This document shows, one piece after another, positions 1-64,000 of a DNA stretch of 64,000 bases. The notes under the pieces are model-generated. The model made no database searches. It was not told the origin of the DNA and saw only the letters and a program-made list of their open reading frames with translations. The first letter of the stretch is position 1; every line of letters starts with the position of its first letter. The stretch is from Fulvivirga imtechensis AK7 (lineage in GTDB: Bacteria; Bacteroidota; Bacteroidia; Cytophagales; Cyclobacteriaceae): contig NZ_AMZN01000055.1 of NCBI RefSeq assembly GCF_000331535.1, forward strand, positions 62,001 through 126,000, given 5' to 3'. A program made the position numbers and the translations under genes.

Positions 1-1292
1 CGAACAATCCAAATCGCTGGGCAGGAGCTGCTGTGGTGAGTTACAGCGCCCCTTCTTCTCAGGCCTGCAATGTTGCAGGAACCGATGCCGCCCTCTACTT
101 CTCACATGGGAAGTCAGATGCCACTAACGACTATAATGCTGCACAAAAATTTTATAACGATGTAGTGGGTTGCGGGGTATCATCTTCAAAATTCCTGTCA
201 TCTCCTGGCACACAGGCGCAAAGCTGGAAGGCGCTTTTTGACCCGGGTACTTCAGATGTTTACGCTTGGTTATTGGCACGGCCATTAGGCACTGGTGGCA
301 ATGACTCTAACACAGGCACATCTCCCGGAGGGATCACAAAGAAGACTTCTTCTGACGGCAGAGCATACCTGGAGTATTTACCTGCCGGATATAGCACGAG
401 CAAAAAGTATCCAGTGATCCTTTATCTTCACTCAGGAGAGGCAGAAGGCACCAATACAGATCTTTTGAAGAGTGAGGGACCGCTTTATTTTGCTAACCAG
501 GGACAGGCAATCAGTGCAAACGGACAAGGATTTATCGTTCTGAGCCCGCAAATAGCTAAAGGAGCAGGCTTCTGGAAGGGAAAAATAGACAGGTTCTATA
601 ATTTTATGATGAGCAAGTATTCTATCGATCCTAACCGCGTTTACATTGTAGGCTATGACGAAGGCGCTATCGATGCCTTGTTCAGAATTACCGACACCAG
701 CAATAGCCCTAACCGATGGGCAGCGGCTGCAGTAGTGAGCTACAGTATGCCATACTCAGTAGCATGCCAGGTGGGAGGTAGCGGTCCGTCACTTTATATG
801 GCCAATGGAAAGCTTGACGAAGTATATAGCTTTAGCAATGCGCAGACATTTTACAACAAAGTAGATAACTGTTCGTCTGCTACAACGAGATTCGTAACTG
901 AGTCAGGAGGGCAGACACAAAGCTGGAAACGTACTTTCGACCCCGGGGTAACTACATTGTACTCCTGGCTGCTTAACCAGCAGTTGACCGGACAGACAGC
1001 TTCAGGAGCACGTACCACGGACGAGGCCATGACTATTGAAGATGACCTTAATGAGATGGGCAACCTGACCCAGGTTGAAAAGAACTTCAGAACAGACCAG
1101 TACCAGATCGCTTTGACATCAAGCAATGAGCCGGTTCAGATCACCCTGAACGCCATCGATGGCAGAGCTGTAAAAACGGTAACCAGTCAGGGAGACCTGC
1201 CGTTGGATGGTATTGAGAATGGAATTTACCTATACAGTGTTGTAGATCAGTCGGGAGCTCCGATACAGCGTGGTAGAATAGTGAAACACTAG
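1..1292 (+). CDS. Secreted esterase-like protein with C-terminal sorting domain (5' truncated)
   Basis: The frame is open from base 3, before the first ATG at 33, so the gene begins upstream of the window. Two tandem alpha/beta-hydrolase-like modules are visible. Both carry the run PNRW-A-A-V-V-SYS and both close with SWK-FDPG and WLL. The second module, from about base 330, reads like a PHB-depolymerase/Esterase_D fold (YLPAGY, VILYLHSG, IDPNRVYIVGYDEGA). The usual GxSxG nucleophile elbow is GYDEG here, so the serine is absent and hydrolase activity is doubtful in this module. The last 75 or so residues (QITLNAIDGR, GIENGIYLYSV, RGRIVKH) resemble a type A Por/T9SS sorting domain, which suggests export through the outer membrane. 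The secreted esterase at 41887-43611 is related. Confidence 0.75.
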   Translation, partial: NNPNRWAGAAVVSYSAPSSQACNVAGTDAALYFSHGKSDATNDYNAAQKFYNDVVGCGVSSSKFLSSPGTQAQSWKALFDPGTSDVYAWLLARPLGTGGNDSNTGTSPGGITKKTSSDGRAYLEYLPAGYSTSKKYPVILYLHSGEAEGTNTDLLKSEGPLYFANQGQAISANGQGFIVLSPQIAKGAGFWKGKIDRFYNFMMSKYSIDPNRVYIVGYDEGAIDALFRITDTSNSPNRWAAAAVVSYSMPYSVACQVGGSGPSLYMANGKLDEVYSFSNAQTFYNKVDNCSSATTRFVTESGGQTQSWKRTFDPGVTTLYSWLLNQQLTGQTASGARTTDEAMTIEDDLNEMGNLTQVEKNFRTDQYQIALTSSNEPVQITLNAIDGRAVKTVTSQGDLPLDGIENGIYLYSVVDQSGAPIQRGRIVKH

Positions 1293-1313
1293 TGGCTTTA
1301 GGAACAAAAGAGG

Positions 1314-1342
1314 GCCGTCTTCGAAAGGAGACGGCTTTTTTT
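1314..1342 (+). terminator. Rho-independent terminator of the esterase-like gene
   Basis: GCCGTCT at 1314-1320 pairs with AGACGGC at 1329-1335 across a short loop and is followed by seven T residues. It sits 22 bases after the stop codon and also separates this gene from the convergent MFS gene. Confidence 0.85.
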
Positions 1343-1359
1343 GTTCAGTTTAAATCAAT

Positions 1360-2571
1360 TTAACTTATCTTTCTCAACGTTTTAGCCGCAAAAGCCAGGC
1401 TGATCAACGTAAGTACCGAACCCAGAATAAAAGGAGCTCCCGGCAGGTACAACGAATACTTATTAGGATCAGTAAAGTAAGCAAAGATCCCTGTCATAAG
1501 AGGAGGTCCGACAATTGATGTGACACTGATCAAACTTGTTAGCCCGCCCTGTAGTTCCCCTTGCTCTGAAGACGGTACCTGACTCGACATAATTCCTTGC
1601 AGCGATGGCCCTGCTATTCCGCCAAGTGCATATACGGTTGTAAAAGCAAACATCATCCATCCCGTATTGGCAAAAGCGTACAACATGAATCCCACCGAAT
1701 ATAACAACAAGCCGATATAAACACCGTTGACCTGACCTATCTTGGGAATGATCTGCCGGATGAGCAGTCCTTGTACCAGGGCTATCATTAGTCCGACAAA
1801 GGCCAGAGAATATCCCACCCACTTTTCAGTCCAGCCAAATTTTTCCATAGTATAATAGGCCCAGGTACTTTGAGTGGCGTGTGCAGCAATGTAGACAAGC
1901 ACCAGGGAGGAAACCAATCCTATTATCACAGGATATCTTTTCAACTGTGTCAAAGAACCAATGGGATTGGCACGCTTCCATTCGAATGGTCTTCTGTTTT
2001 CAGCTTTCAATGATTCTGGCAATACAAAATAACCATAAAGCCAATTTATAAGAGAGAAAGCCGCGGCTGCGAGAAAAGGAACTCTGGAACCATACTCTCC
2101 GAGAATTCCTCCTAAGAATGGTCCAATGATAAAGCCAAGACCAAATGCCGCTCCGATAATGCCAAAGTTTTGAGAGCGCTTCTCGGGAGGGCTTACATCT
2201 GCAATGTAAGCCGAAGCGGTAGTGAAGCTTGCGCCTGTTACTCCTGAGATGATCCTTCCTACGAATAACCACCCAATAGTAGGCGCCCATGCCATTAACA
2301 GATAGTCCAGCCCAAAGCCTAAGAGAGAAAAGAGCAATACAGGCCGCCTGCCAAACCGGTCACTCAGGCCCCCAAGCACAGGAGCAAATAAGAATTGCAT
2401 AAATGCATATGCAAACATTAGCCATCCCCCATAGACCGAGGCATCACTTAAATCTCCGTTGATAAGCTCCTGAATGAGCGTTGGTATTACAGGAATGATG
2501 ATGCCCAGGCCTGTAACATCAATGAGCAGTGTAATAAAAATGAAGTTAATGGCAGCTTTTTTATTTCTCAT
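1360..2571 (-). CDS. Tet-family MFS drug/H+ antiporter
   Basis: This 403-residue protein has the length and twelve-helix pattern of the DHA1 TetA-like efflux family. The N-terminus has the motif [14 protein letters not shown] between helices 2 and 3 and the [15 protein letters not shown] first helix typical of TetA-like proteins. GxxxGPxxGG occurs in helix 5 ([12 protein letters not shown]). It probably exports a small amphipathic compound across the inner membrane by proton exchange. Family membership does not prove tetracycline resistance: environmental Bacteroidota carry many close homologues of unknown substrate. No tetR-like regulator is adjacent. Confidence 0.85.
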
Positions 2572-2635
2572 TTCCGGAAAATTTCGTCAAATGTAGTTCA
2601 TATTCTTTAAACTTGAGGTATTGAAAAAGTCTGCT

Positions 2636-2829
2636 AATCAAAGGCAATAGGCACAAGCAATTGGCAATCAGGAGGGTCATAGCTGTAAATAGCATGCAAA
2701 GACAAATGGAGAAGTTCAATACACAATAATAGTCGGCAGTAGACAAAAGCAGTAGGCAAAGGAGGGGTCGTAAATCGTAAATCGTAATTCGTAAATACAG
2801 GCTCAATACTCAATACTAAACATATATGC
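2636..2829. repeat. Low-complexity intergenic words before threonine aldolase
   Basis: This gene-free spacer is built of short degenerate words: three copies of TCGTAAA-type units (2768-2795), cggcagtagacaa/gcagtaggcaa, and the 19-mer ctcaatactcaatactaaa at 2802-2820, just before the start codon. The same 19-mer recurs at 34798-34816, before the outer-membrane efflux gene, and a shorter version is at 27502-27513. I see no coding capacity. Confidence 0.6.
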
Positions 2830-3852
2830 ATGAAAATTGATCTTCGAAGTGATACCGTAACAAAACCTACACCCCAGATGCTGGAGGCTATGTTCTCAGC
2901 AGAGGTGGGTGATGATGTTTTTGGCGAAGACCCGACCGTTTATCGCCTGGAAAGAAAATGTGCCGATCTGTTTCGTATGGAAGCTGCCGTTTTCTGTCCA
3001 TCAGGCACCATGACCAATCAAATAGGTATTAATGTGCTTTCCAATCCTTATGAGGAAGTAATTTGCTATAAAGGCGCTCATATTTATAAATATGAAGGGG
3101 GTGGCGTAGCTGGAAATAGTGGTTTGTCTTTCAAGCTACTGGATGGCGACCGTGGACGGCTGGACCTGTCTGATATACTGGATAATATCAACCCTGATGA
3201 TATTCATTATCCTAAGACCACTATTGTTGAGCTTGAAAATACCGTAAATAAAGGTGGGGGCAGCTACTATACCCTGGAGGAAATAGCTGAGATCTCCACT
3301 GCCTGCAGATCACGAGGCCTGAAAATGCACCTTGATGGCGCCCGGTTGTTTAATGCGTTGGTAGAGACAGGCGACAATGCAGCTAATTATGGTGAATATT
3401 TCGATACCATTTCCATCTGCTTGTCTAAAGGTTTGGGGGCTCCGGTAGGCTCAGTTTTAATTGGAAATAAAGATCGCATACAGCAGGCCAGACGAATGAG
3501 AAAAGTGTTTGGTGGAGGTATGCGACAAGCTGGATATCTCGCTGCCGCAGGTATCTATGCTTTAGATCACCATGTGAACCGGCTAAAAGAGGATCATGCC
3601 AGAGCAAGGGAAATAGGTCAGGTACTGGAGGAATTGTCATTTATTGAGAATGTACTTCCGGTAGACACCAACATTGTGATATTCGAATTGGTAAAAGGTA
3701 TTGATGCGGATGCTTTTTTACAAAAACTGTCGGATCAACGTATTTATGCTGTGTGCTTCGGCCCAAGGGAGATCCGCCTGGTAACGCACCTGGATTTTAC
3801 TGATCAGATGCTGGACCTTACCGTTTCAACAATGAAAAAACTGAAGGTCTAG
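2830..3852 (+). CDS. ltaE: Low-specificity L-threonine aldolase
   Basis: PLP-dependent fold-type I lyase that cleaves L-threonine or allo-threonine to glycine and acetaldehyde. The 340-residue length matches the family. The N-terminus has IDLRSDTVTKPT and GDDVFGEDPT, the PLP-binding aspartate is in HLDGAR (about 169), and the Schiff-base lysine is in LSKGLGAPVGS (Lys200). It appears to be a single-gene unit, and its start ATG directly follows the low-complexity spacer. It is probably cytosolic and homotetrameric, by family analogy. Confidence 0.92.
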   Translation: MKIDLRSDTVTKPTPQMLEAMFSAEVGDDVFGEDPTVYRLERKCADLFRMEAAVFCPSGTMTNQIGINVLSNPYEEVICYKGAHIYKYEGGGVAGNSGLSFKLLDGDRGRLDLSDILDNINPDDIHYPKTTIVELENTVNKGGGSYYTLEEIAEISTACRSRGLKMHLDGARLFNALVETGDNAANYGEYFDTISICLSKGLGAPVGSVLIGNKDRIQQARRMRKVFGGGMRQAGYLAAAGIYALDHHVNRLKEDHARAREIGQVLEELSFIENVLPVDTNIVIFELVKGIDADAFLQKLSDQRIYAVCFGPREIRLVTHLDFTDQMLDLTVSTMKKLKV

Positions 3853-4025
3853 ACCCTTCGTTTGTGAACCATATAGTAAATGATGGCAGCCAGAATATTG
3901 GCAATTATCGCAAGGATCGTCCAGAGTATCTTTGAAGACTCATCCAATTTCTTATTAATTACCCAAACGTCATATATCACCCAAATACAACAGATAAGCC
4001 CTATCAAATATAGTAATCCACTCAT
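3849..4025 (-). CDS. Small two-helix membrane protein, PLDc_N-like
   Basis: This is a 58-residue protein if the start is the ATG at 4025 (MSGLLYLIG). A longer frame to 4067 adds a polar leader that would spoil the N-terminal helix. Two hydrophobic helices flank a short polar loop (WVINKKLDESSKILW), the pattern of the PLDc_N/cardiolipin-synthase N-terminal family. A basic tail (VHKRRV) follows. The function of free-standing members is unknown. It lies downstream of the EamA gene on the same strand and overlaps the aldolase 3' end by four bases. Confidence 0.65.
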   Translation of the reverse strand: MSGLLYLIGLICCIWVIYDVWVINKKLDESSKILWTILAIIANILAAIIYYMVHKRRV

Positions 4026-4086
4026 GGTCACTTCAAATTTCCGGTTAGATGTCGTTAAAATTATCAAAAAGCCGGCAGGTATACAA

Positions 4087-4965
4087 TCATTTTTGGCTTA
4101 CCAGGTACACTCCGAACATAATTATCAGGGAATATACAACAGTGGACAAATGTAGCTGATCATCGCGGAAAGTGACAGCGATAAACGTAGCGAAGACCGG
4201 TTGCAAGTATATATAGCTGCCTACAACAGAAGAATTAACAAATTTCAAGGCCCACACATTTAGCAGGTAAGAAAGAAAGGTGGCTACCACAATAAAAATG
4301 ATACTGAACCAAACAATAGGCGGTAATACAGACCATTCGACTTGTGCCAGTTGAGCTGACCCAAACGGCAACGTCATTATCCCTCCAAGCAAGAATATCC
4401 ATTTTATGACAGTAATGGCCCTGTATTTTGCCATTAGAGGTTTAACAATTGCCAGATAGACGGCATAGGAAGCCCCATTGATCAATATGAGCAAATCTCC
4501 GATGAAAGTTTCATTGTTGATAGAAAACCCGCTCTTGCTCAGCAGTAGATAAGCTCCTGTTCCACCAACTAACACACCAATTACTTTTTTAATTGTAATA
4601 CTTTCTTTTCCCAGCAAATAAGCTACGAGCATAACCATGATGGGAGAGGTAGTCATGATCACAGAGCCATTGATAGGATTGGTAAGGCTGAGGCCCTTAA
4701 AGAAAAGTGTTTGGTTTATGGCTACACCGAAGAGCGCACAGAGTAGCAATAAGCCAAAATCCCTTCTGGATTTTATCGGATCAGAGGCACTGGTTTTTCC
4801 GTATAGCCAAAATAGCAGCGTGACTGAGGATATTCGAAGTAAGATGAAGCCAAATGGCTCTATATATTCCGGCATAGCTACCTTTGCCACCGTATAGTTG
4901 GCGCCAAATAGTAGTGTGACAAAAAGAAGGATGCTATGGATTTTAATCTTACCAGGCACGCCCAA
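4087..4965 (-). CDS. EamA/DMT superfamily transporter
   Basis: Ten predicted hydrophobic segments in two EamA repeats (about residues 10-140 and 150-290) mark an inner-membrane drug/metabolite exporter of RhaT/YdcZ type. The substrate cannot be told. The start is uncertain. The frame opens with TTG at 4965 and GTG at 4959, and no ATG precedes the first helix. The TTG lies inside a TAGATTTG box (a TAnnTTTG match), so a leaderless GTG start at 4959 is possible. It is divergent from rarA. Confidence 0.85.
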   Translation of the reverse strand: MGVPGKIKIHSILLFVTLLFGANYTVAKVAMPEYIEPFGFILLRISSVTLLFWLYGKTSASDPIKSRRDFGLLLLCALFGVAINQTLFFKGLSLTNPINGSVIMTTSPIMVMLVAYLLGKESITIKKVIGVLVGGTGAYLLLSKSGFSINNETFIGDLLILINGASYAVYLAIVKPLMAKYRAITVIKWIFLLGGIMTLPFGSAQLAQVEWSVLPPIVWFSIIFIVVATFLSYLLNVWALKFVNSSVVGSYIYLQPVFATFIAVTFRDDQLHLSTVVYSLIIMFGVYLVSQK

Positions 4966-5020
4966 ATCTAGCTCTTAATGAAATGAAAATTGTTACCTTT
5001 AATGGAATAAATAAAGAAGT

Positions 5021-6295
5021 ATGTTTGACCTGAATTTACCTTTAGCGGAGCGCATGCGGCCAGCATCGCTTGATGAACTGATAGGACAGGAACACCTGGT
5101 AGGTAAAGACGCAATACTTAGAAAAACTATTAATTCGGGAGTAATCCCTTCGATGATATTGTGGGGACCGCCTGGCGTGGGGAAAACCACCATAGCCAAT
5201 ATTATCGCCAACCAGGTGAAGGCGCCTTTCTATACGCTTAGCGCTGTAAGTGCCGGTGTAAAAGATGTGCGGGAAGTAATAGACAAAGCAAAACGCCAGT
5301 CGAAGGCTATCTTATTTATTGATGAGATCCACAGGTTCAACAAATCACAGCAGGATGCTTTATTGGGTGCCGTAGAAAAGGGAACAATCACACTTATCGG
5401 TGCCACTACGGAAAATCCATCCTTCGAAGTGAACTCCGCACTTTTAAGCAGGTGCCAGGTGTATACCTTAAAATCCTTAAGTGAAGATGACTTGTTGAGG
5501 TTAGTTGATCACATACTGGCTAAGGATGAAAAGCTCAAGAAGAAAAAAGTGGTGCTTACGGAACATAAGGCGCTGCTGAATATATCCGGTGGTGACGCGC
5601 GAAAGCTACTTAACCTTGTTGATCTCGTATACGACTCTTTGGCGGGGGACGAAGAGGTTATCGAGGTTACCGATGAAAAAGTCATGAACATTGCCCAGCA
5701 GCGTGTGGCTATTTACGATAAGAGTGGCGAGCAACATTATGATATCATTTCCGCGTTCATAAAATCATTACGAGGCAGCGACCCTAACGCAGCCGTATAC
5801 TATATGGCACGTATGATAGAAGGAGGAGAAGATGTGAAATTTATTGCCAGAAGAATGCTGATTTTAGCTTCCGAAGATATTGGTAATGCCAATCCCACCG
5901 CATTGGTTATTGCCAACAATACATTCCAGGCTGTTAATGTAATTGGTTATCCTGAGGCTGAAATAATACTGTCGCAGTGTGCTACTTATTTGGCTTGTTC
6001 GCCAAAAAGTAATGCCAGTTATATGGCTATTAGAAAAGCCAAGTCCCTGGTAAGGGAAACAGGAGATCTGCCCGTACCTATGTCCATCAGAAATGCTCCT
6101 ACCAAGCTGATGAAGGATTCCGGCTACGGCAAAGGGTATAAATATGCCCATGACTTCTCCAATAACTTCGTCAGTATGGAATTTATGCCGGATAAGATCC
6201 GGGACTCGAAGCTCTACGATCCGGGTCAAAATGCCAGAGAGGAAGAGATGAGGAAGCGGCTGCGGGCGCTTTGGAAGGATAAGTATGGATATTGA
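5021..6295 (+). CDS. rarA: Replication-associated recombination protein RarA (MgsA)
   Basis: AAA+ ATPase of the clamp-loader group, 424 residues. Walker A GPPGVGKT is at 49-56, Walker B ILFIDEIH at 97-104, sensor 1 in [12 protein letters not shown] with the arginine finger in LLSRC. The C-terminal RarA tetramerisation part contains [12 protein letters not shown] and the end motif [18 protein letters not shown]. Known homologues act at stalled replication forks and gaps with SSB. It is monocistronic here. Confidence 0.93.
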
Positions 6296-6353
6296 CGCAT
6301 GGCGCTTAGCGCTTGGAGCAAAGCGAAAATGAGAACAGAGAACAGAGAACGAT

Positions 6354-7070
6354 TCAAATTTGATGTTTCGAATTCAGTATCTCCAATACCTGATCCTTAT
6401 AAAGCCGTCCGATGGGTAGTTCTTTACCGGGTACTTCTATGGCGGAGGCAGAATAGGTTTCGATTTTTTTCATCGAAACAATGAAAGAACGGTGAATACG
6501 AAGGAAACACTCCTCCGGAAGCTTCTCCTCCAGATAACTGATCTTCTGATGAGTGATTACGTCCTTTTCGGCTGTTTTCACCCTCACATAATCTTTTAAA
6601 CTTTCGATGTAAAGAATGTCTTTTAGGTGTACTTTCACCATCTTCTTATCAGCTTTCAGATATATGTAGGCATCTTCAGAATTGATATTGGAAGAGTCAG
6701 ATGCAGCGCCATTTTCATGCTGGTTGGAGACGCGGCTTACCGCCTTTAAAAAGCGCTCAAATGAAATAGGCTTAAGCAGGTAATCAACAACATCTAACTC
6801 AAAACCTTCCAGTGCATAGTCGCGGTATGCAGTGGTCAGTATTACTTTTGGAGGCTGTTTTAGTGTCTTTATCAGGTCGATACCTGTAAGTTTAGGCATC
6901 TGGATATCCAGAAAGATGAGATCGACAGGCTCCTTTTGCAATATTTCAAATGCTTTCAAAGCGTTACTGCACTTAGCCACCAGCTCCAGGTGATCCAGTC
7001 TGTTTACATAAGACTCGATGATCTCAATGGCAAGGGGCTCGTCATCTACTATCAGACATCTTATCTTCAT
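6354..7070 (-). CDS. LytTR-family response regulator
   Basis: An N-terminal receiver domain carries acidic DD at 9-10, phospho-acceptor Asp55 in FLDIQMP and Lys100 in LLKPIS. A LytTR DNA-binding domain (about 135-235) contains YIYLKADKKMVKV, HQKISYLEEKLP and FLRIHRSFIVS. It should bind DNA as a phosphorylation-driven dimer. It lies 13 bases downstream of the histidine kinase gene on the same strand, so the two form one transcription unit and almost certainly a cognate pair. Confidence 0.9.
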   Translation of the reverse strand: MKIRCLIVDDEPLAIEIIESYVNRLDHLELVAKCSNALKAFEILQKEPVDLIFLDIQMPKLTGIDLIKTLKQPPKVILTTAYRDYALEGFELDVVDYLLKPISFERFLKAVSRVSNQHENGAASDSSNINSEDAYIYLKADKKMVKVHLKDILYIESLKDYVRVKTAEKDVITHQKISYLEEKLPEECFLRIHRSFIVSMKKIETYSASAIEVPGKELPIGRLYKDQVLEILNSKHQI

Positions 7071-7083
7071 CTTTTATTTTACG

Positions 7084-8142
7084 TTATTCGTTCAATTCCA
7101 GTTTCAGCACCACCAGGTATGATTCATCAGTATCTAATATTTTTAATTCATAGCTACCACCATACAGAAGCTCGAGCCTTCTTTTTACATTTTTAAGGCC
7201 TATGCCCTCCCTGTATTGCTTTTCATCATCAGTTTCATGGTTGCTCTTACTATTGTCTACTTTTAGTGTTAGCAAATTTCCTTTCACAGTCAGATCTATG
7301 CTTATCCAGGCTTTTTCGGTTTCGCTACTGGTTCCGTGTTTAAAGCTGTTCTCAACAAAAGGTAACACTAACATCGGAGCAATCACCTTTCCTGAAATAT
7401 CTCCTTTTACTCTCATAGAAACATCTAACCTGTCACCATAGCGCAATTTTTCCAGCGCCACATAATTTTCAACCAATTTGATCTCTTTATCAAGCGGTGC
7501 CTGGTCGGTATTGCATTCATAGAGCATATAATTGAGCAGGTCTGACAGCTTCAAAACTACTTCAGGGGTGTTATCGGCTTTTTTTAGCGCCAGAGCATAC
7601 AGATTATTCAGGGTATTAAACAGAAAATGAGGGTGTACCTGGGCGCGCAGAAATTTCAGCTCAGCTTCTAGCTTCTCCTTGGCCAGGTTCTGGGTAGCCT
7701 GCTGGTTGCGGTACCAGTGCTCGAAAAATTTGATCATTGTAGCCAATACCACCACAGGATAGATGTGGGTAGCAGACTTCAGCACTTTGGCAGGATGCCA
7801 TACGCTACCCCAGTCATCATAACGATAGTAGATCGGTCGTTCTATGTAATAGGCGGTAAGCCAGTGAATCAGCCCGGCTATAAGCAGTACAATTGCTACC
7901 CAAAAGAAAAAAAGTATATACTTTTCCTTCAATAGGAAGCTGGGAAGCAGAATGTACAAGGTGATATAGGTTGCAAGTAATTTTTCAGGCAGGTATAACA
8001 ATTGCAGCTCAAACTGGTGGAAGTAATCATCGTTGAAGCTGCCCCATAGTACAGCGAAAAAAGAAATAAATGCCAGCCAAAAAAGAATATGCTTACCTAC
8101 CCGGGGAGTCCGCCTGTAATATGTTACCAGTTTTTCTTGCAT
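7084..8142 (-). CDS. LytS/YehU-type sensor histidine kinase
   Basis: 352 residues with four N-terminal membrane helices (roughly 18-36, 50-70, 78-98 and 125-142), then a His_kinase (PF06580) domain. The phospho-acceptor His172 is in QVHPHFLFNTLNNLY, and an ATP-binding domain contains the N box VENSFKHG. No separate sensor domain is visible, so the signal is probably membrane-borne. It pairs with the LytTR regulator just downstream. Confidence 0.9.
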   Translation of the reverse strand: MQEKLVTYYRRTPRVGKHILFWLAFISFFAVLWGSFNDDYFHQFELQLLYLPEKLLATYITLYILLPSFLLKEKYILFFFWVAIVLLIAGLIHWLTAYYIERPIYYRYDDWGSVWHPAKVLKSATHIYPVVVLATMIKFFEHWYRNQQATQNLAKEKLEAELKFLRAQVHPHFLFNTLNNLYALALKKADNTPEVVLKLSDLLNYMLYECNTDQAPLDKEIKLVENYVALEKLRYGDRLDVSMRVKGDISGKVIAPMLVLPFVENSFKHGTSSETEKAWISIDLTVKGNLLTLKVDNSKSNHETDDEKQYREGIGLKNVKRRLELLYGGSYELKILDTDESYLVVLKLELNE

Positions 8143-8325
8143 TTGATGAATTGATACCCTAAAATTAGCTTAGATAACCATGTGAAAAATGTGCTGTCGT
8201 AGATATTTCGACAAACAACCTAAAGCTAGTGACAAACAAATAGCCACCAGCTACGTTCAAACGAAAAATCAGGAGTAGTTTTTGTTTGAAATTACTTAAT
8301 TTGCACAGAGTCTTTAACCAATGTG

Positions 8326-10425
8326 ATGCAGCGACCCGGGTTGATTTTTGAAAATTCTCCACTTTTTTTAATTCTATGCTTGTTGGCAGGTTTAATATAT
8401 GGCTTTCTGCTTTATAGAAAAAGCGGGCCATGGGGACCAAGAGTTAATAAGTTGCTGTTTGTCCTTAGGGCGATAGCCGTTGCCGGAATAGCTGCGCTCC
8501 TGGTGTCTCCAATCTTGCGACAGATCAGAAATTATACTGAAGATCCTACATTGGTATTTGCCGTTGACAATTCACGGTCTGTAGCTGAAGTAGTAGATAG
8601 CATTGCTTTGAAGCAATTTAACGACAAGTTGCGTGGCCTGGCAGCGGACCTGCAAGGTGAGTATAACATTGAATACAGGGATTTTACCAGTGAGCCTCAG
8701 AATTCCGTTCCCGGTCGCATCGATTATGGTGCTCAAAGCTCAAACATACATGGCCTCCTTAATGATGTGCAGCGAGACTATGAAGGCAGAAATCTCGGAG
8801 GCGTGGTGCTGATCTCAGACGGTATTTACAATGAGGGGATGTCGCCAACTTTTTCGGATCATCATTTTAGAATACATGCAGTCGGAATCGGTGATACAGT
8901 GCCAAAATCTGACTTGTCGATCGTCTCTTTACTTTATAATAAAATATCTTACGAGGGCAATCGCTTTCCTCTGGTAGCCCAGTTGACACATGTTGGTTTT
9001 GCAGGAGAAACGGTGAATGTTTCAGTAGTAAGCGATGGTAATACAATAGCCAGACAACTACTGCAACTTGGAGCCGATAACCAGGTGTCTGATGTGAAAT
9101 TTTTAATTGAAGCTAATAAAAATGGCTATCAGCGCTATCAGGTGCTGCTAGAGAGGAAGCAGGGCGAGTTCACTTATACCAATAATGTGCAGCAGGCATA
9201 TGTAGAAGTGATAGAAGGAAAACAACAGATAGCATTGATCGCTCCGGCACCGCACCCAGATATAAAAGCTATTAGATCAGCTATTGAAAGCAACGCCAAC
9301 TATAGCATCGATCAGTATATTCTGAGCATGGATAATGATCTGGGCAAACTATCAGGCTCCACAAATAAGTATGACCTGATAATATATCACCAGATACCTG
9401 ATAATCGTGGTGCAGCCGATCGTTTTATTCAAAAGTTTCAGCAACAGAAAGTGCCCACCCTGACCATCCTTGGCCCTCAGACCAATGTACGGCAGTTTAA
9501 CCAAACCAGCCAGGTGCTGGCTATTGATGCTGTACCCAATGAATATGATAAGGTGACAGCCGTTTTTAATCAGGATTTTACAAGCTTTAAATTGTCTGAC
9601 GCTTTACAGCAGTCTTTGGATGATTTTCCCCCCATCAATACACCTTTCGGCAGGATCTCTATGAGAGGCAAAGCAGATGTATTGCTTTATCAAAAGGTGG
9701 GAAACATTGTAACTAGCAAGCCACTGATAGCAGTATCCACTAATGAAGACGTAAAAAACGGGGTAGTGCTGGGTGACGGTTTATGGAAATGGAAGCTAAT
9801 GGATTACGCAGAAAACGGTAATAATGAAGCTTTCAATGAGCTGGTCGGTAAACTGGTGCAGTATCTGTCTTCCAAGGAAGATAAAAGAAAATTTAAGGCC
9901 TATCCGGTAAAAAATGAATTTTTGTCTAATGAGAAGATTGTTTTTGACACCGAAGTTTACAACGATCTGTATGAAAGAGTTTACGGCAATAAGATAGATC
10001 TTGCTATTACCAATGCGGAAGGGGAAACTACCAACTATAGTTTTGTTACAAACGAAAACAATACAAGATATACCATCAGTGGCATACCCGAAGGTGTCTA
10101 TCAATATAATGCTTCAACATTATTGGGAGACCAGAGGGAGGCTGTAAAAGGCCAGTTTCTGGTGAAGGAGCTACAGTTGGAGACCATCAATCTGACCGCT
10201 GATTTTGATCTTTTAAGGAGGCTGGCCCATAGATCGGGAGGCGAGTTTGTGCTGTCCGGTCAAATAGACAGGCTACTTCAGGGGATTAAAGTTCAGAAAG
10301 CGCCTGGTATCATCCACACTCAGGAGAAATACCTGCCATTTATTCATCTAAAGTGGTTATTCTTTTTTTTGCTTGGTCTTCTTACCATTGAATGGTTCAT
10401 TAGAAAGCACAGTGGCTCTTATTAA
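8326..10425 (+). CDS. Membrane-anchored VWA-like protein
   Basis: About 699 residues. Two helices lie near the N-terminus (12-32 and 43-64) and one near the C-terminus (IHLKWLFFFLLGLLTIEWFI), with a large domain between them. A MIDAS-like DNSRS motif at about 82-86 and VVLISDGIYNEG support a von Willebrand A fold. The topology resembles the glutamine-amidotransferase-like/BatA-type membrane proteins common in Bacteroidota. GTG at 8323 and ATG at 8326 are adjacent possible starts; I take the ATG. No MoxR gene is adjacent, so any complex partner is unknown. Confidence 0.75.
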   Translation: MQRPGLIFENSPLFLILCLLAGLIYGFLLYRKSGPWGPRVNKLLFVLRAIAVAGIAALLVSPILRQIRNYTEDPTLVFAVDNSRSVAEVVDSIALKQFNDKLRGLAADLQGEYNIEYRDFTSEPQNSVPGRIDYGAQSSNIHGLLNDVQRDYEGRNLGGVVLISDGIYNEGMSPTFSDHHFRIHAVGIGDTVPKSDLSIVSLLYNKISYEGNRFPLVAQLTHVGFAGETVNVSVVSDGNTIARQLLQLGADNQVSDVKFLIEANKNGYQRYQVLLERKQGEFTYTNNVQQAYVEVIEGKQQIALIAPAPHPDIKAIRSAIESNANYSIDQYILSMDNDLGKLSGSTNKYDLIIYHQIPDNRGAADRFIQKFQQQKVPTLTILGPQTNVRQFNQTSQVLAIDAVPNEYDKVTAVFNQDFTSFKLSDALQQSLDDFPPINTPFGRISMRGKADVLLYQKVGNIVTSKPLIAVSTNEDVKNGVVLGDGLWKWKLMDYAENGNNEAFNELVGKLVQYLSSKEDKRKFKAYPVKNEFLSNEKIVFDTEVYNDLYERVYGNKIDLAITNAEGETTNYSFVTNENNTRYTISGIPEGVYQYNASTLLGDQREAVKGQFLVKELQLETINLTADFDLLRRLAHRSGGEFVLSGQIDRLLQGIKVQKAPGIIHTQEKYLPFIHLKWLFFFLLGLLTIEWFIRKHSGSY

Positions 10426-10483
10426 TATAAAAATTTTACTGAATACTAGGTTTAAACGAATAATTCAACTAGGTTTATAGTTG

Positions 10484-11290
10484 ATGAAAAAGTGTTATTC
10501 ATTTTGTCTGGTATTAGTGCTGTTTTTAACAGCGTCCTGCACAGATCATGAAGAAGAGGCGGCCAGGTTATTTGCCCAGGGCGACTTTGAGAGCGCAGCT
10601 TATCACTTTGAGAAAGCGCTGCGGCTTGATCCTCATAATTGGCATCTGCTCTATAACCTGGCGCGTTGTAAGGAAGAGTTGGAACTCTACAGTGAAGGTA
10701 TAGACCTATACTCAAAGAGCCTCTATCTGAACAAAAAGCTGCTGGAAGGCTTTTTAGGACGTGCACGCTGCTATTGGAAAAAGGAGGATCCCAAAAGTGC
10801 CATTATTGATTTTTCCAATGTATTGGAGTTGGATGAAGATCATTTTGAAGCACGATACGGCCGTGGCCGCTGTTATATGTTGACGGCCTCCTTTTATGAG
10901 GCCTTTGCCGATCTCAACAAGGCTATAAAGCTTCAACCGAAACATACCAACGCCTACTATCATCGATCTATCGTACGGGCCACCCTCCGTGATAATTATG
11001 GTGCTCTGCAAGATATGAACTACGTGATCAGAAATAAAAATGATTTTGCAAAAGCCTATTTCAACAGAGGCATTATTCACCAGCGGATGACCCGGTTTGA
11101 AGAAGCAAGAAACGACTTTAATCGCGCTATTGATCTTGAACTTCATACCGGTGATGTTTTTATCAGGAGAGGTATCTGTAACTATATGCTTGGAGCTAAC
11201 AGCAAGGCCTGTGACGATTTTAAAACTGCAGCCAGCTATAGTCGAAAATATGCCGAGAAGGCTGCAGCGAAATATTGTTCAAAGGGATAA
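10484..11290 (+). CDS. TPR-repeat lipoprotein
   Basis: A lipoprotein signal peptide (KKCYSFCLVLVLFLTASC) with lipobox LTASC is followed by about six tetratricopeptide repeats, for example YHFEKALRLDPHNWHLLYNLA and the unit with DLNKAIKLQPKHTNAYYHR. TTG at 10481 precedes the ATG at 10484; the ATG gives the cleaner signal peptide. It is probably a periplasmic-side scaffold. It follows the VWA gene by about 60 bases and may be co-transcribed; VWA and TPR proteins often co-occur in Bacteroidota. Confidence 0.8.
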   Translation: MKKCYSFCLVLVLFLTASCTDHEEEAARLFAQGDFESAAYHFEKALRLDPHNWHLLYNLARCKEELELYSEGIDLYSKSLYLNKKLLEGFLGRARCYWKKEDPKSAIIDFSNVLELDEDHFEARYGRGRCYMLTASFYEAFADLNKAIKLQPKHTNAYYHRSIVRATLRDNYGALQDMNYVIRNKNDFAKAYFNRGIIHQRMTRFEEARNDFNRAIDLELHTGDVFIRRGICNYMLGANSKACDDFKTAASYSRKYAEKAAAKYCSKG

Positions 11291-11333
11291 TCAGCTCTCT
11301 CTATAGATTCTCACCGAAAGTTATAACATTTGA

Positions 11334-11363
11334 TTGTTTTTGGTATATCTATCCCTAAATTTG
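11334..11363 (+). promoter_or_regulatory. Bacteroidota-type promoter of the DUF4143 ATPase
   Basis: TTG at 11334-11336 and TAAATTTG at 11356-11363 are separated by 19 bases, matching the TTG/TAnnTTTG consensus. The box ends four bases before the ATG at 11368, so transcription should start at or next to the start codon, predicting a leaderless or nearly leaderless mRNA. Confidence 0.55.
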
Positions 11364-11367
11364 ACCT

Positions 11368-12777
11368 ATGGGTTTTGATGAGAAAATTTTACTTGAGCGG
11401 ATTAAGTCTGATAATATCTGGTGGGAGAACAATCAAATCCCCTTTTACGAAGATTTAAGCAAAAGAAGGTATTTTAACGGATTTTATGATTTAGTCTCTC
11501 AGGAATTTCCACATCGGGCAGTTGTATTAATGGGACCGAGAAGGATTGGAAAGACAGTAATGATGTATCAGGCAATTCAAGATTTAATACACGTAGGTGT
11601 TAAGTCGAGTAAGATATTTTATTTCAGCCTGGACACACCTATCTATACCAATATAGGGCTAGAAGAATTAATTTCGAAAGGTCTATCAGTTAATTCCATG
11701 AACTTCGAGGGGTGTTATATATTCTTTGATGAAATTCAATATTTAAAAGATTGGGAAGTACATTTAAAGTCACTTGTTGACAAATACCGCAAAACAAAAT
11801 TCATAGCTAGTGGTAGTGCAGCAGCAGCATTAAGAATGAAAAGTATAGAAAGTGGGGCTGGTCGCTTTACAGACTACTTTCTGCCTCCACTAACTTTTGC
11901 TGAATATATCGACCTGAATAGGTATAACACCTCATTAAGCGAAATAGAAGTAAACTTTAAAGGGAGTCAAAAGTTCTATAATACCTCAGATATTGATTCA
12001 TTTAATAAGCATTTTGTTGATTACATAAACTTTGGTGGATTTCCTGAAATTGCTTTAAATTCTGACAAGGTGAAAAATCCGGAAAGGATCATTCAGAAGG
12101 ACATTACGGACAAGGTTATCATGAAAGATTTACCCGGACTCTTTGGAATTGAAAATACCTTAGAGTTGCAACAGTTTTTTAATGTGCTGTCTTACCGAAC
12201 AGGAGAGATACTTGACTATAAAGGTGTATCGAGGGAGACCAACACTGATAATAAAACTATTAAGAAATATATAAAGTATCTTGAGGCTGCTTTTTTGATT
12301 AAGATACTACACCGGGTAGATGTAACTGCCAAGAGGTTCAAAAATATTACACAGTTCAAAGTTTATTTAACCAACCCCAGTTTATACACAGGGTTGTTTG
12401 GGAAAATAGCCGCAGATGATGAACGGTTTCCTCATTTAGTCGAAACAACTGTTTATGCTCAATATTTACATAGGGAACATGAGTTTTTAAGGTATGCAAA
12501 TTGGAAAAAAGGGACCAATGAGGGAGAGGTGGATCTAATTCAAATTAGTGCTAATTTTCAAAAAGTTTATTGGGCTCTTGAAGTTAAATGGTCTGACAAT
12601 CCCCGGCCCGGTAAGCTGGAGTATTTTATGAAGAAGAATAAGCTGGATAAGGGCATAATTACAAGCAAGACAAAATTTCAGGATCTCTCAAATTTACTAA
12701 TTGTTCCCAACAGCATATATGCTTATGTCGTTGGCAAAAATGCTCTTGACCGATTGGATTCCGAAGTAGTTAATTAG
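11368..12777 (+). CDS. AAA ATPase with DUF4143 domain
   Basis: 469 residues. An N-terminal P-loop ATPase has Walker A GPRRIGKT at about 56-63 and Walker B CYIFFDEIQYL near 116-126. A winged-helix-like middle follows, and a C-terminal DUF4143 domain (FLRYANWKKGTNEGEVDLI, VYWALEVKW) has a nuclease-like ExD...ExK arrangement. Family members are widespread, often accessory, and of unclear function; toxin- or nuclease-like roles have been suggested. The TAG stop codon lies inside the left terminal repeat of a MITE-like element, so the present C-terminus may have been created by that insertion. Base composition is AT-richer than the neighbouring genes. Confidence 0.85.
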   Translation: MGFDEKILLERIKSDNIWWENNQIPFYEDLSKRRYFNGFYDLVSQEFPHRAVVLMGPRRIGKTVMMYQAIQDLIHVGVKSSKIFYFSLDTPIYTNIGLEELISKGLSVNSMNFEGCYIFFDEIQYLKDWEVHLKSLVDKYRKTKFIASGSAAAALRMKSIESGAGRFTDYFLPPLTFAEYIDLNRYNTSLSEIEVNFKGSQKFYNTSDIDSFNKHFVDYINFGGFPEIALNSDKVKNPERIIQKDITDKVIMKDLPGLFGIENTLELQQFFNVLSYRTGEILDYKGVSRETNTDNKTIKKYIKYLEAAFLIKILHRVDVTAKRFKNITQFKVYLTNPSLYTGLFGKIAADDERFPHLVETTVYAQYLHREHEFLRYANWKKGTNEGEVDLIQISANFQKVYWALEVKWSDNPRPGKLEYFMKKNKLDKGIITSKTKFQDLSNLLIVPNSIYAYVVGKNALDRLDSEVVN

Positions 12778-12924
12778 TGTATCTAAGAAAACTCTAAGTG
12801 GCTTTAAGAAAGCGTTCCCGCCAAAGGGCGGGACGAAGTTCCAAAAGCGGAGCGTACTAAGGAGCGAGAGCATTTTTCGGACAAGCGTAACGCAGACATT
12901 GACGTTTTCTTAGAGACGCTAATT
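12772..12924. mobile_element. MITE-like element, copy A
   Basis: The 21-bp terminal inverted repeats at 12772-12792 and 12904-12924 match at 19 of 21 positions (consensus AATTAGTGTCTCTAAGAAAA+C). Inside are a CCCGCC-aaa-GGGCGG hairpin near 12818-12833 and a stretch shared with copies B and C (gcgagagcattttt, gcgtaacgc). There is no coding capacity. The left repeat supplies the stop codon of the ATPase gene. Confidence 0.8.
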
Positions 12925-12963
12925 TAATTAAACTGCATCTCATGTCCTACGTTTACCGGTCAA

Positions 12964-12997
12964 TAAAAAAGGCTGCCCCATATATCGAGACAGCCCT
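12964..12997 (-). terminator. Terminator of clpC
   Basis: On the minus strand GGCTG (12991-12995) and CAGCC (12971-12975) form a stem around a 15-base loop. A run of T follows at 12970-12965, about 25 bases after the clpC stop. Confidence 0.75.
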
Positions 12998-13020
12998 CTT
13001 AGCTTATTTTAAACAATCAA

Positions 13021-15561
13021 TTATTCTTCTTTCTCCTCCTTCTTAGAGGCTTTTGGCTTTTTTGTTTTCAACTTCAGACTCTCACCTTTGCCATCATAGT
13101 CAGCCACTATGGTAACACCTTCCTCTATCTCGCCTCTCAGGATCTCTTCTGCTACGGGATCTTCAAGGTATTTCTGAATAGCTCTATTTAATGGCCGTGC
13201 ACCATACTGAGGGTCGTAACCCTTTTCTGAAAGGAAGTCTTTGGCTTTTGTTGTAAGCTCTACATCGTAGCCAAGTGCTTTGATCCTTTGGAAAAGCTTG
13301 TTCAGCGTTAGGTCGATGATCTTATGGATATGTTCCCTTTGCAGAGAGTTAAACACAATCACATCATCAAGTCTGTTCAGGAACTCAGGACTGAAAGCTT
13401 TTTTCAACGCACTTTGTATGGTTGATTTCATTATTTCGTCCTCATTTCTTTGCTTGGAAGTAGGGGAGAAACCAATGCCTGCACCGAAATCTTTCAGATC
13501 TCTGACGCCTATATTAGATGTCATAATGATAATGGTATTTCTGAAGTCTACTCTTCTTCCGAGCCCATCAGTAAGGATACCATCATCCAGCACCTGAAGC
13601 AACAGGTTAAATACATCCGGGTGAGCCTTTTCAATCTCATCTAGCAGCACTACGCTGTAAGGCTTTCTCCTTACTTTTTCAGTAAGCTGACCACCTTCTT
13701 CGTAACCTACATATCCCGGAGGCGCTCCTACAAGTCGTGATACGGAGAATTTCTCCATGTATTCACTCATATCTATTCTGATCAGCGCATCGTCTTTATC
13801 AAAAAGATAGGTAGACAATACTTTTGCCAGCTCGGTTTTACCAACACCGGTAGGGCCGAGGAATATAAATGAGCCGATAGGCTTCTTAGGGTCTTTCAGA
13901 CCCACTCTTGTTCTTTGTATAGCCTTGGTAAGCTTTATGATCGCTTCGTCCTGTCCTATCACCTTGTTGCTAAGCTCTTCATTCATACCTAGCAATTTGT
14001 TGCTCTCTTTCTGAGCAATACGCTTGGTAGGGATGCCGGTCATCATGGCGATAACGTCAGCCACATTGTCTTCATTAACCGTGTAGCGTTTGCTTCTTGT
14101 TTCTTCTTCCCAACGGTTTTTGGCTTGCTCAAGTTGTTCCAGCAGCTTTTTCTCCTTGTCTCTCAGTTGTGCAGCCTCTTCATACTTCTGGCTTTTTACT
14201 ACCTGGTTTTTTTCTTCCTTTATATCTTCTATCGCTGCTTCCAGCTTTACTATCTCGTCAGGAACATGAATATTGTTGATATGAACTCTTGCACCGGCCT
14301 CGTCAAGCACGTCTATTGCCTTATCAGGCAGATACCGGTCACTGATGTATCTGTCAGAAAGCTTCACGCATGCTTGAATTGCCTCTGGGGTGTAATTTAC
14401 ATGGTGGTGCTCCTCATATTTTTCTTTGATATTATCTAAGATCTGAATCGTTTCTTCAGGAGTGGTAGCATCTACCATTACCATTTGGAACCTTCTTGCC
14501 AGAGCGCCATCTTTTTCGATATACTGTCTGTATTCGTCAAGTGTAGTGGCCCCGATGCATTGTATTTCACCTCTGGCTAGCGCTGGCTTGAACATATTTG
14601 AGGCATCCAGAGAGCCGGAAGCTCCACCCGCACCTACTATAGTGTGCAATTCATCAATGAATAATATAACCTCAGGAGATTTCTCCAGTTCGTTCATCAC
14701 GGCCTTCATCCTTTCTTCGAACTGTCCCCGGTACTTGGTTCCTGCTACCAGCGAAGCAAGATCAAGTGTTACTACTCTCTTACCGAAAAGTACTCTTGAC
14801 ACTTTCTTCTGAACGATCCTCAAGGCCAGGCCTTCTGCAATGGCTGTTTTACCCACACCAGGCTCACCGATCAGGATGGGGTTATTTTTCTTCCTGCGGC
14901 TCAGGATCTGAGCTACACGCTCGATCTCTTTTTCACGACCCACAATAGGGTCCATCTTGTTTTCTTCCGCCAGCTTCGTCAGGTCACGGCCGAAATTATC
15001 CAAAACAGGAGTTCTCGATTTTTCTGTGCCTTTCTTTTCCTTTCCTCCTCCGGAGCTTCCGCCACCAAAGATTTTTGATGAATCTTCATCAGGATCATCA
15101 GTGTCAGATGAAGCCATGGGATTTTGTGTGTGATACTCCAACAACTCTTTCACCACATCATAGTTAACATCGAATTTCTCCAATATTTGTGTAGCTATGT
15201 TGTCTTCGTCTCTAAGGATAGACAGGAGCAGGTGCTCGGTTCCTATAAGTTGGCTCTTAAAGATCTTGGCCTCTAAGTATGTAATCTTAAGTACCTTTTC
15301 CGATTGACGTGTTAATGGTATGTTAGCCAGATTTTTTACATCGTGAGAGGCAGTACCTTTCGATACCTTTTCCACTGCACTTCTGAGTTCATCCAGTGAG
15401 ATACCTAACTTTCTAAGCAGACCTACTGCCACACCTTCTCCTTCTCTGATCATTCCCAGTAGCAGGTGCTCAGTGCCTATATAGTCATGCCCAAGTCGTA
15501 ACGCCTCTTCCCGGCTTAGGGATATTACTTCTTTAACTCTATTTGAAAATTTTGCTTCCAT
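13021..15561 (-). CDS. clpC: ATP-dependent Clp protease ATP-binding subunit ClpC
   Basis: An 846-residue double-AAA+ unfoldase. The N-terminus has two Clp_N repeats ([29 protein letters not shown]). D1 has Walker A GEPGVGKT near 235 and Walker [11 protein letters not shown], a UVR-type coiled segment contains [18 protein letters not shown], and D2 has [10 protein letters not shown] near 570. The loop GAGIGFSPT matches the ClpP-docking IGF loop, so it should feed ClpP, which is not in this window. Role: regulated proteolysis and stress protein quality control in the cytosol. Monocistronic, with its own terminator. Confidence 0.95.
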
Positions 15562-15688
15562 ATTTGAGCAATTCTAGTGACTAGTGTAAATGTATGATTT
15601 CTTCAAAAATTTTACTACCATCTTAACCAGTATTTATGGCAGTATTTTTTATGTTGAGATTCATTATTCGTTTAACGAAATTTTGATT

Positions 15689-16315
15689 CTAAATGTTCAC
15701 CGACTCCCTGAGCCGACTTGCAGCATTAGGACCTTCACAAAATAATAAATCAAGTATACTGAGGTTAGCCACAAAACCTTTGCCAAAAACCTGCTGATAG
15801 GGTAATGGCCGGTAGAAAGGATTTTGAGTATAGCTTTTTTTCGGATGTATGACTGACCTCAGGTCAATAATATGACTTTCAGGATGGTTATCAAACTTCT
15901 CGGTAAAAATTATATCGGGGTTAATTTGTAGCAGTTTAAGACATGTTGTCAGTAACCTGTAGTTGAAATCGAAAAGATACTTTTCCCGTTTTTGGAATTC
16001 ACCCTCAAGATAGTCCGCGAAAAATTCGTAAAACGGAGCCCTACCATAAGCTGACATAATAGCACGCCAGTGTACATTCAGCCATTTCTGCTTATAGTCT
16101 ATCTTTATATCTTTGACTTTGATTTTTTTATTACCACCTGTTACAGGTATTGAGAGGCGCTCCACTCCATTGGCACCGAGTATATGACACCGGTTGCGAT
16201 AGGTCTGTTTGATAAAATGCTCCTCCCTCTCTATAAGTATTTGGTCATACTTTAAAATACAGGAAAAATACTCCAGGGAAGGGAGATAATGCAGGTCAAG
16301 CAAGGGGGTCTTCAT
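15689..16315 (-). CDS. WbqC family protein
   Basis: 208 residues with the WbqC family pattern: an N-terminal LLDLHYLPSLEYFSCI, EHFIKQTYRNRCHILGANGVERLSIPV, KWLNVHWRAIMSAYGRAPFYEFF, and a C-terminal LSILDLLFCEGPNAA. The family is annotated from O-antigen loci but its reaction is not known. Its ATG overlaps the stop of the upstream YciO/TsaC-like gene (TGATG), so the two are translationally coupled. Confidence 0.85.
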   Translation of the reverse strand: MKTPLLDLHYLPSLEYFSCILKYDQILIEREEHFIKQTYRNRCHILGANGVERLSIPVTGGNKKIKVKDIKIDYKQKWLNVHWRAIMSAYGRAPFYEFFADYLEGEFQKREKYLFDFNYRLLTTCLKLLQINPDIIFTEKFDNHPESHIIDLRSVIHPKKSYTQNPFYRPLPYQQVFGKGFVANLSILDLLFCEGPNAASRLRESVNI

Positions 16316-16944
16316 CAGGCATATTCATAGATATCACCCAGGCCCTCGCGAAGCACAACAAATTGTTCCTGTGTGCAGTCTACCACCGTGGAAGGGATGT
16401 TACCTCCAAAGCCGCCATCGATCACAATATCCACCACGTGTTTAAACTCTTCAAAAATTATTTCCGGATCAGTGGTATACTCCACTATTTCATCCTTATT
16501 TCTTATAGATGTAGTCACAATAGGGTGACCCAGGGTCTTGACAATAGCACGAGGAATATTGTTGTCGGGAATTCTTATTCCCACCGTTTTTTTGTTGGTA
16601 TCGAGTATTTTGGGAACATTGCTGTTTGACTCAAGAATAAAAGTGAAGGGCCCTGGCAGCGCTTTTTTCAAAACTTTAAAGGTGGGAGTATCAATCCGTT
16701 TCACATAGTGTGATATATCACTGAGATCATAGCAGACAAAAGAAAGGTTGAAATTTTTGGGTTTTATACCTTTGATCCTACAGACCCTGTCCACAGCCTT
16801 TTTATTGAAAAGATCACATCCTATACCGTAGATAGTATCGGTGGGGTAGATGATCACTCCTCCATCCCGAAGTACATTAACTATGTGTTCAATCTTATCT
16901 ATTTCCGGGTTTTCCGGGTATAGTTTTATAAATTCTGCAGGCAT
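16315..16944 (-). CDS. YciO/YrdC/Sua5-family threonylcarbamoyl-AMP synthase-like protein
   Basis: A 209-residue YrdC fold: [17 protein letters not shown] in the N-terminal strand-loop, [43 protein letters not shown] and the final [10 protein letters not shown]. The pattern is closer to YciO than to canonical TsaC/Sua5. The expected activity is L-threonylcarbamoyl-AMP formation for tRNA t6A. Whether this is the cell's main t6A enzyme cannot be decided here. First gene of the pair with WbqC. Confidence 0.85.
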
Positions 16945-17160
16945 TAGGTCGTATAATTTTGCTCGTGCAAAGGTATAAAAATAAATGTGTGGGAAGAGGG
17001 TTTGGATTTTGTTTTATTGGACGGCTTTTCTTGTGTTCTTAGATCACAATGTAACCAGGTGGAACTATTTTATTAAACTAATTATTACTTTTGTCGAAGT
17101 TTAACGAAGAACAGGGGTTGTGTTGACAGTAGAAGCAACCTCATTTTATTCTAACTAACA

Positions 17161-18210
17161 ATGAAGGGAAGAAAGCTTTTTATTATTTTTTTACTGGTTT
17201 TTACTATTCTGTTATCTTCATTTTCATTCTACGCCTACCAGGTAGTTTACGCTCCTAATGTTTTGGTTGAAAAGGAAAGCAGAATATTGATTATTGATTC
17301 TGATGAAACTTTCAAATCTTTACAGAGTAAGCTTTATGAAGATGATTTTGTGCAGGATATAGTGGCTTTTAGTCTGCTGGCAAAAATTATGGATTATGAT
17401 CAGTATATAAAACCGGGACGTTACAAGTTAAAGGCCAATATGTCTAACATAGATGCGATCAGAATGTTAAGGGCCGGGTTGCAGGAGCCTGTCAATCTCA
17501 CTTTCAACAATATCAGGTTAAAAGACGAGATAGCTGAAAAGATCACAAAAAATATTGAGCTCACCCCTTATGAATTTAATCGGTCGCTCAATAAATTTAT
17601 TGCTGATAATCAGGAGGGTTTTAACGAAAAAAATATAGTCAGTATGTTCATACCGAATACATATCATGTTTATTATGATATTTCAGGAGATGAACTGGTG
17701 GAAAGGATGCATTATGAATACCGGCAGTTTTGGAGCGAGGAAAGAAAAAGAAAAGCTGATAGCATTGGTCTTACTCCATTAGAAGTGTCTACACTTGCAT
17801 CTATCGTGCAGGCAGAGAGTATCAAGCGTGATGAAGGTAAAAAAATAGCAGGTTTGTATATGAACAGGCTAAAAAAGGGAATAGCGCTACAGGCCGATCC
17901 TACCCTGGTCTTTGCCTCGGGTGATTTTACCATCAAGCGTGTATTGAATGTACATAAGGAAATAGACTCCCCCTATAATACCTACAAATACCCGGGTTTA
18001 CCTCCGGGGCCGATCAACATGCCTTTTATCCATTCAATTGATGCAGTATTAAATTACGAAGACCATAACTATTTTTATATGTGTGCCAGAGAGGACTTTT
18101 CGGGCTATCATAACTTCGCCAGCACACTAAGCGAACACTTGAATAATGCTGCTCGTTATCAGAGGCAGCTTACAATAGAGCAAAGAAAAGCCAGAATGAA
18201 TAATAAATAA
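17161..18210 (+). CDS. mltG: Endolytic murein transglycosylase MltG
   Basis: 349 residues with an N-terminal membrane anchor (KLFIIFLLVFTILLSSFSFYAY), a LysM-like segment (SRILIIDSDETFKSLQSKL) and a YceG/MltG catalytic domain. The catalytic glutamate is in ASIVQAESIKRDEG; ALQADPTLVFA and YNTYKYPGLPPGPINMP are family signatures. It cuts nascent glycan strands at the inner membrane. The stop overlaps the next start (TAATG), showing coupling with the thioesterase gene. A TACTTTTG box at 17086-17093 may be its -7 element, but no good -33 element is seen. Confidence 0.93.
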   Translation: MKGRKLFIIFLLVFTILLSSFSFYAYQVVYAPNVLVEKESRILIIDSDETFKSLQSKLYEDDFVQDIVAFSLLAKIMDYDQYIKPGRYKLKANMSNIDAIRMLRAGLQEPVNLTFNNIRLKDEIAEKITKNIELTPYEFNRSLNKFIADNQEGFNEKNIVSMFIPNTYHVYYDISGDELVERMHYEYRQFWSEERKRKADSIGLTPLEVSTLASIVQAESIKRDEGKKIAGLYMNRLKKGIALQADPTLVFASGDFTIKRVLNVHKEIDSPYNTYKYPGLPPGPINMPFIHSIDAVLNYEDHNYFYMCAREDFSGYHNFASTLSEHLNNAARYQRQLTIEQRKARMNNK

Positions 18211-18617
18211 TGTTTCAGCACCAGACACAAATAAGAGTTCGATATGCCGAAACCGATCAAATGGGCTATGTGTATTACGGCAATTATGCTGCATACTATG
18301 AAGTAGCACGTGTAGAAAGCCTCAGAAGTCTCGGATTAAGCTATCGGCAGTTGGAAGAACAGGGAGTAATGATGCCGGTGCTCGAAAACAAGTCGAAGTA
18401 TATAGCTCCGGCTACTTACGATGAGTTGCTGACTATTAAAACAACTATTCACAAGGCCCCTAAGGTGAGGATATTGTTTCATTATGAAATTTATAATGAA
18501 TCGGATAAATTGATACATACGGGGGAGACTATGCTTGTTTTTATAAATATGAAAACCGGGCGTCCGTGTGGCCCTCCCGAGGCGATGGTCAACCTGTTAC
18601 GTCCTTTTTTCGAATAA
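18210..18617 (+). CDS. Acyl-CoA thioesterase, YbgC/FadM-like hotdog
   Basis: A 135-residue single hotdog domain of the 4-hydroxybenzoyl-CoA thioesterase type: RYAETDQMGYVYYGNYAAYYEVARVE carries the catalytic Asp and the helix signature, and MMPVLENKSKYIAPATYDE follows. Predicted to hydrolyse short or branched acyl-CoA in the cytosol. It lies between mltG (1-base overlap) and the BrkB gene (next base), so it belongs to a tight operon. Confidence 0.88.
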   Translation: MFQHQTQIRVRYAETDQMGYVYYGNYAAYYEVARVESLRSLGLSYRQLEEQGVMMPVLENKSKYIAPATYDELLTIKTTIHKAPKVRILFHYEIYNESDKLIHTGETMLVFINMKTGRPCGPPEAMVNLLRPFFE

Positions 18618-19589
18618 ATGAAAAAGAGAATTACCAATTATATTGTAGAATCAGATTTTTATCAAAAGCTGATAGCCTTTCTCAAGAAGGTAAAGTTCAG
18701 GCGATATGATGATCTTAGCCTTTATGAGATCATTATGGTGTTCATCGGTAAGGTTACTAAAGATGAGATCATCGAGCGGGCCAATGGCGTGGCTTTTAAT
18801 TTTACACTGGCCATATTTCCGGCTATTATCTTTTTGTTTACGCTTACCCCCTACATTCATCAGGTGGTGCCTGATGTGAGCAAAGACAGTATTTTGCAGT
18901 TCATTGGTGAGATGCTGCCTCAGAATATGTATGAAACAGTTTTTACTACCGTTGAGGATATTGTAGGCAACACCCGTGGAGGGCTTTTGACATTTGGTGC
19001 GTTATTTTCCCTATACCTGGCCACCAATGGTATGATGTCGTTGATGAAGGCTTTCAATGCCTGCTATAAAACGATTGAAAAGCGAGGGTTTCTAAAAATG
19101 CGCCTGGTGGCCACTGCGCTTACAGTCATGCTGGCATTTGCACTGATCCTGGCCAGTATTTTGCTGGTAATTGGCAACTTCTTTATTGAGATCATATATA
19201 GTTTCGAATGGTTGGATATAGAAGCATACCAGATCTATATATTTTTCCTGTTACGTTTTATAGTTCTCTTTATAGTCTTCTTTATCGCCATATCTTTTAT
19301 TTATTATTTTGGTCCGGCTGTGCACTACAATTGGCGATTCTTCTCGATAGGCTCACTAATAGCCACGTTGCTATGCATGGCGGTTACCTATGGGTTTTCC
19401 TTCTATGTATCTAATTTTGCGACCTATAATAAACTCTATGGCTCATTGGGGGTGTTAATTGCTTTAATGATCTGGCAGGAGATCCTGTCGATTGTACTGT
19501 TGGTGGGTTACGAGGTTAATGCCAGTGTGCATCATGCTTTCCGAATTTCCGGTATTGATTATAGCAAGCTCTCTGCTGCTAAAAAATAA
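18618..19589 (+). CDS. YihY/BrkB family inner-membrane protein
   Basis: 323 residues with six hydrophobic segments and YihY/BrkB signatures: the N-terminal ANGVAFNFTLAIFPAIIFLFTLTP, the central YLATNGMMSLMKAFNACY and the C-terminal YGSLGVLIALMIWQEILSIVLLVGYEVNA. Molecular function is unresolved; the old RNase BN label is wrong for this family. Starts on the base after the thioesterase stop. Confidence 0.88.
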   Translation: MKKRITNYIVESDFYQKLIAFLKKVKFRRYDDLSLYEIIMVFIGKVTKDEIIERANGVAFNFTLAIFPAIIFLFTLTPYIHQVVPDVSKDSILQFIGEMLPQNMYETVFTTVEDIVGNTRGGLLTFGALFSLYLATNGMMSLMKAFNACYKTIEKRGFLKMRLVATALTVMLAFALILASILLVIGNFFIEIIYSFEWLDIEAYQIYIFFLLRFIVLFIVFFIAISFIYYFGPAVHYNWRFFSIGSLIATLLCMAVTYGFSFYVSNFATYNKLYGSLGVLIALMIWQEILSIVLLVGYEVNASVHHAFRISGIDYSKLSAAKK

Positions 19590-19637
19590 TTCCTTTCTTT
19601 TTCGTATACTGTAGCTGTTTTTAACAATTGCTATAGT

Positions 19638-21407
19638 ATGAAAATACCTGATCTAAAAGAGACACTTGGCCTTACTTTAAAAACCATTGCCAGATTTCCA
19701 TTGGCCACGGCCTGTGGCATTGCTGGTATGCTGGCTTTATGTTATCTTGTTGGCATACCTTATCATGAAGAGGCGCTGAAGCCGCAACTTGTAAGATTAG
19801 TTTTAGTTTCAATACTTGGTATCTCTTTTTTTACGGCACTACAGCTATTTAGTGAGGGCCTTCATGCCATGTGGGCTCGATATGCGGCGCACGCTGCAGG
19901 GCTGAGTTTGCTGGTTTTCTATTATTTTGCTCTGCCGGATGCAATCTCCGAAGTGCAGATCATCCGATATGTTTTGTTCCTTATCACTGCTCATCTGCTC
20001 GTTTCTTTTGCTCCGCACATTCTACACTTTGAAAAGGAAGGCTTTTGGTCGTATAATAAGCAGTTGTTCTTACAGATCTTGATAGCTTTTTTCTATGCTC
20101 TGGTTCTTTATGGTGGTCTGGCGTTAGCCATTGCCGCTGTTCAAAATCTTTTTGATGTAGATGTGCATGAGCGGATATATGCGAGGCTATTCTTTGTTGT
20201 GATGGGTATTTTTTCTATGCTCTACTTTTTAGGAGGCATTCCCCGCAGGGAGGAGACTTATCAGGCGGATCATTCATATCCAACGGGGCTTTCTGTCTTT
20301 GCTCAATACATTTTGATACCGCTAGTTGGCATTTATAATATCATTTTGTACCTGTATACCATTAAGATCATCATCGCGTGGGACTGGCCCCGGGGTTGGA
20401 TAGCCTACCTTTTTGTGAGCTACGCAGTTTTAGGAATACTGTCCTATCTTTTGATTCATCCATTGGCTACATCAGGACCAAAAGCCTGGATACGGCTTTT
20501 CTCCAAATGGTTTTTTATATCCCTGGTGCCCTTGGTGGGAGTACTCTTTCTTGCGGTGTACAGGAGAGTGTCGGAATACGGAATTACAGAAAACCGGTAT
20601 TATTTATATCTGCTTGATTTTTGGCTTCTCGGAATAGCACTTTACTTTCTATTTTCAAAAACCAGAAACATCAAACTAATACCGATTACCCTGGCCGTTA
20701 TTATATTATTGTCATCATTTGGTCCCTGGGGTGCTTTTTCACTCTCTGTTAACAATCAGGTGAGCCGCTTTGAGAAGGTTATGGAAAGTAAAGTAAAAGG
20801 GTCTGATGAGCTTACTTTCCAGGATAAAAAAGCTTTGTCATCTATCCTGACCTATCTGGAGAGGCGTGAGCAACTTGATGAGGTGGGCCGGTATTTTACG
20901 TATGACATCGATTCGCTTCTGGCTCAAAAGCACGCAAACATACCCGCTATATTGCTGAACGAGTATAACATCAACTATATCTCTGAATGGCAGACTAACG
21001 AGTCAGGTGTCAGAAACTTTTTATCCTTTAGTTCGAGAAGGGAATATTATGCAAGCATTAAGGAGTTTGATGAGTTTGTCAGGTATCAGAGCTATTATCA
21101 GCAGGAGCATACAATGGGTACACTAACAGTAAATTGGGATAAAGACAAAAGTGTGCTTAGTATAAAGGATTCCGCTGGTTGGGGTGCTGCCATTGATTTT
21201 GATTCTTTGATCAACAAACTGGTGAAGCTTCAGACTGAAAATGTTCATGACATGGATCCGAAGGAATTGTCATTGAAGGGAAGCACGGATCAGATGGAGT
21301 ACCTTTTGCATATTCAATCGCTGACGCTTGAGCGTGCGGGGGAGCAATATGATATCCGTTCTATGGAGTTTGACCTGTTTTTTAATAAAAAGCGACAAAA
21401 AATATAA
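19638..21407 (+). CDS. DUF4153 multi-pass membrane protein
   Basis: 589 residues. The first 370 or so form about a dozen hydrophobic segments (for example SILGISFFTALQLF, LLVFYYFALPD, IPLVGIYNIILYLYTIKIII) of the DUF4153 family. The last 200 residues are a soluble domain with no family I recognise. Role unknown. Probably the last gene of the mltG cluster, 48 bases behind the BrkB gene. Confidence 0.75.
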   Translation: MKIPDLKETLGLTLKTIARFPLATACGIAGMLALCYLVGIPYHEEALKPQLVRLVLVSILGISFFTALQLFSEGLHAMWARYAAHAAGLSLLVFYYFALPDAISEVQIIRYVLFLITAHLLVSFAPHILHFEKEGFWSYNKQLFLQILIAFFYALVLYGGLALAIAAVQNLFDVDVHERIYARLFFVVMGIFSMLYFLGGIPRREETYQADHSYPTGLSVFAQYILIPLVGIYNIILYLYTIKIIIAWDWPRGWIAYLFVSYAVLGILSYLLIHPLATSGPKAWIRLFSKWFFISLVPLVGVLFLAVYRRVSEYGITENRYYLYLLDFWLLGIALYFLFSKTRNIKLIPITLAVIILLSSFGPWGAFSLSVNNQVSRFEKVMESKVKGSDELTFQDKKALSSILTYLERREQLDEVGRYFTYDIDSLLAQKHANIPAILLNEYNINYISEWQTNESGVRNFLSFSSRREYYASIKEFDEFVRYQSYYQQEHTMGTLTVNWDKDKSVLSIKDSAGWGAAIDFDSLINKLVKLQTENVHDMDPKELSLKGSTDQMEYLLHIQSLTLERAGEQYDIRSMEFDLFFNKKRQKI

Positions 21408-21415
21408 AAGACTTA

Positions 21416-21446
21416 TTTGTCAAAAATAAAATATAATATACATTTG
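21416..21446 (+). promoter_or_regulatory. Promoter of tRNA-Ser
   Basis: TTTG at 21416-21419 and TACATTTG at 21439-21446 with 19 bases between match the Bacteroidota -33/-7 consensus well. Transcription would begin near 21452, about 60 bases before the mature tRNA. Confidence 0.7.
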
Positions 21447-21513
21447 CAGTCCCATTCGGGAAATCGTTTGATTTCAAAGCTCAGAAAGGAGTGCTCCGAA
21501 GGGATTAAAACAC

Positions 21514-21598
21514 AGAGGAGTGGCAGAGTGGTCGAATGCGGCGGTCTTGAAAACCGTTGTACCGCAAGGTACCGGGGGTTCGAATCCCTCCTCCTCTG
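21514..21598 (+). tRNA. tRNA-Ser (anticodon UGA)
   Basis: An 85-nt class II tRNA. The acceptor AGAGGAG (21514-21520) pairs with CTCCTCT (21591-21597), with discriminator G. The anticodon stem GCGGT/ACCGT encloses loop CTTGAAA with anticodon TGA at 21548-21550. A long variable arm (gtaccgcaaggtac) marks serine, and the T arm is GGGGGTTCGAATCCCTC. CCA is not encoded. Its 3' end is repeated at three other places downstream, so it is the likely integration target. Confidence 0.95.
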
Positions 21599-21634
21599 CA
21601 AGGAAAGCCTGAGTTAATCACCTCAGGCTTTTTT
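21585..21634 (+). repeat. att-like direct repeat, left copy (tRNA-Ser 3' end plus terminator)
   Basis: These 50 bases recur at 26917-26966 with one mismatch (A at 21616, G at 26948). The shared part begins in the T stem of tRNA-Ser and runs through the terminator T tract, the classic arrangement of an island inserted into a tRNA 3' end. Confidence 0.8.
21605..21634 (+). terminator. Terminator of tRNA-Ser
   Basis: AAGCCTGAG (21605-21613) and CTCAGGCTT (21622-21630) form a nine-base-pair stem with an eight-base loop, followed by T residues to 21634. Confidence 0.88.
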
Positions 21635-21668
21635 GTTTTCTACAAAAAACACTTAATAGGAAAGGGAT

Positions 21669-21766
21669 GAGAACCGAAGGGCAGGCCTGGGTTCGAAATG
21701 TAGCGTAGCGGAATTCACGAGGGGTTGTGCGGCACGCTCGTGGGTACGAGTAATCCCTCCTCCTCT
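21669..21766 (+). repeat. Island-boundary repeat, copy 1
   Basis: A 98-base stretch ending in AATCCCTCCTCCTCT, the tRNA-Ser 3' sequence. A copy about 85 percent identical by eye is at 36346-36442; both contain gaattcacgagggg and gggtacgagtaatccctc. The part before the tRNA-like end may be an old core/arm region or a decayed tRNA 3' half. No gene fits here. Confidence 0.6.
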
Positions 21767-21906
21767 TTATTTCGTCAACCATTTTTTACCTTTCTATAAA
21801 ACAGGTAATAGTGAAAAGATGTGAGTAAGGTGGAATGAAAGCACTATTACCATCAAAGACAGCACGCAGATTCCTGGCTGCTTCCCATCTTTCAAACACA
21901 TTCCAC

Positions 21907-22075
21907 AATCGTAAGAATTTGAATTCTGTCGCAAATTTATCGGGAAGGGAATATTTCCGGCAAAAACGTGGCGAGAGAACGGCCCTCCCCGAAAATCCTC
22001 ACCCAATTCCGTTCTTTTTTGCCGGAAATCCCCCTTCCCTGAGCCGGTGGCCCCATAATTCAAATTCTTACGATT
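21907..22075 (+). repeat. 169-bp nested palindrome before the RadC-like gene
   Basis: Outer arms 21907-21925 and 22057-22075 are a perfect 19-bp inverted repeat (aatcgtaagaatttgaatt). Middle arms gggaaggg...tttccggcaaaaa (from 21942) and ttttttgccggaaat...cttccc (to 22039) are near perfect, and gaacgg/ccgttc (21978-21983 and 22008-22013) continue the stem inward. The RadC-like ATG begins on the next base. It could be a structured leader RNA, a replication or transfer hairpin, or the end of a mobile unit. Confidence 0.65.
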
Positions 22076-22540
22076 ATGGAAAATTCAAAGAACAAAAAAT
22101 GGGAAGTAGCAGAAATTCAGCTCGTGTACAAGTCAAAGGTTAAGCCCTCCGAAAGACCATCTGTTAGCAGCTCTCAAACGGCTTACGAAGTATTTATCGA
22201 AGATTGGGATTCAGATAAAATCGGATTCGTTGAGGAATTTAAGGTTATGCTGCTCAACAGGGGCCACAGAGTCTTAGGTATATATAATTTGTCATGTGGA
22301 GGTACTACTAGAACTATTGTTGATCCTAAGTTATTATTTGCAGCAGCAATAAAGAGCAATGCCTCAAATATAATAGTTGCGCATAACCATCCGAGTGGAT
22401 CACGCAGGCCAAGTCAACCTGATATAAATATTACAAAGGTATTAAAGGAAATAGGTAAACTTCTGGAAATACCTTTGCTTGATCACCTGATTGTAACTAC
22501 TGAAGGATTTTTTTCCTTTAGTGATGAGGGGCTGTTATAG
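22076..22540 (+). CDS. RadC-like JAB/MPN domain protein
   Basis: 154 residues comprising only the JAB (MPN+) domain of RadC. The metal motif is visible: Glu54 (FVEEFKVMLLN), His103 and His105 in AHNHPSG, and Asp116 in RRPSQPDINIT. The helix-hairpin-helix half of chromosomal RadC is missing, as is usual for the short radC genes carried on Bacteroidota integrative elements. The catalytic role is unknown. It is the first gene after the island's left repeat and starts at the edge of the long palindrome. Confidence 0.88.
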   Translation: MENSKNKKWEVAEIQLVYKSKVKPSERPSVSSSQTAYEVFIEDWDSDKIGFVEEFKVMLLNRGHRVLGIYNLSCGGTTRTIVDPKLLFAAAIKSNASNIIVAHNHPSGSRRPSQPDINITKVLKEIGKLLEIPLLDHLIVTTEGFFSFSDEGLL

Positions 22541-22695
22541 CTCCTTTTTTGCTCCAATAGCAAAGCTTTCAATAAAGTAACGACTTTCACCGCGTAAACG
22601 GCATATTTATTCACATGTTTCCAATAGTGATTATCCGAGTGGCTAGAAATTCTTAATATTAAAGTCTATCTTAAGGTATTGATTTACAATTACCG

Positions 22696-23334
22696 ATGAA
22701 TAATTACCTAAAACTACTTCTTTATTTAAAACAATTTGAAGGGGATGGCAAAATGCACCCTATAGAACATCTTTTTCCGGGTCTTACTCTAAAGGAAAAA
22801 AAAGCCATCTTTAATGAACTAGTTGTTGAACGGCTTATTGCTATGGAAGGACGTGAAACAAAATACGATTCTTTCATAATGGAGGCAAATCTTGTTACAG
22901 GTAAAACTAAATGGACGGAAAGTCCACTCAACGAACTAAATCAAAGAGTAAAGGAGGACGAATTTCGAGCCAAAATAACATTTAGGGGTTCTAAATATTT
23001 AAAGGAGGAATTACAAATGCAGAATGAAGACAAGTATAGCATTAATGTATCGGGGACAAGTACGAACAATACATTTGTTATCGAATCAAGAGATGTGACA
23101 ATCAATAACAGAAATAATGCATCATACAAGTTGGATGAAATTATTGAAATTCTTAAAAAGGATGATACAATTAATGAAGAAGAAAGGACATCGATAGTAG
23201 GTGATTTTGTTCAAGCAAAACAGGCAATAAATCAAACCGGTAAATTACCAGAACGCTTGATGAAATCAATTTTAGAATATGGATCGCAATTTAGCTCCAT
23301 AGGGAATTTTATTTTTAGCCTGTTCCAATCTTAG
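22696..23334 (+). CDS. Unknown island protein with N-terminal winged-helix-like region
   Basis: 212 residues, family not recognised. Residues 1-105 look like an alpha/beta winged-helix-type fold (YLKLLLYLKQFEGDGK, LTLKEKKAIFNELVVERLIA, FRGSKYLKEEL). A short Asn/Thr-rich strand segment (INVSGTSTNNTFVIESRD) follows, then a charged helical region. The end is hydrophobic (SSIGNFIFSLF), which could insert in a membrane. Such HTH-linker-hydrophobic designs are seen in accessory and defence genes, but no function is shown. Five bases separate it from the next gene, so the two form an operon. Confidence 0.7.
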   Translation: MNNYLKLLLYLKQFEGDGKMHPIEHLFPGLTLKEKKAIFNELVVERLIAMEGRETKYDSFIMEANLVTGKTKWTESPLNELNQRVKEDEFRAKITFRGSKYLKEELQMQNEDKYSINVSGTSTNNTFVIESRDVTINNRNNASYKLDEIIEILKKDDTINEEERTSIVGDFVQAKQAINQTGKLPERLMKSILEYGSQFSSIGNFIFSLFQS

Positions 23335-23339
23335 CTGCT

Positions 23340-23912
23340 ATGGCCAAACCCAAAATAGTTTATGATCCTGATGGAAGTGTGGTTTTAGATAATATTGAAT
23401 GGACATGGGAATCTTTGAAGCATGTGTGCCATTCTGACTTTGTTTTTGAAGGGAAGCCGCGAGGATTTATTTGCCGGAAGTATAAACTGCCACGGGATAT
23501 ACTCAATGAATGGATAGAAAGTGAAAATTGGGAATACGATAGAAAATCACATTGGCAACGCCCCTATAGCTATAGAATTGATTCTGCCCTAAATAATCTA
23601 ATGATAAACATTTCGCATTTGGTTGAGATTCAGGAAGAAGTCAATGATATTGAATTTGATGAGAAAAATATTCTAAGTAGGATCAAAATCGATATTCAAG
23701 CCAAAGAGAATGACCAATGGAAAATTTATAAAACTCTTATTCTTGAAAAGTATGCTGTTCTGATTGAGGGAATTGGAGAGTATATTGGTTCCGAAAAAAT
23801 AAAAATTCTCGATGATACTGAAGAAATAAAGTATAAGGCCCAGGTCTCACCAGGAGAGATACTAATTCGTTATCTTAAAGAAAAGGGGAAAATCAAAAAT
23901 CCCCAAAATTGA
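23340..23912 (+). CDS. Unknown island protein, HTH-like N-terminus
   Basis: 190 residues, not recognised with confidence. The N-terminal stretch (WTWESLKHVCHSDFV, RKYKLPRDILNEWIESENWE, DRKSHW) weakly resembles the helix-turn-helix of phage terminase small subunits (IAxxYGVSxxTLxxWIxxEGWxxxR). The rest is charged and helical. It is co-transcribed with the preceding gene. It could be a DNA-binding partner of that protein or a phage remnant. Confidence 0.65.
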   Translation: MAKPKIVYDPDGSVVLDNIEWTWESLKHVCHSDFVFEGKPRGFICRKYKLPRDILNEWIESENWEYDRKSHWQRPYSYRIDSALNNLMINISHLVEIQEEVNDIEFDEKNILSRIKIDIQAKENDQWKIYKTLILEKYAVLIEGIGEYIGSEKIKILDDTEEIKYKAQVSPGEILIRYLKEKGKIKNPQN

Positions 23913-24062
23913 TTCTGGAAAGTCACATTTTTTTTTGATTTTTTTGAGATCATTAAGCAAAGCTGTTATTCACATCTTTGAACGGGACGTATAAATGAGA
24001 AATGATCTTTGGTTGTAATATCTTATTGTGTATCACATTTTTTGTTTAAAAAAATAATCAAG

Positions 24063-24122
24063 TCAGTATTTATAATACTGAAAATTGGAAATTTTTAAAC
24101 TAAATGCAATCTTTGGTTTAAA
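24063..24122 (+). promoter_or_regulatory. Candidate operators of the abiE pair
   Basis: TCAGTATT (24063-24070) and AATACTGA (24074-24081) form a perfect eight-base inverted repeat with a three-base centre. A second inverted repeat, TTTAAAC (24094-24100) and GTTTAAA (24116-24122), follows. Both precede the AbiEi ATG at 24143. AbiEi antitoxins of known systems repress their own promoter by binding inverted repeats. Confidence 0.5.
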
Positions 24123-24142
24123 TAAATCTGTATTTTGGTATT

Positions 24143-24922
24143 ATGAATACGGAAAAGTCATCCAAAATAAACCAACTTTTGAGATCGCAGCCATACGGTA
24201 CTATATTCACCAGCTCCTGGTTGGTTGAAAGAGGCTATAGTCTTGACTTACAGAAGCAGTACAAGAAAAGTAATTGGCTTGAATCAATAGGTTCTGGAGC
24301 GATGAAAAGAACCGGCGATGACATTCCATTAGAAGGGGCCCTTTTTGCCTTACAGCACCAATTGGGAATGCATATACATATCGGAGCGAAGTCAGCATTG
24401 GGCTTACAAGGAAAAGCACATTACCTAAAATTAAATGCTTCAAGAACATCATTGTTCGGGCCTTTAAAAGAAAACCCGCCCAAATGGTTCAGGGATCAAT
24501 GGAAAGATAAGTACAGCTTGACCCAAAGTGATTTTTTACCAGTAGACATAGGTGTAACTGATTTTGACTTTGGTGCCTATAAACTTAAAATTTCTACACC
24601 CGCCAGAGCTATCATGGAATGCCTGTATCTCGCACCTGAAAAACAACCCCTGATGGAATGCTATGAAATAATGGAAGGTCTGAATAATCTACGACCCAAC
24701 AGTGTACAGCAACTGCTTGAAAACTGTAATTCCATAAAAGTGAAAAGATTGTTTCTTTTTATGGCGGAAAAAGCCGCTCACCAATGGTTCCGATATATAA
24801 ACACCGAAAGTGTCGATTTAGGTAAAGGCAAACGAAGTATAGTGCCAAATGGAGTGTTTGATCAAAAATATCAAATAACATTACCCAAAGAACTAAAAAA
24901 AAAAGATGAACGAGGCATATAA
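24143..24922 (+). CDS. AbiEi-family antitoxin/transcriptional repressor
   Basis: 259 residues with the AbiEi layout. An N-terminal winged helix (SKINQLLRSQPYGTIFTSSWLVERGYS, KKSNWLESIGSGAMKRTGD) is followed by the AbiEi_3-type C-terminal domain (LHIGAKSALGLQGKAHYLKL-like segment, KISTPARAIMECLYLAP, LLENCNSIKVKRLFLFMAE). It is the antitoxin of the type IV AbiE toxin-antitoxin/abortive-infection family and probably autoregulates through the palindromes upstream. It overlaps the toxin frame by 17 bases, showing coupling. Intact here, although its partner is frameshifted. Confidence 0.85.
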   Translation: MNTEKSSKINQLLRSQPYGTIFTSSWLVERGYSLDLQKQYKKSNWLESIGSGAMKRTGDDIPLEGALFALQHQLGMHIHIGAKSALGLQGKAHYLKLNASRTSLFGPLKENPPKWFRDQWKDKYSLTQSDFLPVDIGVTDFDFGAYKLKISTPARAIMECLYLAPEKQPLMECYEIMEGLNNLRPNSVQQLLENCNSIKVKRLFLFMAEKAAHQWFRYINTESVDLGKGKRSIVPNGVFDQKYQITLPKELKKKDERGI

Positions 24923-25810
24923 AAGGCAGGTAAGTCTATTATTGGATGTACTTCCTTTTATTGCTGAGGAAGATGATATAGCATTGCATGGTGGTACGGC
25001 CATAAACCTTTTTGTCCGTAACATGCCCCGCTTATCTGTGGATGTAGATCTTACCTATCTTCCCATAGAGGATCGGGATACCTCATTAAAGAATATTGCA
25101 GCGATATTAAAAAGAATACAGACAAGGCTGGAATCAACTATAGAAGGAATATCCATTGAACCTAAAATAGACGTTGGAAAACTCTTTATTTCTAAAGAAA
25201 ATGCCTTAATAAAGTTGGAAATCAACCTTGTTGGCCGTGGTACTTATAAAAAGCCGGAAACAGCAATATTGTGCGAAAGTGCACAAGAAGAATTCGATGT
25301 ATTTGTGGAAATGAAGATGGTTCCCGTGCAGCAACTATACGGAGGGAAGATATGTGCTGCCCTTGATCGTCAACACCCTAGAGACTTGTTTGACGTTAAA
25401 TATTTATTGGAAAATGAAGGATTTTCAGGTGAACTAATAGCCGGATTTATCTTCTGTATCCTGGGAGCGAAAGACCCATTTATGAAATATTGAATCCCCA
25501 TCGGTTAGATCAAAAGGATGCCCTTTTAAACCAATTTGAGGGTATGACCTTAGAGCCTTTCACTTATGAAAATTATGAAGATACGAGAGAAAAGTTAATT
25601 GGGCTGGTGCAAAATTCCCTAACGCAAAAGGATAAGGATTTCTTAATAGGGTTTAAAGGACTACAACCAGATTGGTCTATTTACTCCTATGAACAATACC
25701 CTTCGATTAGATGGAAATTATTGAACCTACAGCGACTAAAAGATAACAATCCGGAAAAATACGATCAGCATGTAAATCGTCTTAAAGAATTCCTAGGTAC
25801 TTTGGAATAG
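24906..25810 (+). pseudogene. AbiEii-family nucleotidyltransferase toxin, frameshifted
   Basis: AbiEii/AbiGii nucleotidyltransferase fold: HGGTAINLFVR (GG at 29-30), SVDVDLTY (46-50) and QLYGGKICAALDRQHPRDLFDVKYLL. The first frame stops at 25493 after AKDPFMKY. The second frame (25466-25810) continues the family sequence without a gap as SERPIYEILNPHRLDQ, ending in LKEFLGTLE. The break lies at CTGGGAGC (25461-25468) and is explained by loss of one G from a G run. Either the toxin is dead, or this is a sequencing or assembly indel. Product if intact: about 300 residues. Confidence 0.8.
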
Positions 25811-25873
25811 TCATCATAACTACTGGTTTCAACCACGTTAGTATTAAAGTCAAAGCTTTTTTAAATGTAGCCT

Positions 25874-26473
25874 ATGCAAAAGTGTCTTAAATGTACTGAT
25901 TCATTTATCTTAGTAAACACTATTTATTTATATCATGATATTTACGAGTGCGGCAATTGTGGCTATTGGGAATTTAAAAGAATTGAGAAGTGCTGCAGAA
26001 AACCTTACCTAATAGTGACCATTGATCATAAAAGCTCCGGTCAATTTTTCCTGTACTGGCAATGTACAAACTGTGGTGGATCAACCAATAGAAGCAAACC
26101 CCTGAGCTCAAAAATTTATGGTGAAAAAATCAGGAATGAATTTTCCATCAGCGCTTTTGAGGCTTGGAAGTATGCAAGAAACAACGAAGGTGCATGCTTG
26201 GCTGAAGATAGGAAGCACTACAATCTGGTGAATTCCAGGTATTACAAATATCACTCCTATATTGCCTCAGATGAATGGAGAAAAAAACGTAAGCTAGTTC
26301 TGGAACGTGATCATTACCTGTGCCAGGAGTGTAAGGAGAGGCCAGCAGAAGAAGTTCACCACAAAACCTATAACAACCTTTTTGATGAACCTTTGGAGGA
26401 TTTGGTGTCGTTGTGCAAGAAATGCCATGACGAAGTTCATGAGAAGAAGCGTTCCGGGTTAGTAGATCGGTAG
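25874..26473 (+). CDS. HNH endonuclease domain protein
   Basis: 199 residues. The N-terminal half has several Cys pairs (CLKC, CGNC, CTNC) that look like zinc ribbons. The C-terminal half has an HNH nuclease: YIASDEWRKKRKLVLERDHYLCQEC, EVHHKTYNNLFDEPLEDLVSLCKKCHDEVH, with the HH pair, Asn and CxxC...CxxC zinc frame in place. It may be a restriction-like defence nuclease or a homing-type gene of the island; the sequence does not decide. Single gene after abiE. Confidence 0.8.
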   Translation: MQKCLKCTDSFILVNTIYLYHDIYECGNCGYWEFKRIEKCCRKPYLIVTIDHKSSGQFFLYWQCTNCGGSTNRSKPLSSKIYGEKIRNEFSISAFEAWKYARNNEGACLAEDRKHYNLVNSRYYKYHSYIASDEWRKKRKLVLERDHYLCQECKERPAEEVHHKTYNNLFDEPLEDLVSLCKKCHDEVHEKKRSGLVDR

Positions 26474-26486
26474 CTATGTATGCCTC

Positions 26487-26668
26487 CTATCGCTTTATCT
26501 GATTTTTAAACTTTTTAAAGTTCTTCAGCAGCCACTCATTTACATCATTATACTGGCGATAAAGATGGGATTTATCAATTGCTTGAATGCCTGCCTGTAG
26601 AATAGTTTCCTTAGCCTTTTGTCCACTACATCGTTATCTAAATAGAGAAGTGCTAATTTTATCCAGTA
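26487..26668 (-). pseudogene. TOPRIM primase C-terminal remnant
   Basis: On the minus strand the sequence reads LALLYLDNDV and, after a one-base frame change near 26631, QKAKETILQAGIQAIDKSH then LYRQYNDVNEWLLKNFKKF to a stop at 26487-26489. LDND with the downstream pattern NDVNEWL is the end of the CHC2/TOPRIM primases carried by Bacteroidota mobile elements. The matching N-terminus lies just beside it on the opposite strand. Confidence 0.6.
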
Positions 26669-26684
26669 TCAATAATAAGTTGAG

Positions 26685-26916
26685 GTGAACATACAGCAGT
26701 TGAACGAGCAACCTATTGTGGACTTCCTGGAAATGGAGGGCATATATCCCCGCATAAAAAGGGGTGTGAGCTGGTGGTATATCTCCTCGATCCGCCCCCT
26801 TGAAAAAACACCCTCATTTAAGGTGGATACCCGGATCAACTCACCCATAATGGTACCAAAACCTTGGAATATATGTAAGCGGTTGGGGGTGAGGTTGTTA
26901 CAAAGGATAAAAAAAC
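26685..26916 (+). pseudogene. CHC2/TOPRIM primase N-terminal remnant
   Basis: From GTG at 26685: MNIQQLNEQPIVDFLEMEGI, RGVSWWYISSIRPLEKTPSF, KVDTRIN, which matches the start of mobile-element DnaG-like primases (zinc-finger region, KTPSFKV). After RIN the frame runs out of family sequence and into the right att-like repeat at 26917. The gene is broken at both ends and lies head to head with its own C-terminal piece, which points to an inversion plus deletion. Confidence 0.55.
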
Positions 26917-26966
26917 TCCCTCCTCCTCTGCAAGGAAAGCCTGAGTTGATCACCTCAGGCTTTTTT
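26917..26966 (+). repeat. att-like direct repeat, right copy (tRNA-Ser 3' end plus terminator)
   Basis: 50 bases identical to 21585-21634 except one position. It includes the last 14 bases of tRNA-Ser and a complete working terminator hairpin (AAGCCTGAG...CTCAGGCTT plus seven T). No intact tRNA precedes it. Confidence 0.8.
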
Positions 26967-27074
26967 TCTACTATTAGTGTCTGCGGGATCACTGAGTCTT
27001 CTGTGCAAGAAATTCTAATACTTTTTTAATGTACTTTCTTTTAAATTTTCTATGAGGATTTTTAACATTAGTGG

Positions 27075-27170
27075 ATGTTTAGAAATCCTTACAAACTGAG
27101 GTTGGCCATTCTTATGATCATTTTAGTCACAGGTTTGATGCTTGCACTGCTTAAATTTTTCTTTCCTTAA
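27075..27170 (+). CDS. Possible 31-residue membrane peptide
   Basis: ATG at 27075 to TAA at 27168-27170 reads MFRNPYKLRLAILMIILVTG then LMLALLKFFFP. It has a basic start and one hydrophobic helix, the usual look of a small membrane protein. No clear ribosome-binding site or promoter. Could be chance. Confidence 0.3.
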   Translation: MFRNPYKLRLAILMIILVTGLMLALLKFFFP

Positions 27171-27200
27171 TACTTTAGTTAATAGAACTTTTAAGTGATG

Positions 27201-27292
27201 AATTAGTGTCTATAAGAAAACTCTAAGTGGTGCGAGAGCATTTTTGGAACGAGCGTAACGCGGACATAGGCGTTTTCTTAGAGACACGAATT
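27201..27292. mobile_element. MITE-like element, copy B (short)
   Basis: Terminal inverted repeats 27201-27221 and 27272-27292 match at 19 of 21 positions. The interior keeps gcgagagcatttttgg and gcgtaacgcggacat but lacks the CCCGCC hairpin of copies A and C, so this is an internally deleted form of 92 bp. Confidence 0.78.
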
Positions 27293-27299
27293 AATTTAT

Positions 27300-27708
27300 A
27301 TGAATAACCATAAGTCCGCCTAATGAGATTGTACAGGCCCTGATAGTGATTATAGCAATTGTAACAGGGTATGAACAGTCGGCAGTTGGCAGTAGAGCCT
27401 CAAGCTGTTAGTTTCAGGCAAACGTTCAAAGCCTATCGGCAGCGGGCAAGGAAAGTATTGTGTATCTAGTCGTGAGTCTCCGACCTTAGCCTTCGGGCTG
27501 TCTCAATACTCAAAACAAAAGAGAGTCATGAGTAACTTAGTGGTGAATATTGAGTAGAATGGCGGCAATACGAACGATAAAATGAGATACTCTTGTTTTA
27601 ATACTCAGTACTAATATCAATACTAATATTATGTACCGACCATTCTTACTTAGTATCTTAAAAATTATATAATATACTATCATTCATACCTATTAAGGAT
27701 TAATCAAA
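27300..27708. repeat. Gene-free low-complexity spacer before the two-component genes
   Basis: Short repeated words fill this stretch: cggcagttggcagta (27381-27395), gcagcgggcaagg, ccttcgggctgtctcaatactcaa (27490-27513) and atactcagtactaatatcaatactaatatt (27601-27630). The same vocabulary is found at 2636-2829 and 34680-34816. No open frame of note. The response-regulator ATG at 27709 is preceded by aaggattaatcaaa. Confidence 0.5.
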
Positions 27709-28395
27709 ATGAAGCACATTTTACTTGTTGAAGATGAACCAAGTGTGGCATCATTTATAAAAAAGGGGCTGGAAGAAGAGGGGTATCAGGTCACACTGGC
27801 ATATGATAGTTTTTCTGCTATTCAATTACTTTCACAAATCGGTACCGACCTGATTATTCTGGATATCATACTTCCAGGTGAAAATGGTATTGAGCTATGC
27901 CGGAAAATTAAGACACACAAGTACTCGTCTTCACCTATCCTGATACTAACCGCTTTGGGTTCAACAGAAAATATTGTTACCGGACTGGATAGTGGCGCAG
28001 ATGATTATCTGACCAAACCCTTTAAGCTGAAGGAGCTTCTGGCTAGAATCAGGGCTTTGCTGAGACGAAGAGACAAATTTGAAATGGAGGAAAATGATAC
28101 CTTAGGTATTGCAGACCTAACCTTGGATAGAAATGCGAAAACGGCTAAAAGATCCGGTAAGCCAATAAAATTGACTTCAACGGAATATAGACTCCTCGAA
28201 TATTTTCTTCGAAACAAAGGGAAAGTACTTTCCCGAATAGACTTGCTTGAGAATGTATGGGACATAAATTTTGATCTGGGTACAAATGTGGTAGACGTTT
28301 ATGTGAATTATTTAAGGAATAAAATCGATAAGGGTTTCAGTTCAAAACTTATTCATACAGTTTTTGGCATGGGATATACAATGAAGGAGGAGTAA
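27709..28395 (+). CDS. OmpR-family response regulator of the RND pump locus
   Basis: 228 residues: a receiver domain with DE at 9-10, phospho-acceptor Asp52 in LIILDIILPGENG and Lys in DYLTKPF, then an OmpR/PhoB winged helix (IKLTSTEYRLLEYFLRNKGKVLSRIDLLENVW, TNVVDVYVNYLRNKID, HTVFGMGYTM). It resembles CusR/RprY types. Seven bases before the kinase gene. Two near-identical TCTAAT direct-repeat sites downstream (29925 and 30175) are its most likely binding sites. Confidence 0.92.
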   Translation: MKHILLVEDEPSVASFIKKGLEEEGYQVTLAYDSFSAIQLLSQIGTDLIILDIILPGENGIELCRKIKTHKYSSSPILILTALGSTENIVTGLDSGADDYLTKPFKLKELLARIRALLRRRDKFEMEENDTLGIADLTLDRNAKTAKRSGKPIKLTSTEYRLLEYFLRNKGKVLSRIDLLENVWDINFDLGTNVVDVYVNYLRNKIDKGFSSKLIHTVFGMGYTMKEE

Positions 28396-28402
28396 AAAGA
28401 AG

Positions 28403-29785
28403 ATGAAGATCCGAAAGAAAATAACCCTGATCTATGTTGTGCTGACCGGTGTTTTATTGTTAGCGTTGTTCATTCTTATTTATCTGTTTTCCAATACTTA
28501 CACCAAATCGGAATTTTTCGACAGGCTTAATGGCCGGGCAAAAATTGTGGCACAGATCTACCTTGAAAAGGATGAGCTGAGTTCAATTATATATGATGAG
28601 GTAAGAAAAAAACACTCTCAAATACTGCCTAATGAAAGAGAGGCTGTTTTTAGGGTAAATCTTCAGGAATCGGTGATTTTACATGATACGCTGTTTTCGG
28701 AGCTTCCGAAGAGCTTTCTTTATAAAATATTAAAAGATAAAGAAGGAAGTCTAAAAATAGAAAATACATACTATTCAGGAATATTATATTTTGATAACCA
28801 AGGTGATTTTATTGTGATCTCCTCAGCGGATAATATTTATGGGGAGGCCAAAATGAATAACCTGGCGCAAGTATTAATAGTGTCATTTCTTTTTACTATA
28901 CTTTCCCTTTATATAATTGGCAGATATTATTCGGGTAAAGTTTTAGAGCCCATTACCAAAATTACCAATAGTGTAAATTCTATAACGGCCACAAATCTTC
29001 ATTTAAGGTTGCCAATAGAAAATAATAAAGATGAATTGGGGGAACTGGCAAGAACATTCAATAATATGCTTGACAGACTTGAGAGCACTTTCGATCTTCA
29101 GAAGACCTTTATTAATAATGCATCACATGAATTGAAAAATCCATTGGCGGTTATTTTAGGAGAAGCTGAAATAGTGTTAAAGAAGAAGCGGCATGTTGAA
29201 GAATATATTGCAGCTCTGGCGTCTATTGAAAACGAAGCTCATCGTTTGGAAATTTTAATCAATAGCTTACTACAACTCGCTCAGGCTGGAAATGTTTCAG
29301 GAGAACAACTGATCGAACCCATAAGGATCGATGAGTTGTTGATTCAGGTAAAAGGTTATTTCAACAAAGTATATCCGGCAAATCGTATTCGGCTCGACTT
29401 CAGCAACTTACCAGAAGACCAACATAATTTAGTTGTAAATGGTAGTTCCAGTTTACTAACAGTATCTATTACCAATATAATGGATAATGCCTGCAAATTT
29501 TCCAATAATCAACCTGTGATTGTTCAGCTTCACCATGAGTCATCACATATAATGATTACCATTATAGATTCTGGTATTGGTATCCCTGAGAATGACCTGC
29601 AAACGATAAGCGAGCCTTTATACCGGGCTGAAAATGCGAGAGGAATTAATGGTTTTGGAATAGGATTAACACTGGCCCATAAAATTCTTAGAATGCATAA
29701 AGGCTCCCTACATGTAAAATCAGCCATAAATGAAGGAACTACGGTTACTGTCAAACTTCCTGTTTCCGCAACATCAGCCGACTAA
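28403..29785 (+). CDS. Sensor histidine kinase of the RND pump locus
   Basis: 460 residues: helix 1 (8-30), a periplasmic sensor of about 125 residues, helix 2 (157-175), HAMP (176-228), HisKA with His242 in FINNASHELKNPLAVILGE, and HATPase with N box NIMDNACKFS, G1 IDSGIGIP and G2 INGFGIGLTLAHKI. It is CusS/RprX-like. The ligand is unknown. It forms a cognate pair with the OmpR-type regulator and is followed by the efflux genes it probably controls. Confidence 0.9.
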   Translation: MKIRKKITLIYVVLTGVLLLALFILIYLFSNTYTKSEFFDRLNGRAKIVAQIYLEKDELSSIIYDEVRKKHSQILPNEREAVFRVNLQESVILHDTLFSELPKSFLYKILKDKEGSLKIENTYYSGILYFDNQGDFIVISSADNIYGEAKMNNLAQVLIVSFLFTILSLYIIGRYYSGKVLEPITKITNSVNSITATNLHLRLPIENNKDELGELARTFNNMLDRLESTFDLQKTFINNASHELKNPLAVILGEAEIVLKKKRHVEEYIAALASIENEAHRLEILINSLLQLAQAGNVSGEQLIEPIRIDELLIQVKGYFNKVYPANRIRLDFSNLPEDQHNLVVNGSSSLLTVSITNIMDNACKFSNNQPVIVQLHHESSHIMITIIDSGIGIPENDLQTISEPLYRAENARGINGFGIGLTLAHKILRMHKGSLHVKSAINEGTTVTVKLPVSATSAD

Positions 29786-29924
29786 AGTTCATTACCAGAC
29801 CGTATTATTTCGATAGGATTGAATTCTTCGTGCTTTTATAACCTTTTTGCTTGCCTGTTATTATGTCAAAAGAGGGTGGTAATCTAATCCTTCTGTATCT
29901 ATTCATAAATTTTCACCTTTGAGG

Positions 29925-29966
29925 GAATTCTAATCTTTCTCTAATCATTTTCTTAACATTTACTAA
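29925..29966 (+). promoter_or_regulatory. OmpR-type direct-repeat operator R1
   Basis: TCTAATctttcTCTAATcattttCTTAA, with starts spaced 11 bases apart, is the spacing of OmpR/PhoB-family half-sites. The same block recurs as R2 at 30177-30218. R1 precedes the 55-codon gene at 30011. Confidence 0.55.
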
Positions 29967-30010
29967 AAAGCTGATCGTTTATGCTTATAGAACGATAAAA
30001 CATTTTTGAT

Positions 30011-30178
30011 ATGAGCCTTTCACTTTTAGAATACAGCAAAACCATTCTTGAAAAAGTCAGTTTTGATACGATCCTTTTTGCTAAAGAATACAAGAAGGCT
30101 TTCTTACAACTCCAAGGGGCAGAACGATTGCAACTGAAACAGTGGGTAAGGAATTTAAGGACCATCCGCAGGTGGTAA
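30011..30178 (+). CDS. Small 55-residue protein between the two-component genes and the RND pump
   Basis: ATG 30011 to TAA 30176-30178: MSLSLLEYSKTILEKVSFDT, ILFAKEYKKAFLQLQGAERL, QLKQWVRNLRTIRRW. It is helical, amphipathic, basic at the end and soluble. It begins after operator R1 and ends at the edge of operator R2. I recall similar small EYSK-ILEKVSFD proteins as hypothetical genes in Cytophagales, but cannot verify that here. The function is unknown; position suggests it is co-regulated with the pump. Confidence 0.65.
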   Translation: MSLSLLEYSKTILEKVSFDTILFAKEYKKAFLQLQGAERLQLKQWVRNLRTIRRW

Positions 30179-30218
30179 TTCTAATATCCCTCTAATCTTT
30201 TTCTTAAATCTTCTTAAT
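30177..30218 (+). promoter_or_regulatory. OmpR-type direct-repeat operator R2 before the RND adaptor
   Basis: AATTCTAATatccCTCTAAT... repeats operator R1 with few differences over about 40 bases, including both TCTAAT boxes and the CTTAA box at the same spacing. It lies 30 bases before the adaptor ATG at 30248. Confidence 0.55.
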
Positions 30219-30247
30219 CACCTAAAACTATATTCGTGTTAAAAAAT

Positions 30248-31414
30248 ATGAAAACGAAAAAATCAATAGCAATATTAAGTTTAGGGGTTCCGGTATTACT
30301 GGTTTCCCTCTATTCTGTTTTTTTTACTGTAGATACTGAAGAAAGTTTAGTGGATAACAAAACAGTAGATACATTTGAAGTGGTTCATCCTGCGGTCATT
30401 GATACCGCCTTTTCCAGGGATTACATAGCCACTCTTCATGCTGCCCGGCACGTTGAAATACGTTCTCGCATCAGAGGATTCCTTGAAGCCATTCACGTTG
30501 ATGAGGGGCAAAAAGTGCAAAAGGGACAACTATTATTCAGCATAAGCAAAAGTGAATATGAGACGGAGCTTTTAAAAGCTACATCGGCATCTAACAGTGC
30601 CATGGCTGAGTTAAAGGCTGCTGAAGTGGAGTGGCAGAGTACTAAAGAGCTGGTTGATAAAAATATAGAATCAGTAACTCAATTGAACCTGGCGCAAGCA
30701 AAAATAGATGCGTTAAAAGCTAAAGTTGATGAAGCGCGATCTCATGAGAAAAGCGCAAAGTTACAGGTGTCATATGCTGAAATTAGGGCGCCTTTTAATG
30801 GTACCATAGGCAGGATACCCAATAAAGTGGGGAGCCTTGAAGAGGAGGGAGCACTACTAACTACAATATCAGACAATAGCACCATTTATGCTTATTTCAA
30901 TGTTTCCGAACGGGAGTACCTACAAATATTTGACAAGGAGCAAAAATCAAATGATCAGGTAAACCTCATTCAGGCAGACCAGAAGGTATATCCTCAGCCA
31001 GGAGCGATCGAAACATTAGATAATGCTGTGGATCACGCTACCGGAACAATAACCTTTCGGGCTTCCTTTCCTAATCCGACAGGAAGGCTTATACATGGCG
31101 CTACAGGAAAAGTGCGGATAAACACTCTTTTGGAAAATGCGCTGGTCATACCACAGGCGGCTACTATGGAAGCACAGGACATCATGTATGTTTTTGCGGT
31201 AAATGATAACAACATTATAGAAAGAAAAAAAATAACTCCTGCCTACAGGCTACCGCGTCTATATGTAATAAATGAAGGGCTTAGTAAGAATGATAAGATC
31301 ATTTTCAAAGGGCTGCAACATGTATATGATGGGCTGAAGGTGGAGACTGAAGTCGTAAATTTTTTGCAATCTGCCCATAAGAATGATGAGAACCTGGCTT
31401 TCTCAAAAAATTAA
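30248..31414 (+). CDS. RND efflux periplasmic adaptor (MexA/AcrA family)
   Basis: About 388 residues from the ATG at 30248; the frame also opens with GTG at 30236. An N-terminal membrane anchor (IAILSLGVPVLLVSLYSVFF) lacks a lipobox. The lipoyl half-motif is RSRIRGFLEAIHVDEGQKVQKGQLLF, an alpha-hairpin covers about 100-165, the second lipoyl half is YAEIRAPFNGTIGRIPNKVGSLEEEGALLTTI, and the beta-barrel contains TGTITFRASFPNP. It bridges the inner-membrane pump and the outer-membrane channel encoded next. Confidence 0.92.
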   Translation: MKTKKSIAILSLGVPVLLVSLYSVFFTVDTEESLVDNKTVDTFEVVHPAVIDTAFSRDYIATLHAARHVEIRSRIRGFLEAIHVDEGQKVQKGQLLFSISKSEYETELLKATSASNSAMAELKAAEVEWQSTKELVDKNIESVTQLNLAQAKIDALKAKVDEARSHEKSAKLQVSYAEIRAPFNGTIGRIPNKVGSLEEEGALLTTISDNSTIYAYFNVSEREYLQIFDKEQKSNDQVNLIQADQKVYPQPGAIETLDNAVDHATGTITFRASFPNPTGRLIHGATGKVRINTLLENALVIPQAATMEAQDIMYVFAVNDNNIIERKKITPAYRLPRLYVINEGLSKNDKIIFKGLQHVYDGLKVETEVVNFLQSAHKNDENLAFSKN

Positions 31415-31472
31415 ATTCCTCTAATTCCAGAACTTAAATCTATACCCAATAGTGGGTATCCAGTAAAAAAAA

Positions 31473-34400
31473 ATGGATAAATTCATTCAACGACCGGTAT
31501 TATCAATTGTAATATCACTGATGCTCACCATTATGGGGGCGCTGGCCATTATCCAACTACCTGTTGCCCAGTTTCCTGAGATCGCGCCACCAGTGGTTGG
31601 TGTTACTGCAGAGTATGCGGGAGCGAATGCTGAAACATCGGTTAAAGCCGTTATTCGCCCCTTGGAAATGGCTCTTAATGGTGTTCCGGGCATGAAATAC
31701 ATGTCTTCCGATGCTGGAAACGATGGTACCAGTATTATTCGTATTGCGTTTGAAACCGGTACTGACGCAGATATCGCTGCCGTGAACGTGCAGAACAGGG
31801 TAGCTTCAGTGATCGGCAAGCTGCCAGAGGAAGTGAGGCTCTATGGCGTTAAAGTGTCCAAGGAGGTAAATAGTATATTGCTATACCTGAACATCTCCAG
31901 CTCAGATGAATCCATGGATGAAAAGTTTATACACAATTTCGTCCATATTAATGTTCTGGAAGAGCTGAGAAGGATAAAGGGTGTAGGGTTCATAGACATT
32001 TTAGGTCAACGGGAATATGCCATAAGAGTGTGGCTCAAACCAGACAGGCTTTCAGCTTATAAACTTTCCGTAGATGAAGTAATTGAAGCCCTTCAGGAAC
32101 AGAATATCGAAGCTGCTCCCGGAAAAGTAGGTGAAAGCTCTATGAAGGACTCGCAGTCTATGCAATATATCCTCAAATACACGGGCAGGTTTACAGAGGA
32201 AGAGGAGTATAAAAAAATACCTATAAGAGCCACATCGGATGGGCTGATCCTAAGGTTAGGTGATGTGGCTGATATAGAATTCAGCACTGCCTATTATGAT
32301 ACATATGCCAAGTTAGATGGAAAACCATCAGCAGCTATTATTATAAAACAGCTACCGGGAACAAATGCCCAGGAGGTAATCGAGAATATCAAAAGTAAAA
32401 TGGAGGAGCTGAAGGAAAAGACCTTTCTGCCGGGAATGGACTATTCATTTGGTTATGATGTTTCAAGATTCTTGTCTGCCTCTATGGCGCAGGTATTGAA
32501 AACCTTTCTTGAAGCATTCCTTTTGGTTTCGTTGGTAGTATTCATTTTTTTGGGAGATGTCAGATCCACTTTGATCCCTGCGATCGCGGTGCCGGTATCA
32601 CTCATAGGCACCTTTTTCTTTATGCAGCTTTTTGGCTTTTCCATTAATATGATCACTCTTTTTGCCCTGGTGCTGGCAATTGGTATCGTAGTAGATAATG
32701 CCATTGTTGTAGTAGAAGCGGTACATGCCGAGATGGAAGCTAAGGGGGTGAATGCTTTAACGGCTACACGCAATTCCATGAAGAAGATAACGGGTGCGAT
32801 CGTAGCTATTACACTGGTGATGTCAGCAGTTTATATCCCAATGGCCTTTATGTCAGGACCGGTCGGTGTTTTTTATCGTCAATTTTCTATTACGCTGGCA
32901 ATATCTATTATCCTGTCGGGTGTGGTTGCTCTCACGCTTACACCAGCCTTATGTGCAATTTTGTTAAAGAACCCTCACCATGAAAATGGCAGACAAAGAA
33001 AGAAAAACTTCATAGATAAGTTTATTAGCGGCTTTAACAGGCGATACAACGCCCTTGCAGATAAATACCGCCGAATAATAGAGCTCATAATTAACCGGAG
33101 GGCAGTAACCTACGGTGCATTGATCATTTTTTGCCTTGTTACATTTCAATTCAGCAGTATAATACCCACGGGTTTTATACCTAATGAGGACCAGGGGATC
33201 TTATATGCCAATGTTCTGGCCCCTCCGGGTGCGACAGTTGAGCGTACTCAGGAGGTGGTTGATGCCATACAAGATGTGGCCAATTCTCTTGATGCGGTTC
33301 AGTCTGTTTCAACCCTTGCTGGTACCAATATTTTCTCTGACGGTACGGGTGCACCTTATGGTACGGTTTTAATAAATCTTAAGAACTGGAGTGAGCGCAA
33401 GGAGACTGTAGATGAAGTAGCAGAGCTCCTGCGTGAAGGAACGAGGCATATTAAGGATGCAAATATAGATTTCCTGCCACCACCTGCTGTTCCCGGCTAT
33501 GGTAATGCCGGTGGGTTTGAATTGCGATTCCTTGACAAAACCGGTAGTGATGACCTTCATAAAATGGAGTCAGTGATGAGAGACTTTGTAGATGAGCTTA
33601 GAAAACAACCCGAAATAGAAAGCGCATTTTCGCTTTTTGATAATAATTATCCTCAATATTTATTACGTGTGGATTATGATAGGGCTGCAAAACAAGGAGT
33701 ATCTGTTAATAATGCGATGACTACTCTTCAAACGCTGTTAGGGGGTGAATGGGCATCTGATTTTATCCGTTATGGAAAAACCTACAGGGTAATGGTGCAG
33801 GCGCACCCCGGCTACAGGGCTCAGCCTGAAGACATTCTTAAGCTCTATGTTAAGAATAAGGCGGGAGAGATGGTACCCTATGCCTCTTTTATGGAAATCG
33901 AGAAGGTATTGGGCCCCGAGCAGATAACAAGATATAATATGTATACTTCTGCTGAAATAAACGGAGAGCCAGCGCAGGGGTATAGTAGTGGAAGCGCCAT
34001 TGCTGCAATTCAAAGAGTGGCAGCAGAAAAATTGCCCCGTGGCTATGATATTGCATGGGCCGGAATGACCTATGACGAGGTAGCCACAGGAGACCAGGCC
34101 GTATGGATTTTCCTGATCTGTCTGCTGTTTGTATACCTCTTACTGTGCGCGCAGTATGAAAGTTTTCTTTTACCATTATCAGTGATCCTTTCACTACCCG
34201 TGGGGATATTCGGTGCATTCTTTTTGTTGTGGGTATTAAATCTTGAGAATAATATCTATGCACAGGTGGCCATGGTGATGCTCATTGGTATGTTAGGTAA
34301 GAATGCCATCCTGGTCGTTGAATTTGCCCTCCAAAGACAGCGCGAAGGCCTAACGCCTTTAAAAGCAGCCATCGAAGGGGCTACCGAACGATTAAGACCT

Positions 34401-34640
34401 ATCCTTATGACATCATTTGCCTTTACCGCGGGACTCATACCTCTTGTTTTCGCATCAGGAGCTGGTTCCATAGGTAACAAAACCATCGGTGCCGCCGCTG
34501 CCGGAGGAATGGTATTTGGAACACTTATAGGAGTTTTGCTGATTCCGGGGCTTTATTTTGTTTTTGCCAGCCTTCGTGATAAGAAAAAGCCGGTGCAGAC
34601 CGGAAATTCAATTCCCACAGAATATGTAGTTGCGAAATAA
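31473..34640 (+). CDS. RND efflux permease, HAE1/AcrB family
   Basis: 1,055 residues, the full family length. It starts MDKFIQRPVLSIVISLMLTIMGALA. The proton relay is in helix 4 (VLAIGIVVDNAIVVVEAVHAEM, the DN pair in place of the DD of AcrB). The RND B motif GLxxKNAILVVEFA occurs near the C-terminus (IGMLGKNAILVVEFALQRQ). Twelve helices and two large periplasmic loops are evident. It probably exports drugs or hydrophobic compounds as a trimer; the HAE1 type argues against a metal pump. Confidence 0.95.
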   Translation: MDKFIQRPVLSIVISLMLTIMGALAIIQLPVAQFPEIAPPVVGVTAEYAGANAETSVKAVIRPLEMALNGVPGMKYMSSDAGNDGTSIIRIAFETGTDADIAAVNVQNRVASVIGKLPEEVRLYGVKVSKEVNSILLYLNISSSDESMDEKFIHNFVHINVLEELRRIKGVGFIDILGQREYAIRVWLKPDRLSAYKLSVDEVIEALQEQNIEAAPGKVGESSMKDSQSMQYILKYTGRFTEEEEYKKIPIRATSDGLILRLGDVADIEFSTAYYDTYAKLDGKPSAAIIIKQLPGTNAQEVIENIKSKMEELKEKTFLPGMDYSFGYDVSRFLSASMAQVLKTFLEAFLLVSLVVFIFLGDVRSTLIPAIAVPVSLIGTFFFMQLFGFSINMITLFALVLAIGIVVDNAIVVVEAVHAEMEAKGVNALTATRNSMKKITGAIVAITLVMSAVYIPMAFMSGPVGVFYRQFSITLAISIILSGVVALTLTPALCAILLKNPHHENGRQRKKNFIDKFISGFNRRYNALADKYRRIIELIINRRAVTYGALIIFCLVTFQFSSIIPTGFIPNEDQGILYANVLAPPGATVERTQEVVDAIQDVANSLDAVQSVSTLAGTNIFSDGTGAPYGTVLINLKNWSERKETVDEVAELLREGTRHIKDANIDFLPPPAVPGYGNAGGFELRFLDKTGSDDLHKMESVMRDFVDELRKQPEIESAFSLFDNNYPQYLLRVDYDRAAKQGVSVNNAMTTLQTLLGGEWASDFIRYGKTYRVMVQAHPGYRAQPEDILKLYVKNKAGEMVPYASFMEIEKVLGPEQITRYNMYTSAEINGEPAQGYSSGSAIAAIQRVAAEKLPRGYDIAWAGMTYDEVATGDQAVWIFLICLLFVYLLLCAQYESFLLPLSVILSLPVGIFGAFFLLWVLNLENNIYAQVAMVMLIGMLGKNAILVVEFALQRQREGLTPLKAAIEGATERLRPILMTSFAFTAGLIPLVFASGAGSIGNKTIGAAAAGGMVFGTLIGVLLIPGLYFVFASLRDKKKPVQTGNSIPTEYVVAK

Positions 34641-34825
34641 CTCATGACATGAGCATAAATTTTAGTCATATCCCGATAGTGATATAGTGATCGGGACAGG
34701 CAGGATGAATAGCCGGCGGTTGGCAAAAAAAGGGTGAGTAATATTTGAGCGTATTCAATGATGCACTTTGGCCTTCCGACTGCGGTCTTCGAACTATCTC
34801 AATACTCAATACTAAATAGATACAC
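34641..34825. repeat. Low-complexity spacer within the efflux operon
   Basis: Contains atagccggcggttggcaa, gccttccgactgcggtcttcgaactat and the 19-mer ctcaatactcaatactaaa (34798-34816), which also lies before the aldolase gene. No gene. The 19-mer ends 9 bases before the next ATG. Confidence 0.5.
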
Positions 34826-36250
34826 ATGAAATATAGACAATTTAGTGCTGTTGCAATAGTTGTTGCTTTTAGCATAACATCATGCAAGACGTCAAAAGTA
34901 GTGCAGGATCAGGTATTGCCACTACCGGATACCTACTCCTATAATAATGATTCCACCAATTTAGCAAACGACACCTGGGTTGAATTCTTTGATACCCCTG
35001 AATTGGTAGCGTTAATTGACTCCGCACTACGTCATAATCCTGACCTGAATATGGGGTTGCAGCGTTTGGAGATGGCTAGAGCTGATGTTATGTATAGAAG
35101 GGGGCTGCGAATGCCAAATTTAAGTATAGAAGGTTGGGGAGGGCAGGCACGCACGGCAGAAAACTCAGTAAACTGGGCCGGCAATGAGGGCGGAACTTTT
35201 ATTTCCGGAGATCCTCTCAACCCAACTTACACTGATTATTATCTGGGTTTACAAACCACATGGGAAGCAGATGTATGGGGAAAGCTGAAAAATAGAAAAA
35301 AAGCAGCAATATCACGATTTTTAGCTTCAATTGAAGGAAAACATCTGGTGACTTCAAACCTGGTCGCTGACATAGCCGCAGCATACTATCAGCTCGTTTC
35401 ACTTGATCATCAGCTTGAAGCAATACAGGAGACCATAAAGGTTCAGGAAGGGGCGCTGGATATTGTAAGGGTGCAAAAGGAAGCAGGTAGGGCCAATGCT
35501 TTGGCAGTGCAACAATTTGAGGTGCAGTTGCTAAAAGTAAAAGGTATGGAGAGAGAAATACTGCAAGAGATTAATGCTACTGAGAACCTGATCAACTACC
35601 TCACCGGCAGATACAATACATCCATTGAAAGAAATAGTGGTGATCTGGAAGATGTATTCTCTGTTAGTCTATCGCCCGGACAACCTGCACAGCTATTGCT
35701 GAACAGACCTGATATTAAACAGGCAGAGAAAGAGCTTGAAGCATCAAAAGCCGATGTGCGAGCCGCCAGGGCTGCTTTTTATCCTACAATAGGATTATCA
35801 GCAGGTGCAGGATATAATGCATTTAAACCGGATCTGCTTTTTCAGTTTCCCCAATCAATAGCTTTTAACCTTTTTGGTAATTTAAGTGCACCGATTTTGA
35901 ACAGATCGGCAATAAAATCTGAATTCCACTATGCCAATGCTGTGCAATTAGAGGCATTGTACAACTACCAAAAGGTTATTTTAGTGGCTTATACTGAAGT
36001 GAGTACTGAGTTAGCTAATTTCGAAAATCTTAAAGAGCAATATAAACTTAAAAACCAGGAAGTTGATATTCTCACCAACTCAATCGAGACATCATCCGAA
36101 CTTTTTAAAACGGGTCGTGCTTCTTACCTGGAGGTATTGTTAACCCAGCAAAATGCATTGGAAGCCAGAATGGAATTAATTGAAATGAAACAGAGGCTTT
36201 TCCAATCGAGAATTAACATGTATAAAGTCTTAGGTGGGGGTTGGCGATGA
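34826..36250 (+). CDS. Outer-membrane efflux lipoprotein (TolC/NodT family)
   Basis: 474 residues. A lipoprotein signal (AVAIVVAFSITSCKTSK) has lipobox ITSC, followed by two OEP repeats: one with NPDLNMGLQRLEMARADVMYRRGLRMPNL and LVADIAAAYYQLVSLDHQLEA, the other with NRPDIKQAEKELEASKADVRAARAAFYP and LEVLLTQQNALEARMELIEMKQRL. It forms the outer-membrane channel of the RND pump. Last gene of the locus. Confidence 0.92.
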   Translation: MKYRQFSAVAIVVAFSITSCKTSKVVQDQVLPLPDTYSYNNDSTNLANDTWVEFFDTPELVALIDSALRHNPDLNMGLQRLEMARADVMYRRGLRMPNLSIEGWGGQARTAENSVNWAGNEGGTFISGDPLNPTYTDYYLGLQTTWEADVWGKLKNRKKAAISRFLASIEGKHLVTSNLVADIAAAYYQLVSLDHQLEAIQETIKVQEGALDIVRVQKEAGRANALAVQQFEVQLLKVKGMEREILQEINATENLINYLTGRYNTSIERNSGDLEDVFSVSLSPGQPAQLLLNRPDIKQAEKELEASKADVRAARAAFYPTIGLSAGAGYNAFKPDLLFQFPQSIAFNLFGNLSAPILNRSAIKSEFHYANAVQLEALYNYQKVILVAYTEVSTELANFENLKEQYKLKNQEVDILTNSIETSSELFKTGRASYLEVLLTQQNALEARMELIEMKQRLFQSRINMYKVLGGGWR

Positions 36251-36292
36251 GATTATGATCTTCTCCTTCCCTGCAAAAGTTAAGCTTGGGCA

Positions 36293-36308
36293 TAAGCTCG
36301 GGCTTTTT
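36293..36308 (+). repeat. 16-bp direct repeat flanking the GHKL/DUF4325 block, left
   Basis: TAAGCTCGGGCTTTTT here and at 38503-38518. The left copy follows tgcaaaagttaagcttgggca and lies 43 bases behind the efflux channel gene. It may be part of a terminator rather than an attachment site. Confidence 0.4.
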
Positions 36309-36345
36309 TTTGGTTTCCTCACGATATATTTAAAAGTGAGAGAAT

Positions 36346-36442
36346 CAGAACCAAAGGGTAGGCCAGGATTCGAAATGTAGCACAGCGGAATTCACGAGGG
36401 GCTGTGCGGCTGCTGGTGGGTACGAGTAATCCCTCCTCCTCT
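36346..36442 (+). repeat. Island-boundary repeat, copy 2
   Basis: 97 bases, about 85 percent identical by eye to 21669-21766, ending AATCCCTCCTCCTCTG, the tRNA-Ser 3' sequence. The gene-free stretch from 36251 to 36586 otherwise holds only this repeat and the 16-bp repeat at 36293. Confidence 0.6.
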
Positions 36443-36586
36443 GTAAATATAGGCCTTTAGGTATTATCTGAGGACTTTTTATTTTATTAGGATTGTCATC
36501 ATTGGGGTCATATCATGTGATCGGATTCTTATTGGGTATTTAATTTATTATTGATAATTACCTTATAAGGAAATAGGGTTATAGAA

Positions 36587-36874
36587 ATGTTTCGTTTTAT
36601 TCCTGGCTTTCTTGAAAATCAATATACTCATAGACTGGCCGCTGCAGGTAATCATACCACCTTAGTAGGTGGTTACTTGCATTACAAAAATGTTGTTCAA
36701 GAGGAAGAGAAGCAGCAGGCAAAGATTATTAATCAAGTAAAATATAATAAACTTATTAGCGATGAGAAAATTAGCCCGGGGCAGGCCAAAACGTTTTGCT
36801 GGTTATTTTTTGCAGTGGGTGGTGGATTAGACGGCATAGTCTCTTTAATTCTACAGTTCAGTGAGGGTTTCTGA
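36587..36874 (+). CDS. Hypothetical small protein with hydrophobic C-terminus
   Basis: 95 residues, not recognised. There is a polar, charged middle (VVQEEEKQQAKIINQVKYNKLISDEKISPGQAKTF, written in part) and a hydrophobic C-terminal segment (CWLFFAVGGGLDGIVSLIL). It is the first frame after the island-boundary repeat and precedes the GHKL gene by 170 bases on the same strand. Codon use is AT-rich like the two genes after it. Possibly a small membrane partner of that pair, or chance. Confidence 0.45.
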   Translation: MFRFIPGFLENQYTHRLAAAGNHTTLVGGYLHYKNVVQEEEKQQAKIINQVKYNKLISDEKISPGQAKTFCWLFFAVGGGLDGIVSLILQFSEGF

Positions 36875-37043
36875 AATTGTCGATCATCTTTAGGCAGCTA
36901 GCTACAATATTTAAAATCAATATTTAATTGCTACAGACACTTGAGGTTTCAGAAGAAGTGATTAATTGATAAAATGTCTTATAATTTTTATATTTCTTTT
37001 AAAAATGTTTATTTTCGATGTTTAAATTGATTTAAATATTTCC

Positions 37044-37928
37044 ATGCACATCTTTAAACCAATTCCATATAGCTTTGACCTTTGGACGCGGCAAATAATT
37101 TCTAATAGATATACATATGTTATAAATCGGAGAAAAATAGATAAGTTAATTATCGACCTAGGTAACAAGGGTTTTCTTGAACCATATCATCTTGTGTCAA
37201 TAGCATGTTTAATCGAAGAATATGCAAAGCAAAATATTTCTATTGAATTTAGGAATAACAATAACCAATATCTGAAGGATGTCAGGTTTAGCGACTATTG
37301 GACTGAAAATTTTGACCGGGATAGATTTACACCGACTTTTATTAATACCGCGCTTTGCTTGTGGCATATATCTAAGGAAATGATGTTTAACTATGCTTTT
37401 CAGGCGCAGCGATATTATGAAACGCATTATTTTGATGGGCTGACATTGGATCCCATGAACACGGCTATGGGAGAAATCTTTAATAATATATTTGACCACT
37501 CAAGATCCACCATCCAAGGTTATGTATTTACACAGTATTATCAAAAAAAGGAAAAAATTGTGACCTCAGTTTGTGATTTTGGAATAGGAATACCAAACGC
37601 AGTTAATGAAATGTGGAAGAGGGAGAAAGGAGTATTGTTATCCGATGAATCTGCTCTGAGAATTGCTCTTCGAAAAAGATTTACAACTCAATCAACTCCG
37701 AATAACAAAGGGTTTGGTTTGGACAATTTGAAATCGATTGCTAACGCCTTAAAAGGTAGATTAAATATAATATCTAATTATGCTAGTTACATCCAATATC
37801 CCACTGGTATAAATACATATGAAACTAAAAACATTTCGTTTCCCGGGACGTTAGTAAGCTTAGAGTTGGACTGTCGTTATCTGCCTGAAATGGAGCAAGA
37901 GATTGTTGATGATGAATTTTTTTTGTAG
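37044..37928 (+). CDS. GHKL ATPase-domain protein without a kinase His box
   Basis: 294 residues. The C-terminal half has a full GHKL ATP-binding set: N box GEIFNNIFDHS (143-153), G1 CDFGIGIP (177-184) and G2 NNKGFGLDNLKSI (220-232). The N-terminal 120 residues contain FLEPYHLVSIACLIEEYAKQ, a helical domain without HisKA, receiver or membrane segments. Free-standing ATPases of this kind are often paired with DUF4325 STAS-like proteins, as here 43 bases downstream. An anti-sigma/STAS-like switch is one guess; a defence role is another. It is AT-rich and lies in an accessory region. Confidence 0.8.
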   Translation: MHIFKPIPYSFDLWTRQIISNRYTYVINRRKIDKLIIDLGNKGFLEPYHLVSIACLIEEYAKQNISIEFRNNNNQYLKDVRFSDYWTENFDRDRFTPTFINTALCLWHISKEMMFNYAFQAQRYYETHYFDGLTLDPMNTAMGEIFNNIFDHSRSTIQGYVFTQYYQKKEKIVTSVCDFGIGIPNAVNEMWKREKGVLLSDESALRIALRKRFTTQSTPNNKGFGLDNLKSIANALKGRLNIISNYASYIQYPTGINTYETKNISFPGTLVSLELDCRYLPEMEQEIVDDEFFL

Positions 37929-37943
37929 TTTAAGAGTTATACC

Positions 37944-37971
37944 CTCCTAAGAGAGGAGAAAGGTAGGAAAA
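37944..37971 (+). promoter_or_regulatory. Possible ribosome-site hairpin before the STAS-like gene
   Basis: CTCCT at 37944-37948 can pair with AGGAG at 37954-37958 across a five-base loop, hiding one purine-rich site. A second site, AGGTAGG (37961-37967), stays free before the ATG at 37972. Confidence 0.3.
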
Positions 37972-38280
37972 ATGAAAAAAAAGGCTAATGCTGTAACAGT
38001 TGTCGAATTGTCCGAAATCACTCAAGGGACTATGTCAAATTCTGCAGGCTTTCAACTATTAACCATTTTAGATAAGAATTTTGAAGTTGGAAATTGTGTT
38101 CAATTATCCCTGAAAGGGTCTGGAGCTATGACATCTTCATTTTTGAATTCTTCATTTGGAGAGCTAATCGAGTTGTATGGGCTTGATTTTATTAAAGAAA
38201 ACCTGACACTTATTAATTATAAGAAGTCTCAGGCTGAAGTTATAAAGAACTACTTGGAAGATGTGAGTCACTACCATTAA
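37972..38280 (+). CDS. DUF4325 STAS-like domain protein
   Basis: 102 residues. The core CVQLSLKGSGAMTSSFLNSSFGELIELYG fits DUF4325 (strand, then TSSFLNxxFGxL). The domain resembles STAS anti-sigma-antagonist folds, in which a Ser or Thr in this loop is phosphorylated by a GHKL kinase. Its neighbour is a GHKL protein, so a switch pair is a reasonable inference. A hairpin terminator follows at 38304. Confidence 0.8.
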   Translation: MKKKANAVTVVELSEITQGTMSNSAGFQLLTILDKNFEVGNCVQLSLKGSGAMTSSFLNSSFGELIELYGLDFIKENLTLINYKKSQAEVIKNYLEDVSHYH

Positions 38281-38303
38281 CTGGTTAATGATACTAAAAT
38301 AAC

Positions 38304-38336
38304 TAGCCATGACTACGTACTATTATGGCTATTTTT
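38304..38336 (+). terminator. Terminator of the GHKL/STAS-like pair
   Basis: TAGCCAT (38304-38310) and ATGGCTA (38325-38331) form a seven-base stem followed by five T residues, 24 bases after the DUF4325 stop. Confidence 0.75.
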
Positions 38337-38502
38337 GTTTTAGATTGGTCGGAGAATAGGTTCTCCTCAAAATGAGGCTTTTGAGCCTTAAATACACTAA
38401 GACTAGACCAGCTTAATAGAATTGTGAAAGTTCTGAAGGTTGATCCTTGTGATCCGTCGCTAAAAAAATATTACGAACAGAAATCAGCTTCCGAGACAGG
38501 AC

Positions 38503-38518
38503 TAAGCTCGGGCTTTTT
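38503..38518 (+). repeat. 16-bp direct repeat flanking the GHKL/DUF4325 block, right
   Basis: Second copy of TAAGCTCGGGCTTTTT. With CCGAG at 38491-38495 it can form a weak hairpin ending in T residues. The gene-free stretch 38337-38560 holds nothing else I can name. Confidence 0.4.
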
Positions 38519-38560
38519 ATCAAAGATTTCGAGCGGAGAAGGGAATTGATATCAGCTAGC

Positions 38561-39019
38561 TCACTTTCTCCAATGAAAAATCACATACAAATGATGCGCT
38601 TCATGTAAAATGAAAAACTCAGTCCATTCGACAACAGTCATCACACCCAATTTGGGATGGGTGCCGGTTTTCAAAAGCTCTTCCTGGCTTAGCCCCTGGA
38701 TTTGAGCAATAATCTTTTTCCGGTCATTTTCTAGCTTTGTCAATAACTCTTCCATGGTGTGGGAGAGAAAATTCCCAAAGTCAGGATCATCCTCTGCTTT
38801 ATACCTGTCGAAGGAGGGGGTGTTGGTGGTAAGGATCAGGTTCAGGCGCTCAAGAAATATTTGCTGATACCTCACCAAATGTGCAAGATTTTCGTAGACG
38901 GACCATTTTTTCGGAACTGGTTTTTTTCGGAGAACGACCTCATCCATTTTGCCAATCAATTCTCTGATCGCATGATGCTGATCGAGCAGCCTGTTTTGCA
39001 GTGATGGGTATAGATTCAT
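38561..39019 (-). CDS. DinB family protein
   Basis: 152 residues of the DinB/YfiT four-helix bundle. The metal-binding histidines fit the pattern LLDQHHAIRELIGK and NLAHLVRYQ near the N-terminus, and FFILHEAHHLYVIF at the end (HxxxH-type helix). Family members include thiol-S-transferases, but the substrate is unknown. Its ATG overlaps the stop of the upstream small membrane gene by four bases. Confidence 0.8.
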   Translation of the reverse strand: MNLYPSLQNRLLDQHHAIRELIGKMDEVVLRKKPVPKKWSVYENLAHLVRYQQIFLERLNLILTTNTPSFDRYKAEDDPDFGNFLSHTMEELLTKLENDRKKIIAQIQGLSQEELLKTGTHPKLGVMTVVEWTEFFILHEAHHLYVIFHWRK

Positions 39020-39246
39020 TTGGACTTCTTTCTGATAATGAGTAATACTACGGTTAAAATAATAAGGACCAGAGCAATCAGGCCAAAGACATCCGCTGTT
39101 TGCTGATGATAAACCACACTCTCCTCAGGATCAAAATACATGCCTTCAGAATTATATGGAAGGGTAACTCTTTTGATATAAAGCCAGACGAAAGCCATTG
39201 ATATGATGGCAAGAAAAGCGATGAATATGTTGATTAACTTTTTCAC
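39016..39246 (-). CDS. Small two-helix membrane protein
   Basis: 76 residues with helices at about 4-24 (LINIFIAFLAIISMAFVWLY) and 52-72 (VFGLIALVLIILTVVLLII) and a basic tail. Between them lies a 28-residue loop, probably periplasmic. No family recognised. Coupled to dinB through an ATGA overlap. Confidence 0.65.
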   Translation of the reverse strand: MKKLINIFIAFLAIISMAFVWLYIKRVTLPYNSEGMYFDPEESVVYHQQTADVFGLIALVLIILTVVLLIIRKKSK

Positions 39247-39265
39247 TCTTTCTGCATGATAAAAA

Positions 39266-39396
39266 GGGGCTGTCTCAAAAACTGAAAGTCATTCTGACGG
39301 AGGAAGAATACTACTAAGATCGAAAGTGCCTGTCTTATCGTTTAGTAAGATCCCTCCCTCGTTTCCACAGGATGACTGGTCGTTTAAGACAGCTCC
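39266..39396. repeat. Intergenic palindromic element
   Basis: GGGGCTGTCT (39266-39275) and AGACAGCTCC (39387-39396) form an imperfect inverted repeat around sequence such as gtcattctgacggaggaag and agatccctccctcg...ccacaggatgac. I recall this wording as a dispersed intergenic repeat of Bacteroidota genomes; only one copy is in this window. Confidence 0.45.
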
Positions 39397-39406
39397 TGAA
39401 ATGTTA

Positions 39407-41485
39407 CTATTCAGCAGGAATCAGGCTTATAGCCGCGCCACCCCCTGGCGCAAGGCGTAAGTCCAGTGAATCTTCGCTGGTGACAGTTCGCTCAGTGATC
39501 CGGTAAGCAGTTGGGTTTTTGTCCCAGTGCGCATCTCTTTCATCTCCATAAATGGTGGCTTTATAGTTTTTGCCATTATCGAGGAAGTCAAGCGGAATAT
39601 TCAATTGTCTGGTATTTTCATCTGTGATAGAGCCTACAAACCATTTATCAGAGCCTCTTTCTCTTCTGGCGATCGTTACATAATCTCCTACCTCACCATT
39701 AAGGACCTTTGATTCTTCCCAATCAACGCCAACATCTCGGATAAACTGGAAAGCCTTATTGCCCTCATAGTATTCGGGCAGGTCGGCCGCCATTTGTACC
39801 GGACTGTAAATTACCACAAACAGGGCCAGTTGATGGGCAAGAGTAGTGTTGACCTGGTTATTTTCCTTCCAGGGCTTAAGTTTGATGTTAAAAATACCCG
39901 GGGTATAATCTATTGGTCCGGCCAGCATCCTCGTAAAGGCTACCGTGGGCAAATGAGATGGTGGGTTGCCTCCATCACTGGCCCATGCATTGAACTCTTG
40001 TCCTCGCAATCCCTCACGAGCAATAGCATTGGGCAATGTGCGTCTGATGCCTGTTGCTTTTATGGGTTCATGCGCATTAACAGCCACTTGATGTTCGGCA
40101 GCTTTCTCCAATACTTTTCTATAATGGTTGACCATCCACTGGCCGTGATGGTATTCGCCTTTCGGTATTATTTTGCCTACATAACCTGTTTTCACGGCAT
40201 GGATGCCCAGGCTTTCCATGAGCTTGTAAGCAGTGTCCAACTGCTGTTCATAAGTGCGGGGCGCTGCTGAGGTTTCATGATGCATAATGATCTCCACACC
40301 CTTTTCTTTACCATAGTGCACCACTTCCTGCAGGTCATAGTCTTCGTAAGGAGTAACGAAGTCAAACACGCCTTCACGGTCTTCAAAGCCTATCCAGTGC
40401 TCCCAGCCTGTATTCCAGCCCTCAACAAGAACAGCTCCTATGTTATTAGCGGCAGCAAAATCAATAAATTTTTTAGTATTCTCTGTTGTAGCTCCATGCT
40501 TATCGCTTGCCCTGTCCCATGAAGACTTGCCCAGGTGCATTTCCCACCAGATGCCAACATACTTAGTAGGCTTAAACCATGAAACATCTCCGATTTTATT
40601 GGGCTCATTGAGGTTGACGATCAACTTAGATTCAATCAGATCGCCTGCTTTGTCAGCAATTTGGATGGTGCGCCATGGGGTACTGAAGGGTGTATTCCTT
40701 TTTACTTTGTAGCCTGTTATTTCCGAGCCTACAAGCTCACTGCGCATGGAGAGATTGTCCGGGTCGACTTTGAGGGTCATACCGGAATAGTCAGTGAGGT
40801 TAGCCTCATGAAAGCTCAGGTACAGACCTTCCGCAGTTTTCATAGTTACCGGAGTATTTACCGCGTTTTCAGGAATATAGGTCTGAGCGAGGTTAGGGTG
40901 GTCACGCTTACTCAATGCATCTATTTCAGAAAACCGGGTTTCATTGTAGAGATGTTCATAGATATCCCAATCCCCCGGAATCCACCATACCTGATGGTCT
41001 CCTGTAAGCTGAAATTGTGTATTTTCATCAGTAATGATCACCTCCTTCATATTTTCCTGTTTCGGAAAATGATACCTGAAGCCGAGACCATCGTCATACA
41101 CCCTGAATATCATTGAAAAATGGCGTTGCAATCCTTCCTGTTCTTCCAGGTCTATGGTTAACTCATTGAAGTTATTTTTTACTTTTCTTTGCTCTCCCCA
41201 CGGCATTTCCCATGTTTCAGTCACTGTTTTGGAGGAGGAATTTTTGACGACCAGGCCCGACCTTAAAGGGTTGGCATCTTTGAAATCAAAGCCAATCCAT
41301 GAAGTATCAATGACCAGTGTCTGATTGTGCGTTATTGTGTAACCAGGTTCCCCTTTGGCACTAAGAAAAAAGGAGACAGTATTGTTGCCTGAAGGAGATG
41401 CTATGGTAAGAGGAGCCTCTGTTTCTACAGGCATTTGACAAGCCATAAAAAGGGAGATTAACAATAGGTGTAAGCGCGCATTCAT
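39407..41485 (-). CDS. Glycoside hydrolase family 97 lipoprotein (SusB-like alpha-glucosidase)
   Basis: About 692 residues from the ATG at 41485 (MNARLHLLLISLFMACQ), which gives a lipobox signal; the frame extends to 41521. An N-terminal beta-sandwich (GH97_N: VYDDGLGFRYHFP) is followed by a (beta/alpha)8 barrel (KYVGIWWEMH, GAVLVEGWNTGW, IIMHHETSA, VAVNAHEPIKATG, EGLRGQEFN) and GH97_C. The Glu residues in HHETSA, NAHEPIK and LRGQEF fit the inverting, Ca2+-dependent subgroup. It would release glucose from alpha-glucans in the periplasm or at the surface. No SusC/D pair is nearby. Confidence 0.92.
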   Translation of the reverse strand: MNARLHLLLISLFMACQMPVETEAPLTIASPSGNNTVSFFLSAKGEPGYTITHNQTLVIDTSWIGFDFKDANPLRSGLVVKNSSSKTVTETWEMPWGEQRKVKNNFNELTIDLEEQEGLQRHFSMIFRVYDDGLGFRYHFPKQENMKEVIITDENTQFQLTGDHQVWWIPGDWDIYEHLYNETRFSEIDALSKRDHPNLAQTYIPENAVNTPVTMKTAEGLYLSFHEANLTDYSGMTLKVDPDNLSMRSELVGSEITGYKVKRNTPFSTPWRTIQIADKAGDLIESKLIVNLNEPNKIGDVSWFKPTKYVGIWWEMHLGKSSWDRASDKHGATTENTKKFIDFAAANNIGAVLVEGWNTGWEHWIGFEDREGVFDFVTPYEDYDLQEVVHYGKEKGVEIIMHHETSAAPRTYEQQLDTAYKLMESLGIHAVKTGYVGKIIPKGEYHHGQWMVNHYRKVLEKAAEHQVAVNAHEPIKATGIRRTLPNAIAREGLRGQEFNAWASDGGNPPSHLPTVAFTRMLAGPIDYTPGIFNIKLKPWKENNQVNTTLAHQLALFVVIYSPVQMAADLPEYYEGNKAFQFIRDVGVDWEESKVLNGEVGDYVTIARRERGSDKWFVGSITDENTRQLNIPLDFLDNGKNYKATIYGDERDAHWDKNPTAYRITERTVTSEDSLDLRLAPGGGAAISLIPAE

Positions 41486-41776
41486 ACGAGCCGGAAGTTG
41501 TTTGGTAAAATTGTTTAACATGTTTTAAGGGGTTATTGTTAATTGAAAAACCAGGCATCTGTGGTTAAAGATACAAATTATAGTGACTTTTTTGAGCGAC
41601 AAACTACCCTATAGGAAGAGGGGGGATGGTTGTTGAAAAGCAGGGGATTAAAGAAGCTGGTGATTGGTAGATAATTTTTTCTTTTTATCGTTCGCAGTGA
41701 AATTGGGGTGTTCATTAGGGCTGTATACACGATAAGGGGACCGCTTCGTGCCTCGCGGTGACGATCCTGATATTGT

Positions 41777-41807
41777 ATGCGGAGAATAAACGATCTAATC
41801 TCCGCAT
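41777..41807. repeat. Nine-base inverted repeat between two minus-strand genes
   Basis: ATGCGGAGA (41777-41785) and TCTCCGCAT (41799-41807) are perfect inverted arms with a 13-base loop. No T run follows. The gap 41523-41886 otherwise contains only this and the terminator at 41831. Confidence 0.5.
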
Positions 41808-41830
41808 ATTTAGCGGAAATTATACTATGG

Positions 41831-41870
41831 AAAAGGCGTCTGAACGGTTTCAAACCGTCAGACGCCTAAA
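41831..41870 (-). terminator. Strong terminator of the secreted esterase gene
   Basis: AGGCGTCTGA-ACGGTTT (41834-41850) and AAACCGT-CAGACGCCT (41852-41867) form a 16-pair stem with one bulge and a very small loop. On the minus strand it ends in TTTT (41834-41831). It lies 20 bases past the stop of the gene at 41887. Confidence 0.85.
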
Positions 41871-41886
41871 CAGTGGCTACCAATAC

Positions 41887-43611
41887 CTACTCATTCTGCA
41901 CAAGTACTTTGTGCGTCACGATCTTATCGTGATAATTGACCTGGAGGAAATAGATGCCTGTTTTAAGTCCTCTCGTGTCGATGGGTATTTGTTTTTGGTG
42001 GTTGGCAATCTCGTATTCCCGAATGACTACACCGGTAGGGGCTATCAGTTTCAGCGACTCGCCTCCTTTTAGCTTATCACTTTGGAATACGACTTCACCT
42101 TTGGCAGCCGGGGCAGGATAGAGTGTAGCTTCGTCTCTTTTCTCTACATTTTCACTGGTCGATTTTGCTTCGTCCATCGCTTGTGTGCCTCTGGTAAAGC
42201 TGAGCGTCACCTGATAAGAGATGCTCGGTTTGGTTGACAACCTGTCACTGTAAGCAGTGGCTGTAACGGTATATTCGTCAACAAAAGGCACAAAGAATTT
42301 ATGATTCTGCTGTCCGATGGTATAATTAGGGTAGGTGGCCGTCAACACCTTATCATTCATAGTGTTGAAGTTGCGATTATGGTCGATTTCAAAGCGCACA
42401 CTGCTGGACTGTGGTATCAGGTTTTTGGTGATGGCCTTAATGTCGAGCAGCGTTGCATTGTAGTTGTTCAGATTGACTACTTTATTGAAGGTGATCGGGC
42501 CCAGATCTGCTTTGTTTTTGCCATCATAAAGACGAAGTTCTGTCACTTCAGGGGCAGTGGTGCTGCTTAAAATATTGATCTTTATTTCATCGCTGTTGGT
42601 ATTTCCTTCGTCATCCGTGACTGTTAGCCGGAAATGGTAGGTACCGGCTGTGGTCGGTTTTATCTGCAGGAATGGTTTTCCGTTTGTAAAGGATACAGCA
42701 GGACCGGAAATTTTTTGCCACGTGTATTTGGTGATGTTACCGTTCGGGTCATACGTGAAGCTGTGTAGCCTGAGAGGGTGCTTAGGGATCAAAAATGATT
42801 TATCGCTGCCCAGGTTGACCATGGGCTTGTAGTTGTTAGGGTTATTTTTTTTGAGCGCAAGCATCCATTCATAGATATCATATCCACTGGTCCGGTCGTA
42901 GACCTGGTCCCAGCCGTTATGGCCTTTGGCCTCAAAGAGTGTGAGGTGTGCCGGCAAGTATGGGGGCTTGATACAGTTGTTGATAGCCTCTACCACTGTC
43001 TGTTGACCTTTTCTTGTGGTGCCACCTGTTGGGGGGATGATGCCATCTGCCTGGCCGTGGAAAGCCCAAACGGCCACACCTTTTAGAGTACAGATATTTT
43101 CGATGGGTGCGTTGCCACTAAATGGCGCCAGTCCTGCCAGCTTACCGGGAAACGCAAGCGCATAATCCCATATGCCTTTGGCTCCGAGACTGATGCCGGT
43201 TCCGAAGACCCTGTCCGGATCAATGTTGTAGTTGGCCGGCTTCATCACATGCCTTACCACCTCATCTACATAGCTGGGGTCCCACTCATAGTTGTTATTA
43301 GCAGAATTATTACATTTTGTGCCTAGTTTGACATGTGGAGCAATGATGATCATAGGTATACTGTTGAAGAAACTGTTCCTCTTAATGGCCCCCGGAAGTC
43401 CTTTGCCAGCCAGACAGGAGATAGTGGGCCCGATATCCTGGGCGCCATGCAAATAGATAAGTAAAGGATAGGCTTGTGTGCCATCATAACCTGGGGGCGT
43501 GAATATCAGATATTCCGTGCCCGCGGGCGTCTTCTCAATGCGCATAGTCAAACCGTATGAATACGCACATGTTGCTAAAAAGCAGATGAAATAGAGTATA
43601 GTTGTTCGCAT
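41887..43611 (-). CDS. Secreted esterase with PKD-like domain and T9SS sorting domain
   Basis: 574 residues. A signal peptide (TTILYFICFLATCAYSYG) precedes an Esterase_D/PHB-depolymerase-like hydrolase with GTGISLGAKG (nucleophile Ser in GxSxG), AFHGQADGIIPP (Asp) and FEAKGHNGWDQVY (His). A PKD-type domain with YDPNGNITKYTWQKISGP and YHFRLTVTDDEG and a linker domain follow. The C-terminal sorting domain has LYPAPAAKGEVVF and LKTGIYFLQVNYHDKIVTHKVLVQ. It probably acts on acetylated or feruloylated polysaccharide at the cell surface. Related to the truncated protein at the window start, but with an intact catalytic serine. Confidence 0.85.
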   Translation of the reverse strand: MRTTILYFICFLATCAYSYGLTMRIEKTPAGTEYLIFTPPGYDGTQAYPLLIYLHGAQDIGPTISCLAGKGLPGAIKRNSFFNSIPMIIIAPHVKLGTKCNNSANNNYEWDPSYVDEVVRHVMKPANYNIDPDRVFGTGISLGAKGIWDYALAFPGKLAGLAPFSGNAPIENICTLKGVAVWAFHGQADGIIPPTGGTTRKGQQTVVEAINNCIKPPYLPAHLTLFEAKGHNGWDQVYDRTSGYDIYEWMLALKKNNPNNYKPMVNLGSDKSFLIPKHPLRLHSFTYDPNGNITKYTWQKISGPAVSFTNGKPFLQIKPTTAGTYHFRLTVTDDEGNTNSDEIKINILSSTTAPEVTELRLYDGKNKADLGPITFNKVVNLNNYNATLLDIKAITKNLIPQSSSVRFEIDHNRNFNTMNDKVLTATYPNYTIGQQNHKFFVPFVDEYTVTATAYSDRLSTKPSISYQVTLSFTRGTQAMDEAKSTSENVEKRDEATLYPAPAAKGEVVFQSDKLKGGESLKLIAPTGVVIREYEIANHQKQIPIDTRGLKTGIYFLQVNYHDKIVTHKVLVQNE

Positions 43612-43751
43612 AATCGTGTGTTAATACTGTTGATTATGCTAATGACTGTAAGTGGAGGGGATAATAGTTTCCTTATAAAGTTAAATGAATTTCCACAATC
43701 AAATCTCAAGTATCGGAGAAAAATTTTTATTGTCCTGATTTCCGGCTTCCT

Positions 43752-43880
43752 CTATTCATCGAATGAGACTTGCCAACAGGAGGAACTCGTCCGATGAGGT
43801 GTGATTTTAGTCTTCTGATATCCATGCGGGTGACGCATTTCACCTAGTAAAGGGTCGTAATCATACCCCTTTTTATAGTG
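43752..43880 (-). pseudogene. Possible Rhs/YD-repeat core fragment
   Basis: In one minus-strand frame the bases read HYKKGYDYDPLLGEMRHPHG then YQKTKITPHR and a stop at 43752-43754. YDYDPLLGE resembles the core-end motif YDPxxGR of Rhs/YD-repeat proteins. No start or longer frame exists, so this would be a short fossil. The rest of the 43612-43938 gap shows nothing else. Confidence 0.3.
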
Positions 43881-43938
43881 TGAAAGTATAGATCTTTGGA
43901 GTTGTTAGAATCATTAAAAATAAAATCAAGTTATCATT

Positions 43939-44379
43939 ATGGCTACAGTAAGCACTTATTTGAATTTTGAGCGAAATACCGAAGAAGCATTCAATTTTTA
44001 TAGATCCGTCTTTGGTGGGGAGTTTTTCGGTGATGGCATTATGCGTATGGGAGATGTTCCTGCTACGGATGGCATGCCTCCATGCGCTGAGGGAGATAAA
44101 AACCTGGTGATGCATGTGGAATTGTCTATTTTGGGAGGGCACTCGCTGATGGGCACTGACGCCCCGGAAAGTATGGGTTTTAAACTCAATAAAGGTAATA
44201 ATGTACACATTAACCTTCAGCCTGATACGCGCAAAGAGACTGACAGGCTCTTCAAAGCACTCTCGGAAGGTGGACAGGTGACCATGGAGCTGCAGGAAAT
44301 GTTCTGGGGAGACTATTTTGGCAGTTGCACGGATAAGTTTGGGGTTCATTGGATGTTCAACTGTGGGGAAAAGGTCTGA
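43939..44379 (+). CDS. VOC superfamily protein, PhnB-like
   Basis: 146 residues with the PhnB/3-demethylubiquinone-type VOC pattern: STYLNFERNTEEAFNFYRSVFGGEF, MHVELSILGGHSLMGTDAPE and EMFWGDYFGSCTDKFGVHWMFN. Known relatives include glyoxalase-like and resistance proteins; the substrate is not predictable. Single gene. Confidence 0.85.
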   Translation: MATVSTYLNFERNTEEAFNFYRSVFGGEFFGDGIMRMGDVPATDGMPPCAEGDKNLVMHVELSILGGHSLMGTDAPESMGFKLNKGNNVHINLQPDTRKETDRLFKALSEGGQVTMELQEMFWGDYFGSCTDKFGVHWMFNCGEKV

Positions 44380-44495
44380 TCAAATCCTTTGAAGATATTC
44401 TGCTTTAGTCTGGAGGAAATATTGAAAAGTGCAGAGAACATAAGCTTCTTATTTACTTAGTGTTCTCTGCACCGTTCACGACTATTTTGGACAAT

Positions 44496-45068
44496 TTACT
44501 TGCTGATTCCTGCTTCCTCTTGCAGTTGACTTTCAAAATTTTCAACAAGGTTATGCAGGCGGTCGTGTAATTCCTGATCGTTAAAATGTAAGCCTTGTTC
44601 TCGCAGTTCTACAGTTTTGTGAAACCCGGGAACAGGTAAGGAATTAACTATCTTGCCTTTGAGCAAGGTGATGATATCCGTTGCATGCCTGATGGCAAAT
44701 GCTGCGCCACCTTGTCCGGGTGATGTGCCCAGAAGCAGTACGGGTTTGTTTTCAAAAACATTGTAAGATGTGCCCGCACGGGATATCCAATCCATAGCAT
44801 TTTTAAATGCTGCTGACACAGAGTGGTTATTTTCGCTTACCGCAATGATGAAAGCATCATGCTCGCGGATCAATTGGTAAAGTTTAGCAGCACTTTTGGG
44901 TATCCCGCTGGTTTCCATAATCTCCAGGCCGAATACTTCCATGGGGAAATCACGAAGATTGATCAGTACGGAGGGGGTTTCATTTAGTAAACCACTTGCA
45001 TAGGCTACCAATTGCTGATTGATTGAGTTAGGGCTGTTGCTGCCCGAAAATGCCAATATCTTTTTCAT
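44496..45068 (-). CDS. NADPH-dependent FMN reductase family protein
   Basis: About 190 residues from the ATG at 45068 (MKKILAFSGSNSPNSINQQL); the frame extends seven codons further. A flavodoxin-like fold shows the FMN phosphate loop SGSNSPNSIN, HDAFIIAVSENNHSVSAAFKNAMDWIS and KPVLLLGTSPGQGG. Predicted quinone or azo-type reductase in the cytosol. Third in the Crp-DoxX-reductase series on the minus strand. Confidence 0.85.
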   Translation of the reverse strand: MKKILAFSGSNSPNSINQQLVAYASGLLNETPSVLINLRDFPMEVFGLEIMETSGIPKSAAKLYQLIREHDAFIIAVSENNHSVSAAFKNAMDWISRAGTSYNVFENKPVLLLGTSPGQGGAAFAIRHATDIITLLKGKIVNSLPVPGFHKTVELREQGLHFNDQELHDRLHNLVENFESQLQEEAGISK

Positions 45069-45215
45069 ATGTATATAGTTTATTTTCAATGGTCACTACC
45101 TGTCCCGATCCTTTATCCTTTCGGGATGGAATTTGCATAAACTTTATTCATCCCTGGCTAGTATAATTAGGATGACTAAACTTTATGCTCATTTCATAAC
45201 TTTTGATTTAATTTT

Positions 45216-45602
45216 TTATTTGTTTTTAGCGGCCAATTCCAGGTATTTTTCTTTATATCCGAGGATCAAAAATCCATTTAAGGCAACTGCTACAATGGCC
45301 ATACCAATGCCTGCAGGATCAAGGAACAGGTGTGCCAGGAGAGCATTTGCCAAAATGGTGAATAATACTACCAGTGCCAGCGGAACCCATCTGTTCAACA
45401 AAAGAAGAATTCCAGAGACTATTTTGATAAGTGAGATCATGGGGAACATATAGCCGGTGGCTCCCAAAGCTCCGAGAAACACCCCCATCTCCTCGTTCAC
45501 AGACGGTGTGGGCATAAACGGAATGAAACCATTTAAACCTAATACGGTGATCATGCCTCCCAGTACGAGCCGGATAATTTTTGTTGCTTTTTCCATAGTC
45601 AT
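45216..45602 (-). CDS. DoxX-like membrane protein
   Basis: 128 residues with four hydrophobic helices. IRLVLGGMITVLGLNGFIPFMP, GYMFPMISLIKIVSGILLLLNRWVPLALV and MAIVAVALNGFLILGY match the DoxX/DoxD-like pattern. DoxX proteins are linked to thiol or redox homeostasis, but no direct role is shown. It lies between a Crp/Fnr regulator and an FMN reductase, which supports a redox-stress context. Confidence 0.75.
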   Translation of the reverse strand: MTMEKATKIIRLVLGGMITVLGLNGFIPFMPTPSVNEEMGVFLGALGATGYMFPMISLIKIVSGILLLLNRWVPLALVVLFTILANALLAHLFLDPAGIGMAIVAVALNGFLILGYKEKYLELAAKNK

Positions 45603-45686
45603 TTATTTTTAGTTCAAAGCAACAAGGGTTGGCCCCCAAAAAAAATAAACTAGTTTAAGAAAAGCCGATATTGAGGGTTCCCCTTT

Positions 45687-46271
45687 TTAGGATCTCCTGG
45701 CCATCCGGCTTCTAAGCATACTTAAAAATTCAGGGGTGATGCCCAGGTAAGCTGCGATCTGTTTCTGTGGGATGCGTTGGTTGAACTGAGGATATTTATC
45801 GATAAAATTGAGGTACCGCCCTTCTGCTGTAAGGGATAAGTTGTCGATCAGCCGGTTTTTCAGAGCGATAAAGGCGTTTTGATGGATGATCCGAAAGAAA
45901 CGCTCAAACTGGGGTACCTTTTCAAACAAGCTTTCATAGTTTGATTTTGACAAACGCATAACCTCCGTTTCTTCAATGGCATCAACAAACCCAAAAGAAG
46001 GCGTCTGTGTTAAAAAGCTCTGTAGGTCTGATATCCACCAGTCTTCAACAGCAAAAAGCCCAATGTGTATTGTCCCCTCCCGGTCGATCTCGTAGTTGCG
46101 AAGACATCCTTTTGTTATGAAGTAAGTATATCTGGCAATCTCACCTTTTCGCACGAGGAAAGCCCTCCTTTTTACCTGCTGTACTTCCAGCAGAGAAGTA
46201 AAGTAGTCCTGCTCTTCGGAGTTAAGGGAAATGTGTTTATTGATGTTGTCAATTATTAGCGAAAAGTCCAT
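45687..46271 (-). CDS. Crp/Fnr-family transcriptional regulator
   Basis: 194 residues. A cyclic-nucleotide-binding-like beta-barrel (VRKGEIARYTYFITKGCLRNYEID) is followed by a C-terminal helix-turn-helix (QRIPQKQIAAYLGITPEFLSMLRSRM). It lacks the four Cys of Fnr. Bacteroidota have many such regulators beside small redox operons. The next two genes on the same strand (DoxX-like, FMN reductase) are the likely targets. Confidence 0.85.
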   Translation of the reverse strand: MDFSLIIDNINKHISLNSEEQDYFTSLLEVQQVKRRAFLVRKGEIARYTYFITKGCLRNYEIDREGTIHIGLFAVEDWWISDLQSFLTQTPSFGFVDAIEETEVMRLSKSNYESLFEKVPQFERFFRIIHQNAFIALKNRLIDNLSLTAEGRYLNFIDKYPQFNQRIPQKQIAAYLGITPEFLSMLRSRMARRS

Positions 46272-46519
46272 TGGTCAGTATCTCAGTCGATTTTAAAAAT
46301 ACATAGATAAGTAATGAGATGGAAAGGTAAAATGTATGCAATGATTTTTGCGTCTGGAGAAGCCATTGCGAAGTACGGCTTAAAAAGCCACTGATTATGG
46401 AATCAGGTCCACAAATTGCTCCATTGCAGTTAGTAGAGACATGATTGGCGGGAATTTTTTTCGATCTTTTGCATCAATCGGCTTCTCCGATCGTCTCATT
46501 GTCTAAAACAATAGATAAG

Positions 46520-46963
46520 ATGAATAATAAAGCTTTCAAATTTGCGTATTTTACCCTTTTGATGACATTAACAATCAGTCAGGGCTTTGCACAGTTAAAG
46601 ACCGGATGTGAGCCGAAGTCATGCGGCCCGGATAATACAAAGGTTGCAGAGGCCAAAGTGATCACCGAGCTCCGGTCGGAATTAGAGACAGTAATAATGT
46701 CAATGAAAAACTCTTCTATTTTTTTTAGTACTGAAATAACTTCATTTGAAGTGCCTGCAGGCAGTTCTGATGATGAAAGTGTACTGTTTATTGCACAGGC
46801 AGCGGCTGTTGTACGCGCCGAACTTGTAGAAAGGCTTCCGGAAAGCATACTTATGCATGAACTTCGGCATTTCAGGCCGGACCCCGCCTCTTCAAAGCAG
46901 CAAGTGTTGAAAAATGTGAAGATAGAGGTGAGCCTGCTTACTGAACAGGTCTCAAAGATATGA
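46520..46963 (+). CDS. Small secreted protein with N-terminal Cys pair
   Basis: About 147 residues from the ATG at 46520; the longer frame from 46445 would bury the signal peptide. The signal is AFKFAYFTLLMTLTISQGFA, followed at once by KTGCEPKSCGPDNTKVAEA, a C-x4-C motif. The remainder is helical with no family I know. It lies 9 bases before the DUF4405-like gene and starts the redox/metalloid-like cluster. Metal or metalloid binding is a guess. Confidence 0.6.
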   Translation: MNNKAFKFAYFTLLMTLTISQGFAQLKTGCEPKSCGPDNTKVAEAKVITELRSELETVIMSMKNSSIFFSTEITSFEVPAGSSDDESVLFIAQAAAVVRAELVERLPESILMHELRHFRPDPASSKQQVLKNVKIEVSLLTEQVSKI

Positions 46964-46971
46964 GATAGGTT

Positions 46972-48003
46972 ATGAAGATACGCCTGTGGACAAGCCTGGT
47001 ACTGGCAGTCACCTTTTTTGTACTGTCTGTATCAGGCCTGATTTTGTTTTTTTTGCCATATCACCGTACAGTAGATGCGGTTCATTCCATATTCGGACTC
47101 CTTTTCGTGTTGGCGGTTTTGCCTCATGTGTACAATAATTGTAAAAGCCTCCTATCCTATTTTAAGCGTCCAAAAGCGTTGTTCGTAATTGTTGCAGGGG
47201 CCTTAGTGCTATTAATGGCTTACCGGGACCTGGAACCGTTTAGGTCTTTGATGGACTGGCGTAGTTCAGTTAAAGCCAGAACCAGTCGCCAGGTTGAGGG
47301 TCACAACTATCAATTATATGATTTTTCTGAAGGAGAGGCCGCCTTTATTACCATAGACTTTGTAAAAGGGGAGCACTTTTGGAACCCGCAGATGGCATTC
47401 TGGATTGAGGACACCCTTGGCAATTATATAACTACCTTAATGGTGACCAACTCTACAGCCAGGGGGTTGTTTTATAGTGGACGATCACCCGATAATTTCA
47501 GGGAATACGATGGCGTTAAACAGGTCGAGCAGCGAGATATCAGGCGTGTAAATGCGCTGCCACACTGGTCTCATCAACGAGGGGTCAAAGCCATTGATGG
47601 CAGTTATGCTCCACATCGGGGAGCCCCGCTTGTTGATGGAATAACAGGGGCCACTCCTACAGGTAGTTTCCTATTTAAGTCGGCAGGTTATGAGGCGCTA
47701 AACCAGCTCAGTGTATTTGTAGTTAAAATGGAAATTAATGTGGCTTTTGATCAGAATGAATTCTTTTCCGAATACGATTACCTTGAAGACAGCGAATATC
47801 ATGGAGGTACCGGCCTGCTCGGACAGCCTTCATTGATCTATAGCGCCCGTGTGTACCGCGATGATCGCTCACGGTATTATCTGATGGAACTGCTGGGGCA
47901 CGGTCATCATTCGGGAAAAAACGGTACATTATATCATGACCTGACAAAAATTACCACAGCGGCTAAAATAGCGGAGCGAGTGGTCGTGGGTGTTAATTTT
48001 TAA
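46972..48003 (+). CDS. DUF4405-like membrane protein with periplasmic domain
   Basis: 343 residues. The N-terminal 85 hold three helices with histidines at helix ends (LPYHRTVDAVHSIFG, LAVLPHVYNNCKSL), as in DUF4405 di-haem-type membrane domains. The remaining 250 form a periplasmic domain (VDGITGATPTGSFLFKS, LLGHGHHSGKNGTLYHDL) not assigned by me; it recalls DUF2271-like substrate domains of FMN/thiamine-type electron carriers. Probably a redox membrane protein, in operon with the small Cys protein and upstream of the flavoprotein. Confidence 0.55.
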   Translation: MKIRLWTSLVLAVTFFVLSVSGLILFFLPYHRTVDAVHSIFGLLFVLAVLPHVYNNCKSLLSYFKRPKALFVIVAGALVLLMAYRDLEPFRSLMDWRSSVKARTSRQVEGHNYQLYDFSEGEAAFITIDFVKGEHFWNPQMAFWIEDTLGNYITTLMVTNSTARGLFYSGRSPDNFREYDGVKQVEQRDIRRVNALPHWSHQRGVKAIDGSYAPHRGAPLVDGITGATPTGSFLFKSAGYEALNQLSVFVVKMEINVAFDQNEFFSEYDYLEDSEYHGGTGLLGQPSLIYSARVYRDDRSRYYLMELLGHGHHSGKNGTLYHDLTKITTAAKIAERVVVGVNF

Positions 48004-48068
48004 TATTTTGTTGCATCAATAGCCTTTCCTTCCCGTCTTAAGGACGAAAATCAAATAATAAAACAATT

Positions 48069-49622
48069 ATGACAGTAAGAGACTATCCGGTAGCGATTAT
48101 CGGGGCAGGTCCGGTTGGAATGGCAGCGGCTGCTCATCTAAAAGAGAGGAATATACCATTCATAATATTTGAATCCGGTGGATCGGTGGGCGCCAACCTG
48201 CTGGACTGGGGGCATGTACGCGTATTTTCTCCCTGGAAGTACAATATTAATAAAGCTGCTGAGAAGCTGCTGCAAGAGATGAACTGGCAAAAGCCGGATG
48301 AAGATAAACTCCCGACAGGACGAGAGATAGTTGAAGATTACCTTCTTCCGCTAAGTTTTCACCCTCAAATAAAGCCTTTTCTTCGCTTATCGTCCAAAGT
48401 GGTAGCGATTACAAGGAAGCGAATTGATAAAATGCGTACATCAGGCCGTGAAAACCAGCCATTCATTATTCAGGTGAATGAAAAAGAGAAGCGCTACACA
48501 TATGAAGCATCCGCTGTTATTGATGCATCAGGAACCTGGAAGAATCCAAACCCACTTGGTGCGGGTGGCGTCTTTGCAGAGGGGGAGTTGGAACATGCAG
48601 ATCGTATACGTTATAGAATTCCTGACATTCTGGGAAAAGACAAAAAGCGATATGCAAATAAACATGTGGCGGTTGTCGGCAGTGGTCATTCTGCTATCAA
48701 TACATTGCTTGATTTGGCGACTTTAAGAGAAGAATATCCTGAGACCAGGATGACCTGGATATTGCGGGCGGAAAATCTTTCTGCTGTATATGGCGGGAAA
48801 GAAGACGATGCACTGGAAGCCCGTGGCGCTTTGGGGATCAGGATCGAAAAACTGGTCAACAGCGGACACCTGGAAATATATACTCCCTTCCTCATCCAAA
48901 AGATCTCTGCAAAAAGCGAGAGGTTGAGCATTGAAGGGTATACTGATGATAAGTTGCTGCAAATCTTCGGTGTGGACGAAATTATAGCTAATACGGGTGC
49001 CAGGCCTGACCTTTCTATGCTACGAGAGGTTAGGGTGCAGGTAGATGTTGCTTTGGAAAGTGTTCCTGAACTGGCAGAACTGATCGATCCTAACATTCAT
49101 AGTTGTGGTACCGTAAGGCCACACGGAGAGTTGGAGCTTAGGCAACCTGAGTCAAATTTTTATGTTGTTGGTGCGAAGAGCTACGGAAGAGCGCCTACTT
49201 TCCTGATGGCTACTGGTTATGAGCAGGTGAGGAGTATTGCTGCCTGGCTGGATGGCGATGCGGAGGCAGCCAAAAGAGTAGAACTCGAACTGCCTGAAAC
49301 AGGAGTATGTAGCACTGACGCTGCTACAGGCGTGGCATGCTGTGGACCGGCAGTTGTTGCAAACGAAGAAGAGAATAATAATGCGGGAGCTTGTTGTTCC
49401 CCATCAAAAAATGACAACTTAAATATGAAAGCAATGGAAAAGATAGAAAAAAATGTATTAGAAACTTCTGCTGCAGAGGGCTGCTGTGGTGGTGCGCCAA
49501 CTGATAACGAGGAGGCTTGTTGCAAACTAGATGAAGAGAAAAAGGCAGAAGGAGAAGCGGGTTGTGGCTGTAATTCGGTTCCTGAAAAAGAACGGGAAGC
49601 TAAAGTGGCTTCCTGTTGCTAA
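48069..49622 (+). CDS. FAD/NAD(P)-dependent oxidoreductase with Cys-rich tail
   Basis: 517 residues. An FAD dinucleotide-binding motif (AIIGAGPVGMAAAAHL, 9-24) is followed by an NAD(P) motif (HVAVVGSGHSAINTLLDLA) near 200, the layout of flavin monooxygenases and ArsO-type proteins. The last 105 or so residues carry 13 cysteines, mostly as CC or CxC (ACCGP, ACCSP, GCCGG, ACCKL, GCGC, ASCC). Such tails occur on arsenic-handling proteins. I infer a metalloid or soft-metal role; the oxidised substrate is unknown. Followed by an MFS transporter and a Cys-tailed sigma factor. Confidence 0.75.
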   Translation: MTVRDYPVAIIGAGPVGMAAAAHLKERNIPFIIFESGGSVGANLLDWGHVRVFSPWKYNINKAAEKLLQEMNWQKPDEDKLPTGREIVEDYLLPLSFHPQIKPFLRLSSKVVAITRKRIDKMRTSGRENQPFIIQVNEKEKRYTYEASAVIDASGTWKNPNPLGAGGVFAEGELEHADRIRYRIPDILGKDKKRYANKHVAVVGSGHSAINTLLDLATLREEYPETRMTWILRAENLSAVYGGKEDDALEARGALGIRIEKLVNSGHLEIYTPFLIQKISAKSERLSIEGYTDDKLLQIFGVDEIIANTGARPDLSMLREVRVQVDVALESVPELAELIDPNIHSCGTVRPHGELELRQPESNFYVVGAKSYGRAPTFLMATGYEQVRSIAAWLDGDAEAAKRVELELPETGVCSTDAATGVACCGPAVVANEEENNNAGACCSPSKNDNLNMKAMEKIEKNVLETSAAEGCCGGAPTDNEEACCKLDEEKKAEGEAGCGCNSVPEKEREAKVASCC

Positions 49623-49630
49623 GCGTGGAA

Positions 49631-49651
49631 TAGTGTCTATAAGAAAACTCT
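49631..49651 (+). repeat. Solo left end of the MITE-like element (copy D)
   Basis: The 21 bases are identical to 27204-27224 of copy B. They lie eight bases behind the flavoprotein stop. No convincing right end follows. Confidence 0.6.
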
Positions 49652-49671
49652 GGCCGTCATCGCGCCTGCCA

Positions 49672-49978
49672 CCATAGCCGTCAAGCTAAGCATCGCGGAG
49701 TGATGGAATCTTTGTAGCCTGGGTGAAGCCTCGGGAAAGGATTAATATTTAATGCACTATATTCAAGCTTTGGGAGAGGTGAAGGCTGTTTTGGTGATCA
49801 TGCTTGCGTGATAAATGCTTTGAGCTCATTACCTGCTGTGTGTGCCAAGGAAGCTAGTATTTTTTTGGCCGGCTTTCCTATGGCACATTCAACTTCTGGT
49901 TAACCCCGGGGCTTCACCCAGGGCTACAAAGATTTGCCCCCTCTGGGTGCTCGTTTTTTCTTAAGTTAACGGCTATGG
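49672..49978. repeat. Cluster of nested inverted repeats (REP-like)
   Basis: CCATAGCCGT (49672-49681) faces ACGGCTATGG (49969-49978). A block of about 29 bases at 49707-49735 (ctttgtagcctgggtgaagc) faces its near-perfect complement at 49905-49934. TGTGCCAAGGAAGC (49841) faces a TTTCCTATGGCACA stretch (49874-49887). There is no gene between 49623 and 50213. The wording gggctacaaagattt is familiar from REP-type intergenic repeats of Bacteroidota. Confidence 0.55.
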
Positions 49979-50095
49979 GGCTTGCTACGGGGAGGAATCG
50001 AAGCAATCCCTCTTAATGTACGCCAAGGAAGAGGGGGATTGCCGCACTTCGTTACCGATAACGATAAGTTGTAATTTCTCTTAAAGACATTAATT

Positions 50096-50146
50096 ATGGA
50101 AGGGCAGGTACAGGCAGTCTGTATTCGGGGCTCTTCCATTTTTTTT
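50096..50146 (+). terminator. Hairpin with T run before the MFS gene
   Basis: ATGGAAG (50096-50102) pairs with CTTCCAT (50133-50139) around a 30-base inner region that can fold further, followed by eight T residues. It may end transcripts from the flavoprotein side or act as an attenuator for the MFS gene. Confidence 0.6.
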
Positions 50147-50213
50147 AAGTTTTCGCATCAATTGAATGGTATGGTCGTCTTAGTTGGCGGTGTTGTACAG
50201 TCGTCAAAATATT

Positions 50214-51389
50214 ATGCTGTGGGGTAAAGATCAGTTGATCCAAGCTGGCCGGGAGGATGACGTTGAAGGGAATATTTCCCTGAGCCCCTCCATGTGGTCG
50301 TCACTACTGATGGCTATAGGGGGCATGGGAGATGCACTGCTTTACGCGTACCTGCCGGTGAAAGGCGAAGCACTCGGACTTTCCCTTTTTAGCATTGGAT
50401 TGCTGCTTTCCATCAACAAGTTCTCGCGCTTTTTTACCAACCGGTGGATAGCCTGGCTATGCAGTCGTTGGGGAGTAAAAAATGTTTTACTTCTGGGAGT
50501 TGTTTTTTCAACCATTTCCACCTTTATATATGCGCTGGGCCATGCAGTGTGGATATGGATAGCCGGCAGGCTGATGTGGGGTGCTGCTTATTCTGCTATG
50601 CGCTTTGCTACCATCCAATATGCAGGTAAAAATAAAAATAAAGGAAGTGCTTTGGGAATAGCAAGAAGTATACAGGATGCAGGGCCTATGTTGGCTTATT
50701 GGATCGGGCCGGTTATGCTCACGTCACTGGGCGCTGGGTTCACCTTTGCTACCTGGGGAGCACTACTTGTCTTACTATTCCCTGTTTTTTACCTGATACC
50801 CGTTGTACAGCACCAAAAGCAAAAAATTAAGCCTTTTTCATTTCAAAAGCCGGCATGGATCGATGTATGGGTGTTTGGAACATCTTTCGTTGTTGAAGGC
50901 TTTCTAATCGTGGGGATGAGCCATATTCTCAATATAGATAATAGAGATGCCGATCGACTGCTTCTGGTTTCATCCATTTACATATCGCTGCGAAGGTTGC
51001 TAAATGTTATAATTTCACCTGTATCGGGCTGGCTAAGCGACAGGTTTGGCTTTCTAACGATCTTTCAGGCTTCCTGCCTGATGATAGCATCAGGGACAGC
51101 TCTGATCGGATTGGGTAGTAGTGGAGGTGGTATCTTTTTGTGTTTTGTCGGATCAGCTATCAACCTGACACTTGTTCCTATCGTAGCTATAGATTTTGGT
51201 CCTGAATATAAAAGTTTTGATGCCCTGACGCGGATCAATACTTCCAGAGACATGGGGTCTGCTACAGGCTCATTAACCGGACTTGGCTTGCTAAGTATTG
51301 CTGCCCCGTCAGGTATATTTATTTCCCTGTTTCTGATACTTATATCTATTTGGTTTAAAATACGTAAATTTAATTATCGTCATGAATAA
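50214..51389 (+). CDS. MFS transporter in the Cys-tail cluster
   Basis: About 391 residues from the ATG at 50214; the frame also offers TTG at 50184. Twelve hydrophobic helices and the loop motifs NRWIAWLCSRWGVKNVLLLG and GWLSDRFGFLTIFQ mark the major facilitator fold. The substrate is not identifiable. The stop overlaps the sigma-factor ATG by eight bases, so both are co-translated. Co-location with the Cys-tailed flavoprotein suggests export of a product of that enzyme, by inference. Confidence 0.8.
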   Translation: MLWGKDQLIQAGREDDVEGNISLSPSMWSSLLMAIGGMGDALLYAYLPVKGEALGLSLFSIGLLLSINKFSRFFTNRWIAWLCSRWGVKNVLLLGVVFSTISTFIYALGHAVWIWIAGRLMWGAAYSAMRFATIQYAGKNKNKGSALGIARSIQDAGPMLAYWIGPVMLTSLGAGFTFATWGALLVLLFPVFYLIPVVQHQKQKIKPFSFQKPAWIDVWVFGTSFVVEGFLIVGMSHILNIDNRDADRLLLVSSIYISLRRLLNVIISPVSGWLSDRFGFLTIFQASCLMIASGTALIGLGSSGGGIFLCFVGSAINLTLVPIVAIDFGPEYKSFDALTRINTSRDMGSATGSLTGLGLLSIAAPSGIFISLFLILISIWFKIRKFNYRHE

Positions 51390-51960
51390 TATTGATCATA
51401 TACAAAGCAGGTTTGGTGGTCATCTGTTTAATTTCATTCGGAGCAAAGTATCATCGCCTGATGACGCACAGGATATTTATCAGGAGGTGATCTTGAAACT
51501 AGTGGGTAAATCAAATCAGTTGAAGAATGCCCAAAGCTTAAAAAGCTGGTTATTTACAATTGCGAAAAACCAGGTTATCGATTTCTATCGTGGCAGAAAG
51601 CTTCTGCCGGATGCGGAACCACTCCCTGCTCGATTTGTAGCAGATAGTGATGAAACCAATGTATACGAAGAACTTGAACCTTGCCTTCATGATTTCATTG
51701 ACCAGCTTCCGGATGATTACAGAACCATTATCAGACTTTCTGAAATAGAGGGAAAAAGTCAAAAAGAAATATCCGAATCACTCGGGCTTAACTACGTTAC
51801 CTTGCGCTCCAAAGTGCAGAGAGGACGCGAGAAAATAAGGAAAATGATCTTTGATACCTGCATGGTTGAGCAGGATGCTTCAGGGCGTTTTGCAGGGTGT
51901 GTGCCAAAGGCGGGTGTACAGGTCTGTGGTAACAATAGCATAGAAGGCGGATGTGATTGA
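51382..51960 (+). CDS. SigZ-like RNA polymerase sigma factor with Cys tail
   Basis: 192 residues: region 2 (NFIRSKVSSPDDAQDIYQEVILKL, SWLFTIAKNQVIDFYRGRK) and region 4 (FIDQLPDDYRTIIRLSEIEGKSQKEISESLGL, VTLRSKVQRGREKIRKM). A 35-residue tail then has four Cys (FDTCMVEQD, GCVPKAG, VCGNN, GGCD). SigZ-type ECF factors carry conserved C-terminal cysteines; these could sense metal or thiol oxidation directly, as no anti-sigma gene is adjacent. Probably controls this cluster. Confidence 0.82.
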   Translation: MNNIDHIQSRFGGHLFNFIRSKVSSPDDAQDIYQEVILKLVGKSNQLKNAQSLKSWLFTIAKNQVIDFYRGRKLLPDAEPLPARFVADSDETNVYEELEPCLHDFIDQLPDDYRTIIRLSEIEGKSQKEISESLGLNYVTLRSKVQRGREKIRKMIFDTCMVEQDASGRFAGCVPKAGVQVCGNNSIEGGCD

Positions 51961-52137
51961 TCGCGATAAAGCGATTCACAATATTAGCAGGAACATCCCT
52001 GATCGGGTTATTGTCCATGATACAGGTGTGATATTCCGGAGCCCCTGGATGGATGAATAGCTAGGCCTCGGTTTCGTTTGAACAACCGGAGCATTTTATC
52101 CAGCCAGGAGCGCTTTTTTACCGTGTGGCATTTTATG

Positions 52138-54501
52138 TTATTCGCTTCTCAAAGCTTTCACAGGATTAGCCCGGGCAGCATTCCAGGCCTGGTAAGCCAC
52201 AATCAGAAGCGCAAAAGTTAAAGCGATGAGCCCGGTGAGCGGAAATATCCACCATGCAATGCCGGTCCTGATGGGATAGCGTTCCAAATATTGGTTAAGC
52301 AGCCACCAGGCCAGAGGAGCGGAGATAACAAATGAAATAATAACCAATCGAGAGAATTCGCCTGAAATTAGCGCCACCAGGCTCTGTATGGAAGCTCCCA
52401 ACACCTTCCTGATGCCGATTTCTTTGGTCTTTTGCTCGGCAGTAAAACTGGCTAATCCGAAAAGTCCCAAACCAGTGATAATGATGGCTAAAGTGGCAAA
52501 AATAGAGGCAAGATTACTGGTTAGGTTTATCGTGGTGAACTTCTTTTTAAAATCATCATCCACAAAGGTGTATTCAAAAGGGTGTGCCGGATCATGTTTT
52601 TCAAAAATGCTTTGCACCTGGGCCAGAGACGCATTTAAATCGTTGGTTTTCTTTAGGCGTAGGGTGATTGTACCTCCCCAGTCATCAAGAATGATGAACA
52701 TGGGTTTTACAGGATCGTAAAGTGATCCCATCAGCACATCGTCTACAACGCCAATCAATGGCCGCTTATCCCCCCAAAGATCAAGCTGGGTGCCGATAGG
52801 ATCCTCCAGGCCCATCAGCTCCAGGGCTGCTTTGTTGATGATTATTGCCGAGGTATCACTTCCAAAATCTTTTGAGAAATCACGACCCTCCAAGATTTTT
52901 ATTCCCATCGTTTTTGAATAGTCATAGTCAGCCACAATGGTGGTAAATATTACCCGCAGGTCCTCAGGCTTGCCAGGCCACCCTAAGAAGTTGTTGGAAT
53001 TGATAGAAGTAATGGCGCTGTTTGATTTTGTTACGGATTCGACATCCCCGGACGCTTCCAATTCTGTTTTTAGTGTCGAATAATTTTTACTTAGTTCATC
53101 GTTGAGCAATACAGTAATGAGGTTTTCTTTGCTGTAGCCCAGTTCCCTGTTCTGTACGAGTTGTATCTGCTTATAAATCACCAGGGTGCCGATTATGAGC
53201 AAAATGGCTACACCAAACTGTAGTGTCACCAGTACTTTTCTTGGTGTACTGGCGCTCTTACCAACTTTTAGTTGTCCTTTCAGCACCCGGGCCGGCTGAA
53301 ATCCGGAGAGATAAAAGGCCGGGTAACTTCCTGCAATGATGCCGGTAAAAAGGATGAAACTCAACGCTGCAAGCCAGAATTTACCAGATGCAAAATCAAT
53401 ATAAAGTTGTTTTTCCACCAACTGGTTGTAGGCGGGCAGTACGAGATAGGCTATGAGTATGGCGATAACAAAAGAAATGAATGTAATAAAAACAGACTCA
53501 CCCAAAAATTGCATAATGAGCTCCCACCGGTTAGAGCCCACACTCTTACGGATCCCTACTTCCTTAGCCCTGCGTTCAGAGCGTGCAGTGGCAAGATTCA
53601 TGAAATTAATGCAGGCAATGAATAAGATGAAAATAGCTATTACGGTAAACAGTCGTACATAATCGCTCATACCTCCGGATTGTACACCATTCTCAAAGTT
53701 CGATTTTAGCCTCCAGTCAAGCAGCGGATGTAAAAAGAACTCCCTTTCAATATCATCCTGCCCTTTTTCCGTAAGCATGTGTCTAATGGTCTCGGATACC
53801 GCTTTTTCATTTTTTTTATCGTTGAGTTCAATAAAGATCTGGAAGGAATAATTGCCCCAGTTGTCCTGATTTCTCACTACCCATTCTTGAATGAGCGCTC
53901 TGAATTCCCATGGAATGAGGTATTCAAACTGAAATGAAGAGTTGGTAGGAATATCTTTCAAAATACCAGTTACTTTCAGGTCATACTGATCATCGACACG
54001 CACCATCTTGTCTATCGGATCTTCATCTCCGAAAAGCGCTTTGGCAGCCGACTCCGTCAGTACTATTGAATAGGGATCATCCAGCACAGTTTCAGCAGAC
54101 CCCCGGGTCAGCGGGTATTGGAACATCTCTAAAAATTCTTTACTGGCAAAGTAACCCTGCTTGTTCATTCTGGTATCCTCATACCTGAGCAAGTGCGTGC
54201 TTCCCCATCCTGTTACTACGGAATTTACAATGTTAGCATCACTGGTTTTCATAGCCTCATAGGTGGGCAGAGGCACCGACCGCCAGGAGTTGATCTTACC
54301 ATCGAATGCCGCATTAACCCATACCTGGTAAAGCCTGTCATTTTTAGGCAGAAACTTATCATACGAAGTTTCATGATCTACCCAAAGTAAGATCAAAATG
54401 CTGCAGGTGATGCCAATGGCCAGACCGGCTATGTTGATTATTGAATAAGCGCTGTTTTTATACAAATTTCTAAAAGTAACAAGGAAGTAGTTTTTCAGCA
54501 T
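52138..54501 (-). CDS. FtsX/MacB-type ABC transporter permease
   Basis: 787 residues with the double layout common in Bacteroidota: a MacB_PCD plus FtsX unit twice. The N-terminus has FRNLYKNSAYSIINIAGLAIGITCSILILLW. FtsX helices occur near 290-420 (NLATARSERRAKEVGIRKSVGSNR) and at the C-terminus (KTKEIGIRKVLGASIQSLVALIS). No ATP-binding subunit or adaptor is adjacent. Role unknown: lipoprotein or peptide transport, or signal transmission. Confidence 0.88.
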   Translation of the reverse strand: MLKNYFLVTFRNLYKNSAYSIINIAGLAIGITCSILILLWVDHETSYDKFLPKNDRLYQVWVNAAFDGKINSWRSVPLPTYEAMKTSDANIVNSVVTGWGSTHLLRYEDTRMNKQGYFASKEFLEMFQYPLTRGSAETVLDDPYSIVLTESAAKALFGDEDPIDKMVRVDDQYDLKVTGILKDIPTNSSFQFEYLIPWEFRALIQEWVVRNQDNWGNYSFQIFIELNDKKNEKAVSETIRHMLTEKGQDDIEREFFLHPLLDWRLKSNFENGVQSGGMSDYVRLFTVIAIFILFIACINFMNLATARSERRAKEVGIRKSVGSNRWELIMQFLGESVFITFISFVIAILIAYLVLPAYNQLVEKQLYIDFASGKFWLAALSFILFTGIIAGSYPAFYLSGFQPARVLKGQLKVGKSASTPRKVLVTLQFGVAILLIIGTLVIYKQIQLVQNRELGYSKENLITVLLNDELSKNYSTLKTELEASGDVESVTKSNSAITSINSNNFLGWPGKPEDLRVIFTTIVADYDYSKTMGIKILEGRDFSKDFGSDTSAIIINKAALELMGLEDPIGTQLDLWGDKRPLIGVVDDVLMGSLYDPVKPMFIILDDWGGTITLRLKKTNDLNASLAQVQSIFEKHDPAHPFEYTFVDDDFKKKFTTINLTSNLASIFATLAIIITGLGLFGLASFTAEQKTKEIGIRKVLGASIQSLVALISGEFSRLVIISFVISAPLAWWLLNQYLERYPIRTGIAWWIFPLTGLIALTFALLIVAYQAWNAARANPVKALRSE

Positions 54502-54698
54502 GGCTATAGGTGTTTACAGAGAATACTCCGGTTTTTTCAAAAGGTAACAGGTAATTCATGCCAAAAGACCAGGCTTTTATCAATAGGTTGCATAAATCCG
54601 GGGCTTTCATATTGATATTAGCAAATAAAAGGTTGCAAGGAATAACACAAATCGTGTAATATATATTATAAAATGTGATCATTATTATGAGTTTTTTG

Positions 54699-54706
54699 TA
54701 GATTTG
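54699..54706 (+). promoter_or_regulatory. Candidate -7 box of the surface-protein gene
   Basis: TAGATTTG matches TAnnTTTG; a clear TTG about 19-21 bases upstream is lacking (gtg at 54675-54677). A transcript from here would have a leader of about 100 bases to the ATG at 54812. Confidence 0.35.
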
Positions 54707-54811
54707 GTTTTCCTAAATCTAATTAAGGCAACTTCCTGGTTCATTTTACCGTCCGTTATTCAATTCTATCCCAGATTTAAACACTGTAAGTATTATTTAA
54801 TTAATTCAATT

Positions 54812-57800
54812 ATGAAGAGAACGTTTACTTTAGTTGTAACATTGATATGCCTATTCTTCCCGCTCCTGAATTTGCTAGCGCAGTTTCAGGGCGATTTTGC
54901 ACCGGGTAACTGGTCGTTTGTCTCGGATAATTCCGATGCATTTCTTGACCTGTCTGGCTCTCCGGATGAAGTTCGTCTTGTTGGAGGAAACGATGAAGTA
55001 GAAGGTGATACTGACTATACTATTTCTGTTGTGGGATCAGGGGAGGTCAAATTCAGATGGTCTTATTTCAGTACTGATGTGGATGGAGCCTCTTACGATC
55101 CGGCAGGTTATCTTTTAAACGGAACATTTACTCCTTTGGTAGATACGGGCGGGCCTCCCAGCCAATCAGGAGAAATGGTCGTAACAGTGGCTGAAGGTGA
55201 CGTTTTTGGCTTTAGGGTACATACAGAAGATGGCGCTTTAGGTGCTGGAGAGTTGACCATAACCGATTTTAGCCCTTTCAGAAACTCAAGTCCAGTCATT
55301 GATCAGCAGAATGCGGTTTATATTGGTCAAAACGCCAGTGCGTTTGATGTTGATTTAACCGGTATCTCGGCAGGAATAGGAGAAGCACAGGAGATTACAT
55401 TAACAGCTACTTCCGATAACGCTGGCCTTATACCTAATCCTGTAGTAGCATACGCTTCACCTGGCTCACTCGGTACATTGACTATTACTCCCGCGGCAGG
55501 TGTAACGGGAGAGGCTGTTATTACTGTTACAGTAATGGATGACGGAGGTACAGACAACGGAGGTGTTGATACTTACCAAATGCATTTTACCATTCAGGTG
55601 CAAGCCAATTTTCCACCTACACTTAATCCCATAGGTTCTCAGTCTTTGCCATTAAATTTTGATCCGGTTGACATCGATCTTACCGGGATAACTGCCGGTT
55701 TAAATACATCTGAGGCACAAACTCTTACAGTTACTGCCAGTTCAAACAAGCCAGGTTTGATACCTGATCCAGTGGTGACCTATACATCTCCGGATGCTAC
55801 GGGGACACTTACACTTTCTCCTGTTGCTGATGCAGTGGGTACAGCCCTTATCACCGTGACCGTGACCGATGATGGGATGTCATCCGGAACCGCCGTGAAC
55901 ACATTTTTCAGAACGTTTTCTGTGACGGTATCACCTAATACCGCGCCTACAGTTGATCCCGTAGATGACGAGTATTTGGCCATGAACACAGGAGCAACCG
56001 ATGTTGGTTTATCAGGTATCACTTCCGGAGATGAAAATGATCAGACAATTACTGTCGAGGCTTCTTCAAGCAATACTCAGCTCATCTCCGATGTTTCTGT
56101 GACATACACAAGCCCTGATAATTCAGCAACGTTGTCCTTCACACCTGCTCCGGATCAAGTAGGCGTTGCAGATATCACCGTAACAATATCTGATGACGGA
56201 GGTACAGCTTTTGGTGGAGCTAATGAAACTACGATGGTATTTAGTGTTAATGTAAGTAACAACTTCGCACCAACAATCGATGATATTGATGATGTTATTG
56301 TGCTCATGGATGCTGCTCCGTTTGATATTGATCTTACCGGAATAACAGCCGGAAGTAACGAAACCCAAAACATTACAATAACGGCTACTTCTGACAACGT
56401 TGCTCTCATTCCTGACCCCACTGTTAACTATACCAGTCCTGGCAACACTGGGAGTTTAACTATCAACCCAGTAGCTTCTGAATTTGGAACGGCTATCATA
56501 ACTGTAACCGTAACAGATGATGGTGCCACTACCTTCGGTGGGATCAACGAGTATACCACAACCTTCGCTATTGATGTTAGTGGAGGAAACCTGGCACCTA
56601 CTTTGGATGCCGTTTCCTCTATAGTAATAAATGAGAATTCCGGTGAACAAACTATTAATCTTTCTGCTATTACAGATAACAACGGTGGTACACAAACTAT
56701 CTCAATAGCTGCTACCTCTGATAATTCTGGATTAATCACAGACCCGGTGGTAACTTATTCAAGCCCGGAAGCAATCGGTACTATCAGTTTTACTCCTATC
56801 GCTGATCAGTTTGGAACAGCAACAATTACCATAGAAGTTTCTGATGATGGTGGTGTACAGGATAATGGCTTTGATACTAATTTCCACCAAATTGAGGTTA
56901 CTGTCAGAAATGCAGAAACCTACAAATCTGCTACATCGGGTGATCTAACCTGGGACCGCCCGGAAGAAGGGGTTCCACCGGGTTCGCTGACCAGTATCAT
57001 CAGCGGATATCATGTTCAGCCTTTTGTGGTGAAGCAAGATGCCGTATATAGCCTTAAAACAAAAACAGCAAATTTTGATAACTTCCTGGCGCTTTATAAG
57101 ACAAGCTTTGATCCTAATAATCCATTAAAGAATGTTTTGGCATCCTCTGGTGGCGATGAATCGATCCTTGGTAAAATTGAGCATGAACTTATAGCCGGTA
57201 GGCAGTATTATTTGGTTACCACAGCGGAGGCAGATAGTGAGCATGGTTCATTCACTAATGAAATTGCTGGATTAGGTCTGATACAAATAGGATCTATTCC
57301 AACAATTGATCCCATTGAAGATCAAATAACGGATGAGGACACCTCTCTGGATGTGGCTGTCGGCAATATTTCAGGGGGAGCTTTTAATTCCGGGATATTA
57401 GTGTTAACAGCAAGTTACGATGAAAGCCTTATTGCCTCTGTTAATATCGATTATACCAATCCTGAATCAACTGCTACTCTTGCAATTATCCCACAGCCGG
57501 ATCAGCATGGTGTGGCTACTATCACAGTAACAATAGACAACGGAAGTATAACACGTGATGAAGCTTTTAGCATAGATATTATCAGTGTAAATGATGCTCC
57601 AACAGATCTTACATTATCTTCTGCTTCGGTTACTGAAGGAGAGCCTGTCAACACTGTTGTAGGTACGCTATCGGTTTCGGATGTTGATGTTGCTGATACA
57701 CATACCTTTACCCTGGTAGTCGGTGACGGAGATGACGACAACGGAAGCTTTAATATTGATGGAAATCAGCTTGTTTTAGGTGCAGTTTTTGATGATCCTA

Positions 57801-58759
57801 TTAGTGGAAGCCTGTCTGTAAGAATCCGGGCGAATGACGGAAACGGAGGTTCGGTTGAAGAAATATTTACGCTCCAACTCAACAACGTAAATGATGCACC
57901 AACAGATCTTACATTATCTTCTGCTTCGGTTACTGAAGGAGAGCCTGTCAACACTGTTGTAGGTACGTTATCGGTTTCGGATGATGATGTCGCTGATACA
58001 CATACTTTTACCCTGGTAGTCGGTGACGGAGATGACGACAACGGAAGCTTTAATATTGATGGAAATCAGCTTGTTTTAGGTGCAGTTTTTGATGATCCTA
58101 TCAGTGGAAGTCTGTCTGTAAGAATCCGGGCGAATGACGGAAACGGAGGTTCGGTTGAAGAAATATTTACGCTCCAACTCAATAACGTAAATGATGATCC
58201 TGTGAGTATCAGTTTTACATCTATTGAACTTACAGAGCAAACCGGTACTGATGTAGTGATCGGAACATTCACTACTGCTGATGACGATGCTGATGATTCA
58301 CATACGTATGTCTTGGTGACTGGGGCCGGAGATGATCACAACGACATGTTTGTCATAGATGGCGCCAACCTGCATTTAAAAGAAGTGCTGTCGAAGTACC
58401 TTTCTGATGATTTTCTCAATGTAAGAGTTAGAAGTACAGATACCGGTGAAGCATCTGTAGAGCAAGCTTTTGAGATCCCGGTGAATATTGTGACCGGTGT
58501 ACCAGAGAATTTAACTCAGGCCTTATACGCTTATCCAAACCCTGCTAGTGATTTTATTTACTTCAGGGGAGAGATCCTTGTAAATGCTGAGCTGTTGCAA
58601 ATAAGAAACCTAACTGGTCAGAAAGTGGCAGAATTGCCCGCTAGTAGAATTTCATCGGACATGAAGATAGATGTCTCATCCTTTGAAAGTGGTATTTATT
58701 GGGTTAAGGTATTCTTAAGGGATGGCTCAGCTAAAAGTTTTAGAATAGCGATGCATTAG
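54812..58759 (+). CDS. Large cadherin-like repeat surface protein with T9SS sorting domain
   Basis: 1,315 residues from the ATG at 54812 (MKRTFTLVVTLICLFFPLLN, a signal peptide); the frame extends upstream without one. After an N-terminal lectin-like region come about six repeats of roughly 105 residues with LTGITAG...ITITATSDN...LIPDP and a VTVTDDGG calcium-type loop. A PPC-like region (VPPGSLTSIISGYHVQPFVV) follows, then three cadherin-like repeats with NDAPTDLTLSSASVTEGEP and DGDDDNGSFNIDG. The end has YPNPASDFIYFRGE and FESGIYWVKVFLRDG, a Por sorting domain. Probable adhesin anchored or released by T9SS. Two repeats are nearly identical at DNA level. Confidence 0.85.
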   Translation: MKRTFTLVVTLICLFFPLLNLLAQFQGDFAPGNWSFVSDNSDAFLDLSGSPDEVRLVGGNDEVEGDTDYTISVVGSGEVKFRWSYFSTDVDGASYDPAGYLLNGTFTPLVDTGGPPSQSGEMVVTVAEGDVFGFRVHTEDGALGAGELTITDFSPFRNSSPVIDQQNAVYIGQNASAFDVDLTGISAGIGEAQEITLTATSDNAGLIPNPVVAYASPGSLGTLTITPAAGVTGEAVITVTVMDDGGTDNGGVDTYQMHFTIQVQANFPPTLNPIGSQSLPLNFDPVDIDLTGITAGLNTSEAQTLTVTASSNKPGLIPDPVVTYTSPDATGTLTLSPVADAVGTALITVTVTDDGMSSGTAVNTFFRTFSVTVSPNTAPTVDPVDDEYLAMNTGATDVGLSGITSGDENDQTITVEASSSNTQLISDVSVTYTSPDNSATLSFTPAPDQVGVADITVTISDDGGTAFGGANETTMVFSVNVSNNFAPTIDDIDDVIVLMDAAPFDIDLTGITAGSNETQNITITATSDNVALIPDPTVNYTSPGNTGSLTINPVASEFGTAIITVTVTDDGATTFGGINEYTTTFAIDVSGGNLAPTLDAVSSIVINENSGEQTINLSAITDNNGGTQTISIAATSDNSGLITDPVVTYSSPEAIGTISFTPIADQFGTATITIEVSDDGGVQDNGFDTNFHQIEVTVRNAETYKSATSGDLTWDRPEEGVPPGSLTSIISGYHVQPFVVKQDAVYSLKTKTANFDNFLALYKTSFDPNNPLKNVLASSGGDESILGKIEHELIAGRQYYLVTTAEADSEHGSFTNEIAGLGLIQIGSIPTIDPIEDQITDEDTSLDVAVGNISGGAFNSGILVLTASYDESLIASVNIDYTNPESTATLAIIPQPDQHGVATITVTIDNGSITRDEAFSIDIISVNDAPTDLTLSSASVTEGEPVNTVVGTLSVSDVDVADTHTFTLVVGDGDDDNGSFNIDGNQLVLGAVFDDPISGSLSVRIRANDGNGGSVEEIFTLQLNNVNDAPTDLTLSSASVTEGEPVNTVVGTLSVSDDDVADTHTFTLVVGDGDDDNGSFNIDGNQLVLGAVFDDPISGSLSVRIRANDGNGGSVEEIFTLQLNNVNDDPVSISFTSIELTEQTGTDVVIGTFTTADDDADDSHTYVLVTGAGDDHNDMFVIDGANLHLKEVLSKYLSDDFLNVRVRSTDTGEASVEQAFEIPVNIVTGVPENLTQALYAYPNPASDFIYFRGEILVNAELLQIRNLTGQKVAELPASRISSDMKIDVSSFESGIYWVKVFLRDGSAKSFRIAMH
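57589..58196 (+). repeat. Recent 300-bp tandem duplication in the surface-protein gene
   Basis: 57601-57897 and 57901-58197 differ at only seven positions by direct comparison, giving a single amino-acid change (V to D in SVSDVDVAD/SVSDDDVAD). The period is exactly 300 bases, or one 100-residue cadherin-like domain. The third domain (58198-58500) is diverged. Confidence 0.9.
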
Positions 58760-58782
58760 AAGGAAAAAGAAAACCTAGAGAG

Positions 58783-58819
58783 AGAGCCATGTTGAGTATA
58801 GATATGGCTCTATTTTCTT
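58783..58819 (+). terminator. Terminator of the surface-protein gene
   Basis: AGAGCCAT (58783-58790) and ATGGCTCT (58804-58811) form an eight-pair stem followed by the T-rich attttctttt, 24 bases after the stop. Confidence 0.8.
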
Positions 58820-58912
58820 TTACAGTAAAGCTATAAATATAAATAAATAGTTCTCCAGGTTTTAGCACAGTTGGTTGTGCATCACGCGTTTATACCAATG
58901 ATCTGATCCTTG

Positions 58913-60046
58913 TTAATCTTCCCTATTAAAAATATTAACATAATCTCTAAAGAAATAGATTTTGCCTCTCTTACTTCCAGTCACCTCATGAATGATTTTT
59001 AACTTTTCTAATTCTACAAGTAGTTTATAAACAGAGGGAGCAGACAAACCTGTAACTTCTTTTGCCTTTTGAGCATCTATGATCGGATGTTGGTATAGGT
59101 CTTTAATAAGGATGTTGGCACTGCTCGATCTGCTTCCTAAAGTTTGAATTCTATTCTCAACATCTTGTTGGAGTTTTAGAATTTTATCAAAAGTTGAAAT
59201 GCCATTTTTTGCTGTTTCGATTATCCCTACAAGAAAGAATTTGAACCATTGAGTAATGTCATTTTTTTCCCGAACCCGCATTAGATTGTCATAGTACAGG
59301 GTTCTATTTCGTTCAAAAAAATCGGATAGATACAGGATTGGCTTCTTTAAAATTCCTTTTTCCACTAAGTAAAGTGTTATCATTAATCGGCCTACGCGTC
59401 CATTCCCATCGAGAAACGGGTGTATAGTTTCGAATTGATAATGGATTAGTGCAATCTTTAGAAGCTCAGGAAAATATATTTCTTCACTATGAACAAACTC
59501 CTCCAGATCACTCATATACTCGTCAATGGTTGAATGTATGGGTGGAATAAATGTTGCATCCATAATAGTGGCACCGCCAATCCAGTTTTGGCTAGTTCTA
59601 AACTCCCCTGGTGATTTATGTTTACCTCTAACTCCTGACAATAAGATTCTATGAGTCTGTTTTATGAGTCTTGATGAAAAAGGTAAATCTTCAAGTTTAT
59701 TAATAGCTTCGTTAAGAGCCTTGATATAATTTTGTACCTCTTCCCAATCATCTCTTTTTTCTTCAGCGATATTTTTTTTGTCTAAAAGAGCCTCTTCAAT
59801 GTTAGTTTTGGTGCCTTCTATTTTACTTGATTGCGTGGCTTCTTTGACGACATGCATACTAATGAATAGATCTACATTTGGGATGTTTTCTGAATACATA
59901 TCCAACCTACCAAGATGCCTGTCAGCCTGACTTAATAAACTCAGAAGCTCCATATTTTCAATGGACCATGCCCGGTTTATTTTTTCCGGCTGAAAGCTTT
60001 TATATGTACCTTGTTTGATATACCTACCCGCGATGAAATGCTTCAT
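58913..60046 (-). CDS. Fic-domain AMP-transferase with winged-helix tail
   Basis: 377 residues. The Fic motif HPFLDGNGRVGR is complete at 209-220. An N-terminal inhibitory helix SSKIEGT (73-79) fits S/TxxxE(G/N), so this is a class II self-inhibited Fic protein. The C-terminus (QHPIIDAQKAKEVTGLSAPSVYKLLVELEKLKIIHEVTGSKRG, written in part) is a winged helix. The enzyme would transfer AMP from ATP to a protein hydroxyl. The DNA-binding tail plus the TTAATTAAG array immediately upstream suggests autoregulation. The target is unknown. Confidence 0.9.
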   Translation of the reverse strand: MKHFIAGRYIKQGTYKSFQPEKINRAWSIENMELLSLLSQADRHLGRLDMYSENIPNVDLFISMHVVKEATQSSKIEGTKTNIEEALLDKKNIAEEKRDDWEEVQNYIKALNEAINKLEDLPFSSRLIKQTHRILLSGVRGKHKSPGEFRTSQNWIGGATIMDATFIPPIHSTIDEYMSDLEEFVHSEEIYFPELLKIALIHYQFETIHPFLDGNGRVGRLMITLYLVEKGILKKPILYLSDFFERNRTLYYDNLMRVREKNDITQWFKFFLVGIIETAKNGISTFDKILKLQQDVENRIQTLGSRSSSANILIKDLYQHPIIDAQKAKEVTGLSAPSVYKLLVELEKLKIIHEVTGSKRGKIYFFRDYVNIFNRED

Positions 60047-60056
60047 AGTTAATAAT

Positions 60057-60146
60057 CTTAATTAAAGATAGCCATTAATTAAGAAATAAGCTAAAAACTT
60101 AATTAAGAAGTTAGCTTATTTAAGTTTTATTAAATAATCTTAATTA
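60057..60146. promoter_or_regulatory. TTAATTA repeat array before fic (operator candidate)
   Basis: Near-copies of CTTAATTAAG occur at 60057-60067, 60074-60083, 60098-60107 (perfect palindrome) and 60139-60146, within the first 100 bases before the fic ATG. Between them AAAACTTAATTAAG...CTTATTTAAGTTTT makes a larger imperfect palindrome. The pattern resumes beyond the MITE-like copy C at 60302-60310 and 60325-60334. Confidence 0.5.
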
Positions 60147-60307
60147 TGTGAGAAAATTCTAAGTGTCTTTAAGAAAACATTCCCGCCTAAGGGCGGGACG
60201 AAGTTCCAAAAAACGGTAGTAGTGCGTACAGTTGTTACAGTTGTCCGGAGGAGCATTTTTGGAACGAACGTAACGCGGACATTGGCGTTTTCTTAGAGAC
60301 ACTAATT
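60142..60307. mobile_element. MITE-like element, copy C
   Basis: The right terminal repeat 60287-60307 gives the consensus end; the left end is degenerate (aattatgtgagaaaattctaag, with a deletion of about five bases relative to copy A). The interior has the CCCGCC-taa-GGGCGG hairpin and an inverted pair (cgaagttccaaaaa / tttttggaacgaacg). It lies inside the TTAATTA array, between two imperfect direct repeats of about 50 bases (60095-60145 and 60322-60373). Confidence 0.72.
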
Positions 60308-60408
60308 AAGAAATGTGAAAAAAACTTAATTAAGGAGTTGCCTTATTTAAGTTTTCTTAAATAGGCTTAATCATTGGGCTGCTATATTATAAGTGTACTA
60401 ATAATAAA

Positions 60409-60422
60409 GGACAAATTTGTCC
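60409..60422 (+). promoter_or_regulatory. Rrf2-type operator O1 (self-control)
   Basis: GGACAAATTTGTCC is a perfect 14-bp palindrome, preceded by ataa and followed by gataa. It lies 43 bases before the Rrf2-family ATG at 60465. A related site precedes the ric gene. Confidence 0.65.
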
Positions 60423-60464
60423 GATAATAAAATATTGCTTATATTTACATCAAAAGGAACTGAA

Positions 60465-60899
60465 ATGTTTTCAAAGGCATGTGAATATGGGATAAAAGCA
60501 GCTATAGTAGTAGCGCAGGAGTCACTGAACGGACAGCGGACCAGCCTGAAAGATATTACCAGAGAGATCAACTCTCCTGAGGCATTTACAGCCAAGATCT
60601 TACAACTGTTGGTGCGAAGTAGAATAATTTATTCAGTTAAAGGTCCGCATGGGGGGTTTGAGATTCCTAAAAACCAAATTGATGAAGTGAAGTTGAGTGA
60701 AATCGTGGATGCGATAGACGGAGACGCTATCTATAAAGGCTGTGGCCTTGGACTCAGCGAATGTAGTGCCAGTCAACCCTGCCCCGTGCATGATAAGTTT
60801 GTAAAGGTGAGAGATGAATTAAAACTAATGCTGGAAAACACTTCCCTTTATGAGTTGGCTGTGGGGCTGGAAGTGGGATTAACTTTTCTGAACAGGTAA
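60465..60899 (+). CDS. Rrf2-family regulator, NsrR/IscR-like
   Basis: 144 residues from the ATG at 60465 with aaaggaac upstream. A winged helix (MFSKACEYGIKAAIVVAQES, REINSPEAFTAKILQLLVRS, SVKGPHGGFEIPKN) is followed by three Cys at 93, 100 and 106 in CGLGLSECSASQPCPVH, as in Fe-S cluster-binding IscR/NsrR. The next gene is ric, a known NsrR target in other bacteria, so an NO/Fe-S sensor role is likely. Operator palindromes precede both genes. Confidence 0.88.
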   Translation: MFSKACEYGIKAAIVVAQESLNGQRTSLKDITREINSPEAFTAKILQLLVRSRIIYSVKGPHGGFEIPKNQIDEVKLSEIVDAIDGDAIYKGCGLGLSECSASQPCPVHDKFVKVRDELKLMLENTSLYELAVGLEVGLTFLNR

Positions 60900-60918
60900 A
60901 AAAATTTAAATAAATAAA

Positions 60919-60932
60919 GGACAAAAATATCC
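60919..60932 (+). promoter_or_regulatory. Rrf2-type operator O2 before ric
   Basis: GGACAAAAATATCC matches O1 in 11 of 14 positions with the same flanks (aaataaaGGACA...TCCga). It lies in the 51-base gap between the regulator stop and the ric ATG. Confidence 0.6.
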
Positions 60933-60950
60933 GAAATCATAGAACTAAAT

Positions 60951-61694
60951 ATGGAAATAATGAACGAGATAATTGAAAAGACAATTGGTGAAATTGTGGC
61001 GGAAAACTATAAGGCAGCGGAAGTATTTCATCACTATGGAGTGGACTTTTGCTGTAAAGGTAACAGAGTGTTAAAAGACGTATGCAAGCAAAATGATATC
61101 TCGATTGACGAGATGGTATTGGCTATTCAAAACATTATTCAGAATGGTGGTGGCCAGGCTGTTGACTACTATTCCTGGCCTTTAGACCTGTTGGTAGACG
61201 TGATCGAGAAAAAACATCATGCTTATGTTGAAGAGAAAATACCTGTTATTACACAATTTTTGCAACGGCTTTGTGATGTACATGGAGCACGCCATCCGGA
61301 GCTCTTTGAAATTAAGGATCTTTTTACTGCCTCGGCCGGTGAGCTTACCACACATATGAAGAAGGAGGAACTTATATTATTCCCTTTCATTAGGAAGTTG
61401 GAAAAATCTAAATCAGTCGGGCAAGCCGTAGCGTCACCGCAATTTGTTTCAGTACAAAACCCTGTGGATATGATGATGGCTGAGCACGAGGCCGAAGGGG
61501 ACAGATTTCGTAAAATAAATGGACTGACCGATGCATACCAGCCACCTTCTGATGCATGCAATACTTTTAAGATCACCTATGCTATGCTTCAGGATTTTGA
61601 ATCAGACCTGCACCTACACATTCATTTAGAGAACAATATTTTATTTCCACGGTCAATAGCCCTGGAAAGAACGCTGGCTGAAATGTTGAAATAA
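60951..61694 (+). CDS. ric: Iron-sulfur cluster repair di-iron protein Ric (ScdA/YtfE)
   Basis: 247 residues. The ScdA_N domain (IGEIVAENYKAAEVFHHYGVDFCCKG, Cys34-Cys35) is followed by a hemerythrin-like domain. His and Glu ligands are seen in EKKHHAYVEEKIP, HPELFEIKDLF, LTTHMKKEELILFPFI, MMAEHEAEGDRF and LHLHIHLENNILFPR. It repairs Fe-S clusters damaged by NO or oxidants in the cytosol. ATG at 60951 or 60960. Probably controlled by the upstream Rrf2 regulator. Confidence 0.93.
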   Translation: MEIMNEIIEKTIGEIVAENYKAAEVFHHYGVDFCCKGNRVLKDVCKQNDISIDEMVLAIQNIIQNGGGQAVDYYSWPLDLLVDVIEKKHHAYVEEKIPVITQFLQRLCDVHGARHPELFEIKDLFTASAGELTTHMKKEELILFPFIRKLEKSKSVGQAVASPQFVSVQNPVDMMMAEHEAEGDRFRKINGLTDAYQPPSDACNTFKITYAMLQDFESDLHLHIHLENNILFPRSIALERTLAEMLK

Positions 61695-61712
61695 CGACTA
61701 AAACAGTAACCT

Positions 61713-61946
61713 ATGAATATCCGGGAAAACAAAAAGAAGGCAAAACCCAAATTGTGTCCGGTATGCTGGGGCTACCAGGAGTATGACAGAAAGATCAGGA
61801 TCAGGATAAAGGACAAGCAGGTGGATGTAAATAATCATTTGGGGTACCATACCAGGATCCGGAAGTTTCTGGTGCGGCACGTAGATGGCATTCATCTGCA
61901 ACAGGGTACGTTGCAAAACTGCCCTACGTGTCTGGAAAGAATTTAA
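61713..61946 (+). CDS. Small zinc-ribbon-like protein
   Basis: 77 residues: basic start (MNIRENKKKAKPKLCPVCWG), end LQNCPTCLERI. CPVC and CPTC would form one zinc site, with a His- and Arg-rich middle (NNHLGYHTRIRKFLVRHVDGIH). No known family. It lies between ric and the hemerythrin gene and stops 18 bases before the latter's ATG at 61964, so it is part of the nitrosative-stress operon. Confidence 0.7.
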   Translation: MNIRENKKKAKPKLCPVCWGYQEYDRKIRIRIKDKQVDVNNHLGYHTRIRKFLVRHVDGIHLQQGTLQNCPTCLERI

Positions 61947-61963
61947 AAATTAAAGGAATCAAA

Positions 61964-62437
61964 ATGGAAGCTATAAAGCCTATAAAAAGAGATAAGAAGA
62001 TGCAACCATTAAGCCGTGACCACCATCATAGCTTACTGCTAAGCTGGAAGATCCGGCAAGGTATGAGCAAAGGCATAGCCCTGGAAAGGATCAAGACTTA
62101 TTGCGATTGGTTTTTTGAAAAATATGCAGAACCACATTTCTGTCTTGAGGAGAAGTATCTTTTTCCTGTGTTGGGTGAGGATCATAAGCTGATAAAGAAA
62201 GCATTGGCCGATCATCGGAGATTGCGCAGGCTCTTCACTATGAATACCGACCTTGAACGCACCCTTAGCTTACTGGAGGAGGAGTTGGAAGCACATATCC
62301 GCTTTGAAGAGCGTGTTTTGTTTAACATAATACAGGAAGCAGCAACAGAAGAGCAGCTCGACAAGATCAGTACCGTACATAACGATGAAATATTTGAGGA
62401 AAACACAGAGGATGAATTTTGGAAGATAAGGAAATGA
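61964..62437 (+). CDS. Hemerythrin-domain protein
   Basis: 157 residues from the ATG at 61964 (MEAIKPIKRDKKMQPLSRDH), preceded by aaaggaatc. A hemerythrin/HHE bundle carries ligands in LSRDHHHSLLLSW, FFEKYAEPHFCLEEKYLFPVL, DHRRLRRLF and LEAHIRFEERVLF. Single-domain members bind a di-iron centre for O2/NO chemistry or iron handling. Its position behind ric fits nitrosative or oxidative stress. Confidence 0.88.
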   Translation: MEAIKPIKRDKKMQPLSRDHHHSLLLSWKIRQGMSKGIALERIKTYCDWFFEKYAEPHFCLEEKYLFPVLGEDHKLIKKALADHRRLRRLFTMNTDLERTLSLLEEELEAHIRFEERVLFNIIQEAATEEQLDKISTVHNDEIFEENTEDEFWKIRK

Positions 62438-62632
62438 GAGAGCCGAATAGGGAGCAGGTACAGAGGTTGATAAAATCGGGGAGAAGTGAATGGTAATGAA
62501 TGCCTGGTAAACGGGGCTGGCAACTTGAAGCTAAAGCCTTCGGTCGCAACTTCCTCCGGAATATCCATTGATCCCTGAATGGAATGGTGTAAATAATCAT
62601 GGTATTGAAAATAAAGCTGATATTTGTGTTAC

Positions 62633-63754
62633 ATGGATAATACTATGAACGCCAATAACCATCAGCTTGTCGAAACGCTTAATGAGAGGATCAAAGAGCT
62701 TACGTGCCTTTATGAAATATCCAATATTGTAGCTACCTCTACCCAATCTTTAGAACACATGCTGCAATCAATTGTAAATGTGATACCCAGGGCATGGAAA
62801 TTTCCTGAAGAGGCTGTGGTACAACTGTGCGTGGACGAGGTAGCGTATTTTTCAGGAAAGCTTCCTGCTGAACATATTTCACAGATGCACCCTATAGAGA
62901 TCAGTCGTCAGCCCAGAGGATATCTTGCGATCTACTATGATGCTTCTTCCTTTCAGCAATCGCCATTTCTTCCTGAAGAGCAGACACTGCTAAAAACACT
63001 GGCGCAGGAAATAGCCGCGATCATAGAAAGAGGCGAGCAGAAAAAGCGAGAGGAACTCATGCAACGGAAGTTTCAGCACAACGACAGGCTGGCGATACTG
63101 GGAGAGATTACAGCGGGTATAGCCCACGAGCTGAATACACCGCTGGGTAATATTCTGGGATTTTCACAACTGGTCCAGGACAGGGCTGGCGATAACCATA
63201 TGAAGAAGGACATAGAGAAGATCATCAACTCGGCCATGCATGCCCGTGAGGTGGTGAAGAAGCTGATGTTCTTTTCATGCGAAATGCCACAGCATATGCA
63301 AGAAGTGTCAATCAATGCCCTGGTTGAAGATGCACTGGATCTTTTGCAGATCTCATTTAAAAATGCTGGATTGACTGTGCTATTCAAAAAAGATAATGGT
63401 GAGATAACTGCCCATGTAGATCCTGTACAGTTTACACAGGTGGTTTTCAACTTGCTGATCAACGCCATACATGCTACCCCTAAAGGAAGAAAGCTGGAGG
63501 TGCAATTGGAGCGTCAGATTGATCAGTTTATCCTGATCATTAAAGATGAAGGTCACGGTATTGAGGAATCTATCCGTGAAAAGATATTTGAACCATTCTT
63601 TACTACCAAAGCCACTGGTAAAGGATCAGGCCTCGGCCTGAGCGTGGTGCATGGCATTGTAAAAAATCATGGGGGGCAAATAGTCGTGGAATCAGAGGTG
63701 GATCGCGGGTCTACGTTTACAGTAATATTTCCATTAAAACAATCGTATGAATAA
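62633..63754 (+). CDS. Soluble sensor histidine kinase (NtrB-like)
   Basis: About 373 residues from the ATG at 62633; 62645 is also possible. A GAF-like N-terminal sensor ([27 protein letters not shown]) precedes HisKA with His in [21 protein letters not shown] and HATPase with [19 protein letters not shown] and [11 protein letters not shown]. No membrane helices. It overlaps the response-regulator start by eight bases, so the two are a coupled pair. It lies beside the NO/Fe-S cluster, which may hint at its signal. Confidence 0.9.
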
Positions 63755-64000
63755 GAAACGAATACTTATTGTAGATGATTCTTTTGATATGCTGGAAGTA
63801 CTGCAAAGGCAGTTGAATGCACTGAACTATGTCACCTTTCAATCATCTAATGTCAATGATGCTATCGATATACTGGAGCACTCCGATGTAGACCTTCTTA
63901 TTACTGACCTGCAAATGCCGGTACAAAACGGCATGGAGTTAGTGAAGTACACCGCTCGTCATTTTCCGAATATTCCGGTGCTTGTGATCACGGGATATCC
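63747..64000 (+). CDS. Response regulator, receiver domain (3' truncated by window)
   Basis: From ATG 63747: [20 protein letters not shown], then DVDLLITDLQMPVQNGMELV with phospho-acceptor Asp in ITDLQMP, and VLVITGYP at the window end. The frame is open to base 64000. With an NtrB-like kinase the full protein may be an NtrC-type activator, but the output domain lies outside the window. Confidence 0.88.
   Translation, partial: MNKKRILIVDDSFDMLEVLQRQLNALNYVTFQSSNVNDAIDILEHSDVDLLITDLQMPVQNGMELVKYTARHFPNIPVLVITGY

Follow-up and report, generated by a model that had tools for sequence, protein, structure and literature searches.

When a tRNA 3' end recurs as a direct repeat, this is customarily taken as evidence for an integrated island. 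Repeats behind tRNA genes are also represented by RtT RNA (Rfam RF00391), which comprises the repeats behind tyrT/tyrV in E. coli. According to PMC4986893, RtT members occur near Asn and Lys tRNAs in Actinobacillus, and work cited there attributes to E. coli RtT the release of an RNA from the tRNA transcript and an effect on the stringent response; the use of several host tRNAs is therefore not new in itself.

In the window (the whole stretch of 64,000 nucleotides analysed, from Fulvivirga imtechensis AK7), an earlier note had placed one island at 21585-26966, bounded by a 50-bp repeat of the tRNA-Ser tail. The repeat was real: the 50-mer (TCCCTCCTCCTCTGC..TTTTTT) at 21585-21634 was 98% identical to that at 26917-26966, with one mismatch, both coordinate sets being confirmed. 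It was not scattered either; across the 6.74-Mb genome no other place matched the tRNA tail region as well, and the four other matches covered 28-64 bp at 78-93%. Two additional tail copies, at 21752-21766 and 36428-36442, had been overlooked (four matches vs 0.17 expected), as had a degenerate tail copy at approximately 36258 and two hairpin units, E1 and E2. The RtT-like units behind tRNA-Ser(UGA) probably form an array that includes the 50-bp repeat, with accessory modules between the copies, arranged as follows.

21514-21599 (+): tRNA-Ser(UGA) (Rfam RF00005, 58.9 bits)
21585-21634 (+): tail copy 1 with terminator, overlapping the 3' end of tRNA-Ser(UGA)
21657-21751 (+): E1, RtT-like unit, directly preceding the left part of tail copy 2
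21752-21766 (+): tail copy 2, left part (AATCCCTCCTCCTCT), no terminator behind
21767-26914 (no strand): module B, AT-rich accessory DNA of approximately 5.1 kb, splitting tail copy 2
26915-26966 (+): tail copy 2, right part and terminator
26967-36257 (+): module C, between tail copies 2 and 3, two-component system and RND efflux
36258-36311 (+): degenerate tail copy 3 and its terminator; the alignment begins at 36263, and the start was set by eye
36334-36427 (+): E2, second RtT-like unit, 5' arm diverged, directly preceding tail copy 4
36428-36480 (+): tail copy 4 (AATCCCTCCTCCTCT) with degenerate terminator

A unit would consist of the tRNA tail from the T-loop on, the terminator, a spacer, and hairpin E, the outer stem of which appears to be an inverted copy of the T-stem, and the array probably held at least four tail copies. 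E1 comprised an inverted T-stem copy (AAGGGAT, 6/7), GAGAACC..GGTTC, and the core ATTCACGAGGGG..GTGCGGC..GTACGAGT; E2 matched it at 89% over 36344-36442. E1 and E2 scored 111.5 and 93.7 bits, respectively, with model R1, the units used to build it including these two. When folded as single-stranded DNA, E1, E2, and one unit of G272 were not clearly better than shuffles (z values of -0.89, 0.25, and -1.25, respectively), and a search for a phage origin of the unit core gave no exact match in viral_contigs.

The local alignment of tail copy 3 to the tRNA-Ser tail region had a score reached by 0/1000 mononucleotide shuffles (1/1000 under stricter scoring). Using the same type of shuffle, the terminators of copies 1, 2 (right part), 3, and 4 scored 24, 17, 17, and 21, respectively, against the tRNA-Ser terminator of the relative G014 (0/300 shuffles each), and also resembled those of G002 and G006 (0 or 1/300), while the left part of copy 2 scored 6 against that of G014 (292/300 shuffles), namely, no likeness. 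In 8 of the 13 relatives (G007, G009, G003, G012, G004, G005, G011, and G010), the terminator had no clear likeness to any copy. Copies 3 and 4, like copy 1 and the right part of copy 2, retain versions of one terminator. This comparison indicated that 21752-21766 and 26915-26966 are the two parts of a split copy 2; therefore, the best-supported ends of module B are 21766/21767 and 26914/26915, with a 13-bp common core (TCCCTCCTCCTCT) at 21754-21766 and 26917-26929. A crossover at the repeats would yield the same 13-bp core outcome as an integrase-type insertion.

Module B carried the following features.

21901-22081 (no strand): inverted repeat ahead of the RadC-like gene, imperfect, with arms of 66 nt that are 76% complementary
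22076-22540 (+): RadC-like JAB-domain protein (PF04002, 7.8e-37)
22696-23334 (+): 212-aa protein of unknown function; no Pfam, PADLOC, NCBIfam, or plasmid match
23340-23912 (+): 190-aa protein of unknown function; no Pfam, PADLOC, NCBIfam, or plasmid match
24143-24922 (+): AbiEi antitoxin (PF11459, PF17194; PDLC02227, 1.4e-88)
24906-25810 (+): AbiEii toxin gene, interrupted; ORFs 24906-25493 and 25490-25810 in different frames
25874-26473 (+): HNH endonuclease-like protein (PF01844, 19.4 bits, below the Pfam cut-off of 21.4)
26685-26900 (+): toprim/primase N-terminal fragment, stopping near tail copy 2

The genes named in the earlier note (radC-like, two unknowns, abiE, HNH, and primase remnants) were thus recovered, HNH below the cut-off, and its statement that there is no integrase agreed with the eight module B ORFs tested, none of which was an integrase gene. 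PADLOC profile PDLC02290 ran over AbiEii with positions 1-185 on the first ORF, which was also matched by PF08843, and 188-289 on the next; no match to AbiEii by sequence was found among solved structures. The HNH-like protein scored 24.3 bits with the IscB model (E-value of 1.5e-5; cut-off, 175). Residues 1-52 of the primase fragment were 42-46% identical (tblastn, best 6 of 10 matches) to toprim proteins in plasmid records, three of these six best records being annotated as toprim. There was no second genomic copy of the radC region (query 21790-22540), and the only match was one of 37 bp (21798-21834) in contig C8. Module B had a G+C content of 0.369, compared with 0.422 on average (sd 0.019) in 40 overlapping 5-kb windows outside. 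This low G+C, together with eight ORFs unmatched at the tRNA-Ser loci of 13 relatives, bore out the view of the DNA between the repeats as accessory. With no integrase found in module B or C, and with both the AbiE toxin gene and the primase broken, module B would be a decayed passenger.

Module C encoded five proteins of the two-component and efflux types.

27709-28395 (+): response regulator
28403-29785 (+): histidine kinase
30236-31414 (+): HlyD/CusB-type adaptor
31473-34640 (+): RND pump
34826-36250 (+): outer-membrane efflux protein

No integrase was found in module C, and its ends had no clean common core. At the relatives' tRNA-Ser loci, nothing matched its genes except that weak (25-26%) hits to the response regulator were found in G003 and G010. 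A Por secretion tail was also encoded within the window, a feature that points to Bacteroidota. A scan of genome_contigs gave two distant loci, at 31% and 40% identity, the latter in a Bacteroidetes MAG.

Among the fetched tRNA-Ser loci of the 13 relatives, the left flank was kept in 12, and no match to the eight module B ORFs was found, two loci (G002 and G009) having less than 400 bp of right flank. The window's right flank was in 0/13 of these loci (the same two cannot tell), and matches to it were limited to two weak (25%) ones, to the protein at 51382, in G006 and G014. As for the comparison with an empty site that had been proposed for the island, the module B genes were absent from these loci, two of them short on the right, and the set contained no exact empty site because none of these relatives carries the right flank seen in the window. 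No close strain was seen in which copy 2 is whole and module B is missing. A tyrosine integrase began approximately 250 bp behind tRNA-Ser in G007 and G005, and two RtT-like units, with no module B gene, were present behind that of G010. The flanks and the integrases supported tRNA-Ser as a site of variation in the genus.

Module B was probably inserted within tail copy 2 at TCCCTCCTCCTCT, a 13-bp core that is now at both ends. Its entry looks integrase-type and would have taken place at a spare tRNA-tail copy, and therefore the real tRNA would have stayed intact; module C would have entered between copies 2 and 3. We infer this order of events and the loss of the integrase from the present arrangement. 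With module B omitted, E1 is followed by the 50-bp tail plus terminator, as in 11 of 20 surveyed loci with a repeat that reaches at least 28 bp into the flank. By homology with RtT RNA, for which this has been reported, the units would probably be transcribed by tRNA read-through and then cut out.

Among the other explanations, it is possible, albeit on the unlikely side, that the array holds but that both modules arrived through recombination at the repeats, either homologous or illegitimate, without an integrase. The array without a detectable integrase, the primase fragment that stops near a tail copy, and module C without a common core are consistent with such an entry; however, an integrase-type insertion predicts the exact 13-bp core that flanks module B on both sides. 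For module B, integrase-type entry and recombination at repeats would be about equally probable.

Tail copies were found behind 20/156 tRNA/tmRNA genes in four genomes (control, 1/5749), tRNA-Ser(UGA) here included. The 156 genes comprised 44 of the 45 in the own genome, 42 in G007 (43 Rfam rows), 30 in G010 (32 rows), and 40 in G272 (40 rows), with tmRNA included for G000 and G010 only and with little downstream DNA for genes at contig ends. None of the 42 G007 genes had tail copies, and the arrays are therefore patchy. An inverted T-stem with GAGA[AG], at 6/7 or more positions, was found behind 13/156 genes (control, 0/2412). A first survey with an exact pattern, which was too strict, found 3/291 genomes, our own included. 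RtT-like units were found behind Ser, His, Asn, Met, Pro, Val, Cys, Leu, Lys, and tmRNA genes (one survey feeding this list examined 30 of 39 places). E-type units behind many tRNAs mostly had arms matching the host tRNA and were often tandem and gene-free; the tmRNA and Cys units were without the GAGAA arm, and their arms were not matched to the host. Tail-plus-terminator duplications with no island between them were present behind His, Asn, Met, Trp, Ser-GGA, and tmRNA genes of the own genome, and also behind Val, Leu, and Ser genes of other genomes. Such repeats, behind approximately one in eight of the surveyed genes, mostly enclose no island, and islands called from tRNA-tail repeats alone can therefore be misplaced or false.

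Pairing in the outer stem was found in 110/126 cells of 14 rows (permutation maximum, 101), or 118/153 with three tmRNA rows added (permutation maximum, 108), in units that all had the GAGA[AG] anchor, which was picked as the best of several and slightly favours pairing. The 17 rows were derived from 27 units, minus one GIY-YIG cassette and same-gene repeats, and the Cys unit of L059 and E2 were absent from the list. In alignment A1 (E2 included), the outer stem was 91.3% paired vs 83.6% (0/500), and type-2 units showed covariation in the outer and inner stems (20 and 18 rows, respectively, each genome and arm being represented once).

Model R1 (eight units) ranked all four E. coli tyrT RtT repeats first among 17 matches, with E-values of 5.2e-4, 5.4e-4, 5.5e-4, and 4.7e-3 against 0.52 for the next match (rough values; 2.5 kb searched). 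In the other direction, the Rfam RtT model spanned E1 and seven other units end to end (1-130/130), and its scores outside E. coli were 19.6-32 bits (E1, 19.6; best other unit, 32), all below the gathering cut-off of 45; 7/7 of the RtT matches outside E. coli in the unit survey fell on E units. At E-values up to 5, this model had no match for E2, seven further type-1 sources, six type-2 sources, and one of the two L150 units.

One integrative island at 21585-26966, with the 50-bp repeat as att sites including the tRNA tail and terminator and with its integrase lost, as the earlier note proposed, is improbable. The 98% repeat, the accessory and AT-rich cargo, and the integrases at tRNA-Ser in two relatives are in its favour; however, E1 and a third tail copy fall inside the proposed island beside its left end, the terminator-less copy at 21752 is left without explanation, and the same duplications stand behind other tRNAs without an island. 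The accessory content of that proposal was supported; the 50-bp repeat as the two ends of one island was not. Serial accretion at the tRNA-Ser tail, in which each element left an att copy and E1 and E2 are ends of two related elements, is equally hard to credit, because, in spite of the several same-orientation tail copies with gene modules between them and the use of tRNA-Ser by integrases in two relatives, E-type units lie behind many tRNAs with matched arms, often in tandem without genes, and some match E. coli RtT repeats in both directions.

The array of RtT-like units with modules between its copies is apparently, as to lineage, new to the literature: a search, which covered few subscription papers, gave no description of such units in Bacteroidota among the matches listed, nor of GIY-YIG gene cassettes behind tRNA genes. 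The units appear to extend RtT repeats, reported from E. coli and Pasteurellaceae, to another lineage, and since their arms match the host tRNA, comparisons could test how they spread and what they do. As a tentative and rather doubtful generalization, RtT-like units may be mobile tRNA-tail elements well beyond gamma-proteobacteria, which move between tRNA/tmRNA genes, re-tailor both arms to the host, and supply a tail plus terminator, leaving the tRNA intact; spare tails might act as decoy landing sites for islands, and GIY-YIG cassettes may supply the enzyme.

Short repeated intergenic hairpins are also known as REP elements with RAYT transposases, and the genome has seven Y1_Tnp matches; however, E arms copy the neighbouring tRNA. 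A REP/RAYT origin was rejected, longer E motifs being present in 0/7 Y1 transposase loci (1.7-3.2 kb each), and the likeness in three of these (L153, L154, and L156) being confined to strings of 6 to 8 bases, for example ATCGGG and GATGAGAA. The GIY-YIG gene cassettes seen here share the order of tRNA, terminator, cassette, and tRNA-tail copy, apparently in tandem, but contain a nuclease gene and are without a GAGAA arm. With tRNA-anchored islands and tandem accretion, the locus has in common the insertion point at a tRNA 3' end, direct repeats, accessory cargo, and a variable right flank; it differs in that the repeat is not island-specific, no integrase was found, and module B interrupts a spare tail copy rather than the tRNA. 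The likeness to RtT RNA, seen in L272, includes, in order, an inverted T-stem arm, GAGAA, a GGTTCGA segment, ..GAGTAATCC, and the tRNA tail, arranged in tandem, and each side's model recovers the other, Rfam's below the cut-off. The units here differ from RtT RNA in standing behind the range of tRNA and tmRNA genes listed above, in Bacteroidota, in having arms mostly matched to the host tRNA (the tmRNA and Cys units excepted), and in that gene modules occupy one array.

The tRNA-Ser(UGA) gene was followed on the + strand by an array of copies of its own 3' tail, interspersed with two hairpin units (E1 and E2) and two accessory modules (B and C):

21514-21599: tRNA-Ser(UGA) gene
21583, +: tail core, copy 1
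21657-21751: unit E1 (~95 bp), downstream of the tRNA terminator, ending in tail copy 2 (21752-21766)
21752, +: tail core, copy 2L
21767-26914: module B (RadC-like, two genes of unknown function, AbiEi, interrupted AbiEii, HNH-like, primase fragment)
26915, +: tail core with one mismatch, copy 2R
26967-36257: module C, separating copy 2 from copy 3 (two-component system and RND efflux set)
about 36258-36311: degenerate copy 3, located by alignment with the tRNA-Ser tail region
36334-36427: unit E2, 89% alike to E1, ending in copy 4
36428, +: tail core, copy 4

The core AATCCCTCCTCCTCT occurred four times in the window, against 0.17 expected, and four of the five sites of CCCTCCTCCTCT in the whole genome lay there; a scan gave no tRNA at the fifth (L052, contig C47). 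Both copies of the 50-bp tail-plus-terminator repeat described in the earlier note were real, the second (26917-26966) differing at one of 50 positions, but the array holds at least four copies where only two had been seen. Copy 3 scored 24, where shuffles reached no more than 16, and 26 under a stricter scoring, equalled in 1 of 1000 shuffles. Versions of one terminator followed copies 1, 2R, 3, and 4, and the same terminator stood behind the tRNA-Ser of three relatives (G014, G002, and G006), while most of the other ten had terminators without clear likeness to any copy. By comparison with the relatives' terminators, copy 2L had no version of it; the two parts of copy 2 were unlike.

Among 15 genomes of the genus (own included), 10 contained unit matches at E ≤0.05, those of G005, G007, and G013 being only 21-26 bp long. 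Of 23 unit loci scanned, 10 had a same-strand tRNA or tmRNA gene upstream (Ser-GGA, Pro, Cys, Val, and tmRNA), one had a tRNA on the opposite strand only, and 12 had none. Wherever a host gene was present, the end of the unit was the tail of that very gene, and most units opened with its T-stem in inverted form and then GAGAA, an arm absent from the tmRNA and Cys units. In a second kind of unit (type 2), the same arms enclosed a shorter hairpin (GAGAAGTTTATCCCG..CGGGAA). Within the family, this motif was detected in 15 of 88 genomes, from 15 genera (reversed control, 2/88). Of its 39 places, 30 were examined, and in 22 of these it lay ≤600 bp behind a same-strand tRNA; in the other eight, the upstream DNA was shorter than 230 bp (four places) or there was no tRNA within 600 bp (four places).

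Type-1 cores were also present at five loci with no tRNA in the fetched stretch (L070, L072, L076, L077, and L078), and (TTCACGAGGGG..GAGTAA, with variants) inside CRISPR-like repeat arrays of G002 and G006, shortly past a repeat (L062, L063, L071, L081, and L083). Another CRISPR-like array (L086, contig C13 of the own genome) had one spacer including the tRNA-tail-like GGGGGTTCGAATCCCTC. By eye, a short inverted repeat (..GTGTCTATAAGAAAACTC..) at 27198-27295 seems to recur in another contig (L073) and would be a separate interspersed repeat.

The matching of units to their hosts exceeded chance. When 156 tRNA/tmRNA genes of four genomes were surveyed for their own 18-nt tail (≤3 mismatches, ≤700 bp downstream), copies were found for 10/44 genes in the own genome, 6/30 in G010, 4/40 in G272 (another genus), and 0/42 in the complete genome of G007, against 1/5749 for tails paired with the wrong gene; these 20 loci include the window's tRNA-Ser and two enclosing a GIY-YIG gene (Ala in the own genome, Met in G272). 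An inverted T-stem (at least 6/7) before GAGA[AG] was found in 6, 4, 3, and 0 cases, respectively (control, 0/2412). In the outer stem, 110 of 126 cells were paired over 14 rows (permutation mean 80.4, maximum 101), and 118 of 153 with three tmRNA rows added (maximum 108). Paired cells in the eight-row type-1 alignment, which includes E2, amounted to 91.3%, compared with 83.6% in shuffles (0/500), and the type-2 outer and inner stems gave 89/120 (maximum 86) and 34/36 (maximum 33).

Module B had a G+C content of 0.369 (0.422 outside). Its flanks have TCCCTCCTCCTCT in common, and its removal leaves a 50-bp tail and terminator, as at 11 of the 20 loci, those whose repeat extends 28 bp or more into the terminator flank; the simplest reading of the sequence is an originally intact copy 2 that module B later split. 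The AbiEii toxin gene was split at 25480-25500 into two overlapping ORFs in different frames, reflecting either a pseudogene or a sequencing error.

The earlier note had taken this DNA for an island inserted at the tRNA. The module B genes were absent from the tRNA-Ser loci of all 13 relatives, and the sole module C matches there were weak ones (25-26%) of the response regulator, in G003 and G010. The right-flank ORFs of the window gave no match at these loci beyond two weak hits of one protein; in G002 and G009 the right flank was shorter than 400 bp. Genes left of tRNA-Ser were kept at 12 of 13 loci, flank queries finding no match in G013. The nearest thing to a pre-invasion array was the G010 locus, with two type-2 units in tandem downstream of tRNA-Ser and no module B genes. 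In G007 and G005, a tyrosine integrase began ~250 bp behind tRNA-Ser. Module B may have entered by an integrase-type event, the integrase being lost afterwards. The G007 locus also carried, ~4 kb behind tRNA-Ser, a Y1-transposase-like gene (L041:8042-8587; PF01797, 7.3e-6).

The host-matched arms would fit any of three origins: copying by a mobile element, selection for pairing, or repair of the T-loop once a nuclease had cut it. GIY-YIG nuclease genes occupied the unit position directly after tRNA-Ala in the own genome (L138, C15:194347-194778) and tRNA-Met in G272 (L215, C1:728962, with a second cassette next), each with a copy of the tail, or of nearly the entire tRNA, behind it; the start of a near-identical cassette lay at the end of own contig C33 (L143). 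Their bearing on arm matching is a lead only.

The units share the anatomy of the E. coli RtT repeats behind tyrT and tyrV. The Rfam RtT model (RF00391) matched E1 end to end (19.6 bits; library-wide E 0.11-0.16), as well as seven units of G010, G272, and G219 with 23.8-32 bits, all under the 45-bit cut-off for membership. It found neither E2, nor one of the two L150 units, nor the units of another seven type-1 and six type-2 sources. Conversely, model R1, built from eight type-1 units with E1 and E2 among them, placed the four E. coli RtT repeats on top (E 5e-4 to 5e-3; next match, 0.52) and matched two type-2 units in G010 (E 0.0012); in the window it returned E1 and E2, partly its source, and two weak matches (E 0.07 and 0.12). 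Because of the same anatomy and the matches in both directions, those of the Rfam model staying below its cut-off, the units were named RtT-like, short of formal membership of RF00391. By homology, they are probably transcribed and processed as for RtT, members of which lie near Asn and Lys tRNAs in Actinobacillus according to passages of one report (PMC4986893).
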